DNA from: Lysobacter sp. S4-A87
GTDB lineage: Bacteria; Pseudomonadota; Gammaproteobacteria; Xanthomonadales; Xanthomonadaceae
Assembly: GCF_022637455.1 (NCBI RefSeq)
Contig: NZ_CP093341.1
Span: 1,302,001-1,366,000 of the forward strand
Length of the DNA: 64,000 nucleotides
Reading direction: 5' to 3'
In this document: positions 1 through 64,000 of the stretch, in pieces
Layout: each line of letters starts with the position of its first letter
Position numbering within the stretch: position 1 is the stretch's first letter
Translations under genes and position numbers: made by a program
Notes under the pieces: generated by a model
Databases searched by the model: none
What the model was told of the DNA's origin: nothing
Seen by the model: only the letters and a program-made list of their open reading frames with translations

Positions 1-9
1 GGCGCCCCA

Positions 10-804
10 CTACATCCGCGCCAATACCAGGTGCGAATGCATCGGCACCACCACGCACCCGTCGCACATCTGCTCCCTGATCGCCCCGGCCAGCCGCGAT
101 TGCGCGGCCTCGGTCAGCTCCGCACGCGCCCTGGCATCCAGGTGCTGGGTCGCAGGAACCGCAGCCGCAATCACATCCACTTCCATCGCGACGAAGCTGT
201 CCGGATCGGGAAACACCGCCGGCATCGCCAGCGCCTGGATCGAGATGTCGCGAAAGCCCGCCGCCACCAGCAATGCTTCCAGCTCCGCGGCATCGCCCAG
301 TTCGAACGGCGCAGCCAGCGCCGGGATACCGATCAGCTCCACCAGCACGTCGTTGAAACGCGACCAGAACGGATGGTGATCGAGCCCGCGCCACACTCCC
401 ATCGCCAGGCGACCGTCCTCGCGCAGCACCCGTCGGGCCTCGCCCAGCGCCGCGGCGCGATCGTCCACGAACTGCAGGCCTTGCTGGCACAGCGCCAGAT
501 CGAACTCGCCCTCGTGGAACGGCAGCACTTCCAGCCGGCCCTGCTTCCATTCGATGTCGAGTCCTTCCAGCGCGCCTTGCACCTGCGCCACACCCAGCAT
601 GTCCGGGTTGAGGTCCACGCCGACCATGCGCCCGTCCGGGGCGACCAGCGGTGCGGCCAGGCGCGCGACGATGCCGGTGCCACAGGCCAGGTCGAGCGCG
701 TGTTCGCCGGGCACCGGGCGCGCCAGTTCGAGCAGCGGACCGACCCAGGGCCGGAACAGCACCGGGACCATCTCGCGTTCATAGGTGACGGCGGGATTGC
801 TCAT
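10..804 (-). CDS. Class I SAM-dependent methyltransferase
   Basis: Predicted 264-residue cytoplasmic methyltransferase using S-adenosylmethionine; the acceptor cannot be told from sequence. The Rossmann motif I LDLACGTG lies at residues 37-44 and the acidic motif II (GVDLNPDML) near 62-70, in the usual spacing for the UbiE/ArsM-like methyltransferase-11 group. A longer frame reaches 834, but the start at 804 is preferred because AAGGAA sits 4 bases upstream of ATG there and the protein then begins at the expected distance from motif I. It is divergent from upp, with about 125 bases between, so each gene probably has its own promoter. The fold is certain, the substrate unknown. Confidence 0.8.
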   Translation of the reverse strand: MSNPAVTYEREMVPVLFRPWVGPLLELARPVPGEHALDLACGTGIVARLAAPLVAPDGRMVGVDLNPDMLGVAQVQGALEGLDIEWKQGRLEVLPFHEGEFDLALCQQGLQFVDDRAAALGEARRVLREDGRLAMGVWRGLDHHPFWSRFNDVLVELIGIPALAAPFELGDAAELEALLVAAGFRDISIQALAMPAVFPDPDSFVAMEVDVIAAAVPATQHLDARARAELTEAAQSRLAGAIREQMCDGCVVVPMHSHLVLARM

Positions 805-929
805 GGGGTTCCTTCGGCGGTCCGTGCCGGACACCGCGATCTTCGTCCGTGCATGCGAACGGGAACGTGTAGGCCGCTGGGCACCGGCCGGGACATGCCT
901 GGCGACCCGGGCTGCGCTAGGCTTGCGCG

Positions 930-1565
930 ATGAAGACCATCGAAGTCCGCCACCCGCTGGTGCAGCACAAGCTCGGCCTGATGCGCGTGGCCGGGATCAG
1001 CACCAAGGAATTCCGCGAGCTCGCCTCCGAAGTCGCGACCCTGCTCACCTATGAGGCCACCGCCGACCTGGAGACCGAGGAAGTCACGGTCGAAGGTTGG
1101 GCCGGGCCGGTGAAGACGCGCCGCATCAAGGGCGCCAAAGTCACGCTGGTGCCGATCCTGCGCGCCGGCCTGGGCATGCTGCCCGGCGTGCTGGAACTGA
1201 TTCCCGCGGCCAAGGTTGGCGTGGTCGGGCTGCAGCGCGACGAGAGGACGCTCGAACCGGTTGGCTACTACGAGAAGCTCACCGGTCGCATGGACGAGCG
1301 CACCGCGATCATCCTCGACCCGATGCTGGCCACGGGCGGCACGCTGGTCGCCACCGTCGACATGCTCAAGGCTGCCGGGTGCAAGCGCATCAAGGGGCTG
1401 TTCCTGGTGGCCGCGCCGGAGGGATTGCGCGTGCTCGAAAGCCGGCACCCGGACGTGGAGGTCTTTACCGCCTCGATCGACGAGCGCCTCAACGACGTGG
1501 GTTATATCCTGCCGGGCCTCGGCGACGCCGGGGACAAGATTTTCGGTACGCGGCACAACGGTTGA
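930..1565 (+). CDS. upp: Uracil phosphoribosyltransferase
   Basis: Converts uracil and PRPP to UMP in pyrimidine salvage, in the cytoplasm. The 211-residue length is normal for the family. The PRPP-binding loop LDPMLATGG is at residues 129-137, and the C-terminal uracil-binding segment [12 protein letters not shown] near 190-202 is intact. The N-terminal [12 protein letters not shown] is typical of bacterial Upp. The gene stands alone, with no uraA permease beside it in this window. Product identification is secure. Confidence 0.97.
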
Positions 1566-1673
1566 GGTCGGCCGTGTGGTCCAGCGCCATCCCGGGTGCC
1601 GCTTGCGCACAAGCGCCGCGCCCACCGGGTAGCCCGGGTAAGCGAAGCGCACCCGGGGTCGCCCCGCACACCG

Positions 1674-2405
1674 TCAACCGCGCCGGCGCCGCATCCGCCG
1701 CCACACAAGCGCTGCGCCCAGCAACATCGCCGTCGCACCCAGCAGCCACGGCAGCAATCGCTCATCCGTGCCCGGCGGCAATTCCACGACCGTCGAAGCG
1801 CGCTCGGCACTCAATGCCTGCGCCGCCGCTTCCGGCGACAACACCCAGCGGTCCCCGCGCAGTTCCACCTTGCCTTCCAGCGGCGGCAGGCTCAGTTCGC
1901 GCCAGATGATGCGGATGTCTCCGATCTGCGGGTCGAGCGGATTCTCGGCACTGCCCAGGCCGTCGCCTTCGGGCTGGAACGACGCCGCCAGGTTCGCCGG
2001 CAAGCGCGAGAAGTTGGGCCGGAACACGCGCCACTGACCCAGCGTCTGCAGCACCGCCAGGTCGATTGGTTTGCCTTCCAGCGTCGCGTCTTCGGACCAC
2101 CAGCGGCGATTGTCCAGCGGCAGCTTCTTCGGATTGGCGTGCCCGGCCGCGAAGTGCGACGAATCGATGGCCGCCGAGTTCCACACCCGCGCATAGCCGT
2201 CACGGTTGGCGCGCCACTGGTACATCTCGACCTTCCGGTCGAGGCCGAAGCTGCGCGTGCCGACACCGAAATCGCGGTCCTGCAGCGGCTTGCCCGGTTT
2301 CGGCGGATCCAGCGAATCGTCGACCACCGCCGGTTGTGCCCATGCCGCGCCCATGGCGAGCGCGCAGGCCAGCGACAGCCAGGCTGTCGCGCCGCGCGGT
2401 GTCAT
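1674..2405 (-). CDS. TMEM43-family membrane protein
   Basis: A 243-residue protein with an N-terminal hydrophobic segment or signal (about residues 8-24), a soluble middle region and one C-terminal membrane helix (about 217-236) followed by an Arg-rich cytoplasmic tail. The middle contains [12 protein letters not shown], which resembles the conserved region of TMEM43/DUF1625 proteins; these are membrane proteins of uncertain function. It is shorter than typical TMEM43 proteins, so the family call is tentative. The start at 2405 overlaps the stop of the upstream metallo-hydrolase gene in an ATGA motif, indicating translational coupling. This ATG is chosen over the longer reading frame, which would lie antisense-free but inside the hydrolase gene. 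Confidence 0.65.
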
Positions 2406-3292
2406 GCGACGAGCGCCCTCGCCTGCAGTTCGGCCACCTCGTGGGTCGTGCCGAACTTGCCCTTCTCGTCCTGGGTGACCTGCGCCAGCGCGCACTGCGG
2501 ATCGTGGGTGAAGAACAGATGCACGTTGCGACGCAGCTTGTCGGCGAGGAAGGCTTTCTTCTCGTCGATCAGCAACTCGGCGTTGCGGTCGTAACCCATC
2601 GTGATCGGCACGTGCACCCACGGCCGTCCCGGAATCAGGTCGGCGCAGAACACCACGCCGCCGTGCGCCTCGCCATCCACCTGGTCCGGGCCGACGATCT
2701 CGGCCAGCATCAGTCCCGGCGTATGGCCATCGCTGTAGTGGAAACGCACCGCTTGTCCAAGCGTGCGCGAGTACTGGCCATCGACCAGTTCCAGGCGACC
2801 GGTGGCTTCGAGCAGGCCCGGCAGTTCCGGAATGAAGCTGGCGCGATCGCGCGGATGCGGATGCAGCGCGCGCTCGTAATGCTCGCGACCGACGACATAG
2901 GTGGCGTTGGGGAACAGCAGCTTCGGCGCTTCGCCTTCCTTCCATGGCGCGAGCAGTCCGCCGGCATGGTCGAAATGCAGGTGCGACAGCACCACCACGT
3001 CGACGTCATCCGGGGCGAAGCCGGCGGCGGCCAACGACTGCACCAGCACATGCTGGTCCTCGACAACGCCATAGCGTTCGCGAAGCTTGGGTTCGAAGAA
3101 CGCACCGATGCCGGTCTCGAACAGCACCGTCTTGCCGGCAAGCGGGCTGGCGAGCAGGGCGCGGCAGGCCAGCTCGATGCGATTGTGTTCGTCAGGCGGA
3201 GACCATTTGGCCCACATCGCACGCGGCGCGTTGCCGAACATCGCGCCGCCGTCGAGCTTCTGGCTGTTGCCGAGGATTGACCAGAGTTTCAT
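2402..3292 (-). CDS. MBL-fold metallo-hydrolase
   Basis: A 296-residue zinc-dependent hydrolase of the metallo-beta-lactamase fold. The signature HLHFDH (residues 104-109) supplies metal ligands; later His and Asp residues around YSDGHTPG and VFCADL fit the remaining ligand positions. The overall plan is like lactonase-type and other small-molecule MBL hydrolases, but no substrate can be assigned. No signal peptide is visible, so it is probably cytoplasmic. It is the first gene of a coupled pair with the TMEM43-like protein, with a 4-base overlap. Their functional link is inference only. Confidence 0.85.
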
Positions 3293-3414
3293 GGACCTAG
3301 GGTAACTCCCCGCGCGTTAGGTTCGCGATATCGGAATCTGGCGATGTGCGGCGCTACGCCGGGACCAACGGCGAGCGGCTGCGGACGGGGCCACAGCCGC
3401 GAGAATGGCCGGGC

Positions 3415-5139
3415 TCAGCGAGCCTCTACGGCACCCTTGCCCACTGGGTTACGCGGATCGGTACCCGCCTCCAGCACATTGCTGCGCTTGTCCCAGGACA
3501 CCGTCTGCAGGTTGCCCCAGGTGTTCTCGCCGGCATTGACCTTGTGCCCCATTGCCTCCAGCGCCGACACGGTCTGCGCATCCAGCGTGCCCTTCTCGGC
3601 GGAGATCACATCCGGCATCCACTGGTGGTGGATACGCGGCAGCGCGGCGACCTGCTGCGCGCCCAGACCGGCGTCGTAGCCGAGGATGCCCAGCAGCACT
3701 TCGGTGATGATGCGGCTGCCACCGGGCGCGCCGATCACTGCCAGCTTGTCCTTGGACTCGATGAAGCTCGGCGTCATCGAGCTGAGCATGCGCTTGCCCG
3801 CTGCCGGTGCATTGGCGGCGAAGCCCATCACGCCGAACGCATTCGGCGTGCCCGGACGCAGGGCGAAGTCGTCCATCTCGTTGTTGAGCAGCACGCCGGT
3901 GCCCGGCGCGACCATGCCCGAGCCGTACAGCAGGTTCACCGTCTGCGTCGTCGAGACACGGTTGCCGTCGGCGTCGATGATCGAGAAGTGCGTGGTTTCG
4001 TCGTCCTCCAGCGGCGCCGGCTGGCCCGGCAGCAGGTCGCTGGGCGTGGCCTTCTCCGGATGGATCGTCGCGCGCAGGCCGGCGGCATAGTCGGCGCTGG
4101 TCAAACGTGCCAGCGGCATGGTCACGAAGTCCGGATCGCCCAGGTAGATCGTGCGGTCACGGAAGGCACGGCGCATCGATTCGGTGATCAGGTGCGTTCT
4201 GTGCGCCTGGTCGAGCCTGGACAAATCCCATCCAGACAGCATCTGCAGCATTTCGGCCAGCGCCACGCCGCCCGACGACGGCGGCGGCGCGGTCGTGACA
4301 GCCCAACCGCGGTACTGGAAGCGCAGCGGCTCGCGTTCCTTGACGCGATAGGCGGCCAGTTCGTCTGCGCGCCACTGCCCGCCTTCTTCCTTCACCGCAG
4401 CCAGCAGCTTGCCGGCGACGTCGCCGCGATAGAAGCCATCGAAACCCTTGTCGGCCAGCAGCTCCAGCGTGCGCGCCAGATCGGGCTGCTTGAGGATCTC
4501 GCCAACCTGGGGCGCGCTGCCATCGGCGAGGAACACTTCGCGCGTACCGCGGTAGCGCTCCATCACCTCGCGGCGGCTGCCATAGCCGCGCTCCAGGCGC
4601 GGATACACCTGGAAGCCTTCGCGCGCGATGCGGATGGCCGGCGCCAGCGAGGTCTTCAGCGGCAACCGGCCGTACTTGCCCGAGACATGCACCAGCGCCG
4701 CCGGCAAACCGGGAATGCCGGCCGACCACGGACCATTGGTGGCGCGATCACGATTGAGTTCGCCCTTCTCGTCGAGATAGGCGGCAGGCGTCGCCGCGGC
4801 AACCGCGGTCTCGCGCGCATCGACGAAGACATCCTTGCCGCTCTTCGCGTCGTGCAGGAGGAAGAAGCCGCCACCGCCGATGCCCGAGCTGATCGGCTCG
4901 ACCACGGCCAGCGTGGCCGATACCGCAACGGCTGCGTCGAAGGCATTGCCGCCCTTGCGGATCATTTCCAGGCCGGCGTCGGTGGCCAGCGCGTGGGCGC
5001 TGGCGATGGCCACGCCAGGCGGATGGCCAGCGGGCCCGGCGGCTTTCTTGGCTGCGTGAAGCGGCAGCGTTGCGGTGAACAGGAGACCGGCGGACAACAC
5101 ACTGGCACTCACCAGCACACGCAACGCTTGACGCATCAT
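3415..5139 (-). CDS. ggt: Gamma-glutamyltransferase
   Basis: Periplasmic N-terminal-nucleophile hydrolase that cleaves the gamma-glutamyl bond of glutathione and related peptides. The 574-residue precursor has a signal peptide (hydrophobic residues 7-27, ending around LPLHAA). The autoprocessing site is TTHFSI; its first Thr, at residue 382, is the expected N-terminus and nucleophile of the small subunit. The downstream pocket segment LLYGSGMVAPGTGVLLNNEM is also present. The start at 5139 is chosen because GGAG lies 5 bases upstream and the ATG overlaps the ferredoxin stop (ATGA). A second ATG follows immediately at 5136. Translational coupling to a cytoplasmic ferredoxin is unusual for this enzyme. 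Confidence 0.94.
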   Translation of the reverse strand: MMRQALRVLVSASVLSAGLLFTATLPLHAAKKAAGPAGHPPGVAIASAHALATDAGLEMIRKGGNAFDAAVAVSATLAVVEPISSGIGGGGFFLLHDAKSGKDVFVDARETAVAAATPAAYLDEKGELNRDRATNGPWSAGIPGLPAALVHVSGKYGRLPLKTSLAPAIRIAREGFQVYPRLERGYGSRREVMERYRGTREVFLADGSAPQVGEILKQPDLARTLELLADKGFDGFYRGDVAGKLLAAVKEEGGQWRADELAAYRVKEREPLRFQYRGWAVTTAPPPSSGGVALAEMLQMLSGWDLSRLDQAHRTHLITESMRRAFRDRTIYLGDPDFVTMPLARLTSADYAAGLRATIHPEKATPSDLLPGQPAPLEDDETTHFSIIDADGNRVSTTQTVNLLYGSGMVAPGTGVLLNNEMDDFALRPGTPNAFGVMGFAANAPAAGKRMLSSMTPSFIESKDKLAVIGAPGGSRIITEVLLGILGYDAGLGAQQVAALPRIHHQWMPDVISAEKGTLDAQTVSALEAMGHKVNAGENTWGNLQTVSWDKRSNVLEAGTDPRNPVGKGAVEAR

Positions 5140-5390
5140 TTCAGCTCCTGCTGCAGGCGCGCGAGCTTGGCCAGCAGCTGTTCGTTTGATTCGGGAAATT
5201 CCGCGTCGGGATCGATGCACTCGACGGGACAGACGACCACGCATTGGGGTTCGTCGAAATGTCCGACGCATTCGGTGCAGCGCGCCGGATCGATCACATA
5301 GATGCTCTCGCCCTGCGAAATGGCCTGGTTGGGACAGGCCGGTTCACAGACATCGCAATTGATGCAGAGCTCGTTGATCTTGAGGGACAT
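5136..5390 (-). CDS. yfhL: YfhL-type 2[4Fe-4S] ferredoxin
   Basis: An 84-residue low-potential electron carrier in the cytoplasm. It carries two [4Fe-4S] motifs: CINCDVCEPACP near residues 8-19, and a second set of cysteines with an insertion (CTECVGHFDEPQCVVVCP) near 37-54. This arrangement is typical of the YfhL/FdxA-like class. The start at 5390 gives the family-typical MSLKINELC N-terminus; the longer in-frame extension upstream is Pro/Arg-rich and runs into a repeat element. The Shine-Dalgarno is weak (GAG about 9 bases upstream). The gene ends in a 4-base overlap with ggt. In many gammaproteobacteria this ferredoxin is encoded near coaD, as here. Confidence 0.93.
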   Translation of the reverse strand: MSLKINELCINCDVCEPACPNQAISQGESIYVIDPARCTECVGHFDEPQCVVVCPVECIDPDAEFPESNEQLLAKLARLQQELK

Positions 5391-5441
5391 GGGGGACTCA
5401 GGGCGACGGCAGGGGGGACTGGTCCGGCCCAGATGATGATT

Positions 5442-5542
5442 CGTCATTCCCGCGAAGGCGGGAATCCAAGGACGTTTGTTCCTGATATGCGTGCGGCAAC
5501 GTCAATTGCAACGTCCCTGGATCCCCGCCTTCGGGGATGACG
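5442..5542. repeat. REP/MITE-like inverted repeat
   Basis: Two arms of 32-34 bases (5442-5475 and 5511-5542) are near-perfect reverse complements, starting CGTCATTCCCGCGAAGGCGG and ending in the matching GGGGATGACG. They are separated by about 35 bases. The arms contain their own small palindrome (CCCGC-GAAG-GCGGG). This is the layout of a dispersed intergenic REP pair or small MITE and does not encode protein. It lies between the ferredoxin and a lipoprotein gene. Whether it is repeated elsewhere in the genome cannot be seen from this window. Confidence 0.75.
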
Positions 5543-5585
5543 TTCCGGCAAAGGCGTGGCCGCAATGCGGCCACGCGCCGGAACG

Positions 5586-6077
5586 TCACTTGGCTTCGAT
5601 GAACTCGTACTTCGCGCCCGACGGCTCGACCGCGCCCTTGACGCGCTCGCTGTCGGCGCTGGCGCCGATGAACATCACGCGGACGCCCTTCATCGCGCCC
5701 GGCTGGGCCTGGACGAACGAAGCCATCGCAAGGTCGGCCGACTTGGCCGAGTTCTGCGAACCGAAGGCCAGCAGCGTGCCCTCGACGCCACCGCGGGCGA
5801 CGTCACCCTGCGCCTTCTCGAGCTGGCGGGCGTACTCGCCTTCGAAATCGGCGCCGGCCGGGTCAGGCAGCGTGTACAGGTACACGTTGGTGGCGCTGTC
5901 GATGTTGCGCTTGACCACTTCGGTCAGGTAGGTGTCCCACGCGGCGCTGTCGTTGGTGGTCGGCGCGGCCAGCGGCGCCTCGGCGACGGCAGCGGTCTTG
6001 TCTTCGCCCTTGTTGCAGGCAACCAGCAGCGGCATCGACAGGCAGGCGAGCAGCAGCAGGCGGGTGGTGGTCTTCAT
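5586..6077 (-). CDS. Predicted lipoprotein of unknown function
   Basis: A 163-residue protein with a lipoprotein signal peptide: basic start, hydrophobic residues 6-20 and lipobox LLVAC with Cys21 as the acylation site. The mature part is acidic and Ala-rich, with no domain I recognise. The body mentions no catalytic motif; a helical first half and a short mixed C-terminal domain (VRVMFIGASADSERVKGAV) are apparent. It is probably anchored in the outer membrane or at the periplasmic face. It stands between the REP-like repeat and coaD, apparently transcribed alone. Function unknown. Confidence 0.75.
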   Translation of the reverse strand: MKTTTRLLLLACLSMPLLVACNKGEDKTAAVAEAPLAAPTTNDSAAWDTYLTEVVKRNIDSATNVYLYTLPDPAGADFEGEYARQLEKAQGDVARGGVEGTLLAFGSQNSAKSADLAMASFVQAQPGAMKGVRVMFIGASADSERVKGAVEPSGAKYEFIEAK

Positions 6078-6171
6078 ACGGGGTCCCCTTTGGTGGTTTC
6101 AGGTTTGAATGGTGGAACTGGTGGAGGATCTGTTTTGAGTGTGGTGCGTGTCGCAGCGCGGCTGCTGATGA

Positions 6172-6759
<588 letters not shown>

Positions 6760-7374
6760 TTACGCCTGCGACGAGGACCGCCGGTAGAGGGCATAACGCA
6801 CCTCCCGGGTCCGGCCTTCGCGGAGCAGGCGCCAGTCCGGCGGCAGTTGCGGCGCTGCGTCATGCGGCGCCTCCACGTACAGCCAGGCGTCGGGTTTGAG
6901 CTTGGCAGCGACCAGCGGCAGCACCGCGTCCCACAGGCCGGCGGCAAACGGCGGATCGATGAAAGCGAGGTCGAAACCGGCCTCGGGCTGGCCCGCCAGC
7001 CAGGTCAGCGCGTCGGCCTGGACCACCGTCGCCGCCTCCCCGCCGGGCAGGCGCGCGGCCAGCGTACGCAGGGCGTCGGCCAGCCCCGGATCGCGCTCGA
7101 CCAGGACAGCACCGGCGGCGCCGCGCGACAGTGCCTCCAGCCCCAGCGCGCCACTGCCGGCGAACACGTCGAGCACCCGGGTGCCGGGCAGCATCGGCAT
7201 CAACCAGTTGAACAGGGTCTCGCGGACCCGGTCCGAGGTCGGCCGCAGGCCGGCCACGGCCGGCACGCTCAGGCGCGTGCCGCGCCAGCGTCCGCCGATC
7301 AGGCGCACCTTGCCCGCGGCCGCATTGGCCGGCGTGGATACAGCAGTGGGATGGCGCCGGGTCGGTTTGTTCAT
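6760..7374 (-). CDS. rsmD: 16S rRNA (guanine(966)-N2)-methyltransferase
   Basis: Methylates G966 of 16S rRNA during 30S assembly. The 204-residue protein has the SAM-binding motif LDVFAGSGALG (residues 68-78) and the N2-methyltransferase catalytic motif DPPF (140-143). The N-terminal segment RLIGGRWRGTRL matches the family's RNA-contacting start. It shares a strand and direction with coaD. It is divergent from ftsY, with 65 bases between the two starts, so that stretch should hold both promoters. Confidence 0.95.
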   Translation of the reverse strand: MNKPTRRHPTAVSTPANAAAGKVRLIGGRWRGTRLSVPAVAGLRPTSDRVRETLFNWLMPMLPGTRVLDVFAGSGALGLEALSRGAAGAVLVERDPGLADALRTLAARLPGGEAATVVQADALTWLAGQPEAGFDLAFIDPPFAAGLWDAVLPLVAAKLKPDAWLYVEAPHDAAPQLPPDWRLLREGRTREVRYALYRRSSSQA

Positions 7375-7439
7375 CGGGGTCGGGAGGGGGCCGGTGCTAG
7401 CATGTGTGCATTCTCGCGCATTCGCCGACGTTGCCCTCG

Positions 7440-8702
7440 ATGCTCAGTTTTTTCCGCCGCAAGAAACCCCAGACTCCAGCCGAAGCGGCCTACAGCACCG
7501 AAGAACTGGCTGCCGCATTCCCGGCGCCGCACGAACACGAGGCGCCGGTCGCCGACGCAACCGAGCCGGCAGCCGTCGAGTCGCCGCTGCCTCCGGTCGC
7601 GCCCGAAGCGCGCGAACCCGAGCCGGTGCCGGCTGAGATCATCGCCGCCGCGCTCGATGTGGAGCCGGTCGTGGTCCCGCTCCCGGCACCGCCCCCGGCA
7701 CCTGCCCCCGCGCCGGTCACCGCGCCCACCCTGCCGCCGGAAGCTGCCCTCGCCACGCATCCGGTCGTCGTCGCCGCCGCACCGGGCAAGTCCGGCTGGC
7801 GCGAGCGCCTGCGCGGCAGCAACTTCGCGCGCAGCTTCAGCGGCCTGTTCTCGCGCAATCCCAAGCTCGACGACGACCTGCTCGACGAGATCGAGACCGC
7901 CCTGATCACCGCCGATGTCGGCGTCGGCGCCACCACGCAGCTGATCGAGTCGCTGCGCAAGCGTATGAAGGGCCGCGAGTTCGCCGATGCCCAGGCGCTG
8001 CTGACCGCACTGCGCGCCGACCTGCTGGCGATGCTGCGTCCGGTCGCCCAGCCGCTGGTCATCGACACCGATGCCAAGCCTTTCGTGCTGCTGACCGTCG
8101 GCGTCAACGGCGTCGGCAAGACCACCACGATCGGCAAGCTGGCCAAGCGCTTCAAGGACGAGAACCGCCCGCTGATGCTCGCCGCCGGCGACACCTTCCG
8201 CGCCGCCGCCGTCGCCCAGTTGCAGGCCTGGGGCGATCGCAACGGCGTGCCGGTCGTCGCCCAGGGCCAGAACGCCGACGCCGCCTCGGTCGCCTTTGAT
8301 GCACTGCAGGCCGCCCAGGCGCGCGGCACGCAAGTGCTGATCGCCGACACGGCCGGCCGCCTGCACACCCAGCAGGGCCTGATGGCCGAACTGGGCAAGA
8401 TCAAGCGGGTGATCCAGAAGCTGGACGCCAATGCGCCGCATGAGGTCTTGATGGTGATCGACGGCACCACCGGACAGAATGCCCTGTCGCAACTGCGCCA
8501 GTTCCACGCCGCGGTCGGCGTGACCGGCCTGGTCGTGACCAAGCTCGACGGCACGGCCAAGGGTGGCGTGGTGTTCGCGCTGGCGCGCGAGTTCGGCATT
8601 CCGATCCGCTACGCCGGCATTGGCGAACGTCCGGAGGACCTGCGGGTGTTCGATGCCGAGGCCTTCGTCGACGCCCTGCTGCCCGAGTCGCTCGGCGCCT
8701 GA
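7440..8702 (+). CDS. ftsY: Signal recognition particle receptor FtsY
   Basis: SRP-receptor GTPase that brings ribosome-SRP complexes to the SecYEG translocon at the inner membrane. It has 420 residues. An N-terminal acidic, Ala/Pro-rich A-domain spans about residues 1-115, the N domain follows, and the G domain has P-loop GVNGVGKT at 221-228, the GDTFRAAA motif, DTAGR and TKLDG. The MLSFFRRKK start gives the membrane-targeting basic N-terminus; the ATG at 7440 is preferred over the one at 7404. It begins a block of co-directional genes through mutY and yggX. Confidence 0.97.
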   Translation: MLSFFRRKKPQTPAEAAYSTEELAAAFPAPHEHEAPVADATEPAAVESPLPPVAPEAREPEPVPAEIIAAALDVEPVVVPLPAPPPAPAPAPVTAPTLPPEAALATHPVVVAAAPGKSGWRERLRGSNFARSFSGLFSRNPKLDDDLLDEIETALITADVGVGATTQLIESLRKRMKGREFADAQALLTALRADLLAMLRPVAQPLVIDTDAKPFVLLTVGVNGVGKTTTIGKLAKRFKDENRPLMLAAGDTFRAAAVAQLQAWGDRNGVPVVAQGQNADAASVAFDALQAAQARGTQVLIADTAGRLHTQQGLMAELGKIKRVIQKLDANAPHEVLMVIDGTTGQNALSQLRQFHAAVGVTGLVVTKLDGTAKGGVVFALAREFGIPIRYAGIGERPEDLRVFDAEAFVDALLPESLGA

Positions 8703-8719
8703 CGCCGTCAAAGCCACGC

Positions 8720-10000
8720 ATGGCCGCGCCGGAACCCGCCATCCCGCGTCGCCCCTTGCGTCGACGCAACGCCCTGCTTATCGCGCTGGTCGTGGCGTTG
8801 CTGTTGCTGGTGCTCGCGCTGCGCTGGGTGGGCCAACCCAGCCGCGTTGCCGGATTGATCCTCAGCGAGGCCGGCAAGTCCCTCGGCCTGGAGATCACCG
8901 CCGCAGGCGCCAGCGAGTACCGCCTGCGCGGCACGCCGATGCTGCTGCTTCGCGATGTCGTCGCACGCCAGCCGGGCGCAGCCACGCCACTGCTGCGTGC
9001 CGAGCGCATCCAGCTTGAACTGCCCTGGGCCACCATCCGCGCGGCCGGCAACGACCTCACCGTGCGGCGCATCGAACTGGACGCGCCGCAACTGGACATC
9101 GCTGCGCTGCAGCGCTGGCAGGCAACCCGGCCGCCATCGAAGCCCCGCATCCCCACCCTGACCGAAGGACTGCGCCTCGTGCGCGGCCGCGTCATCGGCG
9201 ACGGCTGGTCGATCGACGCGCTCGACATCGACCTGCCCGCCTTGTACCCGCAGCGCTCGCTGTCTGCGCAGGTGCGCGGGCGCTTTGTCAGCGACACCCT
9301 CGCCGGACCCTTCGACCTGGAAGCGGCACTGACCCGCCCCGCCGCCAACGCCGGGCTTGGCCTGAGCGGCAGCGTCGGTGTCGAGTCCCCGCCCTGGTCG
9401 CTGCCGATGCGGCTGACGTTGTCCGGCCTGGTGCACGACGGCGTCGATGGCATGGGTGTCGACATCATCCGCCTTGGCGCCGTTGCGCGTTACCGCAACG
9501 GCGAGACCGAGCTGCCGTTCGTATTCGGCCTGGCCGGCCCGTTGCGCATGCACTCGGGCGAAGTTGGCATGTCGCCGCTCGGCTTCGCACTGCGCGGACG
9601 CGACGCCATTCCGAGCCTGCATGCGCATGGCGGATTCTCGTTTGGCGATCTGCTCACCTTGCGCCTGGACGGGCTGATCGCCGACTGGCCAAAGGCCTGG
9701 CCGGCTCTGCCGGAACCGATGGAGTCCTCGGTGTCGGCGCTGCCGTTCAAGTACGAATACCGCGGACGCCCCGACCTGTCCGATACCAGCGCCATGCAAC
9801 TTCAACGCGACGCCACGCGCTTCGATGCCAGCTTCCGCCTGCCGGAAGTGCTGGCGTGGATCGACGCGATCGACCAGGGCACGCCGCTGCCACCGCTGGC
9901 GGGCCATCTGTCGACGCCACGCCTGGAGATTGCCGGCGCGACGCTGGAAGGGGTCGAAGTGGACATCACGCCAGCGCTGGGCGAGGCGATGTCGCCATGA
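8720..10000 (+). CDS. AsmA-like inner-membrane-anchored protein
   Basis: A 426-residue protein with an Arg-rich N-terminus and one membrane helix (about residues 17-38). The long periplasmic part is made of repeated beta-strand segments, such as LEITAAGASEYRLRGTPML and later RIELDAPQLDI. This build resembles AsmA/YhdP-type proteins, which are thought to act in phospholipid transport or outer-membrane assembly. It is shorter than classic AsmA, so the family call is moderate. It follows ftsY by 17 bases and overlaps the mutY start in an ATGA motif, so it is probably cotranscribed and coupled with mutY. Confidence 0.7.
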   Translation: MAAPEPAIPRRPLRRRNALLIALVVALLLLVLALRWVGQPSRVAGLILSEAGKSLGLEITAAGASEYRLRGTPMLLLRDVVARQPGAATPLLRAERIQLELPWATIRAAGNDLTVRRIELDAPQLDIAALQRWQATRPPSKPRIPTLTEGLRLVRGRVIGDGWSIDALDIDLPALYPQRSLSAQVRGRFVSDTLAGPFDLEAALTRPAANAGLGLSGSVGVESPPWSLPMRLTLSGLVHDGVDGMGVDIIRLGAVARYRNGETELPFVFGLAGPLRMHSGEVGMSPLGFALRGRDAIPSLHAHGGFSFGDLLTLRLDGLIADWPKAWPALPEPMESSVSALPFKYEYRGRPDLSDTSAMQLQRDATRFDASFRLPEVLAWIDAIDQGTPLPPLAGHLSTPRLEIAGATLEGVEVDITPALGEAMSP

Positions 10001-11064
10001 CGGACCGCTTCGCCACGCGCCTGCTTGCCTGGTTCGATGTCAGCGGCCGCCACGACCTGCCCTGGCAGCACCCACGCTCGCCGTACCGCGTATGGCTGTC
10101 GGAGATCATGCTGCAGCAGACGCAGGTCAAGACCGCAGCGCCCTACTTCGAGCGATTCATGGCCGCGCTGCCGACATTGCGCGACCTCGCATCCGCGCCG
10201 CTCGACGACGTGCTCGCACTGTGGTCGGGCCTGGGCTACTACGCCCGAGCACGCAACCTGCATGCAGCGGCGAAGCGCTGCGTCGAACTGTACGATGGCG
10301 AGCTGCCGCGCAATCTCGACGCGCTCACCGCCCTGCCCGGCATCGGCCGCAGCACCGCCGCGGCGATCGCCTCGCAGGCCTGGGGCGAGCGTTGCGCGAT
10401 CCTCGACGGCAACGTCAAGCGAGTGCTCACCCGCTACCACGGCATCGACGGCTACCCCGGCCTGCCCGCAGTCGAAAAGAAACTCTGGTTGCTGGCCGAA
10501 GACCACGTCGCCCACGCGCAGTTGCCACCGCTGCGGATGGCCGACTACACCCAGGCGCAGATGGACCTGGGCGCCACGCTGTGCACGCGCGCCGACCCGG
10601 CCTGCGTGTTGTGCCCGATGCAGGACGACTGCGTCGCCCGTCGCGAAGGCCGCGTCGCCGACCTGCCCACGCCCAAGCCCGGCAAGACACCGCCGCAGAA
10701 GTACGCGCACGTGCTGTGGGCCGAAGACAGCGACGGCCGCATCCTGCTGCAGCGGCGACCGCCAAGCGGCATCTGGGCGTCGCTATGGACGCTGCCGCAG
10801 GCCGAGGACGACACGCTGGCGCAGGACTGGTTCCAGCAACACCTCACTGGCGACTACGCACGCGCGCAGGTGTTGCCCGCCATCGACCACGCCTTCAGCC
10901 ACTACAAGCTGCAGCTGCAGCCACTGCGATGGCACGGCACCGCGCTGCGCGGCCGGATCGGCGACAATGACGACCTGCGCTGGGTCGCACGCGAGGAACT
11001 CGGCGCCATCGGCATTCCAGCACCGATCCGCAAACTGCTGGAAGCCAGCGCCCGGGAACCCTGA
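9997..11064 (+). CDS. mutY: A/G-specific adenine glycosylase MutY
   Basis: Base-excision repair enzyme removing adenine mispaired with 8-oxoguanine. It has 355 residues. Catalytic Glu36 lies in SEIMLQQT, the helix-hairpin-helix in LPGIGRSTAAAI (113-124) and the catalytic Asp137 in ILDGNVKR. The [4Fe-4S] cluster ligands are Cys196, Cys203, Cys206 and Cys212 in the standard C-x6-C-x2-C-x5-C spacing. The C-terminal NUDIX-like domain for 8-oxoG recognition is present (about 225-350). The start at 9997 overlaps the preceding stop. It is followed by yggX after 3 bases, the common mutY-yggX pair. Confidence 0.97.
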   Translation: MTDRFATRLLAWFDVSGRHDLPWQHPRSPYRVWLSEIMLQQTQVKTAAPYFERFMAALPTLRDLASAPLDDVLALWSGLGYYARARNLHAAAKRCVELYDGELPRNLDALTALPGIGRSTAAAIASQAWGERCAILDGNVKRVLTRYHGIDGYPGLPAVEKKLWLLAEDHVAHAQLPPLRMADYTQAQMDLGATLCTRADPACVLCPMQDDCVARREGRVADLPTPKPGKTPPQKYAHVLWAEDSDGRILLQRRPPSGIWASLWTLPQAEDDTLAQDWFQQHLTGDYARAQVLPAIDHAFSHYKLQLQPLRWHGTALRGRIGDNDDLRWVAREELGAIGIPAPIRKLLEASAREP

Positions 11065-11067
11065 CCC

Positions 11068-11340
11068 ATGCCCCGCACCGTCTACTGCGAATACGAAAAG
11101 CGCGAAACCGAAGGCCTCGACTACGTGCCGTGGCCCGGCGAACTGGGCAAGCGCATCTTCGCCCATATCGGCAAACCCGCCTGGGCGGCGTGGCTGGCAC
11201 ACCAGACCATGCTGATCAACGAGAACCGGCTGTCGCCGCTCGACCCCAAGCACCGCGCCTTCCTCGAAACCGAGATGGAGAAGTTCCTGTTTGGCGGTGA
11301 CGCCGCCAAACCCGCCGGCTACGTCGCCCCGGAAACCTGA
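11068..11340 (+). CDS. yggX: Fe(2+)-trafficking / oxidative damage protection protein YggX
   Basis: A 90-residue member of the YggX family, linked to iron handling and protection of Fe-S enzymes from oxidation. The family-typical start [18 protein letters not shown] contains the conserved Cys7, and the core segment [14 protein letters not shown] and the [13 protein letters not shown] motif are intact. It lies 3 bases after mutY, an Fe-S DNA-repair enzyme, in one operon. Length and motifs are normal. Confidence 0.96.
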
Positions 11341-11342
11341 GT

Positions 11343-11783
11343 TCAGGATTTCTCGCGCTCGGCGATCTGAGCGGCGCGCTTCTCGCTTTCGGCCTGCTTG
11401 AGCGCCTTGGCGTCGACCGGTCGGATTTCCTTGATCCAGCACGGGATCTGGTTGGACGCGCGGCTGAGCACGATCACCTTGTCGAAGTTCTGGTACACCC
11501 GCCCGAACTGGTTGGTCACGGTGATGGCCTGGGCGAAGTCCAGGTCCTCGCAGGTGCTCTTGAGCTCGAGCAGGTAGACCTCGCTGGGCTTGGTCCACAC
11601 CGCCAGCGCGGTCTCGCCCAGGGGCGTCCAGCCGTCGAGACGGCCGAAGTACTGGAAGTTCGGAACCGGCGCACCGGCATGGGCGCGGTACAGCTCCAGC
11701 TTGTCGGCATCGCTGATGCGCGAATTGCTGGCGCAGGCGCTGGTGACCAACGCGGCCAGGCAGGCCAGGACCAGGGCTTTCAT
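11343..11783 (-). CDS. Predicted small lipoprotein
   Basis: A 146-residue protein with a lipoprotein signal peptide: hydrophobic residues 2-16 and lipobox VTSAC with Cys17. The mature part is mixed alpha/beta with WTPLGETALAVWTKPSEVYLLEL, and the C-terminal 30 residues are charged and helical (Ala/Lys/Glu). I do not recognise the family; the plan (a DUF6491-like compact domain) is common in xanthomonads. The start at 11783 is chosen for GGAG 6 bases upstream. It converges on yggX with only 2 bases between the stops, and no terminator hairpin is evident there. Confidence 0.75.
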   Translation of the reverse strand: MKALVLACLAALVTSACASNSRISDADKLELYRAHAGAPVPNFQYFGRLDGWTPLGETALAVWTKPSEVYLLELKSTCEDLDFAQAITVTNQFGRVYQNFDKVIVLSRASNQIPCWIKEIRPVDAKALKQAESEKRAAQIAEREKS

Positions 11784-11954
11784 GACGGTCTCCTGCAGCG
11801 CACGGGCTGCCTGTGGACAACACCCCACAATCTTGCGCCGCCCCGGCGCCGGTGCTGCAGCGGCCGGCGAACCCGTTCAGCGCACATCCGGCTTGCCATG
11901 CCCGCCCGCGATCCGTATCATTCCGCTCCTCGCACGGCCTGACCGTCGCGGAAT

Positions 11955-12030
11955 GGCCGGGTAGCTCAGTTGGTAGAGCAGGGGATTGAAAATCCCCGTG
12001 TCGGGGGTTCGATTCCCTCCCCGGCCACCA
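11955..12030 (+). tRNA. tRNA-Phe (GAA)
   Basis: A 76-base cloverleaf with CCA encoded. The acceptor stem GGCCGGG pairs with CCCGGCC, the D arm is GCTC/GAGC, and the anticodon stem GGGGA/TCCCC holds loop TTGAAAA with anticodon GAA. The T arm is GGGGG/CCCTC with TTCGATT loop. It is intact, because the integrated element supplies an identical 3' part. Confidence 0.98.
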
Positions 12031-12031
12031 T
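11983..12031 (+). repeat. attL of the integrated element
   Basis: A 49-base stretch from the 5' side of the anticodon stem through CCA plus one base of tRNA-Phe, repeated exactly at 30604-30652. This marks the left attachment site. Crossing-over must lie within this block. Confidence 0.93.
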
Positions 12032-12041
12032 GATTAAACGT

Positions 12042-12083
12042 AAGCCCAGTAAGGCTCTCAGGCTTTACTGGGCTTATTTTTTT
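12042..12083 (+). terminator. Rho-independent terminator after tRNA-Phe
   Basis: An 11-bp perfect stem (12042-12052 with 12065-12075, AAGCCCAGTAA/TTACTGGGCTT) is followed by a run of seven T. It lies just inside the element's left end and would end tRNA-Phe transcription. Confidence 0.85.
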
Positions 12084-12099
12084 GGAGCATCGCCCCGGC

Positions 12100-12121
12100 C
12101 TGGGGGACACCGGGGGGACAT
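12100..12121 (+). repeat. 22-base repeat near left end, copy 1 (candidate integrase arm site)
   Basis: The stretch starting CTGGGGGACACCGGGGGGAC is identical to 30467-30488 near the right end, in the same orientation. Each contains two GGGGGACA units about 11 bases apart. Its position just inside attL fits an arm-type binding site for a DUF4102-type integrase. The rest of 12085-12376 shows no gene. Confidence 0.6.
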
Positions 12122-12376
12122 GGGGTGTTTGTGCCCTTGCCCATCGGTCAGAGGTCGTTGGTCCGAGTCCAACTTCGAACTCCAGCTGGAAACCTAATTA
12201 GGCCGCGACCGCGACGATCAGCGCCGCTGCAGTACGCCCGATGGGCCAAGAACCCGTCTCCTGGGCCAAGAACGCGCGCGGCAAAATGCCGCGGCGCCGC
12301 CCGACAATCTTGGCGAGCCAAATAGGAGTGAGCGCCTGAAGCTAACTCCAGACGCGAAGTCCCTTGGATCACGCGC

Positions 12377-13048
12377 TCAGCTAGCGCCGTCCTCGCCGTA
12401 GTCCTGTTCGAAGCTCAAGCGGATCGAAAAATCAGTTTCGATCAGACCACAGCGGCCGGCTTTGTCGAAGCTGTATGTCGCCTCAAAATCACCACGGTGA
12501 CCGTAATACACGCGATCGGGGTCTTGTTCCCCCGTGTGAGTGCCGGCAAGAACAGCACACCAGCAGTCGGCTACGTCAAACAATGACCCGTCGAATTCAT
12601 AGCTATCGGTGTAGAACTCGTCAACATAGGCATTAGTTTCCGCGTACGCGGATATGACGCCATCATCGGTCCATGCGCGGGTTTGAGTGTCCTGCGCCAG
12701 GTGGTCCTTCAGATCCTCAAATGAACGGTGGATCTGAGCGCCTGATTGCCAGACACCCTCAGCTCCTTCAAAGGCCCTCGACAGCACATCAAAAACGACA
12801 GCCTGCGTTTCCGACGCCAGCCCGAGGTCACGCAGACGAACGGTGAGTACATCCTGTTGAAGCACGATGTGCCCTGCATCTCCCAAGGAAGGGCTCACCG
12901 AGTTCCTTTCCTCGGCCTGCAACGCGGCGAACGTGCGATAGGACAGAACGGCAGCGGTCAGCTCCAACGCATGCCCATGGGAAAGGATGATGCCGAGAGC
13001 ACGCAAGCCTTTGCGAGCCGCGAAGGCAACGGGAGAGATATTGATCAT
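12377..13048 (-). CDS. Unknown element protein with glyoxalase-associated N-terminal module
   Basis: A 223-residue protein of unknown function. The N-terminal 50 residues follow a pattern I associate with a small helical module found in many plasmid and island proteins (LSHGHALELTAAVLSYRTFAALQ, about residues 23-45), often annotated as glyoxalase-superfamily related. The remainder is acidic, with a C-terminal beta-rich half containing DVADCWCAVLAG and a terminal DFSIRLSFEQDYGED. The start at 13048 is taken because the region upstream in frame to 13201 is not convincing; the Shine-Dalgarno AGGA is about 9 bases upstream. It is the leftmost gene of the element. As cargo it could be a defence or accessory gene, but there is no direct evidence. 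Confidence 0.6.
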   Translation of the reverse strand: MINISPVAFAARKGLRALGIILSHGHALELTAAVLSYRTFAALQAEERNSVSPSLGDAGHIVLQQDVLTVRLRDLGLASETQAVVFDVLSRAFEGAEGVWQSGAQIHRSFEDLKDHLAQDTQTRAWTDDGVISAYAETNAYVDEFYTDSYEFDGSLFDVADCWCAVLAGTHTGEQDPDRVYYGHRGDFEATYSFDKAGRCGLIETDFSIRLSFEQDYGEDGAS

Positions 13049-13574
13049 GGATCGGTATCCTGTTAGGCACGGTGCGGTGAGTGATTGCTCGCGCCGCGCC
13101 CCGGACAAACCGATGCGAATAGAGGGCGTGCTGGAGAACGTTTGATCGTCGCCTGTTTTGGGCCACTCACGACCCAGGCGGGCGCCTGTGACGGAGAACA
13201 TATGCCCAACTACGCTCCCAGCGCAAGGCCCCTGCCCGCTGCTTTGGACCGGGCCGTCCGCAGCTTCCGGCTCCTCGCGGCCGGCAGGTTCCGACGCGTG
13301 CGCAATCCCTTGCGTTGCCCCCCCTGGGCACCAGACGGTTGGACCTGAACCTCAGACCCCGTACCTCCCCTCTCACATGCCCCGTAGTTGCCGGCTGGTT
13401 TTCAAGCCAATTTCACGAGTGGCTGGCAGTAGCGGCACCGCAACTGCCACCTCGCCCCTATTGCGCCGCGCTGCATCGGTTCAGCGATCGCCTCGGGAGC
13501 GGACCCGCCGAGACAGACATGGCCTTCCAGAACCTCGGGAATGCCCCCCTGCTTTGAGCCGGACCGCAAAGCGG
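13049..13574. other. 526-base stretch without a supported gene
   Basis: Short open frames exist on both strands, but none has a convincing start, ribosome site or recognisable protein. The composition is more GC-rich than the cargo genes on either side, suggesting a remnant or a control region for the gene at 12377-13048. No terminator with a T-run was found. Confidence 0.5.
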
Positions 13575-14270
13575 CTACGGTTCGACCCGCTGCGCCCCAA
13601 GTGCGGCATCGTTGGCTCGCAACCATTTCTCGAGCTGCGTCATGTGCTGAGGCCAAACGACGTTGTACTCATGCTCAAAAACCGCGAAGACAAAGGCGGA
13701 ACCTGGCTCCTGCTCCATACCGAAGAACTCGACCCAATTATTTACAAAATGAGTCTCGTGCTTGTCCGGATCAGTGGAAGAGTAGCCGAAGAGAACGCCA
13801 TCGTAGTTTGGATGGGCGCTCTCGCTAAGGTGCTGATGCATAGAAGCGAGCCCAGGATGGACCTTCTCGGCCTGTCCCAAAACAGTAAGTATGTTGACGG
13901 CCGCGAGGGACGTTGCTCCGTTCTTAGAACCCATCAGCAACTGTTTGGTGATCTCGTCAAACTCAAAAAAAGAAAGCGTGCTCGATAGGACGCTTTGGGT
14001 TTTCTGGTTGAGGTAGATGAGAACACCCAGGGTCTCGATGCAGCTACGGAGCAAGATGCGTGCACCGAGTATGTGGCCGTGCTTTGCCAATAGGAGCGTC
14101 TGTTGCCCAAGATCGTGCATGCGCCACAGCAGTGCTTCACGCACCACGATGCTCCTATACGGAGCCTTCCACTTGTGAGCGATCGGACAGCGGGAAATAA
14201 GTCCGCCGACGCTGATGTCGCTGCAGAGTGTCTGTGACCATCGATCTAGCTGTTCGCCAATGTCTTTCAT
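13575..14270 (-). CDS. Unknown helical element protein
   Basis: A 231-residue mostly helical, soluble protein. A central segment (RILLRSCIETLGVLIYLNQ, about residues 70-88) and a later LSESAHPNYDGVLFGY (about 146-161) resemble the plan of DUF5677-like proteins, where an Arg/Glu helix is paired with a downstream His-containing segment. That resemblance is weak and I assign no function. The ATG at 14270 directly follows a GTG at 14273; TTAGG lies about 8 bases upstream of the ATG. It is located in the cargo region beside restriction genes, so a defence role is possible but unproven. Confidence 0.6.
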   Translation of the reverse strand: MKDIGEQLDRWSQTLCSDISVGGLISRCPIAHKWKAPYRSIVVREALLWRMHDLGQQTLLLAKHGHILGARILLRSCIETLGVLIYLNQKTQSVLSSTLSFFEFDEITKQLLMGSKNGATSLAAVNILTVLGQAEKVHPGLASMHQHLSESAHPNYDGVLFGYSSTDPDKHETHFVNNWVEFFGMEQEPGSAFVFAVFEHEYNVVWPQHMTQLEKWLRANDAALGAQRVEP

Positions 14271-14382
14271 CACAAATACCTAACAGACGGACCCGTGTGC
14301 AACCTTTAGCCTCGCCGAGGCGCCGCCCCGACCCGATGACCGCAACACCAGGAGCGGTCATTCGCCCGCTCTCCGTCCCGCT

Positions 14383-14682
14383 TCATTTCTCAGGTCGATA
14401 CAGCTCATCAAAGACATGTTCAGGCATCCATGTCTCGTACTGATCTGTGGCCCCTAGCTTCCGTACTACCACGTACCCGGGGAAGATACGACCGCAACTA
14501 GGAGGAGGATTCATCGTTTGGCTAGAGCTGAGCTTGCTGAACCTGACCTTGTAGTCGACGTTAGAGATGCCAGCCGCCTTAACCTTGACTCCGTACCTCC
14601 GCGCGGTGTCTCGATCAACGGCTGCAAAGAGCGCCATCTGCTCCAACGTTACAAACGGACGATCTGAGCTATAGGGGTCCAC
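14383..14682 (-). CDS. Small unknown element protein
   Basis: A 99-residue protein beginning with GTG at 14682; GGGAGG 5 bases upstream supports this start. The first part has a helix-turn-helix-like stretch (LEQMALFAAVDRDTARRYGV, residues 13-32). A basic, beta-rich C-terminal half follows (YVVVRKLGATDQYETWMPEHVF). It might be a small DNA-binding protein, but I do not recognise a family. The codon use matches the AT-richer cargo. Confidence 0.55.
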   Translation of the reverse strand: MDPYSSDRPFVTLEQMALFAAVDRDTARRYGVKVKAAGISNVDYKVRFSKLSSSQTMNPPPSCGRIFPGYVVVRKLGATDQYETWMPEHVFDELYRPEK

Positions 14683-14797
14683 TAACGCCTCCCTCTCCTA
14701 AATGTTTCGTCGTGTTCTATCAGAAGGCCACTGCGAGCGGGAGGGACCACTACCTACCGGCCCGATAGGAGCGCGCGCTCGGACTCAAATGCCTGAA

Positions 14798-15340
14798 TTA
14801 AGCAGAGCCTCGTCGCGACTTCGGCTTGGACGAACTGTTAACTGTCAGCGACCGCCGTTGGACAACCTTGAACTGGAGATCCTGGGCCTTTCTCAGAAAG
14901 CTCTCCCACTCAGCGACAAGGGCGTTGTACTGAGCCAATTCTTCGGGCGTAAGGGATGACTCCGGACTACGCGGTGCATAGTTGTGCACAGCAATATAAT
15001 GCTCTATGCGATCTACCCGGCTGGCTGCATCTACCGGGAATCGATTGGCCAGGAACGTCCGCCACGGTTTGTTGCCGCGAGAGTCATTGCAAGTCTGGCA
15101 GGCGGGCACGATGTTACCGGGCACAAGCTCTCCGAAATCAGTCACAGCGACAAGATGATCTGGGACTATGCCCCGATTCTCCGCCGACGCAGCGGCGCCG
15201 CAGTAGGCACAAGTGCTGCCGAACTCGGCGAGGACCAATGACCACTCCTGCTTTGAAATGCGGTGATCTGGAGCCACGATCTCGCGAAGACCCCGGCGTG
15301 TGTTGTAATTCATGCGCGAAAAGTGCTGAGTTCCTTTCAT
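14798..15340 (-). CDS. HNH endonuclease
   Basis: A 180-residue protein with a complete zinc-type HNH (beta-beta-alpha-metal) domain. CAYCG (Cys44, Cys47) is followed by PDHLVAV (Asp61, His62), then NIVPACQTCNDSRGNK (Cys81, Cys84, Asn85). The two Cys pairs would hold structural zinc, and His62 with Asn85 would form the catalytic site. The C-terminal 70 residues are helical and basic at the end. It is located in the cargo between small unknown genes and the type I R-M operon, so a DNA-cleaving role in defence or mobility is plausible. The start at 15340 has only a weak AGG site; an alternative ATG lies at 15313. Confidence 0.82.
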   Translation of the reverse strand: MKGTQHFSRMNYNTRRGLREIVAPDHRISKQEWSLVLAEFGSTCAYCGAAASAENRGIVPDHLVAVTDFGELVPGNIVPACQTCNDSRGNKPWRTFLANRFPVDAASRVDRIEHYIAVHNYAPRSPESSLTPEELAQYNALVAEWESFLRKAQDLQFKVVQRRSLTVNSSSKPKSRRGSA

Positions 15341-15394
15341 GGCAGCCTGAATTAGGTAGATCCGCGGCGCGGCTTCGGATTGGAGTAATTAGCT

Positions 15395-15673
15395 CTAAGA
15401 CTCGTGAGTCTTATGTGCGTACAGATCTAGATAGTTCAGCAGACCTTTTACAACCTCGTCGCAATTCTCCTCTTGAAGGCTTGTTGTAACGGATGCGATG
15501 CCTGAACTGTCGTGACTGACAACTGCGTCAGTCCCTACGAAGTGGTCTTCCAACCTTGCAAAGAAGAAGGCTAGGTTGCTCTCAATCTCCTCAGGCGATA
15601 GCTCTTCTCGGAACGGCTGCGAGCGTGTCGGGCCGTTATAGCTGTAGTAGGGCTTGTATCGATACGTAGGCAT
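15395..15673 (-). CDS. Small unknown element protein
   Basis: A 92-residue soluble protein. It begins MPTYRYKPYYSYNGPTRSQP, an aromatic-rich stretch, followed by an acidic helix (SPEEIESNLAFFFARLEDHF) and a C-terminal helix. No family is recognised. It lies 55 bases upstream (in transcription) of the HNH gene and may share its transcript. The start at 15673 is preferred over 15691; AAGGACC is about 7 bases upstream. Confidence 0.5.
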   Translation of the reverse strand: MPTYRYKPYYSYNGPTRSQPFREELSPEEIESNLAFFFARLEDHFVGTDAVVSHDSSGIASVTTSLQEENCDEVVKGLLNYLDLYAHKTHES

Positions 15674-15981
15674 AATGCTTGGTCCTTGCAAACCACTTTC
15701 TATACGGACCCCGGGGTCCAGTTATGGATCCTTGGCAGAGCACAATCGACCCGCGCAACCTTTCAATCCGACGGCAGAATAGCGACGCGACATCGGCAAA
15801 CAGACCGATGCAATGACTGACCGAGTTCGTCGGCAGGCTTGAAGTCCGACGACAGCCCAACGCAACGAACACTTTTGCTCAATAGCGACCATAGAGCGCA
15901 ACCTTTGGTCACACGTCAGCTCTGCGGCGGGAGCCACTTCGTGGCAACACTGACAGCGGTTAGCGCCCAACCTAGGATGTC
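15674..15981. other. 308-base intergenic stretch
   Basis: It separates the end of hsdM from the small-gene cluster. Open frames on the minus strand (for example to 15970) are Cys/Arg-rich and unlike real proteins. Several imperfect GCCCAAC and GTCGGAC-type inverted motifs are present, but no clear terminator hairpin with T-run and no gene. Confidence 0.5.
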
Positions 15982-17595
15982 TCAGGGCAATAGGGGCAAA
16001 CCAAGCTCCTTAAGAAACGCATTGAGGCGCTCGGTAGCCGTTCTAACCTTTCCATCAACCGAGACTAGTTCTCCATGCACAGTCTTGAGATCGATCTCAT
16101 TCTCGGCGCCGGCAGTGCTGATGTAGCGCGATATATTGAGATTGAAATCGTTCCTTTCGATCTCCTCCATAGCAACTCGACGTGAGTATCGCGCCTCTTC
16201 CTTGCGGAACTGATAGGCATCTACGATCTTCTCAATGTGTTCGGGCAGCAGCTGGTTCTGCCGCTTCCCTTTCTCGAAGTGCTCGGCTGCGTTGATGAAC
16301 AACACATCGTCCGGCTTCTTACATTTCTTCAGCACCAAAATGCACACCGGTATTCCGGTGGAGAAGAAGAGGTCCGCAGGCAGGCCTATGACGGTATCAA
16401 TGTGGCCATCCTTAAGCAATTTAGTGCGAATGCGTGACTCAGCGCCGCCACGGAACAAGACTCCGTGCGGCAGGATGATGGCCATCACTCCGTCTTGCTT
16501 GAGGAAATGAAAACCGTGCAGGAGGAAAGCGAAGTCGGCCGCAGACTTTGGTGCCAGTCCGTAGTTCTTAAAGCGCACGTCCTCACTCAGCGCCTCGCTC
16601 GGCTCCCAGCGATAGCTAAAGGGCGGATTGGCTACCACCGCATCGAACTTCGGCATCTTGGCCGGGTTCGTCTCGCGAAGCATGTCCCACTCATTCGGAA
16701 GGGTATCTCCGTGGAAGATCTCGAACTCAGAATCCTTAACCCCGTGCAGCAGCATATTCATGCGCGCCAGGTTGTAGGTTGTGATGTTCTTCTCCTGGCC
16801 ATAGATCTTCCCGATGGTGCCTTTCGCATCCTTCATTCGGTGTCGCACGTTCAGCAACAACGACCCTGAACCGCAAGCCAGATCCATCACGCTGTCCAGA
16901 TGGGAACGCTTGCCCGAACCGGGCTCCTGGCTGTCAAGCGTTACTATGGACGACAAGATGTCTGAAATGCGCTGAGGGGTGTAGAACTCTCCCGCCTTCT
17001 TGCCAGAACCAGCTGCGAACTGACCGATCAGATACTCATAGGCATCACCCAACGCATCGCTGTCGGTGGAAAACTCCTTCAGCCCGTCAGCGATCTCCTT
17101 GATGATTCTGCACAGCCGCGCGTTGCGTTCTGAATACGTCTTTCCAAGCTTGTCAGAAGCCAGATTAATCTCGGAGAACAGCCCGCGGAAAGTGCTCGCG
17201 AAAGACTCTGTCTCGATATAGCTGAAGCCGCTCTGCAACGTACTCAAGAGCATCGCATCATGCGTGCGTGCCATCTCTGATATGTTGCCCCACAGGTACT
17301 GCGGCTCGATCACATAGTGCACCTTTCGGCGCATCTGCTTCTCGAACTCTGGCACGTCATCCAAATTACTCTCGTACCACCGCTGCAAGGGTGTGGACAC
17401 CGAGCCGTCCAACTGAACGGGATAGTCCGACCCCAGTTCCTTCCTCGCAGCTGCTTCGTAGTTGTCAGAAAGGTAACGAAGGAAGAGAAAAGCCAACATG
17501 TAGTCGCGGAAATCATCCGCATTCATCGCGCCGCGAAGTTGATCGGCAATAGCCCATAGGGTTCTGCCAAGCTTCTGTTTTTCGAGATCGGTCAT
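15982..17595 (-). CDS. hsdM: Type I restriction-modification system, methyltransferase subunit
   Basis: A 537-residue N6-adenine methyltransferase subunit; with HsdS it methylates the host recognition site, and with HsdR it forms the restriction complex. An N-terminal helical HsdM_N domain (about 8-150) precedes the SAM-binding motif DLACGSGS (238-245) and the catalytic NPPF (323-326). The ATG at 17595 overlaps the stop of the upstream ATPase gene in ATGA. It is the last gene in the operon, whereas hsdM is usually first, so modification is made after the nuclease genes unless an internal promoter exists. Confidence 0.96.
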   Translation of the reverse strand: MTDLEKQKLGRTLWAIADQLRGAMNADDFRDYMLAFLFLRYLSDNYEAAARKELGSDYPVQLDGSVSTPLQRWYESNLDDVPEFEKQMRRKVHYVIEPQYLWGNISEMARTHDAMLLSTLQSGFSYIETESFASTFRGLFSEINLASDKLGKTYSERNARLCRIIKEIADGLKEFSTDSDALGDAYEYLIGQFAAGSGKKAGEFYTPQRISDILSSIVTLDSQEPGSGKRSHLDSVMDLACGSGSLLLNVRHRMKDAKGTIGKIYGQEKNITTYNLARMNMLLHGVKDSEFEIFHGDTLPNEWDMLRETNPAKMPKFDAVVANPPFSYRWEPSEALSEDVRFKNYGLAPKSAADFAFLLHGFHFLKQDGVMAIILPHGVLFRGGAESRIRTKLLKDGHIDTVIGLPADLFFSTGIPVCILVLKKCKKPDDVLFINAAEHFEKGKRQNQLLPEHIEKIVDAYQFRKEEARYSRRVAMEEIERNDFNLNISRYISTAGAENEIDLKTVHGELVSVDGKVRTATERLNAFLKELGLPLLP

Positions 17596-18716
17596 TGCGC
17601 GCCTGCTGCCTGAGTGGCCTGAGGAAACAACACTGGATTGAAGGGGTAGCGGCTCAGGAAGTCGTACAAGATCTTCTTAAAGTATGCCTTGTTCTCGTCC
17701 AGCATTTGCTGAGGCTCAAACAGCGAATAGTTTCCGTGACTCAGAATGTTGATCAGGCGCGCATGCAGGATGCCGTCCAGATCATCATCCTCCTGCTTGA
17801 TGCATGCAGAGAAGTTCTTATGGCCGTGAAAGCTTGCCGTCTTTTCCAAGATGGCGCGGAGCATGTTGAAGTGATGAGTGAACAGTCGATCCTCCTGCGC
17901 CGCTTGGTACAGTTCTGCCAGAGCGGCCACATGATGAAAGAACGGCGTGTCACCCATTTCCTCACGCAGTAGATGGCTATCGCCTGCGGAGTTCTTGCTC
18001 ACAAAGTACTTGCGGGAGTTTCCGAGCTCGTTACACAACACATTGTAGAACAACGTGTGATGCGTCGAGATCACCGTCTTAAGATTACTCCCCGGCCGCT
18101 TGAGTAGCTGCGCCAAGTGGTTCCCAACGGCGATCGCGTTGTGCTCATCCAGGGACGAAATCGGGTCATCGATGTAGACGTACTTCACCCATGCATAAGA
18201 CTCCGCGCCGTCAAGAGCCAACTGTACGATTGTCAGAAATAGACACCAGACAAAGATGTTCTCCTCGCCGCGCGAAACCTTGATGTTGTCGATGACCTGT
18301 CCGCCAACCGTGCGAGAGAAGCGTACTGACCACTCGCGCGTATCTATTCGGAAATCGAAGTCCGCGTAGCGCTGCAAGAGCGGCCGGATGCGGTTGTCCA
18401 TCTCGAGTTCAAACACACCCTGAAAGAACCGCGAGTTCATGTTGAGCAGCAATCTGCGGTCACTGTCGCCGTCTAAGTCGTTATCCCAGTGAAAGAGGTC
18501 TTCGGTGAATGCGTTGAAGTAGAGCGTGTCTCGAACCGCATCGCCACCCTCGCCTCTAGTCTGTTCTTGACCTCTGATGTCCTTGAAGGCCATTGAGAGC
18601 CGCGTCTTTCCGGTGCCGTTGTACGCATAGAGCAAGACAGTCTTCTTATTCTCCAACACCAGTCGCAAATGCGCCGCCAAAGCAGGCAGCTCGGAGAAGA
18701 GCTCACCCGGCCTCAT
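17592..18716 (-). CDS. PrrC-like ATPase, candidate anticodon nuclease
   Basis: A 374-residue ABC-like (AAA_13/PrrC-type) ATPase embedded between hsdS and hsdM. Walker A YNGTGKT is at residues 32-38, the signature-like SRGEEN at 148-153, Walker B plus D-loop YIDDPISSLDE at 181-191, and the H-loop STHH at 217-220. In the C-terminal domain Arg287 and Glu291 (LRAILEK) and His327 (LSHGNYS) have the order of the R-x3-E...H triad described for E. coli PrrC. PrrC cleaves tRNA-Lys when a type I R-M system is disabled by phage. Length is close to PrrC (about 396). Both ends overlap neighbours by 4 bases, so synthesis is coupled to HsdS and HsdM. Nuclease activity and target are inference. Confidence 0.78.
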   Translation of the reverse strand: MRPGELFSELPALAAHLRLVLENKKTVLLYAYNGTGKTRLSMAFKDIRGQEQTRGEGGDAVRDTLYFNAFTEDLFHWDNDLDGDSDRRLLLNMNSRFFQGVFELEMDNRIRPLLQRYADFDFRIDTREWSVRFSRTVGGQVIDNIKVSRGEENIFVWCLFLTIVQLALDGAESYAWVKYVYIDDPISSLDEHNAIAVGNHLAQLLKRPGSNLKTVISTHHTLFYNVLCNELGNSRKYFVSKNSAGDSHLLREEMGDTPFFHHVAALAELYQAAQEDRLFTHHFNMLRAILEKTASFHGHKNFSACIKQEDDDLDGILHARLINILSHGNYSLFEPQQMLDENKAYFKKILYDFLSRYPFNPVLFPQATQAAGAQ

Positions 18717-19996
18717 GCTGACTGATCCTCCAGCACCGGGAAGAGCTCCTGCATCAAACCCCTCTTGTGACGCTTGAGTAGATCTATCTTCTGTTCCTGC
18801 GCAGTGATTAGATCATCGATGGACGAGATACACTCGCCGATCCTCCTTTGCTCCTCAAAAGAAGGAAGAACCGCAGAGAACGTACGAAGGACATTCAGGT
18901 AGAGCCTAGTCCTGGTGCCGCCCTTCTTCTGCGCGAGGGCAAACTTGCTGAACTGCTTTCCATCGTTGAGCAGGTATTTGAGGAAGCCTGGATGCAGGCC
19001 ATCCACAGAGAAAACGGGGTACTCTTTGCTCACTGCAATTCTTTGACCCGTGTTGTTTATGTTGAACTTGAAGGCTCCATCGTCGCTCATGTGTCGATAG
19101 ACAAAGTACCCTTCCGGGACCACCCCGTACTGCCCGTCATTCGCAACCTCTCGGTTGTCGTAGTAGTCCTTTTGGCGCTGCAATCCCGTCCTTGAAGAAC
19201 TGTAGATCGGCAACTCTGTGCTTGCCGAAACCCGCTCGGAGTATTCCTTCAGGAAAGGATCCAAGTCAGCAGGCTTCCACTCTCCAAGGCCGAGGAACTG
19301 AGGGAATCGAAGATTTGGCAAGGATTCGCCATCAGCAGGTAGCAGCTGTTGCGTCAATGCCTTCTTGTGTACCTTGAGGCTGCGAAGCTTTCCTGCCTCA
19401 GCCGCGATTCGCTCATCGAACGTCGTCAAGCAATCGGCAACTCTATGCTGCTCGTCTAGCTTTGGCGCCACGACGCTGCCGCTTAGGACAACAGCGTTGT
19501 TCACCTTCATGTCGTTCTTCGCCCCTTTCTTTACCAGGGGTTGTAGATAGGCATTCAGGCAGTGGTCGCGCGAGAAGTAGTGATCGAAGTACGAAGCGTG
19601 CGCGTCGTCGTTGGGGCGGTAGACGGCATATAGAGTCGAGACGATTCCTGCCTTCCCCTTGTTCTCTTTAATGATTCCGAACGGATTTCGCTTTAGCGGG
19701 CTCTTGGTGTAAACAAGATCGCCAGTCTCTACGACGCGATAATCCTTTACGCTAACGCCAGCGTAGGAACGACCCAGGTGCTCTATTTGGTTGACGCATC
19801 CAAGCTCGCCTGAAACAGACAGCACATCCTGTGCCGTGTATCTGAGGTCTCTATTTCGTTGCTTGATCTCGACTAGAAAGCCACTCAGTTTCTCTACTTG
19901 CCAGGCATCAGCGTTCTGAAATTTCGGGAACCGAATTCGCGGTACCAGCGACCGCTTCTTTTCGTTCCTTTCGATGCTCTTATTGCTCATATGCAT
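18713..19996 (-). CDS. hsdS: Type I restriction-modification system, specificity subunit
   Basis: A 427-residue DNA-recognition subunit with the two-TRD layout. The first target-recognition domain spans about residues 18-190, followed by a helical spacer ending LRSLKVHKKALTQQLLP. The second spans about 225-395 and ends with the parallel spacer LLKRHKRGLMQELFP. The two spacers' similarity is the internal repeat expected of HsdS. AGGG lies 4 bases upstream of the ATG at 19996 and 10 bases upstream of that at 19990; either could be used. The start overlaps the hsdR end by 17 bases. The recognition sequence cannot be derived here. Confidence 0.94.
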   Translation of the reverse strand: MHMSNKSIERNEKKRSLVPRIRFPKFQNADAWQVEKLSGFLVEIKQRNRDLRYTAQDVLSVSGELGCVNQIEHLGRSYAGVSVKDYRVVETGDLVYTKSPLKRNPFGIIKENKGKAGIVSTLYAVYRPNDDAHASYFDHYFSRDHCLNAYLQPLVKKGAKNDMKVNNAVVLSGSVVAPKLDEQHRVADCLTTFDERIAAEAGKLRSLKVHKKALTQQLLPADGESLPNLRFPQFLGLGEWKPADLDPFLKEYSERVSASTELPIYSSSRTGLQRQKDYYDNREVANDGQYGVVPEGYFVYRHMSDDGAFKFNINNTGQRIAVSKEYPVFSVDGLHPGFLKYLLNDGKQFSKFALAQKKGGTRTRLYLNVLRTFSAVLPSFEEQRRIGECISSIDDLITAQEQKIDLLKRHKRGLMQELFPVLEDQSA

Positions 19997-22952
19997 TCAA
20001 CCCTGAGATCTCCCGCCCTTGGGCGAGCTTGTGCAGCAATGGCGTAAGGACCTCCACCAGAGCCAGCTCCTTCTGGGTGCGCTGCTTCCAACCCAAACCC
20101 AGTGGCGCCATCAGCTCACTCAAAGCCTCGCCGTCGAAGATACGGCGGCGCAGCACCTCATCCACAAACGCTTGGAGCGCGTCCGCCGCAAGACCGTACT
20201 TGCTCGCAATGTCAGCCAGTTCCCTGACCTTCTTCTCCGCCTTGAAGCATTCGTAACCGTCGCGAATTTGTGCTTCATCCAGCGCCTCACCTACTGGCAG
20301 ACCACGGATGTACTCGGCAATGTCCTCGCGCTCATTGATGAACTTTGCATCGGACTGAATCAAGCCAATGAGTTGCTCACGGTTGAGAGTTAGCTTCCCG
20401 GGCGCCTGCTGCGTCATCCGAGCGATCAGCCCCATGATGTAGTCGTAGTCGATGACAGCAGATGCAAAAAGCACAAACTCAAAATCCAGTTGCTGGACCT
20501 CGGGTGGCGCTTGGTCGCCCTGTTTGTCCTGCTGCTCTTTTAGCTGCTTGGCGGTCTCTAGATAGGCACTTTTGAATCCCTGAAGTTGATCTTGAGACGC
20601 AATCTTGCTGATCTGTGACCGTTGCTCGTCACTCAGATCCGTGTATTGATCTAGCTGCGTCTTGAGGCGCTGCACTTCCTTGAACAAGTTGACGAACTGG
20701 CTCCGAGCAGCATCCCCCTTGAGGTTGACCACTTCTTCCGGTGAGTTGGACAAACCCTGGGACTGCATGAAGGCGGCCAGCTTCTGTGTTGACACTTGCA
20801 GGTTGTCGATCACCCTGGGAGCTGGGTCCACCAACCATATCTCACGTGGGTTGTCGATCTTCTCGCCGGAGAAGAGCGCAATTGCCTCCTCCACTGGCTT
20901 CTGCTGCTGGCGAAAGTCGAGGATGTTGCCGTAAGGCTTGCTATCGTTCAGCACGCGGTTGGTCCGGGAGAATGCCTGGATCAGACCGTGATACTTGAGG
21001 TTCTTGTCGACGTACAGAGTGTTCAAGTACTTGGAGTCGAAGCCGGTCAGCAGCATGTCTACCACGATGGTGATGTCGATCTTCTGCGCGTGGGACAGGT
21101 CAGTGTTGGGGTATTGCTGATCTTTGATGCGCTTCTGCACGTCCTGGTAGTACAGGTCGAACTCGCTGATGCGGTGATTAGCACCGAACCTGGTGTTGTA
21201 GTCACCAATAATTCGAGCAAGCGCGGCCTTCTTACCTTCTGGGTCTTCTCGGTTATCTGCCTTTTCTTGCGGCAGGTCTTCCTGAATTTGCTGCACGTCC
21301 TTGTCGCCCTCTGCGGGCGGGGAGAATACGCAAGCAATATTTAGCGGCTGAAACGAGTCGTCCTCAGCTTGCCTCTTGTCCTGGATGGTATTGAACGCCT
21401 CGAAATATTCAATGGCTTCGTTGATGCTGGCAGTGGCAAGCACGCCGTTGAACTTTCGTCCGTTTGTAGCGGCGTCATGCTTGGTAAGGATCGTTTCGAT
21501 GACCTTGGCCTTCGCCAAGCCTTCGCCTGGCTTGGGGGGGTTCTTACCCTCTGGCTTGAAGTAGTCCACGTGAAAGCGCAAGACGTTGCGATCTTCAATT
21601 GCGTGGGTGATGGTGTACTGGTGCAGACAGCGTTGGAACAGGTCGTCCGTTGTTCGGAAGCTGGCCTGTTGGCCTTCGATCTGTTGGTAGCTTGCGTTAC
21701 GCTCGAAAATTGGCGTACCGGTAAAACCGAACAGTTGGGCGTTAGGGAAAAACTCCTTGATAGCCCTGTGGTTTTCACCGAACTGCGAGCGGTGGCACTC
21801 GTCAAAGATGAATACCATCCTCTGCTTACGCAGGGCGTCGAGACGCTCCTTGTAGTTGCGCCTGTTGGTGCCGTCTAGCGCCAACCCCAGCTTCTGGATG
21901 GTCGTCACGATTACTTTGTCCGACTTGTCGTCGGATAACAGGCGTCGCACCAGCGTTTCGGTGTTTGTGTTTTCTTCAACGCAGCCCTCCTGAAAGCGGT
22001 TGAACTCCTCCCGCGTCTGGCGATCAAGATCTTTTCGATCCACCACGAATAGGCATTTGTCGACCTCTGGATTGTCCTTCAGCAGCGTGGAGGCCTTGAA
22101 CGAAGTGAGCGTCTTCCCACTGCCGGTGGTGTGCCATATGTAACCGTTGCCGCAGTTCTGATGAATGCAGTCCACGATAGCTTTGACAGCATAGATTTGG
22201 TAAGGCCGCATCATCAGCAGCTTTTGCTCGCTCGCTACCAGGACCATGTAACGGCTAATCATCTGTCCTAGCGTGCATTTGGCGAGGAACTTGTCGGCAA
22301 AGCCGTCCAAGTGTGTGATCTTCTTGTTGTCCTCGCTCGCAAACTGGTAGACAGGCAAGAAGCGCTCTTCCGCATTGAAGCTGAAATGGCGAGCGTTGTT
22401 GTTTGCGAAGTACCAGGTATCGGTACGGTTGCTGACAATGAAGAGCTGGACGAAGCAAAGCAACGTCTTGCCGTAGCCGGTGCCTGGATCGCTCTTATAG
22501 TCAATGATCTGCTGCATAGCCCTGCGCGGGCTGACGGCCAGGGTTTTCAGCTCGATCTGCACGACGGGCACACCGTTGATTAGCAGTATCACGTCGTAAC
22601 GGTGATGACTGTAGTCGGTGTTGATGCGCAACTGATTGACAACCTCGAAGTGGTTCTTACACCAGTCCCGGATATTGACCAGCGTGAAGTTGAGTGGCGT
22701 GCCGTCGTCGCGCTCGAAGCTGTTGATACTACGAAGCGTCTGGGCCGAGTTGTAAACGTCAGGCGTGATCACGCTATCTAGAAGGCGCTGGAACTCGCTA
22801 TCAGTAAGGTGAACACGATTGAGTTCCTCGAACTTCTCGCGGAAGTTCCTTTCCAGCGCAGCACGGTCCCGGATGTCAGGACGAAGTGTGTACTTGAGAT
22901 CGCTAAGCTTGGCGATTAGGTCCAGCTCAATTTGGCTTTCTGTGGTATTCAT
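19980..22952 (-). CDS. hsdR: Type I restriction-modification system, endonuclease subunit
   Basis: A 990-residue motor-nuclease that translocates DNA and cuts it away from the unmethylated site. The N-terminal PD-(D/E)xK nuclease has Asp120, Glu134 and Lys136 (in VVQIELK). The helicase core carries Walker A TTGSGKT at 275-281 and the DEAD-box variant DECH at 384-387, with VTTIQK and GFTGTP as following motifs. The C-terminal HsdM-binding region is complete. It is the first gene of the four-gene operon; about 290 bases upstream to the next gene should hold the promoter. Length is as expected for the IC-like class. Confidence 0.96.
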   Translation of the reverse strand: MNTTESQIELDLIAKLSDLKYTLRPDIRDRAALERNFREKFEELNRVHLTDSEFQRLLDSVITPDVYNSAQTLRSINSFERDDGTPLNFTLVNIRDWCKNHFEVVNQLRINTDYSHHRYDVILLINGVPVVQIELKTLAVSPRRAMQQIIDYKSDPGTGYGKTLLCFVQLFIVSNRTDTWYFANNNARHFSFNAEERFLPVYQFASEDNKKITHLDGFADKFLAKCTLGQMISRYMVLVASEQKLLMMRPYQIYAVKAIVDCIHQNCGNGYIWHTTGSGKTLTSFKASTLLKDNPEVDKCLFVVDRKDLDRQTREEFNRFQEGCVEENTNTETLVRRLLSDDKSDKVIVTTIQKLGLALDGTNRRNYKERLDALRKQRMVFIFDECHRSQFGENHRAIKEFFPNAQLFGFTGTPIFERNASYQQIEGQQASFRTTDDLFQRCLHQYTITHAIEDRNVLRFHVDYFKPEGKNPPKPGEGLAKAKVIETILTKHDAATNGRKFNGVLATASINEAIEYFEAFNTIQDKRQAEDDSFQPLNIACVFSPPAEGDKDVQQIQEDLPQEKADNREDPEGKKAALARIIGDYNTRFGANHRISEFDLYYQDVQKRIKDQQYPNTDLSHAQKIDITIVVDMLLTGFDSKYLNTLYVDKNLKYHGLIQAFSRTNRVLNDSKPYGNILDFRQQQKPVEEAIALFSGEKIDNPREIWLVDPAPRVIDNLQVSTQKLAAFMQSQGLSNSPEEVVNLKGDAARSQFVNLFKEVQRLKTQLDQYTDLSDEQRSQISKIASQDQLQGFKSAYLETAKQLKEQQDKQGDQAPPEVQQLDFEFVLFASAVIDYDYIMGLIARMTQQAPGKLTLNREQLIGLIQSDAKFINEREDIAEYIRGLPVGEALDEAQIRDGYECFKAEKKVRELADIASKYGLAADALQAFVDEVLRRRIFDGEALSELMAPLGLGWKQRTQKELALVEVLTPLLHKLAQGREISGLNAYEQ

Positions 22953-23244
22953 TTATTGGCTTCTGCTGCCGTTGGCTTAGCGTTATCGTGCTGTGGTCCA
23001 GATATCTGGGTTGGTCATACTCGCCCGCTGCTGAGCGCTCGAGGGATGATCAGGTTCGGACGCAGATCACCCCACTCGTAGCTCAGCTAGCGGGCCAGCG
23101 GGCGTTGGCACCCATATCAATCACACTGCCCCATCGCCGGCCTCGTCCAATCTAACTCGTCGCGCATGCTCCTTGCCGGCCGCCAGAATAAGCCTTCAGG
23201 CGATCGCGCAGCAAAGCATTGCCCCTGCGGCGACGACACCCGCA

Positions 23245-24126
23245 TCAGTGCAGCGGCGGGCTTAGGGAGTCGAGCGCATCTAGCGCGCGCAGCAGCGTCG
23301 CCATCCCCTGCGCGGCGTACTCGTCGGTGACCGCCGCCTGCCACTGCGCCCGGTCCCGCGCCTGCCGCTCTCGTCGCTGCTGCCAGACCGCGGCATCGCC
23401 CAGTTCGGCGCCGACCAGCACGGCGGCGTTGTCGACGCACAACACCAGCACCTGCCCGGCGAGCCACGCCTCCACCGCCGCCCGCAGTTGCTCGTCGCTG
23501 CGACCTAGCAGCCCGGCAGCGCGAGCGACCTGCAGCAGGCTCAGCAGCGGCGCCTGACGCGTCAGGAACGTCGCAGCGGACTCGCCGGTCTCGATCGCCT
23601 GGTGCACGACTTCGCTGAGCGTGTCAGCGTACCAGCGCAGCCAAGGCGGCGGCGGCGGCCGCATGAGGCTGTCCAGCCACGCGCGGACCGACTCTTGGCC
23701 GCCCTGCTGCAGCGGCAGGGCGACACCGCCCACGTCCACCTGACACTGGTCGCTGTCGGGGTCGGGGTCGGGGCGCACCCGCAGCTGCTGACCGTCGACG
23801 GTGCGCACCCATGCCACGACTGCATCGTCGCTCAGCGTCCAGCGCCAGTCGCTGTCCGCCCGGTCGGGCGCCAGTCGCAGCAGTGCCGTCGGTGTGGCGG
23901 CGAGGCGATCGGCGAGGCGGTCGAGCTGGCGCCGCGCGTCCTCCTGTGTGCCGCCAGGCTGCGCGGCCAGCATCGGCAGGGGGCCGTTGTGGACACGCAG
24001 TACACCGCCGTCGCGCAATGGCAGCACGCTGGCGTGTATGCCGTTCAACGGGTGGTCCGGTGGGCGGGCGTAGGCAGCGGCGTGACCGTCGTCCAGAGTC
24101 ACGCGGGACCAATGCAGGTAGCTCAT
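23245..24126 (-). CDS. Unknown element protein, 293 residues
   Basis: A 293-residue soluble protein, rich in Ala, Leu, Arg and Asp, with no family recognised. The first half is beta/alpha mixed (LHWSRVTLDDGHAAAYARP, then RWTLSDDAVVAWVRTVDGQQ). A Pro run near residues 183-187 separates it from a helical C-terminal half. The start at 24126 has GAGGAG 9 bases upstream. Composition matches the GC-rich replication module rather than the cargo, so it probably belongs to the element backbone. It follows the 95-residue gene by 59 bases on the same strand and may be cotranscribed. Confidence 0.65.
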   Translation of the reverse strand: MSYLHWSRVTLDDGHAAAYARPPDHPLNGIHASVLPLRDGGVLRVHNGPLPMLAAQPGGTQEDARRQLDRLADRLAATPTALLRLAPDRADSDWRWTLSDDAVVAWVRTVDGQQLRVRPDPDPDSDQCQVDVGGVALPLQQGGQESVRAWLDSLMRPPPPPWLRWYADTLSEVVHQAIETGESAATFLTRQAPLLSLLQVARAAGLLGRSDEQLRAAVEAWLAGQVLVLCVDNAAVLVGAELGDAAVWQQRRERQARDRAQWQAAVTDEYAAQGMATLLRALDALDSLSPPLH

Positions 24127-24185
24127 GATCGGGTTCTCCTCGATGGGGTGCACAGGCAGCGCCGGGAGTAGATGGACCTGCCAGA

Positions 24186-24473
24186 TTAGCCGTGGCGCTC
24201 CAGCTCCTCCGGGGTCAGCGCCTCAAACGGTGAGTGCCACAGCCAGATCCCGCCCGGCAGGCGCCGAGTCGGGTACCAGCCCTGCCGCAACAGCAGCGGC
24301 GGCAGTGCCACCTGCCTGATGCCGGTCGCGCGGGCTATCTCCCGAACGGTCATGGGGTCGTCCCAGCCCAGCTGCCCCCAGCGATCGCCGTGCTGGGGCA
24401 GGGAGTCAGCCCACGCGTACAGGCGATCGAATTCGGACAGCTTCGGCTTGGGCACCAGTTTGAGCACGGTCAT
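24186..24473 (-). CDS. Small unknown element protein
   Basis: A 95-residue protein beginning MTVLKLVPKPKLSEFDRLY, with a central winged-helix-like stretch (MTVREIARATGIRQVALPPLLLRQGW, about residues 41-66) and an acidic C-terminus. This could be a small DNA-binding regulator, since it is encoded immediately next to the repeat-rich region at 24574-24976. GAGG 7 bases before the ATG supports the start. No family is recognised with certainty. Confidence 0.6.
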   Translation of the reverse strand: MTVLKLVPKPKLSEFDRLYAWADSLPQHGDRWGQLGWDDPMTVREIARATGIRQVALPPLLLRQGWYPTRRLPGGIWLWHSPFEALTPEELERHG

Positions 24474-24573
24474 GGGTCAGCCTCGGGGATGGGGTGATGG
24501 TGCGCCGATCGGCCGCGCGCGGCGACAGGGCCTCGCCCGTGCGGGCAGGGGCGTGCCACACGGTGCGCGGGGC

Positions 24574-24706
24574 GCGCGTGTACGCCGATCATTTTGGAGG
24601 GCCTGGGCAGCGTCACTGCGATCATCTGGCAGAAGAGTTGGTGTGTGATGGGGAAATCGCTTGAACGTCGATAATTTTGGGGGCTGGGGCAACTCGCTTG
24701 TACGCT
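24574..24706 (+). repeat. Repeats of a TCGCTTGTACGCT-type operator motif
   Basis: Three related copies lie at 24574-24601, 24657-24685 and 24694-24706. The first two also share GAT(A/C)ATTTTGG after the core. An exact 13-base copy of the third occurs at 28753-28765, upstream of the helix-turn-helix gene. Placement before two element transcription units suggests operators of one regulator; this is inference. Confidence 0.6.
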
Positions 24707-24744
24707 GGCTTTTCTAAGCGGCGTGCGTGCTGTTCACTGCTACT

Positions 24745-24976
24745 GGCACGCAAACGGCACGCGGTCCGTCCAGCAAGGGCTGCAGAGGAATTTGTGTAAT
24801 TGCGTGCCGTTGCGTGCCGATTTTCCTATTCCCCACACTCCTTCCCTTATCTCCTGGATATAGGGGAAGAACGGCTGCAACGGCACGCAACTTGCTGGAA
24901 GCCTTGCTACATAGGGCTTTGAGCTGCGTGCCGTTCGTTCGAGCAAACGGCACGCAACAGCACGCAACGGCACGCA
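24745..24976. repeat. Iteron cluster, candidate replication origin
   Basis: About eight copies of GGCACGC(A) occur in both orientations: starts at 24745, 24756, 24882, 24949 and 24969 on plus, and 24801, 24811 and 24925 on minus, plus a variant AGCACGCA at 24959. Neighbouring copies are 10-11 bases apart, one helical turn. The cluster lies in the 550-base non-coding stretch 24474-25023, directly after the primase-helicase gene, and contains AT-richer stretches between copies. This is the architecture of iteron-controlled origins, for example that of satellite P4 beside its alpha gene. Confidence 0.75.
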
Positions 24977-25023
24977 CTTCCGCCGACTCACGTGTACATC
25001 GATCCTACAAGGCAGTTGGTTGC

Positions 25024-27783
25024 TCATCGTTTCGACCTCCGCAGCTGGCGGACGAATCCTTCGTCGACCCCTGTCCACCAGGCGGGGTCGTCGCGCTGCG
25101 GGACGTAACCGCGAACCGGGCTTATCTTCCTTGCCTCGCCCGCCTCGGGCGGGTCGATGCCGCGCGGCTGCACCCGCAGCTTGCCGATCGTCTCGGCGCT
25201 GATGGGCGGTGCCAGCAGGACTGCCGCGACCGCCCGGGCGCTGACCTCGCGCAACTCGAACCCGTCCTCCCCCAGCGCCTCCAGGCAGTCGGTGGTGGTG
25301 ATCACCGCCAGGTCGAAGGGGAAGGCACGCTGCTCGAACCGGTCGACCAGTGCGCGGGCCACCTCGCTGCGGCTCAGCGCGGTCATGCGCCGCTTGGCCT
25401 GCGTCATCGGCGGCAAGGCGTGCGGGTTGAACCGGCTGGTGTCGCGGGCAAGGAGCCAACCTCGGAGCACGCCAGCCGCGCGAGGGCCATCGAGCCAGCG
25501 ATAGAGTCGGCGGCCCAGCTCGTCGGGCATGCGACCGGCGGGGCTGCGGGCGACCATCATGCGGCGGTCGTCCTCGTCGAGATGGAGGGCGTCGTCGCGG
25601 TTGCTGGTGACGAACAGCGACACCGTGTTGGGCACGTCGTACCCGTCCTTCGTCTTGCGGTGCTCGCGAGTGATCGGGTCGGTGATCAGCGGCTTGAGCA
25701 TGTCGTAGGTGAGGCTGGCGTCCTGTCCCCTGCCCCCCGTGTTGGCGCGTATGTCGGCCGCGGCCACGGCGCGCACGCCGGTCGCCCAGCCAGTGAACTG
25801 GGAGTTGAACTCGCCGATAGACACCGACCCCACATGCCGGTTGCCCAGCGCAAGCCGCACGAGCTTGTCCAGCAGGGTCGACTTGCCACAGCCCTGAGTG
25901 CCGAGAAGGACGGTGGCGTAAGGCAACCGGTGCCGCTCGTCCTGCACCAGCCACGTCAGCGAGTCGAGGAAGCGCTCGCGCCATACCGCGCAGTCGGTGT
26001 CCCTGGAGGGCAGCGTGTGTTCGAGCAGCTCTTGCAGCAGCGCCGCCTCCGACGCCTCCGCCGGCAGTGAGGGCGGGGGCGTGAAGCGATAGGTGTTGAC
26101 CGCGCTGCGGCCGTCGTCGAGCAGGAAGTGCAGCGGGTAGCCGGGCATATACACGGCCACGTCAACACGCCGGATCTTGCCGTTGAACCTAAGTATCGAC
26201 TCGACCTTTCCATCCAGTTTGTCATCGGCTTCATCCTTTCCTTTGAATGGCGCGCGACACTGCTCCATCAGCGCAACCGCCTTCGCAGGGTGCAATTGCC
26301 CGTTCTCGTGTTTGAGGAATTCATTGCTCGCCTGCACGTAGGTGTAGCGATCTGCGAGCGCAGCCCTGAAGGCCTTTTTGCTTGGGTAGCGTGCTACTGG
26401 CGGTGGCATCGGCACCGGTGCCGGTGAATGGTCGGCGCTCGCGTTGGTCGGCAGCGCTATCTCGGTGGCCATTTTCGGCTTCCACCCCTGCGCGATCGCA
26501 TGCTCCGCCAGCCGCGTCAACGTCGCGCTAATTGCGTTGAGCCAGAACTCCTCGAACTGCTCACGAGCCGACTTTGGATCCCGCTTCCACTGCGGCGATG
26601 CACGGCTCCAGTCCAGAGCGCGCTGCTTCAGCGCATCGTGTGCCGACGGCCTTGCTTTAGTCAGGTTGCGGAAGGCAAACACTGCGAGCATCCAATCATC
26701 GCGTGCGCAGTCGCCCTTGTCGCCACTGAAAAACCGCTTGATGAAGTACGGCGCCATCGAGTCGATCATCGCCAGTACGGCGTCATCGTCGCCAAGGCTG
26801 AGCAGCCAGCGGCCCCACTCCCCACCGTCGCTGACGCCGGTCTGCAGTGACCCGCCGTCGCCGGCGTCGAGCACGCCCGGCACGCTGGCGCCGCGCAGAA
26901 GTCCAATCTGCTCGTCGAGGTCGTCGTCGTCATCAGCAGCGTCGTCGCACGCCGCGGACAGCTGCATGCCCAGCATCTGCGCGATCGCCTCGGGCGCAGT
27001 GGCGCCGTCGCCCCAGTTCACCACTGTCACGACCCTGCCGCCGGCACCGAAGTGGGGCTTGAAGTTGTGGGTGTCCGGGAGGCGCAGGATGCGCGCCGCG
27101 TCCGCAGTGGACTCGGAACCGACCAAATTGCCGGCGAGCGCCTTGAGCCGGTCGGCCAGCGGCTGCCACTGCGTGACTGCAACATCGCGATCGAACGGCC
27201 AGTAGGCATGCAGCCCGCCGCCGGAGTCGACGATGATCGGTGCCGGTAACGCATGCAGGGTGACGAACGCGTCCAGTGCCTGCCGTGCGGCTGCCTTGCT
27301 GCCGTGGTGATGAGCCTTGCGTGGCTCGCCCGGCACGACAACGTCGAGCTCCATGCGCAGGCAGCGATGCCAGATCGCATTCTTGCCTTCGCGGCTGGGA
27401 CCGCCGCCCTTGCCGGTCGTGGGATTAACCGGGTGATTCGCAAGGCGGTAGCCGGCGACGGCAAAGTAGACATCGCGCCCGCCCGCGTCGTACTGCTGTC
27501 CGATGCTGATGACTTCGGCATTCGTACCGACACGGGTACGCCACGGGATCTCGTTCTTGATGCCCACGACGAACCGCAGCCCCCGCTCTGGCACGGTCAT
27601 CGACATCAGTCTATGGGCCTCGCCCGCCGCCAGCATGGCCGCCAGCCCAGCGCCGGCCAGATCGGGCGGTGGCAGTGGGGGCGGTGCAGTCGGGTGCGCA
27701 TCGCCGTACACCGCGCGATGGGCTGCTTCGTCAAGCCTGCGCCGCGCTTCGTTGACAGAGTCGTGATCGCTCATTTGATTCAT
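25024..27783 (-). CDS. Primase-helicase replication protein
   Basis: A 919-residue protein combining a primase-like N-terminal half with a C-terminal helicase. In the N-terminal half LRMELDVVV (Asp147) and DSGGGLHAYW (186-195) match the acidic and s-x-H motifs of archaeo-eukaryotic-type primases. The helicase (DUF5906/VirE-like, P-loop) carries GTQGCGKS at 628-635 and a sensor-like VTSNRDD near 725-731. It should start replication of the excised element, probably at the adjacent iterons. ATG at 27783 overlaps GGAG; the ATG at 27774 has GGAG 9 bases upstream and may be the real start. It is the largest backbone gene. Confidence 0.87.
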   Translation of the reverse strand: MNQMSDHDSVNEARRRLDEAAHRAVYGDAHPTAPPPLPPPDLAGAGLAAMLAAGEAHRLMSMTVPERGLRFVVGIKNEIPWRTRVGTNAEVISIGQQYDAGGRDVYFAVAGYRLANHPVNPTTGKGGGPSREGKNAIWHRCLRMELDVVVPGEPRKAHHHGSKAAARQALDAFVTLHALPAPIIVDSGGGLHAYWPFDRDVAVTQWQPLADRLKALAGNLVGSESTADAARILRLPDTHNFKPHFGAGGRVVTVVNWGDGATAPEAIAQMLGMQLSAACDDAADDDDDLDEQIGLLRGASVPGVLDAGDGGSLQTGVSDGGEWGRWLLSLGDDDAVLAMIDSMAPYFIKRFFSGDKGDCARDDWMLAVFAFRNLTKARPSAHDALKQRALDWSRASPQWKRDPKSAREQFEEFWLNAISATLTRLAEHAIAQGWKPKMATEIALPTNASADHSPAPVPMPPPVARYPSKKAFRAALADRYTYVQASNEFLKHENGQLHPAKAVALMEQCRAPFKGKDEADDKLDGKVESILRFNGKIRRVDVAVYMPGYPLHFLLDDGRSAVNTYRFTPPPSLPAEASEAALLQELLEHTLPSRDTDCAVWRERFLDSLTWLVQDERHRLPYATVLLGTQGCGKSTLLDKLVRLALGNRHVGSVSIGEFNSQFTGWATGVRAVAAADIRANTGGRGQDASLTYDMLKPLITDPITREHRKTKDGYDVPNTVSLFVTSNRDDALHLDEDDRRMMVARSPAGRMPDELGRRLYRWLDGPRAAGVLRGWLLARDTSRFNPHALPPMTQAKRRMTALSRSEVARALVDRFEQRAFPFDLAVITTTDCLEALGEDGFELREVSARAVAAVLLAPPISAETIGKLRVQPRGIDPPEAGEARKISPVRGYVPQRDDPAWWTGVDEGFVRQLRRSKR

Positions 27784-27827
27784 CTCCAGCCCCCGCCTGC
27801 CTCGTGCGCATGCGGGGCGTTTTGTTT

Positions 27828-28388
27828 TTATGCCCCGTCCGGTCGGTCGAGCCGCACTGCACTACCGTCGATGGCGGGCGTCTCCTTGACGCGCACGTTC
27901 GCCGGGTCCGGCCAGCCAACCAGCATCACCCGCGCGGGGGTACCGTCCATGCTGAGTAGCGGCAGATCCGGCTGCGTGTCCTGCTCGGCGGCGCTGACAC
28001 CGCACAGCTTGCCCTGCGTCTCCGCGCGCGCTCGTGCACCGGCGAGCAGCGTCAGCTCGCGTCCGGCTTCGATTAGCAGGCGCGGGCTGGTGTCGGGATC
28101 GTCCAGCAAATGCGCCAACCGCTCGATATACGTGCCTACGTGCTGCAGCGCCTGGGGCTGGGTAAGGTCGCCAGCCGCCTCCAGCTGCGCCGCCAGCCGC
28201 AGCACGCGCGCGAGCACGGCCGGGTCAGCCAGCCACGCATACAACTGAGCGATGTCGACGCCGAGTAGGTGGCAGACGTTCGCTTCGCCGACCAACCCGT
28301 GCCGCATTTGCGCCAGCAGGCGGTCGCGCAGCAGCGTCGGGTCGGCCGCGGCGCGCAGCGGCGGGTCGGGTGCCGGCAGCGGACTCAC
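27828..28388 (-). CDS. Unknown element protein, 186 residues
   Basis: A 186-residue helical protein starting with GTG at 28388, which overlaps the stop of the upstream helix-turn-helix gene (GTGA). The central part (LLGVDIAQLYAWLADPAVLARVLRL) could form a helix-turn-helix and is followed by a helical bundle; the last 50 residues are Pro-rich and extended. Conserved position between a small DNA-binding protein and the primase suggests an element replication or control role. No family is recognised. A short GC hairpin (about 27795-27816) separates it from the primase gene. Confidence 0.6.
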   Translation of the reverse strand: MSPLPAPDPPLRAAADPTLLRDRLLAQMRHGLVGEANVCHLLGVDIAQLYAWLADPAVLARVLRLAAQLEAAGDLTQPQALQHVGTYIERLAHLLDDPDTSPRLLIEAGRELTLLAGARARAETQGKLCGVSAAEQDTQPDLPLLSMDGTPARVMLVGWPDPANVRVKETPAIDGSAVRLDRPDGA

Positions 28389-28663
28389 GCCCGCCTCGGC
28401 TCGACGCGCCCGGCCTGCACGAACGCCTCCAGATCGGTGAGGTTGTAGAGGACGCGCACTCCGACCTTGTGATAGGTCGGCCCGCGGCCGGCGGCTCGCC
28501 AGTAGCGCAGCGTGTGCACGCTCGCGTCGTCGCCGCCGAACAGAAACTGCGCGGCCTGCCCCTCGCTCAGCCGCTGCGGGAAGGTCACTGGCGCGGGGGC
28601 AGGTGGACGCGACCGGAGCTTGCGTGCCCGCGCTGCCTTCTCGATGGATGCCGTCTCGCTCAT
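28385..28663 (-). CDS. Small helix-turn-helix protein (AlpA/excisionase-like)
   Basis: A 92-residue protein whose middle follows the MerR-like winged-helix pattern of AlpA and excisionases: LSEGQAAQFLFGG, then VHTLRYWRAAGRGP, then VRVLYNLTDLEAFVQ. A basic disordered N-terminus precedes it. In integrated satellites such proteins switch on excision or regulate the integrase and primase genes. Position between the integrase and the primase fits a recombination-direction factor. The family is fairly clear; the specific role is inference. Start at ATG 28663. Confidence 0.75.
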   Translation of the reverse strand: MSETASIEKAARARKLRSRPPAPAPVTFPQRLSEGQAAQFLFGGDDASVHTLRYWRAAGRGPTYHKVGVRVLYNLTDLEAFVQAGRVEPRRA

Positions 28664-28752
28664 TGCTGCTGCCTCCTGAAGTCCTCGGCTAGCAGCGTGC
28701 AGCGGGCATCGGCGAAAGCGTGAGGAAAGGTCGCGCCAGTTAATTTCCCCAG

Positions 28753-28765
28753 TCGCTTGTACGCT
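28753..28765 (+). promoter_or_regulatory. Candidate operator, copy of the 13-base TCGCTTGTACGCT motif
   Basis: Exact match to 24694-24706. It lies between the stop of the 125-residue gene and the start of the helix-turn-helix gene, where an operator for the downstream replication genes would be expected. Confidence 0.45.
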
Positions 28766-28767
28766 CG

Positions 28768-29145
28768 TTATTTCGCCAAGAAGCGACCCCTCCCCAGACG
28801 TTTCCGACGAACGGTCCGCTGCATTCGCTGCAGCTCATGGGCCAAATCGTAGACGTCGCGCTGCGGGTCGAATCCGCACTGCGGACCGCGCACCGGGTCG
28901 TTGACCAGCGCTAGCGCCGTCTGCGTCCACGTCAGCGGTTTTGGGCGCAGCGTGCCGTCAGGCAGCCGCCGCCGCACCCAGTGCGCGTGCAGCGTCACGG
29001 TCAGAGCCCGGGCGTCGGCGAACCGCTCGCGTGGGTTGGCCAGCAACGCCTCGATGTCGCGCCTGATCCATGCATCCGCACCGGGTGCGCCCTTGTGCCA
29101 GTCGAGGATCTCTCGCAGGCGGTTCATGCCGATGCGCCTGCTCAT
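28768..29145 (-). CDS. Unknown element protein, 125 residues
   Basis: A 125-residue basic, Arg/Leu-rich protein. Its ATG at 29145 overlaps the integrase stop (ATGA), so it is coupled to integrase translation. The middle (WVRRRLPDGTLRPKPLTWTQTALAL) and the basic C-terminus (RTVRRKRLGRGRF) suggest nucleic-acid binding. A homologue-based function cannot be given. Close coupling to the integrase suggests a role in recombination or its control. Confidence 0.6.
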   Translation of the reverse strand: MSRRIGMNRLREILDWHKGAPGADAWIRRDIEALLANPRERFADARALTVTLHAHWVRRRLPDGTLRPKPLTWTQTALALVNDPVRGPQCGFDPQRDVYDLAHELQRMQRTVRRKRLGRGRFLAK

Positions 29146-30488
29146 GCCTGCCGCTCCCGACTCCGCAGCGGCACTACTCGTCCACTTGTCCCCAGCACGG
29201 ACTGCTCCAGTCGTTCAATCGGCGCGCGCAGGCGCTCCACGTCGTCGGCGAGGTAGCCACGGGTCACGTCGCCGGCCTCGCTGTGCGCGGCGATCGCCTT
29301 GAGCGCGTAGGCGGACACGTCCATGGACTCCAGCAGCGTCAGCGCCGTTCGCCGTAGGTCGTGCGGCGACCAGGCGATCACCTGCCCGTCCCCGTCCTGA
29401 AGCTTTGCCAGAAACCGCACCGACAGCCGCCCGATCGGCGCATGCACGGTGCGACCTCGCACGAGTTTGCCCAGCCCTGCGAACACAAACTCTTCGCTGC
29501 GCGCCACCTGCAGGCGTACCTGCAGCATCGCCAGCATCGCCGGCCCCAGCGGCAGCGAATGCTCGCGCTTGCCCTTCATGCGATCGGCTGGGATCGTGAT
29601 GGTCCCCGCCTTGAAACTAACCTCGGACCAGCGCAGCCCGGCCGCGCTCGACCAGCGCAGCCCGGTGCACGCCAGCAGCAGCGTCAGGTCACGCTGCGTG
29701 CCGACCAAATCCGGCGGCTGGTCGTCCGGCAACGCACGCAAGACAGCGACAAACTCTCGAAGGGCCTCACCCAGCAGGGCGCGTTTGCGCCTGGCAACAT
29801 TGCCCCAGCTCTTCGTCGCCGCGATCTGCGCCGCCACGTCTGGCAGGTCCAGCTCGCGGGTGACACGCAGATACCGCACCACGGCCCGCAACGCGCGCAC
29901 GGCGCCGTCGGCACGGGCCGGGCTGGCTGTGATGCGCTTGCGGTCGCGCGCATTCGCGACGCGTGCCTGTGCCCGCACCGGGCGGGTCTTGCGATCGCGG
30001 TGGCGGTCGCGCACCACCTGCGGCGTCAGCTCCACCAGCGGCCGATCCAGATAGTCGCCAAAGGTGGTGCGCAGGTCGCGCTCGTAGGTGCTGGCAGTGG
30101 CCGGCCGCAGCGACTTCTCGGCCAGATAGATCTCCAGCGCCTGCGCCAGTGTCATGCCTTCGCGCAAGTCACTCGCACGTCTGGCGCGCTTGACGGCGGT
30201 CGGGTCGCCGCCTTTGTCCAGGTCAACACCGGCCTGCTTTGCTGCCTTGCGTGCCTGCTCGACGGTCCAACGGTCGGCACGACCGATCGACACCCGCGTC
30301 CGACGGGCACTGCCGGGCAGGCGCCGGTAGACACTCCAGCTGCCGCCGGTGGCGCCGACGCGCAGTATCAGGTCGGGCACCTGCTTGTCGCGGTACTCGG
30401 TGCGGACGGACGGGCGGCCGCGCAGCAGCTGCTCGACGATGGCATCGGTGAGGCGCAGGATTTGCACTGGGGGACACCGGGGGGACAT
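29142..30488 (-). CDS. int: Tyrosine-type integrase (DUF4102 family)
   Basis: A 448-residue site-specific recombinase that integrates the element into tRNA-Phe. An N-terminal DUF4102 arm-binding domain (about 10-100), a core-binding domain (about 112-210) and a C-terminal catalytic domain are present. The catalytic set is complete: Arg278 (TGLRW), a Lys near 305-307, His376 and Arg379 (HDLRR), His402 and nucleophile Tyr412 (RGYLADD). It lies 115 bases from attR. The ATG at 30488 lies within the 22-base end repeat and has a poor Shine-Dalgarno, so the start is less certain than the family. Confidence 0.94.
   Translation of the reverse strand: MSPRCPPVQILRLTDAIVEQLLRGRPSVRTEYRDKQVPDLILRVGATGGSWSVYRRLPGSARRTRVSIGRADRWTVEQARKAAKQAGVDLDKGGDPTAVKRARRASDLREGMTLAQALEIYLAEKSLRPATASTYERDLRTTFGDYLDRPLVELTPQVVRDRHRDRKTRPVRAQARVANARDRKRITASPARADGAVRALRAVVRYLRVTRELDLPDVAAQIAATKSWGNVARRKRALLGEALREFVAVLRALPDDQPPDLVGTQRDLTLLLACTGLRWSSAAGLRWSEVSFKAGTITIPADRMKGKREHSLPLGPAMLAMLQVRLQVARSEEFVFAGLGKLVRGRTVHAPIGRLSVRFLAKLQDGDGQVIAWSPHDLRRTALTLLESMDVSAYALKAIAAHSEAGDVTRGYLADDVERLRAPIERLEQSVLGTSGRVVPLRSRERQA
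30467..30488 (+). repeat. 22-base repeat near right end, copy 2
   Basis: Identical to 12100-12121. Here it covers the integrase start codon, so integrase bound to it could also repress its own gene. Confidence 0.6.
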
Positions 30489-30603
30489 AGAGGCTCGTTA
30501 CCGCTAGTAATGCCTACTATCCACTAGCATGTCAAGTAACTGAATTGCCTAGATATTGTGTGATTGATCCCGGCCTGGCGCCCTCCCGCCACTGACCGAT
30601 CAA

Positions 30604-30652
30604 GGATTGAAAATCCCCGTGTCGGGGGTTCGATTCCCTCCCCGGCCACCAT
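30604..30652 (+). repeat. attR of the integrated element
   Basis: An exact 49-base copy of the tRNA-Phe 3' part (11983-12031), without the acceptor 5' half or D arm. It is the right attachment site, not a second tRNA gene. Confidence 0.93.
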
Positions 30653-30665
30653 TATTCAAACGTAG

Positions 30666-30706
30666 ACCCCGCAAGGCTTTCAGCGCTTTGTGGGGTTTTT
30701 TGTTTT
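30666..30706 (+). terminator. Rho-independent terminator right of attR
   Basis: A 12-bp stem with one GU or mismatch (30666-30677 with 30685-30696, ACCCCGCAAGGC/GCTTTGTGGGGT) runs into a T-rich tail. It was probably the original tRNA-Phe terminator before the element inserted. Confidence 0.8.
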
Positions 30707-31283
30707 CGGGGATGGCGGATGGCCATAGCTGGCGTATAGCAGGCTGACGAGCCTACGTACCGAGAGCGACATTTCTCGCTGCACCGTGCGCTCCAGCGCC
30801 AATACCTCGCCGAACTGCAGCAGTGCGAAGCGTGGACGTCATGCCTGCAGGACGATGTGGCCGATCTCCCGCAACGTGCGAGCCCCCTACCCTGACGAGC
30901 AAGGCGCCTGAGAGATCGTAGGCAGCTTCAGAGCCCGTTCCTACGAAAACTTCGACCTCGCAGCAGAGGGTCTTGGTCCCTGCAATGTCCAAGCCATCCT
31001 TCTGCGGAGCGCTCGACGTGCCGGACCTCCAATCAGCGTCGTCGTGCGCACGATGCCGCCCCAGTACTGTGACCACCATCGCGTCCAGCCAGTTTGGATG
31101 CCGTCAAAGTTCCGTCGGGGAAGTCGAGAACCGCCACGATGCCCGCGCCTGACGGCGCCGGGCGCGCGGGCCATGACGTACCCAGCAAACACATCAATAC
31201 AGTGCTGGAGGTGACGCGAAGCTTGCTTGAACGCATCAAGGACGGAATTTCCAACTGAGCGATATCACCAATAGGGACATTAC
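30707..31283. other. 577-base stretch without a supported gene
   Basis: Frames on both strands are short and unlike real proteins. A 39-codon frame (31139-31258, plus) ending LLERIKDGISN has a natural-looking C-terminus and could be the tail of a decayed gene, but it has no ribosome site. The last 60 bases lead into the gene at 31284 and should carry its promoter. Confidence 0.5.
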
Positions 31284-32822
31284 ATGCGCTACAGACTCAT
31301 AGTGCTTTTGTTCGCGGTGTTCTTCTGCCTGCCTTCATGGGCGAACCCGAAGTACTTCGGCTACTTCGCCAACAACACCGTTCCGCCGGATATCTCGTTC
31401 CAGCCGGACAACTACGCGCACACCAACATCACGTACGTCTACAGCGGCTCGGACCCTTACAACTGGGACGCCACGATCCTTCGCGAAGTCGGATTGGCGA
31501 AGGGCTACGGCAACAAGGCCATCGTTTCGGTGACCTCGTACGTGTTCGACACGACCATAAGTAACGCCTACCGCATCGACCCCTTCGCGGCAGCACAGTT
31601 CAATGCCCTGGTGGACAAGTTGATTGCTGCCGGGTACCTGGTTCCCGGCAATCCCGAGGCGAGCACGGTCGCTGCGTTCTACCCGGTCGACGAACCCGAG
31701 AGGTATGGACTTTCCGACTACATGGGCTTCCCGAGCCCGGCGCTCAGCATGGCGGTCGAAGTGATTCGCGCAAACCCCGCAACCCACAACTTCCCCATCG
31801 CTGCGGTGGTGAGCGGCGCCTATGGACCTGTCGTTCAGGGAATGGGCCTTTTCGACTGGGTAGGCCTGGATCATTACCCGGGTAACGACGGTGACTACCG
31901 CAACGCCCTCACGACGTTCTACACCCACGTTCGTCAGGACCAGAAGATCATCATCGTCCCGCAAGCGGCCTACGGGACCGATCTGGACGGCGAATGGCAC
32001 AACCCGGAGTACATGCACTTCCTTGCCCAGGCCGAGAGCCGCGTCATCTTGCTCATGCCATTCCTGTGGGCAGGCCAACCCGGGGTGACCGGGGTCAGGG
32101 ACATTGCTTCGCTGCGCTCCTCGTACACCGCCATCGGTCACCAGGTGAAGTACGGCCTCTATCCGATGCATGTCGGCAGTTCTGTGCCCGGCACGATGAC
32201 GGCAGGGCAGTACTACGCGGTGAGCCTGACGTTCAACAACGCCAGCGACAAGACGTGGCGCGCCGGGACGAACATCAACCTGGGCTCGCAGGGCCCGGTG
32301 GACAACTACACCTGGGGTCTCAACCGGGTCGCGCTGCCACATGACGTTGGCCCTTACCAGAACGTCGCGTTCAACTTCACCGTCCGCGCACCCACCACAC
32401 CGGGTTCGTACACCTTCCAGTGGCAGATGGTGGCAGACGGCGTTGCGTGGCTCGGCAGCCCGACACCGGCGCAGGGCATCTCCGTGGTCGCGCCGGCCAG
32501 CGGATCGATCAGCGCCAATCCGAATCCGTGCACGATCCCTTATGGCGGTAGCAACTGCACGACGAGGATCACATGGAACTCAAATCGCTATGACGCCCAG
32601 GTGTGGGCCTCGGCGCCGGACGGCAGCGGCGCAACCTTGTTCGCATATGAGCCAGGTGGCGCAGGCTCGTCCTACGCCACGTGGATCACGACTGGCACGG
32701 TGCGATTCACCTTGAAGTCCGGCGGTGTGCCGATCACTTATGTGGATGTCTCCGGTGTGCAGAGTTCGGCGCCGCCGGACCCGCCGCCGCACTGTTCAAC
32801 CCCGAAGTGCGTGGAGCCATGA
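31284..32822 (+). CDS. Secreted glycosidase-like protein with NBR1-type Ig domain
   Basis: A 512-residue exported protein. The signal peptide is residues 1-20 (cut after SWA). Residues 21-290 look like a TIM-barrel glycoside-hydrolase-type domain; the acidic FYPVDEPE (133-139) at the end of a predicted strand could supply a catalytic acid. An Ig-like domain of the NBR1 type (about 295-402, with NASDKTWRAG and NLGSQGP) follows. Then comes a beta domain (405-490) with two Cys and a Pro-rich tail containing two more Cys. No substrate is known. The last two modules are shared with the RHS protein at 36291-39944. AGGGA lies 7 bases before the ATG. Confidence 0.75.
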   Translation: MRYRLIVLLFAVFFCLPSWANPKYFGYFANNTVPPDISFQPDNYAHTNITYVYSGSDPYNWDATILREVGLAKGYGNKAIVSVTSYVFDTTISNAYRIDPFAAAQFNALVDKLIAAGYLVPGNPEASTVAAFYPVDEPERYGLSDYMGFPSPALSMAVEVIRANPATHNFPIAAVVSGAYGPVVQGMGLFDWVGLDHYPGNDGDYRNALTTFYTHVRQDQKIIIVPQAAYGTDLDGEWHNPEYMHFLAQAESRVILLMPFLWAGQPGVTGVRDIASLRSSYTAIGHQVKYGLYPMHVGSSVPGTMTAGQYYAVSLTFNNASDKTWRAGTNINLGSQGPVDNYTWGLNRVALPHDVGPYQNVAFNFTVRAPTTPGSYTFQWQMVADGVAWLGSPTPAQGISVVAPASGSISANPNPCTIPYGGSNCTTRITWNSNRYDAQVWASAPDGSGATLFAYEPGGAGSSYATWITTGTVRFTLKSGGVPITYVDVSGVQSSAPPDPPPHCSTPKCVEP

Positions 32823-32851
32823 CGCCTCGGCAATCTTGAAACGAAGCGACA

Positions 32852-32884
32852 TCGGATCCGGACGGTTTGACCGTCCGGATCCGA
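32852..32884. terminator. Strong palindromic hairpin, possible two-way terminator
   Basis: A 14-bp perfect stem (32852-32865 with 32871-32884) has loop TTTGA. It lies between convergent genes ending at 32822 and 32923. No T-run follows, so rho-independent termination is uncertain. Confidence 0.55.
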
Positions 32885-32922
32885 ATCCGGCGTCGCCCGA
32901 GATCGATCCGATGGGTGTCCCG

Positions 32923-33294
32923 CTAGATCTGCGCCAGCATCAACACGTATCCATCCGGATCCTCAAGCCTGCATTCTCCGCCTGGCATGTAGAACGGATA
33001 CTTGATCGCGCCGGGCGCGTAACCGAGCTCCACCAGGACGGCGCGAGTCTGCTTGATATCGTCGTAGTAGAGATAGAAGAGTACGGCTTGCTGGGACGAA
33101 TCAATCGGCCCCGACGCCAGCCCGACCATGAGGTTGGCCTGCTCACTTTCCAGCCAGGCCCAGACGGGAGCGGACTGCCCATCCGGGACAACGCGATTGG
33201 CCGCCTTGAAACCCAGGTCAGCGTAGAACCTGATGCTTCGCTCCACGTCGGCGACGTGGGCGAAGGCGACGAGGGACCTTGTCTGGGCTGCCAT
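32923..33294 (-). CDS. VOC-family (glyoxalase/bleomycin-resistance fold) protein
   Basis: A 123-residue single VOC domain: FAHVADVERSIRFYADLGF at the start, LMVGLASG in the middle and the closing CRLEDPDGYVLMLAQI. Glu in LEDPDGY and the N-terminal His are the likely metal ligands. Such proteins are dioxygenases, isomerases or resistance proteins, and the substrate cannot be read from sequence. GGAGG 4 bases upstream supports the ATG at 33294. It appears to be a single-gene unit. Confidence 0.87.
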   Translation of the reverse strand: MAAQTRSLVAFAHVADVERSIRFYADLGFKAANRVVPDGQSAPVWAWLESEQANLMVGLASGPIDSSQQAVLFYLYYDDIKQTRAVLVELGYAPGAIKYPFYMPGGECRLEDPDGYVLMLAQI

Positions 33295-33465
33295 GTGACC
33301 TCCGACGTTAGAAGCACGACCCGATCCGGCGGAGTGATCGAAGCCAAGAACCAGACCGTCGCCTACAGCACCGCAGAGACCATTTTGAACCTGATCCGCA
33401 CCACCGTCTGATCGGAAGGCGGTGACTCAGGCGACTCGTTCGGGCAATCCCGGCCCGTTTCGCGC

Positions 33466-33819
33466 CTAACCGCTAGCCAGGGTTTGTATGGCATTCGCGG
33501 TCACGACTCCAGCGATGGCGCCAACGGCAATGATCAGAAAACAGAAAAAATGTCGGCGGATCAGGTGCCGTCTCTGCTCGATCAGTTCCAACTTTGCGAC
33601 CTTCAGTCGCTCACTGTCCCCCGCCTCGATCAGTTGATCCGGTTCGAAGACGAACGTCTTCTTGTCGCGGAACCCAAGGTCCATGTTGAAGTACTTGCCC
33701 TCTTCGGCGGCGAGCTTCTCGACGTGTCGATATGCGCGCCGCACCCGACCCATGTTCCTGAGTGCCAGAAGCACGCCCGGCGCTGCACCCGCGAAGAATC
33801 CAAGCAAACCGACATCCAT
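33466..33819 (-). CDS. Small two-helix membrane protein, possible RHS immunity protein
   Basis: A 117-residue protein with a short hydrophobic N-terminus (about residues 3-20), a charged helical middle (RAYRHVEKLAAEEG, then KLELIEQRRHLIRRH) and a C-terminal membrane helix (about 91-110, FCFLIIAVGAIAGVVTANAI). GGAGGAGG just before the ATG gives a strong ribosome site. It begins 23 bases after the stop of the RHS gene on the same strand, the usual place for an immunity gene of a polymorphic toxin. The family is not recognised and the immunity role is inference. Confidence 0.65.
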   Translation of the reverse strand: MDVGLLGFFAGAAPGVLLALRNMGRVRRAYRHVEKLAAEEGKYFNMDLGFRDKKTFVFEPDQLIEAGDSERLKVAKLELIEQRRHLIRRHFFCFLIIAVGAIAGVVTANAIQTLASG

Positions 33820-33842
33820 AAGCCTCCTCCACTGAAATCACG

Positions 33843-36242
33843 TCATTGAGACTTCTTCTCGACTTCCGGCTCACCCACATAGACGCTACCGGAGCCGATC
33901 GGCCCTCCGCCGCCACCGCCACCGCTGCTTCGTCCGCCGCCGCCACGCATCTGGGGCTCATCCTCGACGATCGGCACGACTTCGATCAGATCCTCTCGCA
34001 CGATGACGACAGGAGGCGTTGGATCGGATCCGACGATCGTCTTGCCCCAGGACTTCATCACGCCTGTGTGCAACTCGAATGGTAATACCTTCAGCGCCGG
34101 ACCAACGGTAACCGTGTACGTCTGATCGCAATCCGTGCAAAGACTCTGCTCGTAGCCAAGCGCCGCGCCAGGAATACTGATACTGCCGCCGGCCGAGGCA
34201 CCCGTGCCAGCCATCGCCTCTGCGGAATCCGCCGAGGTGTAGGAAATCGCCCCGTTGAAGCCAGCGCCCATGTCGGTACCGGCCTGGCCGCCAATGCCAC
34301 CCAACACGCCGACTCTCCACGTCGATGGACTCCACGACGTAGCGCTGAAAGTGACTTGGCCGCTGATGGTGCCGCCCACCAGCCATGAGGCCGATCCACC
34401 GCCGCCGATGGCGATGGTGGCAAGTCCAAGGGGATCGAATCGACTTACGGGATTGCCATTGGCGTACGCGTAGGTCGAGAAGCTCCCGCCCGCCAGTCCG
34501 ATGGGGTCGGACTGCGTATAGCCCACGGCGCTGTCGTAGTAGCGGAAGCCGTTGTACCAGAGGCCCGACTCTGCGTCGTAGTACTGGCCAGGGAAGCCTA
34601 TGTTCAGTCCGCCGATCGAGTCCTGGCGAGTGGTACGGCTCCACGCCTCATTGCCGGCGCGCCAGATGACCTGCATGGAGCTGTTGCTGACGGCCTCCGG
34701 ACGCCCAAGGTTGTCACCGTGGACAAAGCGCAGTTGTTGATCAGGCTTGACGAGGCCGACCAACTGATTGCCCAACCAAAGATAGCTTGTCCAGCCACCG
34801 GGCCCGCTTTCCGCAAGCAGCAGGTTCTGCTCCGCGTAGACGAAGCGAGTGCGCCCCGTCGGAGTCGCTTTGCCAACTCGCTGGCCGAGCGCATTGACGG
34901 TATAGCTGGTGGTATTGCCATTGACGGTGGCACTTCGCATCTGGTTGAACCCGTCGTAGGCATAGCTGGCCGAACGACCTGGTGCGGATTCACTGATGCG
35001 GTTGCCGATTGCGTCATAGCCGTAGACCTGAAGGCCAGCCGGCCCGCTGAAGCTCAGCAGCCTGTTGCTGACCGGATCGACGTCATAATTGCTCAGGGCT
35101 CCCCGGTCTATCCATCGGGTCCGGTTGCCGTTCGCATCGTAGTTCCATTGCGACCCCTTGGCCGTCTCCTTCGACAATCGCCCCAACGCGTCGTACTCGT
35201 AATTCCGCGATTGCCCTGCATCTGTGCCGTCGGTGATGGCGGTTACCTGATCAGCGATGTCAAACCCGTACGTCAGGCTCTGGGCCAGAGCGCTGCTTGT
35301 ACCTGCACTGATGGCGTACACCCTCCCGTCCGTATCGTGCTGGTAAATGCGCTCAAGTCCGTTCCCGTATGTCCAGCCGGTGGTCGGGCCGAAGGGAAGC
35401 TTGGTGATGTTGCTCGCGACGTTTTTCGTGACACCGCCGATCGTCGCAGTCATGGCCGTCAACTGGCGACCCACGTAGCCGTATCCCACTGCCACTCCAC
35501 TGGGATAGCTGACGCCGGTGACCCGCCCCAGGTTGTCATACGCGTAGGACACTGCGCCGGCATAGGGCGCACCACCCTCATCGACGCCGCTTTCCTGGCG
35601 CTGCAGCAGCCAACCTTGCGACGTGTAGATTTGCGAAACGCTGCTCCTTACAACCCCAACCTCGCGCAGCTCGGCCGAGCAGACCCTGCCCTTGCCGCCG
35701 ACACATGAGTCAAATACGTAATTACGCTCCGCGGCTCCGGACTTCGCCTGGATCAGGCGGCCGGTGCCGTCATAGCTGTACGTCGTGACGCTGCCGTCCC
35801 CACGTGTAACAAGCGTCTGCTGTCCTCCATCGTTGTACTCCGCCCTCGTGGTCCCCGTATCCGGGCTCACCTGCCTCCAGGTCAGCCCAAACCCGTCAAC
35901 GTCGAAGGTCGTCGCATTGCCTTTCGGGTCACTGACCGAGATCAGCCTGTCGCCCGCGTCATAACCGAAGGTGCTGGCCACACCTGTGGGGTCAACGACC
36001 TGGATCCGACGCCCCAACGCATCGTAGTTCTGGGTTGTCGTTCGATTGAGCCCATCCTTGAGAGTTTTGACGCGGCCGTCGTCGTCATACGACAAACGCG
36101 TCACCTGCCCGTTCGTGCCGCGCTCGGCCACGAGTCGACCAAGGTCATCGTAGTCATACGCCACCGTGATGACCGGGTCGGCCAGCGCCGTCTGGGATAT
36201 GGCAGCTGAAATGCAAAGCGCCAGAATTCTCTTGTGAGTCAT
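33843..36242 (-). CDS. RHS-repeat protein with unrecognised C-terminal domain
   Basis: A 799-residue exported protein. The signal peptide is about residues 1-22 (ending ALA). Some 570 residues of YD/RHS repeats (YDYDDLGRLVAER, YDALGRRIQVVD and so on) follow, then the RHS core signature FRYYDSAVGYTQSDPIGL, ending with DPLGLA near 608. The variable tail (609-799) is Gly/Ser-rich and beta-like, with a CTDC pair and a very Gly-rich, acidic end. RHS shells enclose their C-terminal tail, which in many cases is a toxin; this tail matches no toxin family I know. It lies 48 bases after the larger RHS gene and probably shares its transcript. Confidence 0.87.
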   Translation of the reverse strand: MTHKRILALCISAAISQTALADPVITVAYDYDDLGRLVAERGTNGQVTRLSYDDDGRVKTLKDGLNRTTTQNYDALGRRIQVVDPTGVASTFGYDAGDRLISVSDPKGNATTFDVDGFGLTWRQVSPDTGTTRAEYNDGGQQTLVTRGDGSVTTYSYDGTGRLIQAKSGAAERNYVFDSCVGGKGRVCSAELREVGVVRSSVSQIYTSQGWLLQRQESGVDEGGAPYAGAVSYAYDNLGRVTGVSYPSGVAVGYGYVGRQLTAMTATIGGVTKNVASNITKLPFGPTTGWTYGNGLERIYQHDTDGRVYAISAGTSSALAQSLTYGFDIADQVTAITDGTDAGQSRNYEYDALGRLSKETAKGSQWNYDANGNRTRWIDRGALSNYDVDPVSNRLLSFSGPAGLQVYGYDAIGNRISESAPGRSASYAYDGFNQMRSATVNGNTTSYTVNALGQRVGKATPTGRTRFVYAEQNLLLAESGPGGWTSYLWLGNQLVGLVKPDQQLRFVHGDNLGRPEAVSNSSMQVIWRAGNEAWSRTTRQDSIGGLNIGFPGQYYDAESGLWYNGFRYYDSAVGYTQSDPIGLAGGSFSTYAYANGNPVSRFDPLGLATIAIGGGGSASWLVGGTISGQVTFSATSWSPSTWRVGVLGGIGGQAGTDMGAGFNGAISYTSADSAEAMAGTGASAGGSISIPGAALGYEQSLCTDCDQTYTVTVGPALKVLPFELHTGVMKSWGKTIVGSDPTPPVVIVREDLIEVVPIVEDEPQMRGGGGRSSGGGGGGGPIGSGSVYVGEPEVEKKSQ

Positions 36243-36290
36243 GTCGTAATCCTGTTATCGCCGTCAGTCTCGTTGAAGAACTGCATTCGC

Positions 36291-39200
36291 TTACTGCTCC
36301 TGGCAGTGCTGGGTCGGACAGGGCGGCGGGTCAGGATTGGGTGGGTACTGGTTGGTCTGGTATGCCCTTACATCAACGCTGGCAAGCGACACGCCAGCGG
36401 CCATGACATGGAAGCGGACACCGTTTGTGGTGATCCAGGACGCACTCTGGCTTCCGCTTCTGCTGGGCACAAACAGTTGCATGCCGGTGTTGTCGAGGTT
36501 GCTGACCCAGACCTGGCCGTCCCCGCGCGTCGTGGTCCACTGGACGGTGACCCTGCAGGTCGATTCGCCTATGTAGAGTCCGCAGCTTGCGGGCGAGGAG
36601 CTGATGGAGGCCGTCACGACATCCTTCACTGAATTCGGCGACTGATCACCGAACCAGGCGTAACCGTCCCGGACCATGCGCCACTGGAAGTTGTGGTACC
36701 CAAGCGTGCTTGGCGCCTGGACGTTGAAATTGAACGTGGCGATCTCGCCTGGCGCGACCGATCCCGGAACTCCGACACGACTGACGCCCCAGGTCAGGTT
36801 GTCGGTGGGGTTCTGCGAACCCAGTCGATAGCCACCTGCATCCGTCCAGGTAGTGTTGCCCGTGTTGCGCATCTGGACAGTCACGTTCTGGACCTGCCCA
36901 GGAAGCGTCAGGCCGAAAGCGCCCTGCCATACGAACTGCGCACCGTATATCGCCCGCTGGACGACGATGACACCCGACGTCGGTCCGCACCCGGCCTGGT
37001 TGCAGGCGCGCGCGCGGTACTGATAGTCGATCGTCGTGTTGCGGCCCGAAAGGTAGACGCTTTGAGCAGACCCGTTGTGTGCCTGGATCCACGAGGCCCC
37101 ACCATTGGCACTCTCATCGATCACGTAGTAGATGCTGCCAAGTCCGGAGACAGCACTGACGCTGACTGTGTAGGCGCCCATGTCATTGACAGCGGGGCCG
37201 CTGGGCGTAGGCGCCGAAGATGGCGCAACGACTCTCAGCACAGTCACGGGACCCGATACCGGCCCGCAGCCAACCTCGTTGCAGGCGGCGACGCGGTAGC
37301 TGTAGGTTCCGCCACCCTTTCCGGAGATCGTCGCGCTGGTCGCTGCGGCATCCTGGACGGTCGTCCATCCGCCGCCATTGGCACTCTCCTCCAGCTTGTA
37401 CGTTGTCGCCCGTGGCGCCGCCGACCAGGTAACGACATAGCTGCTGCTGACCGCGATGGACGGAGCCGATAGACCCGACGGAGCCACCGCCGGCAACAAG
37501 CGAGGAATCAAGTGAACGCCGGAACCGGCAATGAGCAGGTTGTCTTTCTGCGCAGGCGAAATGCCGTGGACGTAGATCGCCTTGCCCCCGTGAAGATCGC
37601 GAACGCTGTCGGACAACGGGATGCTGAAACGGTAAGCCGCACCCTGGGCCCCGCAGGCGCTGGCCACCGCCGGTTCGCTTGGGCGGTCTGCGCGGAACGC
37701 GCCGAATCCCGTACCCGTCGGCCACCCGCCGCCGGCGTACGGATGCACGTCGATCGATCCATCCTGGCCGGTACTGCAGGCCCAGCCATTGACGTTGTAG
37801 CCACCGGCACCGTTGCTCGCCACCCCTTCCACATTTCCGATGACCTGGGTGTTGTATGGGAAGGTTGTCCGGTAGACCTCGGTCTTGATCGGCAACGACA
37901 TCGCGTCGTAAGTCACCAGCTTGCGCGCGTAAGTGCCTGCTGGCTCACGCTCGTAGACTTCAACGGGTCGCCAGGCCGAGTCGTACACGTTGGTGCGCGC
38001 CACGCCATCGGGCGTCTGCTGCACCGCAAGGCGACCAAATCCATCGTAGGAGAGGGTGGTCGTCTGCGCCGCACCATTCACGATTGGCTTGATGGCGGTG
38101 ACCCGGCCACGTCCATCGTAGGTGTAGTCGATCTGTGCGCCATTGGGGTCAATCACGCTTGCAGCGAGACCAAGGGCATTGTGGTTGCTGTAAGTGGTTA
38201 CATGGCCGAGCTCATTGCGAACACTCAACAGATCGCCGTTGGTGCTGAAGGTCGAAGTGATCGTATCGGCCGAACCCTGCAACGGCCCATCAACAGCTGT
38301 GCTGGCCAGCAATCCATTGGCATGCTTGGTGTAGCTGAACCGGGTTGTCTGTACGAAATTCGGAACGCCCTTGCCGCTGATGTTCTTGACATCAATTCTC
38401 GCAACGCGACCGTCCGGCGCATAGGTCAGTGTCGTCTCGCTGATTCCCACGATCCTGGACTGAACCACCCGGTTGCTGGATTCGTCCCAGACGTAGAGTG
38501 TCGTACGCGCGAGTGGCGTGCCTGCAGCATCGACTCGCGACACAAGGTGGCCATGACCGTCGTAGTCAAGATCGGTCAGCCCGTCAGTAAAGTCACTGAC
38601 CAGGTTCTCGTACCCGTTGGAGTCATATTGCAGCTCGCGGAACGCGGATGGCGTCGACGACGATCCGGCCCGCGACACGGACACCAGTCGGTCATCCTCG
38701 AACTGATAGGTAGTCCGCTTTCCGCGCGGGTTGGTCTCCGTCGTCAGGAACGGGGTGGACGAAGAGGCGGCGGCGGCCGCGGCGCCGACGCTGCTGATCG
38801 CGGAAAGACCCATCAGGCCTGCCACGCCGGACGCGCCGACCATCGCAAATTGCGGTTGGAAGCAGATGCGCGATCCGCTCTGATATTCGCACCAGCCGCC
38901 GCCACCGCCTCCTTCTTCAACTCCACCGGGCGCTGGCGGTAGCGGAGGGGGCGTCACAGGCGCAGTATTTCCACCGGAGTATTCGTAGGTATAGCGCTGG
39001 ACGCCACCGACCAGCTCAGTCGACGCGACCCGCCCGTTCGAATCGTAGGCGAATGTGGAATAGCGACTCCCGTTGTACGACTTGCCCGTGAGCCCTCCCG
39101 GGAACGCCGAATTTTCGTAGTGATAGGTGACCGTTGTGGACGGCGCGCCAGGCAGAGTTACGCTCGCCAGACGGTTGCGTCCAGCGCCAAATGCATTGGC

Positions 39201-39944
39201 GGTATACGAGTAGACGTATGCATTTCCTGCCGGGTCAAGCACCTGCACCAGCTGACTGCCGTTCCAGGTCAACTGGATGTACCTGCCGGAGGTGTGCGTA
39301 ACCCTCTGGAGGTACAAGCCGTTGTACGTGAAGGCCCAGGCAGCGCCGTGCTCGTCCTTGACCTGGAGCACATAGCCGGTCGAGTCGTATCGCTCTGATC
39401 CCCGCTCTTCGTTGTAGAGCGTATAGGCGTTGTCTGCACCCTTGAGCACATAAGCGACGGGCGTCGCCTTGTCCTCGTTCCAGCGGTTCGCCTCGCCGCT
39501 CGGAACAAACTTGATCCGGCGCCCATCGGGGCGCTGGGCCCACAGGATGACCTGGGAGCCCGATGTCGAGGCAGCCAGCGAATAGTCGAGATTGCTTATC
39601 CAGTGCTTTCCAAACAGGCCACTGGCGCTCCATTGATGATTGTAGGTTCGTCGCAGGAACAGCGGCATTTCGCCTCGAGCCGAGAAATCAGTCTCTACCT
39701 CGATCTTGTTGCCCGTCGCGAGGACGACTCCGCTGCCACTGACTTCGGCAGCGGGGCGATAGCTCCGATCACCAGTAGGTTGCTCAAGCGCACCAAAGTT
39801 GGGTGAGAACACTTCCTGGGCAGGGGCGACACCGCCGACCGCCGAAAGAATCGCGGTACAGCCGAACGCTGCCATGAAGCCTCGCAAACCGCGGACGCGA
39901 AAGTTCAACGCCCACCACGAGCCGTGATGCTGATTACACGCCAT
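36291..39944 (-). CDS. Large exported YD/RHS protein with FN3 and NBR1-type domains
   Basis: A 1217-residue exported protein. The signal region is about residues 20-42 (cut near APAQ). A DUF6531-like start (SGSGVVLATGNKIEVETDF) leads into YD/RHS repeats. A low-complexity insert rich in Pro, Gly, Glu and Ala/Ser lies around 325-395. More YD repeats precede two fibronectin-III-like domains (about 820-905 and 910-995, each ending in ACN...GCGP). An NBR1-type Ig domain (about 999-1105), a two-Cys beta domain (1112-1195) and a PPNPDPPPCPTQHC tail complete it. There is no canonical RHS core DPxGL motif at the end, so it is a surface or adhesin-like RHS protein rather than a classical toxin. A later start within the leader is possible. 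Confidence 0.85.
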   Translation of the reverse strand: MACNQHHGSWWALNFRVRGLRGFMAAFGCTAILSAVGGVAPAQEVFSPNFGALEQPTGDRSYRPAAEVSGSGVVLATGNKIEVETDFSARGEMPLFLRRTYNHQWSASGLFGKHWISNLDYSLAASTSGSQVILWAQRPDGRRIKFVPSGEANRWNEDKATPVAYVLKGADNAYTLYNEERGSERYDSTGYVLQVKDEHGAAWAFTYNGLYLQRVTHTSGRYIQLTWNGSQLVQVLDPAGNAYVYSYTANAFGAGRNRLASVTLPGAPSTTVTYHYENSAFPGGLTGKSYNGSRYSTFAYDSNGRVASTELVGGVQRYTYEYSGGNTAPVTPPPLPPAPGGVEEGGGGGGWCEYQSGSRICFQPQFAMVGASGVAGLMGLSAISSVGAAAAAASSSTPFLTTETNPRGKRTTYQFEDDRLVSVSRAGSSSTPSAFRELQYDSNGYENLVSDFTDGLTDLDYDGHGHLVSRVDAAGTPLARTTLYVWDESSNRVVQSRIVGISETTLTYAPDGRVARIDVKNISGKGVPNFVQTTRFSYTKHANGLLASTAVDGPLQGSADTITSTFSTNGDLLSVRNELGHVTTYSNHNALGLAASVIDPNGAQIDYTYDGRGRVTAIKPIVNGAAQTTTLSYDGFGRLAVQQTPDGVARTNVYDSAWRPVEVYEREPAGTYARKLVTYDAMSLPIKTEVYRTTFPYNTQVIGNVEGVASNGAGGYNVNGWACSTGQDGSIDVHPYAGGGWPTGTGFGAFRADRPSEPAVASACGAQGAAYRFSIPLSDSVRDLHGGKAIYVHGISPAQKDNLLIAGSGVHLIPRLLPAVAPSGLSAPSIAVSSSYVVTWSAAPRATTYKLEESANGGGWTTVQDAAATSATISGKGGGTYSYRVAACNEVGCGPVSGPVTVLRVVAPSSAPTPSGPAVNDMGAYTVSVSAVSGLGSIYYVIDESANGGASWIQAHNGSAQSVYLSGRNTTIDYQYRARACNQAGCGPTSGVIVVQRAIYGAQFVWQGAFGLTLPGQVQNVTVQMRNTGNTTWTDAGGYRLGSQNPTDNLTWGVSRVGVPGSVAPGEIATFNFNVQAPSTLGYHNFQWRMVRDGYAWFGDQSPNSVKDVVTASISSSPASCGLYIGESTCRVTVQWTTTRGDGQVWVSNLDNTGMQLFVPSRSGSQSASWITTNGVRFHVMAAGVSLASVDVRAYQTNQYPPNPDPPPCPTQHCQEQ

Positions 39945-40233
39945 ACCCTTCCCCTGAGTACACGGACGCAGCGCATTCCGCGTGCCATCCGTGGCAGTTT
40001 GGCTACTAGTTCTTCCCCGGCCGCAGTCGCGGCTGATGAATTCTTATTTCATCCATGTGGCCATTGCAACAGTCGCGATGGCGAAAGTGCTCGCCGGACT
40101 TCGACGGGATGCATGGGAAGTGCGACGGACATCGCAACTTGCGCTGGCGCGGCCAGCAGCGCGCGCCGGCATCCCGATCAGGACGGGCAGCAGGTCTTGC
40201 GCCCTTGGCCGGACCGGCAAGCCGGCCTGAAGC

Positions 40234-41295
40234 TCAAAACGCCCGGCTGATCGTGAAGCTCCCGAACACCGGCGTCTCGCGCTGTCCATCGAACTCACGC
40301 GTTCCGTGGTAGCGCGCCAACGCGAACTTCCAGCGATGCCGCATCAGCGCCACGCCGTAACCGATGTTGGCCACGGCATGGCGCTTGTCGACGCTGTGGC
40401 TGTCGCGGAAGGTGTTGCCGTCCAGCGTGATGTCATACAACACCCAGCGCGTATCGAACGTCACGAACAGATGCGCACCCGGCACGTACTGGCTCTGGCG
40501 CTCCCGCGTCGGGGCCGTGTTCTCGCCGGCCGGTCGTAGCGGCGTGCTGCCGAAATCGTCGGGAAGGTTCACGCCGACGCGGAACTCCGCGCCGGTGTTG
40601 AGGTAGGTCGCCAGGTTGCCGAAGCTGCCGCCGTAGTGGGCGATCGTGTCCCAGCCCCATCCGTGCGCGCCGTCGCTGGAGGAGAAGCGGCGCATGCGCT
40701 CGTGGACGATGCGGAAGACCGGTTCGTTCTCAAGCTGGTTGTCCCAGCCGCGGAACTTCTCGCTGCCGGTGATCTGGTGCACGGCATCCTGCGCTTCCTT
40801 GCCCAGTGCGGCCGGCCCGACGATGCCGACCTGCAACTGCGTCGTGCGCAGCCTGTCGCCTTCGCGCGCGTTGTAACCCAGGCCGACCAGCAGCGCCGCT
40901 GCATACGGCCGGTCGTCCTCGATGAGGTCGCTGCGACTGAAGTCGGTTGGCGTGTAGATGCCCTGGGCGAAGGTCGCGATCATGTTCTGCTGCTCGAACG
41001 TTTCCGACTGCAGCGCACCCAGGTAGCGGTTGACCCACTGGGCAAGTCGCGGGATGCAGGGATCGTTGGTGTAGTCGCGCAGGTTGGGCGACACCAGCGT
41101 CAGCTGCACACCGTTGCTGTAGCCCTGGTCCTGGCCACCGATCACGTCGTTGTCGACGCGCAGGTTGACGATGGGTGGAAGCCGGGTGCGGCCGCTGGTG
41201 CAATCTTCGCGGCTATGCGCCTGGGCGGTTCCAATGGAGCAAAAGGAGATCGCAGTGGCCGCCAGCAGCCACTTGCCAATGAGATGGGATCGCAT
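40234..41295 (-). CDS. LpxR-family outer-membrane lipid A deacylase-like protein
   Basis: A 353-residue outer-membrane beta-barrel protein of the LpxR/DUF2219 family, which removes the 3'-acyloxyacyl chain of lipid A. Signal peptide residues 1-26 (ending AQA) precede the signature LRVDNDVIGGQDQGYSNG, with the Asp, Asn and Gly residues characteristic of the family. Alternating strands (RTTQLQVGIVGPAALG and so on) lead to the terminal Phe (TISRAF), the outer-membrane sorting signal. It is transcribed alone. Deacylase activity is inferred from the family. Confidence 0.88.
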   Translation of the reverse strand: MRSHLIGKWLLAATAISFCSIGTAQAHSREDCTSGRTRLPPIVNLRVDNDVIGGQDQGYSNGVQLTLVSPNLRDYTNDPCIPRLAQWVNRYLGALQSETFEQQNMIATFAQGIYTPTDFSRSDLIEDDRPYAAALLVGLGYNAREGDRLRTTQLQVGIVGPAALGKEAQDAVHQITGSEKFRGWDNQLENEPVFRIVHERMRRFSSSDGAHGWGWDTIAHYGGSFGNLATYLNTGAEFRVGVNLPDDFGSTPLRPAGENTAPTRERQSQYVPGAHLFVTFDTRWVLYDITLDGNTFRDSHSVDKRHAVANIGYGVALMRHRWKFALARYHGTREFDGQRETPVFGSFTISRAF

Positions 41296-41719
41296 GTTTT
41301 CCTGCTATCAAGACCCCGGGGCACGCCCTGGGGCTTGACCGGTACCGGGCATCGGGTTGGCGCTTGTGGTCCGCCGTATCGTCGTGCTGCTGATCGGTAC
41401 TCCGCGGGGACACGCGGAGGTTCAACGAACTCCACGCAGTCCTCGATCCAGAAGACTGGCGCGAGATTAGGGTTGCGCCGCCGCCATGGGTAGCCCTCGC
41501 CGCGGACCCTGTGTGTTGTCCCCAGTGCAACAATTCGCCGGCCCCGCGGGCCGGAAAGCGCTTGCCCGGGGCTGGGCGCCTCTTGACCTTGAAGTAACGC
41601 CCCCGGGGCTACGCTGCGCGTTGGCATCGCCGCCGCTGCCCTCCCCCTGGGCTGCCAGGGCCTCCAGCGGAAGACGGAGCAATGTTTCAGGGGTGAAACT
41701 ACCAGCAGAGGGTACATCG
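41296..41719. other. 424-base intergenic region between divergent genes
   Basis: It separates lpxR-like and DUF2541-like genes, which start outward, so both promoters should lie here. A TTGACC box at about 41584 precedes the latter gene. Open frames through the region read as Pro/Arg-rich and are not supported as genes. Confidence 0.5.
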
Positions 41720-42133
41720 ATGAACACGAAGTTCCGCACCTTGATCGCCTCCTTCGCAATTGGTTCCGCTGCCTTCATCTGTGGCATTGGCAATGCCGTC
41801 GCCGCAGACGAGTGGTTCGTGCTCGGCCAGAAGACGATCAAGACCGCCGACCCCAGCGTGGAGATCAAGAGCTCCGGTGGACGTTGGGAAAAGGACGTCA
41901 AGCAGGTCAAGCTGTCGGTCGATGGCGCCGACGTGCAGATCACCTCGCTCGTCCTGCACTGGGACAACCGCCCCGACGACACCTTCAAGGATCTGGGCAC
42001 GCTCAAGTCAGGCGGGCAGACCGCTCCGAACAATGCGCCGGGCATGAAGGCACGACTGAAGTCGCTGACCGTCCAGTACAAGATCCTGGGCGGCGCGCCG
42101 ACGGCAGACCTGAAGGTGTGGGGCTACGACTGA
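41720..42133 (+). CDS. Secreted DUF2541-like protein
   Basis: A 137-residue exported protein with a signal peptide (about residues 1-27, ending VAA). The mature part is a beta-sandwich-like domain with WFVLGQKTIKTADPSVEI, then KQVKLSVDGADVQITSLVL, then RLKSLTVQYKI. This resembles DUF2541 proteins, which are small periplasmic proteins of unknown role. The start at 41720 gives a clean signal peptide; the long upstream extension is Pro/Arg-rich. AGAGGG lies about 8 bases upstream. Confidence 0.75.
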   Translation: MNTKFRTLIASFAIGSAAFICGIGNAVAADEWFVLGQKTIKTADPSVEIKSSGGRWEKDVKQVKLSVDGADVQITSLVLHWDNRPDDTFKDLGTLKSGGQTAPNNAPGMKARLKSLTVQYKILGGAPTADLKVWGYD

Positions 42134-42171
42134 CCGGAGTTTCGCTTCACTGGCTGATGCTTTCCAACAAG

Positions 42172-42209
42172 GACCCTGCAAGGCTTCGGCTTTGCAGGGT
42201 CTTTCGTTT
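42172..42209 (+). terminator. Rho-independent terminator
   Basis: A 13-bp stem with one GU pair (42172-42184 with 42189-42201) has a TTCG tetraloop and a CTTTCGTTT tail. It ends the DUF2541-like gene. The convergent cytochrome gene ends at 42224. Confidence 0.88.
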
Positions 42210-42223
42210 GCAGCCGGTCAGCG

Positions 42224-43552
42224 CTACTGCGAGCCACCGGCCTTGGCGGCCACGTCCGCGATGCGCTCGAGCGGCACGTCTTCGACATCTTGCGAAACCA
42301 CGCGCGCAACGCGCCCTTCGGCATCGCGCTCGAATCGCAGCGGCCCCAGCCCGCCATCCATCGCGAACGTGGACTGCGTCAGCGCCACCAGCTCCTTCGG
42401 CGGTGCATCACCTTCGATCACATGCAATTTGCCGTGCCGCATCTCGATCCGGAGCGTCCAGTCGTACTCGTCGATCCGATAGCTGCCGACGTAATCGCGC
42501 AGCAGGCGCTGGGGCAGTGCGATGCCGCGCGGCGGCACCAGGCGGTTGGCTGTTCCAAGCGGATGCACTCCGCCGCACACCGCGCAGGCAGTGCTGGGAC
42601 CGAGGTTGCTGATGCGATGCGCGACCGGGTAGCGCGTGCTGAGGAATGCGTGCAGCGCGGTGAGGTCGGCGTCGTTGAGACGACGATAGAAGAGCCACGG
42701 CATCTCCGGCGCGAGCAGGCCCGCCTTGCCGGTGCGGATCACCTGGATGAAGCCCGCCGCGTCGTACGACATGCCGGTGGGATCGGGCGTGATGTTGGCG
42801 CTGAGCACCTTGCGTCCGTCCCGCCCGACTTCGTTGCCGCCGGCAAAGGCACCGGGCAGGCGCTTGCCGTCCCACAGCGTGTGGCAGCCGCCGCAGTCGG
42901 CAAGCCCGGCCAGGTAGCGTCCGCGCTCCTGTGGTGTGGCGTGCGGGGGCTCGGGCACTGGCGCGGTGATCGGTCTGGGTTCGCCGACAAAGCGCTTGAC
43001 CTGCTCTGCCGAGAGCACCGTCTGCGGCAGCGTGTTGCGCACCGCGGGCAGCGACCGCAGGTACACCACGACCGAGGCCAGGTCCTCGTCGGACAGCTGT
43101 CGGTACGACCGGTACCACATCTGCGGATGCAGCAATCGACCGTCGTGGCCGATGCCCTCGCGGATCGCACGGGCGAGCATGTCGTCGCTCCATCGGCCCG
43201 CGCCGGTATGCGGCTCGGGCGTGATGTTCGGCGCGACCAGCCAGGTCTTGCCGTCGGTCTTCCAGACCCGTCCCGCGTACGCGCGGCCGGCGACGATGGG
43301 ACCGCCCGCCTGCTGCCAGTCGCGCTCGGAGTGACAGGCGGCGCAGGCAAGGATGCCCTCGGTCAGATACTCGCCGCGGGCCCGCCGCACTTCGGTTCGT
43401 TCGAAGGTGCGGTCGGTCAGCGGCCGCACCTTCAGACCCGGGATCGGCGCGAGCTGGACGATGGGCCTGGGTGCATCCGCCTGCGGGGCAGAGCAACCGG
43501 CCAGCAGCGCTGCAAGGACAAGGGTGAGTCCAGGCTGGAGCTTCGACACCAT
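42224..43552 (-). CDS. Diheme cytochrome c lipoprotein
   Basis: A 442-residue exported electron-transfer protein. The lipobox LLAGC has Cys20. Two class I cytochrome c domains carry heme motifs CAACH (70-74) and CGGCH (220-224); a further CAVCGG near 325 lacks the heme-binding His. Met residues in MWYRSY and around MSYDAAG are candidate axial ligands. The C-terminal 100 residues form an extra beta-rich domain. This plan resembles the alcohol/aldehyde dehydrogenase cytochrome subunits, but no dehydrogenase is nearby. The start at 43552 gives the lipoprotein signal. Confidence 0.85.
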   Translation of the reverse strand: MVSKLQPGLTLVLAALLAGCSAPQADAPRPIVQLAPIPGLKVRPLTDRTFERTEVRRARGEYLTEGILACAACHSERDWQQAGGPIVAGRAYAGRVWKTDGKTWLVAPNITPEPHTGAGRWSDDMLARAIREGIGHDGRLLHPQMWYRSYRQLSDEDLASVVVYLRSLPAVRNTLPQTVLSAEQVKRFVGEPRPITAPVPEPPHATPQERGRYLAGLADCGGCHTLWDGKRLPGAFAGGNEVGRDGRKVLSANITPDPTGMSYDAAGFIQVIRTGKAGLLAPEMPWLFYRRLNDADLTALHAFLSTRYPVAHRISNLGPSTACAVCGGVHPLGTANRLVPPRGIALPQRLLRDYVGSYRIDEYDWTLRIEMRHGKLHVIEGDAPPKELVALTQSTFAMDGGLGPLRFERDAEGRVARVVSQDVEDVPLERIADVAAKAGGSQ

Positions 43553-43775
43553 TGCGCAACTCCGGTCCGAGGTCCAAGAGTCCAACGAGCCGCAGGCCAT
43601 GGCCCGGACATGCCGGCCGGTCGAGTTCGGGCCGCGACACGTCGTCGGCGCTGCGCCGACAGCTGAATAGCGGGCCCAAACTGGACCGCGACTTTTTCTC
43701 GCACACGGGGTGGTCCGATGCGCCTCGAAGGGCTGCTAGATTCGGACCCCTGTCACATTACAGTTGGGGGGCTGT

Positions 43776-44123
43776 ATGCGACCTCTCGTTTTCTCCCTGC
43801 TCTCGCTCTTGACGGCGCCGGGCTGGGAAACCGCGCATGCGCACGGCGGTGGCCTCGACAAGAACGGCTGCCACACCAATCGCAAGACCGGTGATCACCA
43901 CTGCCACCGGGGACCCGCCGTTTCCGCTCTGTCGAGCATGGACCGGTTGAGTCCGGCGTCGCTCGACGAGAGCAGGAAGTCCAATCCCTCACAAGCATTC
44001 CGCAACTGCGCAGAAGCACGCGCAGCCGGAGCCGCGCCAGTCCGGCGCGGCGAAGCAGGCTATGGAAGCCATCTCGACCGCGATGGCGATGGTGTCGGCT
44101 GCGAGCCGTATCACGGCCGCTAG
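43776..44123 (+). CDS. Secreted YHYH-like/Excalibur calcium-binding protein
   Basis: A 115-residue exported protein. A signal peptide (about residues 1-22) is followed by a His-rich motif HGGGLDKNGCHTNRKTGDHHCH, as found before Excalibur domains. The C-terminal Excalibur domain (about 75-112) contains FRNCAEARAAG and the EF-hand-like DRDGDGVGCE. Cys pairs would form disulfides. The domain is known from extracellular nucleases and surface proteins; here it stands alone. GGGGGG precedes the ATG at 43776. Confidence 0.85.
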   Translation: MRPLVFSLLSLLTAPGWETAHAHGGGLDKNGCHTNRKTGDHHCHRGPAVSALSSMDRLSPASLDESRKSNPSQAFRNCAEARAAGAAPVRRGEAGYGSHLDRDGDGVGCEPYHGR

Positions 44124-44154
44124 TCCACCAGCACTCGAACCAGCAGCAGGCACC

Positions 44155-44697
44155 ATGCGCAGAAGACTTACCGACACCAGCAGATATCTCAGTTACGTAC
44201 TGCGTCATGCCCCCGGTGCGATCGGGTTGACCCTCGATCGCGAAGGCTGGGCAGATATCGATGACCTGATGGCGAGCGCTCGCCAGGCCGGGCACCTGCT
44301 CGACGCGCGCGTGATCCGCGCCGTCGTCGAAGGCAACGACAAGAACCGGTTTGCGCTGTCCAGCGACGGGCGTCGTATCCGCGCAGTCCAGGGACATTCG
44401 ACCGCTGGCGTTGCCATCCAGCGTGAACCGGTGCTTCCGCCCGAGCGCCTGTTCCATGGCACGGCAACGCGCTTCCTCGATGCGATCCTGGTCGATGGCC
44501 TGCGGCCTGGCATCCGCCACCACGTGCATCTGTCGGAAGATATCGCCACCGCCAGCCAGGTCGGGCAACGTCATGGCACGCCGGTGGTCCTGACGATCGA
44601 GTCCAGGCGCATGCACCAGCAGGGTTACGAGTTCTATCAGGCCGACAACGGCGTGTGGCTGACGGGGCCTGTGCCGAAGGCGTTCATCACGACCTGA
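44155..44697 (+). CDS. kptA: RNA 2'-phosphotransferase (KptA/Tpt1)
   Basis: A 180-residue enzyme that transfers an internal RNA 2'-phosphate to NAD+, giving ADP-ribose 1",2"-cyclic phosphate. The N-terminal lobe has SRYLSYVLRHAP and GLTLDREGWADIDDLM; the C-terminal NAD-binding lobe has LFHGTATRFLDAI and GLRPGIRHHVHLSED. The conserved Arg/His/Arg positions are present. The ATG at 44155 is taken because the family begins just before the SRYLS motif. It follows the Excalibur gene by 31 bases. The substrate in bacteria that lack fungal-type tRNA splicing is not settled. Confidence 0.93.
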   Translation: MRRRLTDTSRYLSYVLRHAPGAIGLTLDREGWADIDDLMASARQAGHLLDARVIRAVVEGNDKNRFALSSDGRRIRAVQGHSTAGVAIQREPVLPPERLFHGTATRFLDAILVDGLRPGIRHHVHLSEDIATASQVGQRHGTPVVLTIESRRMHQQGYEFYQADNGVWLTGPVPKAFITT

Positions 44698-44718
44698 GCA
44701 CCTGCCCCTCTGGCGGCG

Positions 44719-45588
44719 TCATGCGGCTTCCGCCAGGTGCACGAACAGCCGTCCCAGCGTCACCACATCCTGCAGGTTGTGCTCCGCCACGCGGCGCAGG
44801 TTCGCCGACGAACCGCCGCGCAGGAACGACAGCCACGCCGCGGGTGCTTCCGAGCCCGGCAGGTCGTCCTCGCGGACGATGCGCAACGCCTCGCGCTCGA
44901 TGGTTGCGAGGCGGCAGTTCTCCCAGACGCCTCGATAGCGGCGCCGGGTCGGGAACAACAAGTCGACGTGATCGAGCGCGCTGATCGGGTCGCCCATGCG
45001 CGCCAGCCGGAAGCGGGTCTTCAACAGCGGCGCGTCATAGCAGCGACCGTTGTAACTGCACAACACGGTGCGCGGCGTCAGCCACTGGGCGAACGTGCGC
45101 AACATGGCCGGTTCGGCAGCCAGCGTGGTGATCGTCAGCTGGCGGATGCGCAGCATGCCGTCACTCCAGTCGGCAGCACCGATCATGAAAGCGCGCGTGC
45201 CGGTGCCGCCGGCCAGCCCCGTGGTTTCGGTGTCGAAGAAAAGCAGCGCATCGGTGTCCACCGCGTCATCGCGCTTTGCGAACGCCAGCTGCACCGATGG
45301 CGGTGCCTGCATCGGCCGCTCGGACTCGGCCAGGTAGAGGCCGGGCTCGATCTGGGTGCCGGGAACGGAACGGTCGTGCGAAATCACCGGCGACGGTGAA
45401 TGTCGCTGGCGAACACCCAGCAACCGCCGTAGCGCATCGAGCTGGGCACCTGGGTCCGGTCGCTGCGTCCCCGGAGTCGGTGCGGCAAACGGCCCGGGAG
45501 GAATCCGGCCCTGGTCCGGGGCCTTGCCAGCCAATGGCTCACCCGCCTGTTGCCGCAGCGCGCGCAACTTCTCGAGCGTGACCGTCAT
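44719..45588 (-). CDS. mrfB: DEDDh exonuclease, MrfB/YprB-like
   Basis: A 289-residue RNase H-fold 3'-5' exonuclease. The DEDDh catalytic set is visible: Asp119 and Glu121 (FFDTETTG), Asp185 (YNGRCYDAP), and His270 with Asp274 (HNLQDVVTL). B. subtilis MrfB (YprB) works with helicase MrfA in repair of mitomycin C damage. This protein lacks the C-terminal TPR part of the Bacillus protein and is about 120 residues shorter. The ATG overlaps the stop of the helicase gene (ATGA), so the pair is coupled. The assignment is from motifs plus the partner gene. Confidence 0.8.
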   Translation of the reverse strand: MTVTLEKLRALRQQAGEPLAGKAPDQGRIPPGPFAAPTPGTQRPDPGAQLDALRRLLGVRQRHSPSPVISHDRSVPGTQIEPGLYLAESERPMQAPPSVQLAFAKRDDAVDTDALLFFDTETTGLAGGTGTRAFMIGAADWSDGMLRIRQLTITTLAAEPAMLRTFAQWLTPRTVLCSYNGRCYDAPLLKTRFRLARMGDPISALDHVDLLFPTRRRYRGVWENCRLATIEREALRIVREDDLPGSEAPAAWLSFLRGGSSANLRRVAEHNLQDVVTLGRLFVHLAEAA

Positions 45589-48077
45589 GCGCGCACCGCG
45601 TCGCCATGGCCGCCATGGCCACCGGACTGCAATTCACGCGCGTCGATCAACAGCGACAGGACCCGCCGCGCCAGGGCTTTTGGCGTGGTGCCCTCGCCTT
45701 CCTCGCTGGCGGCCAGGATCGGGCCGACGCATGCCGGGCATCCGCTGCGGCAGTCGCACCGTTCGACCAGTTCCATCGCGCGCAGCACCAGCTCTTCCTG
45801 GCGTCGCCATAGCGGCTCGCTGAGGCCCACGCCGCCCGGGAAGTTGTCGTACAGGTACACCGTCGGCACGAACTGCTGGACCTCCGCGAGTTCGACGCCT
45901 ACCCCCTCCACGCCGCGCAGCGTGCCGCGACCGCCCTGGTCGCTGCTGGCGAACCACGCACCGTCGCCATTGCCGACGGCCTTCTGCAGGTCGCGCGCAT
46001 CGGCCATCACGGCCACAGTCGCGACGATGTGCAGCGCATAGGCGGCACCGAGGAAGCCATCGAGCGCGTCCTGCCGGCTGGAGAACCACGACAGCAGCGT
46101 CGCCTGCGGCAGCTGCCACCACACCGACGTGGTGTGCAGCTCCTGGTCGGGCAGGTTGACCGGGCCGTAGCCGATGTTCTCGTGGGTGTAGTAGCGGATC
46201 TTCTTGAAGCCCGACACGCGCCGTACCACGTGCACCTCGCCGTGGTTCGCATCGCCCTGCCCCGCGGCGCAGCCGTCGAAGCGCTCGAGCACCTTGAGCC
46301 TGGTGTAGTCGATCGAGTCGGTGTAGTAGTCGACGTGGGTGCGCTGCACGTAGGACTTGCGCCCCTCCCAGTCCAGGCGTTCGACCTGGTAGGGCGTGGA
46401 CTGGACCATGTGGATCGCGCCCTCGTACAGCGTCAGCGCGGCCGCCGAGTAGTCGACCTCGGCGATGATGGTCTGGCGGCCGTCGGTGCGGTCAACGACG
46501 ACGAAGTTGCCATCGGCGACCGAACGCAGCGACACCGCGTTGGCCGGGTAACTGTCGGCGATCCATTCCCAGCGCTCGCCCTCGCGATGGACCACGGCGG
46601 ACTCGGCCAGCGCTTCCAGATACACCTCCGGCTCGATCGGCCCAAACATCTCGCGCGTGTTGAACGCCAGCTCGAAGGCCGCACAGCGGATGTGGTCGAA
46701 CAGGATCAGGGGCTGGTCCGGCGCGGTGCGCGCATGCTCGGGTGGACTGTCGGCGAAGAAGTCCGGGTGACGCACCATGTACTGGTCCAGCGGCTGCGAG
46801 TTGGCGACCAGGATTCCGAGGCTGGGCTGCTGGCGGCGACCGGCGCGGCCGAAACGCTGCCAGGTCGCGGCAACGCTGCCGGGATAGCCGTTGAGCACCA
46901 CCACGTCGAGACTGCCGATGTCGACGCCCAGTTCCAGCGCCGAGGTCGAGATGATCCCGTCGATGCGCCCATCGCGCATCGCCCGCTCGGCATCGCGGCG
47001 CTCGCTGGGCAGGTACCCGCCGCGGTAGGCGCGGATGCGTGGCGGCTTGCGCGGGTCGTGGTCGAACACGTCCTTGAGGTACTTGGTCAGCACCTCGACC
47101 ATCAGCCGCGATTGCGCGAACACCAGCGTCTTGAGCCCGGACTTGATGGCGATGCGGGCGATGCGGTTGCTCTGCGACCGCGCCGAGGCGCGCAGGCCCA
47201 GGTCGGCGTTGACAACCGGCGGATTCCACAGCAACACGTGCTTGTCGCCGGTCGGCGCGCCGGACTCGGTGATCGCATGCACGCGGTCTTCGATCAATGC
47301 CTCGGCGTGCGCCTGCGGATTGCCGATCGTCGCCGAGCACAGGATGAACTGCGGACGCGCGCCATAGAACGCGCAGATCCGCTTGAGCCTGCGCAGCACG
47401 TTGGTGACATGGCTGCCGAACACGCCGCGATAGGTATGCACTTCGTCGATCACCACGTAGCGCAGGTTCTCGAAGAACTGCGCCCACTTGGTGTGGTGCG
47501 GCAGGATCGCCTGATGCAGCATGTCCGGGTTCGACACCACGATGTCGCCGTGCAGGCGGATCGCCTGGCGCGCATCGCCCGGGGTGTCGCCGTCGAAGGT
47601 GAATGCCTTCACGCCAAGGTCGCCGGCACGATTGAGCTCCAGCAGTTCGGCAACCTGGTCCTGCGCCAGCGCCTTGGTCGGAAACAGGTACAGCGCCTTG
47701 GCCCGGGAGGTCATCGCCGCTGCCACCACCGGCAGCGTGTAGCACAGTGATTTGCCCGACGCGGTCGGCGTGACGATGGCGACGTTGTCGCCGCGCTGCG
47801 CCGCACCCCAGGCCTGCGCCTGGTGGCTGTAGAGGCGTTCGATCCCGCGTGCACGCAAGGCCTGCGCCAGCGCCGGCGGCAGGTCCGGTGGCAGGTCGGC
47901 ATAGCGTCCTTCGCCGCCCGGGAGGGTGAAGCTGCCGGTGATGCGACCGGCGTAGCGCCGCGATAGCGCCTGCGCGAGCAGCCCGCTGTCGGCCGCGGGG
48001 CGACCGTCCTCGCGCAACGCGATCGCGCGCTCGTCCGTGTCGTGTTTCAAGGCAAGCGCATGGGTCGCCGGTGCCAT
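45585..48077 (-). CDS. mrfA: DEAD-box DNA helicase with DUF1998 Cys cluster, MrfA/YprA-like
   Basis: An 830-residue superfamily 2 helicase. Walker A TPTASGKS is at 103-110 and the DEAH-type motif DEVH at 211-214, then SATIGNP and the C-terminal RecA lobe with GRAGRR. A long winged-helix and DUF1998 C-terminal region ends in the Cys cluster CDCRSGCPACVG, the metal-binding feature of B. subtilis MrfA. It should unwind damaged DNA with the coupled DEDDh exonuclease downstream. GGAG lies 6 bases before the ATG at 48077. It is divergent from the gene at 48237. Confidence 0.88.
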   Translation of the reverse strand: MAPATHALALKHDTDERAIALREDGRPAADSGLLAQALSRRYAGRITGSFTLPGGEGRYADLPPDLPPALAQALRARGIERLYSHQAQAWGAAQRGDNVAIVTPTASGKSLCYTLPVVAAAMTSRAKALYLFPTKALAQDQVAELLELNRAGDLGVKAFTFDGDTPGDARQAIRLHGDIVVSNPDMLHQAILPHHTKWAQFFENLRYVVIDEVHTYRGVFGSHVTNVLRRLKRICAFYGARPQFILCSATIGNPQAHAEALIEDRVHAITESGAPTGDKHVLLWNPPVVNADLGLRASARSQSNRIARIAIKSGLKTLVFAQSRLMVEVLTKYLKDVFDHDPRKPPRIRAYRGGYLPSERRDAERAMRDGRIDGIISTSALELGVDIGSLDVVVLNGYPGSVAATWQRFGRAGRRQQPSLGILVANSQPLDQYMVRHPDFFADSPPEHARTAPDQPLILFDHIRCAAFELAFNTREMFGPIEPEVYLEALAESAVVHREGERWEWIADSYPANAVSLRSVADGNFVVVDRTDGRQTIIAEVDYSAAALTLYEGAIHMVQSTPYQVERLDWEGRKSYVQRTHVDYYTDSIDYTRLKVLERFDGCAAGQGDANHGEVHVVRRVSGFKKIRYYTHENIGYGPVNLPDQELHTTSVWWQLPQATLLSWFSSRQDALDGFLGAAYALHIVATVAVMADARDLQKAVGNGDGAWFASSDQGGRGTLRGVEGVGVELAEVQQFVPTVYLYDNFPGGVGLSEPLWRRQEELVLRAMELVERCDCRSGCPACVGPILAASEEGEGTTPKALARRVLSLLIDARELQSGGHGGHGDAVRA

Positions 48078-48236
48078 CGTCTTCTCCTGCTGGGCCGGTC
48101 GCGAGTGGATGCCATGGCCGTCTCAACGGCTGCGACGGCAGGCACCCCGCCGTTGACGCTGCGCTATCACCCGCAGGCGTACGTTCAGGCAGTTCGAGTC
48201 TTGTTCCCTGAGACGGCGGAAGTGGAGGCTGCCGCC

Positions 48237-48758
48237 ATGACACATCCGACCCCCTCCCTGCACAGTCCGATCTCGGTCCGGCCCAGGCCTGCCCCCTTTG
48301 CCGGTTCCAATCCCTACCTGGATCGGCCCTTGGCGCAACTGTTCGCTGCCTGCCAGCAGCGCGCCGAAGGCTTGCTGCGCCGCGACCAGAGCTACACCGC
48401 CGCCGAGCGCGCCAGCCTCGCCCAGGACACGGCCCATCTGCTGCTGGCGGTGTCGCCGGCGCTGGCCCATGGCGAGGAGATGCCGGGGAGCCCGGCGCGG
48501 GCGATCCTGCAGGGCCGCGGCGACTTCGTCGAGGAGCATTGGCGCGCGCACGAGTCGGCGTTGCGCAGCGCGCGCTACCGGACGCTGGTGATGGCGTCGG
48601 ACCTGGCCTTGGGCGGCCATGCCCGTGTCTGGCGGCGCGATGCCCGCGTCGACGGCGACCTGATCTACGACGTGGCCCTGTCCAGCGAGATGGGGCTGCT
48701 GCGTGCGCTCAGCGAGCTGGCGAAGCTGCGCATGGTCGCGCCCACGCGCCGGCGGTAG
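48237..48758 (+). CDS. Unknown conserved-type protein, 173 residues
   Basis: A 173-residue soluble helical protein. The Pro-rich N-terminus (about 25 residues) precedes helices rich in Ala, Arg and Leu (LAQLFAACQQRAEGLLRR, then EEHWRAHESALRSARYRTLV) and a short beta part (ARVWRRDARVDGDLIYDVAL). No motif is recognised. GGAGG 9 bases before the ATG at 48237 supports that start over the in-frame ATG near 48114. It is divergent from the helicase gene and probably has its own promoter. Confidence 0.65.
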   Translation: MTHPTPSLHSPISVRPRPAPFAGSNPYLDRPLAQLFAACQQRAEGLLRRDQSYTAAERASLAQDTAHLLLAVSPALAHGEEMPGSPARAILQGRGDFVEEHWRAHESALRSARYRTLVMASDLALGGHARVWRRDARVDGDLIYDVALSSEMGLLRALSELAKLRMVAPTRRR

Positions 48759-48990
48759 CGGGTCAGAAAATCCCTACCCCGTCACGCGCTCTAGACCGAT
48801 GGTATTGCCCCAGGTTCAGGCGCGATTCTGGTCGCACCCCGGCAGCCCGGTTTATGCGATAGCACGGATGCCGCTCAGCAATGGAAAGATGACCGTCACC
48901 TTGAGCAGGTGATCAGCTGGGCCGGGGTACCTTCAGCTTTGCTGGTACACAATCTCGCCATCGTCGTACCCACGGAAACGTGCTCCCCCT

Positions 48991-49167
48991 ATGGCCACGA
49001 CCAATGCCAGCGAGCGTGCGCTCGCCAGGATCCGTATTCCCTCGAGTGCCTCGCGACTGTCGCGAAGCGCGCGGGCACGCCGCGCCGTGCTTCGCTACCT
49101 TGCGGTCTGGGCCGCCGTGGCCGCACTGGCCCTGATCGCGCAGACCGTGGCGCCCGCCGCCAGCTGA
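48991..49167 (+). CDS. Possible 58-residue single-helix membrane protein
   Basis: A short frame starting ATGGCCACGACC encodes an N-terminal Arg/Ser-rich half and a C-terminal membrane helix (AVWAAVAALALIAQTV, about residues 39-54). The positive-inside pattern is right for a small inner-membrane protein. The ribosome site is weak (GGAAA about 13 bases upstream). It fills an otherwise empty 470-base gap. It is not recognised, and its coding status rests on composition alone. Confidence 0.45.
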   Translation: MATTNASERALARIRIPSSASRLSRSARARRAVLRYLAVWAAVAALALIAQTVAPAAS

Positions 49168-49235
49168 CGCACCCCACTCCAGCCCCCGCCGTGCGCCGTA
49201 GTATGCTCGCCGTCCCATCACGGTGGAGCGGCGGC

Positions 49236-49736
49236 ATGACGTACGAGTCGAACTGGAAACGCTGGAACGGACCTGCCCTGCTGCTGTCGTTGCTGGCGGC
49301 ACTGGTGCTCGCCGGTTGTTCCAGCGGCCCGGTGCGCCGCGTCTCCGAGCCCTCCGCCCGCATCCAGCAACTGACCGTCCGCGCCGATGGCAGCTGGTCG
49401 GCCGACCTGCGCATCGAGAACTTCAGCAGCATCCCGATGCGCTTCGAATCCGTCGACCTGGCCCTGAAGGTCGCAGACACCCCGGCCGGCAACCTGCGCG
49501 CGCAGCCGGGGCTTTCGATCGGCCCGGAATCGGCCGACGTCATCACCGTGACCGTGGCGCCGCAGGCGGCCGCCAAGCTCGCCGCGGCCGACGCGCTCTC
49601 GGCCGGCCGCAGCCTCGCCTACGAACTCAACGGCCGTATCGATGCCACGCCCGACCAGGGCAAGTTGCGCAGCTTCGAAGTCGAGCGCAGCAGCGCGCTG
49701 AGCCCTGCCCCCGGACTTCCGGGCGTGCTGCGCTGA
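49236..49736 (+). CDS. LEA type 2-like lipoprotein
   Basis: A 166-residue predicted lipoprotein with lipobox VLAGC (Cys28). The mature domain follows the WHy/LEA2 pattern: LRIENFSSIPMRFESVDLAL, then a beta-sandwich to SLAYELNGRID. In plants and bacteria LEA2 proteins are linked to desiccation and stress, and the molecular role is unclear. GGAG lies 8 bases before the ATG at 49236; a start at 49203 would place an unlikely Trp/Gly-rich stretch before the signal. It precedes an acyl-CoA dehydrogenase gene by 72 bases on the same strand. Confidence 0.78.
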   Translation: MTYESNWKRWNGPALLLSLLAALVLAGCSSGPVRRVSEPSARIQQLTVRADGSWSADLRIENFSSIPMRFESVDLALKVADTPAGNLRAQPGLSIGPESADVITVTVAPQAAAKLAAADALSAGRSLAYELNGRIDATPDQGKLRSFEVERSSALSPAPGLPGVLR

Positions 49737-49808
49737 TCCTTCCTTCCTGGTAGTGCCGGGCCGCTGCCAAACGACCACCGGTGCTTCGCTTCCACTGACG
49801 AGATTCCC

Positions 49809-51593
49809 ATGAGCAGTTACAACGCCCCCCTCGCCGACATGCGCTTTGTCCTGTTCGATGTGCTCGGCGCCGAAGCACAGTTCCAGCGCATGGGTTTCAA
49901 CGACGCCACGCGCGACGTGCTCGATGCCGTACTCGACGAAGCCGCCCGGTTCACCGAGACCGTGCTGGCGCCGCTCAACGGCGTCGGCGACCGCGACGGT
50001 TGCACGCTCGACCAGGCCACCGGCCAGGTCACCACGCCGCCGGGATTCAAGCAGGCGTACGCGCAGTTCGTCGACGGCGGCTGGTCGGGCCTGACCTCGC
50101 CGGCCGAGTTCGGCGGCCAGGGCATGCCGCATGCAGCCGGTGTGCCGCTGAAGGAAATGATCGACGCGGCCAACCTGGCATGGGGCAACTTTCCGCTGCT
50201 CTCCCACGGTGCCACCGAGGCACTGCTGCACCATGGCGAAGCATGGCAGCAGGAAGCCTTCCTCAAGCCACTGGTCGAAGGACGCTGGACCGGCACCATG
50301 TGCCTGACTGAGCCGCATTGCGGCACCGACCTGGGCCTGCTGCGCACCCGCGCCGAGCCGCAGGCCGACGGCAGTTACGCGATCACCGGCACCAAGATCT
50401 TCATCACCGCCGGCGAGCACGATTTCACCGACAACATCGTCCATCTGGTGCTGGCGCGCCCGCCCGATGCTCCTGCAGGGAGCAAGGGCATCTCGCTGTT
50501 CGTCGTGCCCAAGCGCCGCGTCGATCGCGACGGCAACGTCGGTGACGCCAACGCGGTGCGCTGCGGCAGCCTCGAACACAAGATGGGCATCCACGCCTCG
50601 GCCACCTGCGTACTCAATTTCGACGGCGCCCAGGGCTACCTGATCGGCCATCCCCACAAGGGCCTGGCGGCGATGTTCACGATGATGAATACCGCCCGCC
50701 TCGCGGTCGGCCTGCAGGGCCTGGGCCTGTCCGACCGCGCCCTGCAGAACGCGCTGCGTTACTCGCGCGAGCGCCTGCAGATGCGCGCGCCAGCAGGGCC
50801 GATGTTCCCGGCCAAGCCGGCCGACCCGATCATCGTCCACCCGGACGTGCGGCGCATGCTGCTGACCTGCAAGGCGCTCGTCGAAGGCGGCCGCGTCATG
50901 GGTTACGACGCCGCGCTGCAGGTCGACGTCGCCCACCATTCACCCGATCACGCCGAGCGCAAGCAGGCCGATGACTTCGTCGGATTCATCACGCCGATCG
51001 TCAAGGCCTGCCTGACCGAGTGGGGCGTGGAATGCACCTACCACGCACTGCAGTGCTTCGGCGGCCACGGCTACATTGCCGAGCACGGCATGGAGCAGCT
51101 CGCCCGCGATGCGCGCATCACCACGCTGTACGAAGGCACCACCGGCATCCAGGCACTCGACCTGCTCGGCCGCAAGATCATGCAGCTGCAGGGCGCGGGA
51201 CTGAAGGTGTTCCTGGGCCAGGTGGCGGCGTTCTGCGATGCGCATGGCGATGACGCTTCACTGGCCGACTTCATCGCACCGCTGCGCGAAAAGGCAGCGC
51301 AGTGGCAGCAGATCACGATGCAGGTCGGCAAGCGTGCCGCCGGCAATCCCGATGAGATCGGTGCGGCCTCGTACGACTACCTGATGTATTCGGGCTATGT
51401 CGTGCTGGCCTACTGGTGGGCGCGCAGCGTTGCCGCCGCCGATGCATCGGCGCAGCCGCAGGCATTCAAGGACGACAAGCGCGCAACGGCCCGCTTCTAC
51501 TTCGCCCGCATCCTGCCGCGCACGCTGGCCCACGCGGCCGCCATCGAAAGCGGCTCGGCCGGTCTGCCGGAGCTCGCTGTCGACGTTGCCTGA
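49809..51593 (+). CDS. Acyl-CoA dehydrogenase (DmdC-like long form)
   Basis: A 594-residue flavoprotein oxidising acyl-CoA to enoyl-CoA, passing electrons to ETF. An N-terminal domain (about 40-160) is followed by a middle beta domain with CLTEPHCGTDLG and the FAD-binding core. The conserved YEGTTGIQALDLLGRK (about 438-453) carries the usual Glu and ATP/FAD contacts. A C-terminal extension (470-594) is typical of the DmdC / long ACAD group. Substrate chain length is not deducible. No beta-oxidation partner is adjacent. Confidence 0.94.
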   Translation: MSSYNAPLADMRFVLFDVLGAEAQFQRMGFNDATRDVLDAVLDEAARFTETVLAPLNGVGDRDGCTLDQATGQVTTPPGFKQAYAQFVDGGWSGLTSPAEFGGQGMPHAAGVPLKEMIDAANLAWGNFPLLSHGATEALLHHGEAWQQEAFLKPLVEGRWTGTMCLTEPHCGTDLGLLRTRAEPQADGSYAITGTKIFITAGEHDFTDNIVHLVLARPPDAPAGSKGISLFVVPKRRVDRDGNVGDANAVRCGSLEHKMGIHASATCVLNFDGAQGYLIGHPHKGLAAMFTMMNTARLAVGLQGLGLSDRALQNALRYSRERLQMRAPAGPMFPAKPADPIIVHPDVRRMLLTCKALVEGGRVMGYDAALQVDVAHHSPDHAERKQADDFVGFITPIVKACLTEWGVECTYHALQCFGGHGYIAEHGMEQLARDARITTLYEGTTGIQALDLLGRKIMQLQGAGLKVFLGQVAAFCDAHGDDASLADFIAPLREKAAQWQQITMQVGKRAAGNPDEIGAASYDYLMYSGYVVLAYWWARSVAAADASAQPQAFKDDKRATARFYFARILPRTLAHAAAIESGSAGLPELAVDVA

Positions 51594-51708
51594 CGTCCAA
51601 GCGTCTGCCTGGTGACCCCGGACTGTGGCCTTTCTTGGCCGCAGTCATTGCCGCGGGTGAACGGCAGGTACACAAAATGTAAACAAAGGCGTATAAGCTG
51701 GTTTCCCA

Positions 51709-52371
51709 ATGGAGACCGATAGAGCAACGCTTCGTTTGGTCAGAACCGGAACCGATCTGGGTCCGGACACGCCCCTCTTCGCTCCGCGCCCCGCACTCGA
51801 CCGGCTCAATTCGGTTCGACTGCTCTCACTCGACGCGCATGGCCGGGTCCTCGACTGGATGAGCTGGCAGGATGCGACCTGCCTCTACGTGCGCGGTGCC
51901 GTCGCCTGGACACTCGGCGATCCCTGCCTGCAGGTGCACGGCGGCATCAACCGGATCAGCGGCGAGCAGAGCGTGATCGAGCTGCACCCGATCGTCGCCG
52001 CACGCAGCCACGCACGCACGCATGCACTGGATCCGACCCCCGCACTCACCAACGCCGCGCTGTTCGCACGCGATGGCTACCTGTGCATGTACTGCGGCCA
52101 CGACTTCAGCCGGCCGCACCTGACCCGTGACCACGTGATGCCGGTATCGAAGGGCGGTCGCGACATCTGGGAGAACGTGGTCGCCGCCTGCTTCCACTGC
52201 AATTCGCGCAAGGGCAACCGCACCCCGCAGCAGGCCAGCATGCCGCTGCTGGCCGTGCCCTATCGGCCGAGCTGGGTCGAGCATCTGATCCTGTCGAACC
52301 GCAACATCCTCGCCGACCAGATGGCGTTCCTGCGCAACCAGCTGCCCAAGAACGCACGATTGCAGGCTTGA
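51709..52371 (+). CDS. HNH endonuclease family protein
   Basis: A 220-residue protein with a C-terminal HNH_5-type domain: CMYCGHDF, then LTRDHVMPVSKGG, then NVVAACFHCNSRKGN. The zinc Cys pairs, catalytic His and Asn are all present. This form is widespread in proteobacterial core genomes, where it is encoded singly near housekeeping genes, so it need not be a defence gene. The N-terminal 100 residues resemble the part fused to such domains (LLSLDAHGRVLDWMSWQDA). TATAAG at about 51690 is a plausible -10 box. Confidence 0.9.
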   Translation: METDRATLRLVRTGTDLGPDTPLFAPRPALDRLNSVRLLSLDAHGRVLDWMSWQDATCLYVRGAVAWTLGDPCLQVHGGINRISGEQSVIELHPIVAARSHARTHALDPTPALTNAALFARDGYLCMYCGHDFSRPHLTRDHVMPVSKGGRDIWENVVAACFHCNSRKGNRTPQQASMPLLAVPYRPSWVEHLILSNRNILADQMAFLRNQLPKNARLQA

Positions 52372-52618
52372 GGCACGCCCGGGTGGGTGCGCCGGGAATC
52401 CGGCCCACGACCCGCCCATGACTCCCGTTCGGCGCTTAAGCCCTCCCACACGCACCCGCGGCACGGGACCGTGATGCCTATCGCGTTTTTTCGCGCGCTA
52501 GCAGACAACCTAAATACACACCTGACACAAAACGCTCACTTTCGACGCGCTGCGCGCGTTGACGAGTGTGAGGGCGTCCGCAACACTCGCGAACCATTGC
52601 AATTCAACGGAAGCGACG

Positions 52619-53683
52619 ATGCGCCTGACCCTTGGTCTGACGGGCATGGACCCGGCCACGGAGACCGCCCTGCAGGCGGCCTTCCAGGCCGCCAACGGTC
52701 GCCTCGGCGGACGCTGGCAAATGTTGCCGGACACCCAGGCTGACTATGTCATCGTCGACATGGACAGCATGTACGGTCCGATGAGCTGGCTGCGGTTGCA
52801 CGCCGCCGGCAAGAGCGTCATCGCCCTGACAGTTTCCCAGCGCAGCCAGACCGATTTCCGCCTCGCCAATCCGTTCGATTCCGGCAGCGTGGCCACACTG
52901 CTGCGCGAGATCGGAATGCAGGCCGGCGTGTCGTTCGATGAAGCCCCGGCCGCACCGGTCGCAGCAGCGCCGGCGCCTGCCCCGGCTCCGGCTCCTGCTC
53001 CTGCTCCTGCGCCCGCAGCCATCGTCGCGGTGGCGCCGCCGGCTCCGCCGGCACCGGTCGTCGAAGCCCCGGCCCCCGTGGTCGCGGCGGCGCCTGCAGC
53101 GCCGATTGCCAGGCCGGCCCCGACCAGCACCGACACCCTGCTTGACTGGCTCGACAACGACCGCCTGAAGGGCCGCATGCGCGTGCGCGGCGACGAGGTC
53201 GTGCTGATCGACATGGAACAGCGCATCTACCACGGCCCGGCGGCACTGAAGCCGCTGTCGGCACTGTTCGAGGGCAAGCTCTCCACGGCCGACTTCGTCT
53301 CCGTCGATGCCGCGACGTGGGAAAGCGAAAGCGCGCGCCTGGGCGCGGCGATGCCGCTGGTGCGCCTGGTGTGGTTCGGCAACCTGCTCGCCGGCAAGGG
53401 CGCCCTGGCGCCGGAGCACGACCCGCAGCGCCGCTACCAGATGGTCAAGTGGCCGCAGACCGAACGCGACTACCCCAAGCACTTCCGCATCGCCACGGTG
53501 ATGATGAAGGGCCCGGCCCTGATCCCGGAGATCGCCGAAGCCAGCGGCGTGTCGGTGGCCGAAGTCGCCGACTTCATCAATGCCAACCTGGCCACCGGTT
53601 TCGCTGAAGTCGAGCGCGAGCCGGAGCCGGCCGAAGCCGGCAAGTCCGGCGGCAGCCTGTTCGGGCGCCTGCGCGGCCGCTGA
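52619..53683 (+). CDS. Unknown protein with Pro-Ala linker
   Basis: A 354-residue protein in three parts. Residues 1-108 are a beta/alpha domain like a response-regulator receiver fold ([11 protein letters not shown], then [11 protein letters not shown]). Residues 110-180 are a Pro-Ala linker of low complexity. Residues 185-340 are a second domain of unknown family ([18 protein letters not shown], then [18 protein letters not shown]). The first domain lacks a clear phosphorylated Asp set, so it may be a receiver-like or PilZ-partner domain. It lies upstream of dxs on the same strand. GGAAG precedes the ATG. Confidence 0.7.
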
Positions 53684-53811
53684 CCGCAGGGCGCGTGCGG
53701 GAGGCGCCAACCGGCCCCTGCACCGCCCCAGCGACGAAAACTGAACGCTGCGCCTTGCCCGCCCCCGACTGGGGCGGGACAATGGCGAACTTGCCGTCTG
53801 ATAACGTCGTG

Positions 53812-55731
53812 ATGATTGACCCGCAGCGCTATCCCCGCCTTTCCCGGATCGAAGTCCCCGCCGATCTGCGCCAGTTCCCGGAAGAGGAACTGCCGGCCAT
53901 CGCCGAGGAACTTCGCGCGTACCTGATCGAACAGGTCGCCCTGGTCGGCGGACACTTCGGCGCCGGCCTGGGCGTGATCGAACTCACCGTCGCCCTGCAC
54001 TGGCTCTACGAGACGCCGGTGGACCGCCTGGTGTGGGACGTCGGCCACCAGACCTACCCGCACAAGATCCTGACCGGCCGCCGCGACATCATCCACACCG
54101 TCAAGCAGAAGGACGGCGTCGCGCCGTTCCCGAAGCGCGAGGAGAGCGAGTACGACACCTTCGGCGTCGGCCACAGCTCGACCAGCATCTCGGCGGCGCT
54201 GGGCATGGCGATCGCGCTGCAGCAGATGGGTGACGATCGCAAGGTCGTGGCGGTGATCGGCGACGGCGCGATGACCGCCGGCATGGCCTTCGAGGCGCTC
54301 AACCACGCCGGCGGCATGGGTGTGGAGCCCGGCTCTGTCGAGCCTGATCTGCTGGTGATCCTCAACGACAACCAGATGTCGATCTCCGAGAACGTCGGCG
54401 GCCTGACCCAGATGCTCGGCCGCCTCACCGGCAGCCGCACGCTCAACGCCATCCGCGAAGGCGGCAAGCGCCTGCTCGGCGACAAGAACAAGCCGGCGGC
54501 GAAGTTCGTCAAGCGCTGGGAAGAACACTGGAAGGGCATGTTCGTGCCGTCCACGCTATTCGAGGAGATGGGTTTCCACTACACCGGCCCCATCGACGGC
54601 CACGACCTGCCCGCGCTGATGTCGGCGCTGAAGGTGCTCAAGACCCTCAAGGGTCCGCAGCTGCTCCACATCATCACCACCAAGGGCAAGGGCTACGAAC
54701 TGGCCGAAGGCGACCAGATCGGCTACCACGCAGTCGGACCGTTCGATCCGTCGACCGGTCTTGTCAGCAAGCCCGGCGCCAAGAAGCCGACCTACACCGA
54801 TGTCTTCGGCGAGTGGCTGTGCGACATGGCCGCGGCCGAACCGAAGCTGCTCGGCATCACCCCGGCGATGCGCGAAGGCTCGGGCCTGGTGCGCTTCAGC
54901 AAGGAATACCCGCAGCGCTACTTCGACGTTGCCATCGCCGAGCAGCACGCGGTCACGCTCGCGGCCGGCATGGCCTGCGAAGGCGCCAAGCCGGTGGTGG
55001 CGATCTACTCGACGTTCCTGCAGCGCGGTTACGACCAGCTGGTGCATGACGTCGCCATCCAGAACCTGGACGTGCTGTTCGCGCTCGATCGCGGCGGCGT
55101 GGTCGGCCCGGACGGCGCGACCCATGCCGGCAACCTCGACCTGAGCTACCTGCGCTGCGTGCCCAACATGGTGGTGATGGCGCCGTCGGACGAGAACGAG
55201 TGCCGGCAGATGCTCAGCACCGGCTACCACTTCCAGGGCCCGGCCGCGGTGCGCTACCCGCGCGGCACCGGCCCCGGCGTGGCCGTGCAGGCCAACCTCG
55301 ACACGCTGCCGATCGGCAAGGCCGAGCTGCGCCGCCAGGGCTCGCGCATCGCCCTGCTCGCCTTCGGCGCGATCGTGCCGGCGGCGGAGAAGGCGGCCGA
55401 GGAACTCGGCCTGACCGTGGTCAACATGCGTTTCGTCAAACCGCTCGATCGCGCCCTGATCCTCGAACTCGCACGTAGCCACGAAGGCTTCGTCACGCTC
55501 GAGGACAACGTGGTCGCCGGCGGCACCGGTTCCGGCGTGGCCGAACTGCTGGCGGCAGAAGGCATCGTCATGCAGATCCTGCACCTGGGCCTGCCGGACG
55601 AGTACCAGCACCACGCCAGCCGCGAGCAGCTGCTGGCCGAGGCCGGACTGGACGTTGCAGGCATACGCGCCGCCGTGCTCAAGCGCTGGCCGTTGCTGCT
55701 CAAGCCGCAGCCGCAAAGCGCCTCGCTTTGA
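53812..55731 (+). CDS. dxs: 1-deoxy-D-xylulose-5-phosphate synthase
   Basis: Thiamine-diphosphate enzyme joining pyruvate and glyceraldehyde 3-phosphate in the first step of the MEP isoprenoid pathway. It has 639 residues. His48 in [12 protein letters not shown] (ThDP/Mg motif) and [12 protein letters not shown] (catalytic Glu) are in place, and the transketolase C-terminal domain is complete. The ATG at 53812 gives the [10 protein letters not shown] start usual in xanthomonads; an ATG at 53782, preceded by a GGGGCGGG stretch, is an alternative. A small insertion (VEPGSVEPD) precedes LLVILNDN. Confidence 0.97.
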
Positions 55732-55736
55732 AACCC

Positions 55737-56258
55737 ATGAAATCGCGCTGGTTTGCAGCGGTGTCGATCGCGCTTGCCCTGTCCTTTCTGCCGGCACGTG
55801 CGGCAAAAGGCGACCCGGCCATCCTCGCCGTGGTCGAATCGTTTCGCACTTCGATCATCGAGAAGGACCGGGAGCGCTTCCTGGATCTTTTCGTGCAGCG
55901 CGATGTTCCGTGGCAGAGCGTGCTCGACGACAAATCGCTCGCGCGGATCAAGGTTCAGCACCCGGAGGCGATCAAGGCCAGGTTCAAGAAGGACAACAAT
56001 CCTGTCGCCTTCATCGACGGCATCGTCGCCAGCAAGAACAGCAGCGAAGAGACCTTCTCGAACATCAAGGTCGATTCCGACGGCGAAGTGGCGACGGTCA
56101 CCTTCGACTATTCGTTCCTGTCCAATGGCAAACCCACCAACTCGGGCAAGGAGTGCTGGATCCTGGTCAGGACCGAGGCTGGCTGGAAGATCACGACGGT
56201 GGCCTACTCCGTCACCCTGGCGCCGCCGACAGGCTCCCCGGGCTCCTCGACGGAATAG
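55737..56258 (+). CDS. Exported NTF2-like/SnoaL-type protein
   Basis: A 173-residue exported protein. A signal peptide (about residues 1-24, ending RAA) is followed by an NTF2-like cone domain: ILAVVESFRTSIIEKDRERF at the start, DGEVATVTFDYSFLSNGK and CWILVRTEAGWKITTVAYS at the end. The fold family is common; the ligand is unknown. The ATG at 55737 is used; a TTG at 55728 is possible. Its 3' end overlaps the convergent TraB-like gene by 55 bases. It follows dxs by 5 bases. Confidence 0.78.
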   Translation: MKSRWFAAVSIALALSFLPARAAKGDPAILAVVESFRTSIIEKDRERFLDLFVQRDVPWQSVLDDKSLARIKVQHPEAIKARFKKDNNPVAFIDGIVASKNSSEETFSNIKVDSDGEVATVTFDYSFLSNGKPTNSGKECWILVRTEAGWKITTVAYSVTLAPPTGSPGSSTE

Positions 56259-57232
56259 CCACGCGCGCGCAACTGCGCAGCGTAACCATCGGGCTTGAGC
56301 AGCTCGCGCATCGGCAGCACGGCCAGGCTCACGCGGTTGTTCTTCAGCGCCAGTTCGGCGGCGTCCAGCCAGCGCTCACGTACCTTCGCCTCGATATCGC
56401 CCGCGCGCTTGCGCAGCACCTGCGCCTGCGAGACCGCCTTGATGCAGGCTTCGTTCTGGTCGGTATAGGGCAAGGCCTTCAGGGTCGTGATGTCGCCGAC
56501 CGCCCAGGCATTGGCCCGTTCGCGCATCATTTCCAGATCCGACTCCAGCCGCTGCATGGTCCTGCTGAAGCAGTCGACGTCGTCGAGCTTGGATTCGCGG
56601 AATTCCTGCAACGCAACCTTCGGGTCTTCGATGAGGATGGTGACGCGCGTTGTCGTCAGCGGCACCTTGTGCCGTCGCGCCATCTTCTCGACCACGGGCG
56701 AAACCATTCCGTACTGCTTGAGCCCGATGTCGTCCATCGCCTCGTCGTACAGCTCCAGCGCCGCCAGCATCGGCCGCCACTCCTCGACGCTGCGATCGTT
56801 GCCCATGTACTTGCGCTTGAGCACGAGCCAGCGTGCGTACATGTCGGCCGGCACCACCTGCTGCAGCGTCTGGCCATCGGGGTTCTTGCGCGCACTCAGC
56901 GCCTTGGGTGCAAGCAGCAGGCGCTGGAAGATGCCGAGCTTGCCATCGATGCTCACGCTCGGCGCCTGGATCACCTCCTGCGCCTGCGCGATCACCGCCT
57001 CGACATCGCGCGACTCCCACTCCACGCGCTTGGGCAGCGGCGACAGCGTGCCCAGGACATACAGCGTGTGATCGTCGCGGCTGATCTTCCACATGCCGGG
57101 CCCGGGTTGCACACCCGAGACCACAAGCGTTTCCATGTCGCGGATGGGAGGCAGCGGCTGCTGCGCCGGGACAGGCGCAGCGGCAAGCGTGATCGAGAGC
57201 GCGAGCAATGCGGGGGCAAAGCCAGATCGCAT
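56204..57232 (-). CDS. TraB/GumN-family protein
   Basis: A 342-residue exported protein of the TraB/GumN family. The signal peptide is about residues 1-22 (ending VPAQ). The family motif starts at GMWKISRDDHTLYVLGTLSPLP, with the GxxH/T-like turn, and the second conserved block is in NNRVSLAVLPMRELLKPDG near the end. TraB-like domains are thought to be metalloproteases with a His/Glu set; the usual GTxH His is replaced by a Leu-Ser (GTLS) here, so catalysis is doubtful. AAAGGAG 5 bases before ATG 57232 supports that start. Confidence 0.85.
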   Translation of the reverse strand: MRSGFAPALLALSITLAAAPVPAQQPLPPIRDMETLVVSGVQPGPGMWKISRDDHTLYVLGTLSPLPKRVEWESRDVEAVIAQAQEVIQAPSVSIDGKLGIFQRLLLAPKALSARKNPDGQTLQQVVPADMYARWLVLKRKYMGNDRSVEEWRPMLAALELYDEAMDDIGLKQYGMVSPVVEKMARRHKVPLTTTRVTILIEDPKVALQEFRESKLDDVDCFSRTMQRLESDLEMMRERANAWAVGDITTLKALPYTDQNEACIKAVSQAQVLRKRAGDIEAKVRERWLDAAELALKNNRVSLAVLPMRELLKPDGYAAQLRARGYSVEEPGEPVGGARVTE

Positions 57233-57303
57233 ATCCACTCCTTTGGGGACGATGTCCGGACCGTGGGGCCCGGGTCAGTTTCGCGCAGCTTGGGCGTTCC
57301 GGC

Positions 57304-57774
57304 CTATCCCAGGTGGTAGCTGCCCATGCGCGAAAGCACCGCAGCCACTTCGCTGTGCCCGGCCAGCAACTCGAATCCCTCCCAGACGAACCCTGGCGAC
57401 ACCGTGCAGGCCACCAGCGCGTACTCGCCCAGCGGCAGTGCCGCCTGCCAATGCCCTGCGGGCACGACATGCATCGGCGCGCCCTGCCCGCTCCGATCCA
57501 GCACCGTTGATGCCAGCACGCCGGCAACCGGATCGAACACCCGCAATTCCAGCGCGCCGCCTTCCTGCCAATGCCAACTCTCGTCGGCATCGACGCGGTG
57601 CCATTGGCTGACCTCGCCACGTGCAAGCAGGAAGTGGATGGCCGTCAGCGCCGGCCGCGACCGGCCATCGAGCTCGATGGTGACAGCCGATTCGTGGATG
57701 CGGCGGAAGTGGCCCCCTTCGGGATGTGGGGCCAGCTGCAGTTCGGCGATGAGGTGTGCGGCACGGGGATCCAT
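57304..57774 (-). CDS. Cupin, DUF985 family
   Basis: A 156-residue cytoplasmic cupin. The N-terminal LIAELQLAPHPEGGHFRRIHES is the DUF985 signature. The cupin motifs WHRVDADESWHWQEGG (about 58-73) and a C-terminal FVWEGFELLAG supply the metal-site His and Glu. Family members are of unknown enzymatic role. The ATG at 57774 fits the family start; the much longer frame through 58830 is antisense to other genes. Confidence 0.88.
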   Translation of the reverse strand: MDPRAAHLIAELQLAPHPEGGHFRRIHESAVTIELDGRSRPALTAIHFLLARGEVSQWHRVDADESWHWQEGGALELRVFDPVAGVLASTVLDRSGQGAPMHVVPAGHWQAALPLGEYALVACTVSPGFVWEGFELLAGHSEVAAVLSRMGSYHLG

Positions 57775-57912
57775 GGCCGCATCGTAGCGTTGTCCGTGAT
57801 TGCCGCCACAAAGAGCCTTACCGGCCATACGGATCAACGATTTACAGGCCGACGCGGCGACTCCACCGGCCCCGCTGCATAATCCCGCCTGGACCGGGGA
57901 AGGCACGCCGAC

Positions 57913-58479
57913 ATGAAAGACGGTGACGTCGATTACTCGAAGTACACACTGCGCGAGATGGAAGAGGCGCTCGACGGGGTCAACGCGGAAAAGTACCCGA
58001 AGAACCACGCGAACCTGCGCGCCGCATACCAGAAGCTGACGGACCAGCTTCCGCCTGCACCTGCGCCGGCAGCCGACCTCCAGGCAGAACAGGTCCCGTT
58101 CGACGACGATCCGCCGCCAGCGCCGAAGTACGATGAGCACGGCCGCTACCTGCCCAATCATATTCCCGCGAGCGAGCGGCTGCGTCTGGCTGGATTGTCG
58201 ATGCTTCTGCTGGCCTACGGCAGCTATGGCGTCTGGAGGAACGACTTCTACGTGCCTGCCAGGCGAGGCGGCATGCATCTGCATGACGCTTCGGCATGGT
58301 CCATGTTCGCTGCGTTCGGCTGCGCCTGCCTCGGCATGCTCGTGCTGATCGCCGATCATTACGACCGTCGTGACAACGAGCTGAATTATTGGCGCGCCAG
58401 CCGCACGGTCTGGGGGTTCGGATGGACCTGCTTCGTGCTCTCGTTGATTCTCTGGATGCTGCGCGATGCCCGGACGTAG
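57913..58479 (+). CDS. Unknown membrane protein, 188 residues
   Basis: A 188-residue protein with a cytoplasmic, acidic N-terminal part (about 1-88, with a Pro-Ala stretch 49-56) and three likely membrane helices (about 92-108, 127-148 and 166-184). Beginning KDGDVDYSKYTLREMEEALDGV, it resembles the short region before membrane segments in several DUF-type proteins, but no family is recognised. GGGGAAGG 9 bases upstream supports the ATG. Confidence 0.7.
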   Translation: MKDGDVDYSKYTLREMEEALDGVNAEKYPKNHANLRAAYQKLTDQLPPAPAPAADLQAEQVPFDDDPPPAPKYDEHGRYLPNHIPASERLRLAGLSMLLLAYGSYGVWRNDFYVPARRGGMHLHDASAWSMFAAFGCACLGMLVLIADHYDRRDNELNYWRASRTVWGFGWTCFVLSLILWMLRDART

Positions 58480-58861
58480 GGCAGGCCCAACCCACGTCCT
58501 GGTCGGTTTGACGCCAACGTTGACCCACTTCAGGAGGTACGCGGCAAGGAAGTATGTCGTCTCGAGCACCCTGCGGCAGGTGGACTGGAACGCGGAACTC
58601 GTGCGCGGCGATCTGCAGGAGGTCGTTGCGCAACTCAAGCGGCAACCCGGCCAGGGGATTCTCGTGGGCGGCGTGAAATTGCCGCTGGCATTGGCGGAGC
58701 TCGGGCTGATCGATGAGTACGAGTTCGTGGTGCAGCCCCGGCTGGCAGGCCATGGCCCGACGCTGCTGGCAGGACTGTCGGCGAGCGTTGAATTGAAGCT
58801 CGTGAGCAGCCGGGAGCTCGACTCGGGCACGGTGGTGATGCGATACGTGCCAGCAAGCTAG
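58466..58861 (+). pseudogene. 5'-truncated dihydrofolate-reductase-family (RibD C-terminal) gene
   Basis: The frame encodes the second half of a RibD_C/DHFR-like reductase: KYVVSSTLRQVDWN, then GQGILVGGVKLPLALAELGLIDEYEFVVQPRLAG and a terminal VMRYVP. Normal members have about 180-190 residues, beginning with a cofactor-binding strand that is absent here. The first 20-25 residues upstream of KYVV are unrelated and overlap the preceding gene by 14 bases. The 5' half seems to have been lost by deletion or replacement, so the product should not be active. Confidence 0.75.
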
Positions 58862-58899
58862 CAGCAAGAATCGAACCCTTCACCATTGCGGGTAACACC

Positions 58900-60096
58900 A
58901 TGGACGTCGTCGATTTCTACGAGCGTTACCCGTATCCAAGACCCGTCGAGAGCCTCGACGAGTACCGGCTGCGCTGGCAGGACCGGGACCGGCGTCGCGC
59001 GGAATACCATCTGCATTGGCCTGCCAACGCCTACCGGGAAGATCACTCGATTCTGATTGCGGGATGCGGGACATCCCAGGCGGCCAAACACGCGATGCGC
59101 TGGCCCGCGGCCCGGGTGGTGGGCATCGACTTCAGCGCGACCAGCGTCGACCGCACCTTGCAGCTCAAGCAACGCCATGGGCTGGACAATCTCCAGGTGC
59201 ACCAGCTCGCCATCGAGCGCGTGGAAGCGTTGCAGCAGCGTTTCGACTGGATCGTCTGCACCGGCGTGCTGCACCACCTGCCGGATCCTGACGCCGGCCT
59301 GGCGGCGTTGCGCCGCGTGCTCGATCGCGACGGCGCCATGCAGCTCATGCTGTATGCGCCTTACGGCCGGGCCGGTATCTACATGCTGCAGGAGTTCTGC
59401 CAGCGCATCGGAATCCGGGCCACCGATGACGAGATCCACAAGCTCATCGCCGCGCTCACGCTGCTGCCGCGCGGACATCCACTGGAGAACCTGCTGCGCC
59501 AGGCACCGGACTTCCGCCAGGAGGCTGCGCTCGCCGATGCGTTGCTGCACCCGCAGGATCGCGCCTACACGGTTCCGCAGGTGTTCGACTTCATCGCGCG
59601 TGCCGGCCTGACATTTGGTCGCTGGGTCAGGCAGGCGCCCTACTCGGCGTACTGCGGCGCGCCTGCGCGCATTCCGCAGGCCGACCGTCTCAGGCAACTT
59701 TCACCGGCCGGGCAGTTCGCCGCCATCGAGCTGTTCAGGGGCACGATGCTTCGCCACAGCTTCATCGCATACGGCAACGACCATGCGGGCAGTCCGCAGC
59801 CGATCGGCTTTGACGATGATGCGTGGCCGGATTACGTGCCTATTCCGGTGGCCGACACCATCCGCGTCGAAGACGATCTGCCTGCAGGTGCCGCCGCGGC
59901 GCTGATCAACCGGACCCACACGTACTCCGACCTGGTCCTGCCGATCAGCGCGCAGGAGGTCGGGATGCTCGATGCGATCGATGGACGCCGGTCGATCGCC
60001 GAGATCGCCAGTGATGACGCAAACCTCGGAATCGCGCGAGCGCTGTTCCAGCGCCTGTGGCGATACGACCAGATCCTGTTCGACGCATCGCGCTGA
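58900..60096 (+). CDS. Class I SAM methyltransferase with C-terminal extension
   Basis: A 398-residue methyltransferase. Motif I ILIAGCGTSQ is at 51-60, motif II GIDFS at 75-79 and the TGVLHHLPDP post-motif at 121-130. The second half (about 190-398) is an extra domain, of a type found in some tetratricopeptide-linked or protein-arginine-like enzymes, whose role is unknown. The N-terminal FYERYPYPRPV is conserved in this group. The target cannot be deduced. It starts 38 bases after the pseudogene, and no ribosome site stronger than GGGTAAC is seen. Confidence 0.85.
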   Translation: MDVVDFYERYPYPRPVESLDEYRLRWQDRDRRRAEYHLHWPANAYREDHSILIAGCGTSQAAKHAMRWPAARVVGIDFSATSVDRTLQLKQRHGLDNLQVHQLAIERVEALQQRFDWIVCTGVLHHLPDPDAGLAALRRVLDRDGAMQLMLYAPYGRAGIYMLQEFCQRIGIRATDDEIHKLIAALTLLPRGHPLENLLRQAPDFRQEAALADALLHPQDRAYTVPQVFDFIARAGLTFGRWVRQAPYSAYCGAPARIPQADRLRQLSPAGQFAAIELFRGTMLRHSFIAYGNDHAGSPQPIGFDDDAWPDYVPIPVADTIRVEDDLPAGAAAALINRTHTYSDLVLPISAQEVGMLDAIDGRRSIAEIASDDANLGIARALFQRLWRYDQILFDASR

Positions 60097-60326
60097 CCGC
60101 ATCCGCGATGGCGTCGGTTGGCACGAAACATGCTGTCGGCATGTGCGCGCGGAGTTAACGCGGCCAAGACCATGCTTGAGGGGTTCACTGTCGCCCTCTG
60201 ATTTCCCGGCTGCGCGCTTGAGTGCGCCAGCGTCCGTGGCCCTGCGATGGTGAATCCCCGTCGGCTGCGTCTCCCGGTTGTCGACAAAGCCGAACCGTCA
60301 GGAATCATCAGCACAAGGATCCGACC

Positions 60327-61808
60327 ATGGCAGCGACCAGGAAACCCAACATCCTCATCCTCTGGGGGGACGACATCGGCATCTGGAATATCAGCCATTT
60401 CAGCCGCGGCATGATGGGCTATCGAACACCGAACATCGATCGGGTGGCGGAAGAAGGCGTGACCTTCACGGATTACTACGCGCAGCAGAGCTGCACCGCC
60501 GGCCGCGCCTCGTTCATCTGCGGGCAGAACCCGATCCGCACCGGCCTGACCAAGGTGGGCATGCCAGGCGCAACAGTCGGCCTGCAGAAGGAAGACCCGA
60601 CCATCGCCGAAATGCTCAAGCCGCTTGGCTATGCCACCGGCCAGTTCGGCAAGAACCATCTCGGCGACCGCGACGAGTACCTGCCGACCGTGCATGGCTT
60701 CGACGTCTTCTTCGGCAATCTCTATCACCTCAATGCCGAGGAAGAACCCGAGCTGCCCGACTATCCGAAGGACCCGAAGTTCAAGAAGGCGTTCGGCCCG
60801 CGCGGCGTGCTCGACTGCAAGGCGGACGGCAAGGGCGGACAGACGATCAAGGACACCGGGCCGCTCACCAAGAAGCGCATGGAAACCATCGACGAAGAGA
60901 TCACCGAGCGTGCCCTGCAGTGGATGGAAGAGCAGGCCAAGGCGGACCAGCCGTTCTTCCTCTGGTACAACTCCACCGCCATGCACTTCCGCACCCACGT
61001 CGCCGAGAAGAACATCGGCAAGAGTGGACAGGATCCTTACAGCGATCGCATGGTCGTCCATGACGAACAGATCGGCATGATGCTCGACAAGCTCGAAGAG
61101 CTCGGCATCGCCGACAACACCATCGTCATGTACTCCACCGACAACGGCCCGGAGAACGACACCTGGCCCGACGGCGCCAACACGCCGTTCCGCGGACAGA
61201 AGGACTCCAACTGGGAAGGCGGCTGGCGCGTGCCGTGCTTCATCCGCTGGCCGGGCAAGATCAAGGCCGGCTCGGTCCTTAATGGCATCGTCTCCCACAT
61301 CGACATGCTGCCGACGCTGGTCGCCATCGCCGGCGACGAGGACGTCAAGGACAAGCTGCTCAAGGGCTACAAGGTCGGCGACAAGACCTTCAACGTGCAC
61401 CTGGACGGTTTCAACATGGTTCCCTACTTCACGGGCAAGGTGAAGGAGAGCCCGCGCGACGCGATCATGTACTTCAGCGACGACGGTGATGTCATAGCGG
61501 TCCGCGTCGGCGACTGGAAGTTCAACCTGGCGGTGCAGCGCGCCCACCAGATGAACATCTGGGCGGAGCCGTTCGTGAAGCTTCGCGTCCCGCACATCGT
61601 CAGTCTCCGCCGGGATCCGTTCGAACTGGCCGACTTCAACTCCAACACCTACTGGGACTGGATGGTCAACCACATCCCGCAGATGTACCTGATGCAGGCC
61701 TACGTGGCATCGCAGATCGAGAGCTTCAAGAAGTTCCCGCCGCGGCAGAAGCCTGCTTCGTTCAATCTGGATGCGGTCCTGCAGCAGGTGAGCCAGCCGC
61801 ACACCTGA
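60327..61808 (+). CDS. Arylsulfatase-type sulfatase
   Basis: A 493-residue sulfatase. CTAGR (56-60) is the C-x-A/P-x-R motif whose Cys is converted to formylglycine. Asp15 and Asp16 (WGDD) are metal ligands, and MYSTDNGPEND is the later Asp/Asn pair. The alkaline-phosphatase-like fold is complete. It hydrolyses sulfate esters; the substrate is unknown. No signal peptide is visible at this start or in the extension to 60222, unusual for a sulfatase, so cytoplasmic or Tat-independent location is open. No sulfatase-modifying gene lies in the window. AAGGA precedes the ATG. Confidence 0.93.
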   Translation: MAATRKPNILILWGDDIGIWNISHFSRGMMGYRTPNIDRVAEEGVTFTDYYAQQSCTAGRASFICGQNPIRTGLTKVGMPGATVGLQKEDPTIAEMLKPLGYATGQFGKNHLGDRDEYLPTVHGFDVFFGNLYHLNAEEEPELPDYPKDPKFKKAFGPRGVLDCKADGKGGQTIKDTGPLTKKRMETIDEEITERALQWMEEQAKADQPFFLWYNSTAMHFRTHVAEKNIGKSGQDPYSDRMVVHDEQIGMMLDKLEELGIADNTIVMYSTDNGPENDTWPDGANTPFRGQKDSNWEGGWRVPCFIRWPGKIKAGSVLNGIVSHIDMLPTLVAIAGDEDVKDKLLKGYKVGDKTFNVHLDGFNMVPYFTGKVKESPRDAIMYFSDDGDVIAVRVGDWKFNLAVQRAHQMNIWAEPFVKLRVPHIVSLRRDPFELADFNSNTYWDWMVNHIPQMYLMQAYVASQIESFKKFPPRQKPASFNLDAVLQQVSQPHT

Positions 61809-61829
61809 CCGGGCGAAGAATGGCAATGC

Positions 61830-61859
61830 CTCCGGTCGACTCGGGAGAGTCGGCCGGAG
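61830..61859 (+). terminator. Hairpin downstream of the sulfatase gene
   Basis: A 13-bp stem with one GU pair (61830-61842 with 61847-61859) has loop GGGA. No T-run follows, so it may be a transcript-stabilising or rho-linked hairpin. Confidence 0.5.
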
Positions 61860-61932
61860 CGCTGGTGCGCGCGGTGATACGAGGGTGTGTGGGTGCCGCG
61901 TCTACCCAGCGGCACTCACGTACTTGATGCAA

Positions 61933-62009
61933 TGGTCGGGACGGCCGGATTTGAACCGACGACCCTCTGCCCCCCAGGCAGATGCGCTACCAGGCTGCGC
62001 TACGCCCCG
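61933..62009 (-). tRNA. tRNA-Pro (GGG)
   Basis: A 77-base cloverleaf with CCA encoded. The acceptor CGGGGCG pairs with CGTCCCG, the D arm is GCGC/GCGC, and the anticodon stem TCTGC/GCAGA holds loop CTGGGGG with anticodon GGG. The T arm is GTCGG/CCGGC. It lies downstream of the pheT-ihfA-merR genes on the same strand. Confidence 0.97.
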
Positions 62010-62097
62010 ACGTGTATTGCGATCTCCGCCTTGCGGCGGGCGGCAAGTATAGCCGCTTGTTGCCGTGTCCGGCCATCCATCTGGCCGGTGTGCCGCG

Positions 62098-62454
62098 TCA
62101 GCGGCGCAGGAGCGTCAGGACCTCTTCCAGCTCCATCCGCACCTGCTTGATGATCTGCGAGCTCAGCGCGGACTCGTCCTTGGCCGATTCGCCTTCCAGG
62201 CGCAGGCGGGCGCCGCCGATGGTGTAGCCCTGTTCGTACAGCAGGCCGCGGATCTGCCGGACCATCAGCACCTCGTGCCGCTGGTAGTAACGGCGGTTGC
62301 CGCGACGCTTGACCGGATTGAGCATCGGGAACTCGGTCTCCCAGTAGCGCAGCACGTGCGGCTTGACGTCGCACAGCTCGCTGACCTCACCGATGGTGAA
62401 GTAGCGCTTGGCCGGGATCGGCGGAAGTTCACGATTGCTGCCGGGATCAAGCAT
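62098..62454 (-). CDS. MerR-family transcriptional regulator
   Basis: A 118-residue regulator. The winged helix [21 protein letters not shown] (about 19-39) and [19 protein letters not shown] are typical of MerR. A short C-terminal coiled coil without Cys metal ligands follows. This form is the conserved MerR gene after ihfA in many proteobacteria. The ATG at 62454 overlaps the ihfA end by 8 bases. The inducer is unknown. Confidence 0.93.
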
Positions 62455-62764
62455 GCTTCACTCCTGCCTGTTCAACGCCGCTATACGCTTCCACTCGTTC
62501 CTTGAGCTTCTGTCCTGGACGGAACGTCACCACGGTGCGCGCGGAAATCGGAATCTCCTCGCCGGTCTTCGGGTTGCGACCCGGCCGCTGGTTCTTGCGG
62601 CGCAGGTCGAAGTTGCCGAAACCCGACAGCTTCACCTGGCGGCCCTGCTCCAGCGCCTCCCGAAGGGCGTCGAAGAAGGAATCGACGAATTCCTTGGCCT
62701 CGCGCTTGTTCAGCCCGACTTCGTCGAACAGGCGCTCGGCCATCTCAGCTTTGGTCAGTGCCAT
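62447..62764 (-). CDS. ihfA: Integration host factor subunit alpha
   Basis: A 105-residue DNA-bending protein that pairs with Ihf[32 protein letters not shown] is the usual start, with the beta-arm [18 protein letters not shown] carrying the intercalating Pro. It acts in recombination, replication and transcription. It starts 16 bases after pheT and overlaps merR, giving the standard pheT-ihfA-merR operon. Confidence 0.97.
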
Positions 62765-62780
62765 CTTTTTTCCTTCAACC

Positions 62781-64000
62781 TCAGCCTCGGATCACGGCAC
62801 CGTGTTCGCGCTGCAGGGCCTGGGTTACCGAAGCCACCGCCGCGTCCACGTCACGGTCAGTGAGCGTGCGCGATTCATCCTGCAGAATCAAGCCCATAGC
62901 AAGACTTTTGAAACCCGGTTCCACGCCCTTGCCCTGGTATTTGTCGAACAGGACCAGGTCGCGAAGAGCGGTTCCGGCGGCCCGACGAACGGCGGCCGAC
63001 AGCTGGCCCCAGGTCACCGATTCAGCCACCACAAACGCCAGGTCGCGGCGCACTGACGGGTACTTCGACAGCGCGCCGGCCTTGGCCACCGCGCGGCTGA
63101 ACAGCGGCTCCAGATCGAGCTCGAAGGCCACCACGTCGACGTCCAGGTCCAGCGAGCGCTGCAGGCGCGGGTGCAGATGGCCGATCCAGCCCAGGTACGC
63201 ACCATCGCGGTAGACGTCGGCAGAGCGCCCCGGGTGCGCCCAGGACGGCTGCGACGGGCGGTACTCGAGGCTGGCGCCGGCAAGGGCGGCCAGGCTGTCC
63301 AGATCGCCCCTGAGGTCGTGGAAACCGGCCGGACGGGCGGTCGTCGCCCACTGCTCGGCGGTCGCCTCACCGCAGATGGCGGCGGCGATGCGCGGGGTCT
63401 CGCGCGGCGACTCGGAGCCGTTTGCGCTGAAGACATTGCCCAGCTCGAACAGGCGCACGCGCGGCTGCTGGCGCACGGTGTTGCGTGCCAGCGCGGCGAC
63501 CAGGCCCGGCAGCAGGGCCGTGCGCATCACGCCCAGCTCGGCGCTGAGCGGATTGGCCAGCGGCACGGCGCCGTCGGCCTTGCCCCACTTCGCCAGCAGG
63601 TCGGCGTCGACGAAGGCGTAATTGACCGCTTCCAGATAGTCGCGCGCGGCCATCTGGCGACGGGCGCTGGCGTCCTCGACGCGGGTCTCGCTCGGCGCGA
63701 CCAGGCGCGCGGCGCCGGTCGGCAGCGTCGTCGGGATCGCGTCATAGCCGTGGATGCGCGCGATCTCCTCGACCAGGTCTTCTTCGATCGCCAGATCGAA
63801 GCGGCGGCTCGGCGGAATCACGCGCCAGCCGTCGGCGAGGTTCTCGACCGACAGGCCGAGCGCGCGCAGGATGCGCTCGACTTCGGCATCGGCGACCTGC
63901 AGGCCCAGCACGCGCGCCAGGCGCGCGCGACGCAGCGTGATCGGCTGCGACGGCTGCAGGTGTTCGGGCAACGCGGCTTCGATGATCGGGCCGGTCGTGC
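62781..64000 (-). CDS. pheT: Phenylalanyl-tRNA synthetase beta subunit, C-terminal part
   Basis: A partial gene running off the right edge; the frame stays open to 64000. The visible part (about 406 residues) includes the B5 domain ([16 protein letters not shown] onward), the synthetase-like core and the C-terminal FDX-ACB anticodon-binding domain ([14 protein letters not shown] to [12 protein letters not shown]). With PheS it charges tRNA-Phe. The N-terminal half, including the editing domain, is outside the window. Confidence 0.96.

Follow-up and report, generated by a model that had tools for sequence, protein, structure and literature searches.

The window, the 64,000-nucleotide stretch of Lysobacter sp. 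S4-A87 DNA analysed here, contains a type I restriction-modification (R-M) operon of four genes, all on the minus strand, in the order hsdR-hsdS-prrC-hsdM. The first gene, hsdR (19980..22952), encodes a 990-aa endonuclease subunit (TIGR00348, E 2.6e-117) with HSDR_N, helicase and EcoR124_C domains. It is type IC-like by virtue of EcoR124_C (PF12008, E 7.8e-65), which is also present in the HsdR adjoining E. coli PrrC. The gene is followed by hsdS (18713..19996), encoding a 427-aa specificity subunit with a Methylase_S domain (PF01420, E 7.5e-11; PADLOC Specificity_I, E 8.2e-70), by prrC (17592..18716), and by hsdM (15982..17595), encoding a 537-aa methyltransferase subunit with HsdM_N and N6_Mtase domains (TIGR00497, E 1.5e-113; PF02384 and PF12161). 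The three hsd genes thus have full domain sets, and the R-M operon within which prrC lies is of type IC. The first-pass annotation had described a 374-residue open reading frame overlapping hsdS and hsdM by four bases, and reading of the frame and its junctions bears this out: the hsdS stop and prrC start, and likewise the prrC stop and hsdM start, share a 4-bp ATGA. No strand had been given; the prrC reading is that of the minus strand, and the same interval read in frame 1 of the plus strand has several stops. A promoter scan of 15600-23400 found no promoter-like site on the minus strand.

The operon is carried on an 18.6-kb element (11983-30652) integrated at tRNA-Phe (gene 11955-12030) and bounded by a 49-bp direct repeat. 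The left attachment repeat (11983..12031, plus strand) is the 3' part of tRNA-Phe, and the right repeat (30604..30652, plus strand) is identical to it; both were located with the tRNA-Phe end read from the window, a generic tRNA-end pattern having matched nothing. The element includes a gene for its tyrosine integrase (29142..30488, minus strand; PF00589, E 3.1e-17; Arm-DNA-bind_3, E 1.3e-10) and a DUF5906 gene (25024-27783). The G+C fraction in 1-kb bins is 0.70 at 8-11 kb versus 0.52-0.56 at 14-23 kb. A second tRNA-Phe end is found 9.9-18.6 kb downstream of the first in four of ten other genomes of the genus (G004, G005, G006, and G009), which makes tRNA-Phe look like an integration hotspot. 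The PADLOC PrrC-type search gave no match at E <= 1e-10 in 11 other genomes of the genus (G001-G011). Matches over all 198 genomes numbered 12, the window's included: nine strong (E <= 5.3e-121) and three weak (3.6e-12 to 6.6e-15), the latter being ORFs of 737-768 aa that are probably other ABC proteins.

Several other features of the region deserve mention. Within the element and downstream of hsdM are an HNH-domain gene (14798-15340) and a DUF5677 gene (13575-14273), which are possible further defence cargo. Just past tRNA-Phe there is an inverted repeat of 20 nt with a run of T at its end (12036-12081), and a similar stretch can be seen by eye after the right repeat (~30655-30705), as if both ends had terminator-like sequence. 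Just outside the element, two long minus-strand ORFs of 799 and 1217 aa (33843-39944) have, by eye, an RHS/YD-repeat look.

ATPase core and C-terminal domain of PrrC

The prrC product consists of an ABC-ATPase part and a C-terminal anticodon-nuclease domain (residues ~242-374). It matches the PADLOC PrrC model at E 1.1e-137 over residues 8-361, the next-best PADLOC model being at 4.8e-19; E. coli PrrC matches the same model at E 7.7e-148. The E. coli reference is L095, which is 396 aa long, is annotated 'anticodon nuclease', and comes from an operon with the order M-S-prrC-R; its D222, D287, R320, E324, and H356 stand at the positions published for E. coli PrrC (PMC3014915 and PMC2610378). The window protein resembles it across both domains: identity is 37% over 341 positions by BLASTP (2e-56) and 34.9% in the multiple alignment, and a profile of the C-terminal domain matches the C-terminus of E. 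coli PrrC with a probability of 97.8% (hhalign). Pfam AAA_13 is also matched (E 1.2e-14). The PADLOC and AAA_13 matches, together with a catalytic triad that is invariant among relatives (see below), indicate that the family match is not due to chance. Searched with the PADLOC PrrC model, two of 14 control genomes have a match at E <= 0.001 (E. coli and Bacteroides ihuae) and one at 1e-10 (B. ihuae). No NCBIfam model matches the window protein at E <= 1, and no match was found among phage records at E 1e-5. The PADLOC model, the alignment and the operon thus support the earlier identification of a PrrC-type protein within a type I R-M operon.

Conservation was assessed in an alignment of 88 proteins: the window protein, 80 relatives (the best among 130 that were confirmed), and seven from named records. 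Since the query was the window protein, the set leans towards the window's clade (82 of 88 rows). The motifs and catalytic residues listed in the first-pass annotation are all present in the window protein. Its ATPase part has a Walker A (AYNGTGKT, 31-38), a signature (SRGEEN, 148-153), a Walker B/D-loop (YIDDPISSLDE, 181-191), and a linchpin His (STHH, 217-220). D190, the counterpart of E. coli D222, is conserved in all 88 proteins, and H219 in 87. The core had been considered clearly different from classical PrrC in lacking a GxNGxGKS Walker A, but this is wrong, as E. coli PrrC itself has AFNGTGKT. That form is the second commonest in the alignment (13/88), after AYNGTGKT (64/88). The window and E. 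coli proteins have NGTGKT and an IDDPxSSLD block in common, and the idea of an unusual Walker A is rejected; the motif is instead a family signature. A 15-residue 'PrrC box' has been named in the N-terminal part of PrrC (PMC3014915). We offer as a guess that a strongly conserved block of 15 residues at 66-80 (YFNAFTEDLFHWDND) is a candidate for this box.

The alignment with E. coli PrrC also confirms the proposed placement of the nuclease residues. R287, E291, and H327 align with the catalytic triad R320, E324, and H356, and the conservation on which the proposal had been made to depend holds, the three being invariant in 88/88 rows. Equally invariant (88/88) is R320 of the window protein, equivalent to E. 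coli R349, which together with H327 forms the Rx4-6H motif of the HEPN superfamily (R320-x6-H327). Structure searches with an AlphaFold2 model of the full-length protein (mean pLDDT 82) returned ATPase proteins; Rad50/SMC ATPase heads match it over residues ~5-264, at best with a Z of 13.3 (224 aligned, rmsd 3.4). The model predicts C-terminal helices at 261-274, 281-296, 313-326, and 340-356; the second bears R287 and E291, the third bears R320, and H327 comes directly after the third. Predicted alone, the C-terminal part is essentially all-helical (mean pLDDT 79.9), and neither the solved-structure nor the viral library contains a match to it at E <= 0.001. Of the solved structures that fall short of this threshold, AbiV (TMq 0.47, E 1.5) ranks second and an archaeal HEPN homologue (E 2.0) fourth, amid unrelated rows. 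At the sequence level, no PrrC relative turned up among solved structures with the single sequence (best E 0.21, an ABC transporter), and nothing at E <= 0.01 with profile A1 (alignments A1 and A2 have 59 rows, namely the window protein plus 58 of the 80 kept loci). Because the C-terminal model alone is without a significant match, the HEPN fold is assigned from the sequence motif, from homology to E. coli PrrC, and from the published HEPN assignment of the PrrC C-terminal domain (PMC3710099).

Two operon orders and two clades

Two PrrC systems provide the closest comparisons. E. coli PrrC/EcoprrI (prrABCD) is like the window system in its ABC-ATPase motifs, catalytic triad, type IC-like HsdR, and match to the PADLOC model. 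It differs in operon order (M-S-C-R versus R-S-C-M) and in a recognition peptide that is two residues longer, and the proteins are about 35-37% identical. The EcoprrI order, hsdM-hsdS-prrC-hsdR, is also not that of PrrC170 of Klebsiella quasipneumoniae, whose operon is listed as HsdR, HsdS, PrrC, HsdM in PMC11555353. The same paper describes PrrC170 as an ABC-ATPase 35% identical to E. coli PrrC, which causes growth arrest on expression, blocks both T1 and T7, and has tRNA-Lys as its target; phage tRNA-Lys overcomes it (PMC11555353). The window system has the same operon order, and its PrrC has a similar identity to E. coli PrrC (34.9%). A K. quasipneumoniae plasmid locus of R-S-prrC-M order, L082, encodes a protein 78.7% identical to the window PrrC and 34.9% to that of E. 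coli; L082 serves only as a stand-in for the PrrC170 sequence, and its hsdR and hsdS are separated by two additional genes.

Operon order was surveyed at 87 loci (L001-L087) from the best same-strand tblastn match within 12 kb, so that the survey tests gene order and not adjacency. At 70 of these loci hsdR is upstream and hsdM downstream of prrC: 58 are R-S-C-M, the window's included, nine have R and S separated by two additional genes, and three are variants. The M-S-C-R order occurs at five loci, all plasmid records of lower identity. The other 12 lack a detected hsdR or a detected hsdM, mostly close to a contig end; at L028, however, no hsdR was detected in the 9 kb present upstream of prrC. 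Six further records divide into two R-S-C-M and four M-S-C-R. The extra genes in L082 (3967-7754) and in the eight further loci (9/87) encode TrlF-like AAA and SLFN_AlbA_2 proteins. Across several Proteobacteria groups these proteins share 84-100% identity with those of K. quasipneumoniae, and the operon with these genes is seemingly a mobile six-gene version.

A tree was made of 37 of the 93 proteins, hand-chosen for spread, of which 28 are labelled R-S-prrC-M and nine M-S-prrC-R; L017 and L061 were entered under the former label, their contigs displaying only R-S-C and R-C-M. A single branch, with support of 100/100, separates the two kinds, and prrC and operon order thus seem to have travelled together. 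The R-S-prrC-M rows come from Pseudomonadota, Bacillota, Bacteroidota, Spirochaetota, Campylobacterota, Lentisphaerota, and one archaeon. Both operon kinds are found in E. coli: among 5426 genomes searched by megablast, the K. quasipneumoniae gene has a match in 37 (90-95% identity) and the E. coli-type prrC in six. The suggestion of a distinct sub-family therefore holds, though on other grounds. The R-S-prrC-M clade is separate in the tree, but the argument from the Walker A and the core, on which the suggestion had been based, does not hold. A literature search, weak in that most subscription journals lay outside it, found no title or abstract naming both clades.

Target and mode of action

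The tRNA-Lys recognition peptide of E. coli PrrC spans residues 284-294 and includes Asp287, which makes the wobble contact. D287 corresponds to D256 of the window protein and is D in 59/88 rows. N289-K290 have no counterpart in the window protein or in 84/88 rows, two of the six M-S-C-R rows among them. The host genome has a tRNA-Lys whose anticodon, UUU, stands in a CTTTTAA loop; a looser pattern matched at one place, a stricter one at none. By homology with the characterized proteins, tRNA-Lys is the likely target of the window PrrC.

Family membership, intact motifs, invariant catalytic residues, an intact operon, and a host tRNA-Lys(UUU) are established here; how PrrC of the window would be silenced, triggered, and directed to cleave its target we infer from EcoprrI-PrrC and PrrC170. 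In the PrrC family, tRNA is cleaved at the anticodon by a nuclease that the Hsd proteins silence and that an anti-restriction factor or dTTP sets free. The product of the window gene is very probably an anticodon nuclease of this family, and as a latent suicide tRNase it would guard the type IC-like restriction enzyme. PrrC would sit on the HsdR-M-S complex and be kept silent by it, until a phage disables the restriction complex and so provides the trigger. NTP hydrolysis by the Rad50/SMC-like ATPase part may then release the HEPN-type domain with R287, E291, R320, and H327. Once released, the domain would cut a host tRNA in the anticodon loop, most likely tRNA-Lys(UUU), and translation would stop.

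A different target or trigger had been suggested in the first-pass annotation, and we find no support for it. A PrrC-like nuclease that cuts an RNA other than tRNA-Lys, or that responds to something other than the loss of restriction-complex integrity, is unlikely. The long, fully supported branch between the R-S-prrC-M and E. coli clades, and the divergent recognition peptide, are in its favour, as is the view that PrrC substrates may vary because the recognition sequence does (PMC3014915). However, PrrC170, which has the window's operon order and is about as close to E. coli PrrC in identity, has tRNA-Lys as its target (PMC11555353); D256 matches the wobble contact, the two-residue gap is also present in M-S-C-R rows, and tRNA-Lys(UUU) is carried by the host. 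Slightly more doubtful still is a related reading, in which R-S-prrC-M would be a separate PrrC branch where the changes in recognition peptide and operon order accompany another tRNA preference or another restriction-complex interface, and hence a trigger other than the T4 Stp type.

The remaining alternatives concern the identity of the protein. An open frame, the integrity of every ATPase and catalytic motif residue, and full-length domains in the adjoining hsd genes make it very improbable that the gene is a decayed or repurposed copy, such as one that lacks nuclease activity and serves the R-M enzyme as a structural partner. There is even less reason to believe that it is an RloC-type anticodon nuclease (Rad50-like, with a zinc hook and a DNA-damage response) that lies in the hsd operon by chance. 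RloC has the same architecture of an ABC-ATPase and an Arg-X3-Glu...His triad, but is described, in PMC2610378, as having a zinc-hook/coiled-coil insert and only rare R-M linkage. By eye, the 374-aa window protein has no such CXXC or coiled-coil insert in its ATPase domain, for which RloC identity is rejected, and the PADLOC PrrC model is far ahead of the next. The PrrC reading itself has points against it, namely an order different from that of EcoprrI, a recognition peptide that is partly kept, and the lack of a matching NCBIfam model and of a significant solved-structure match for the isolated C-terminal model in the searches described above.

The window gene is an intact, well-preserved member of the known PrrC family. 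The R-S-prrC-M clade already has a tested member with the same operon layout, PrrC170, and the find is for this reason sound but ordinary. PrrC is a phage-defence family known for decades, to which the window makes a clean chromosomal addition. Comparison of the two clades could reveal the surface with which PrrC docks on the restriction complex, and the residues that choose the tRNA.
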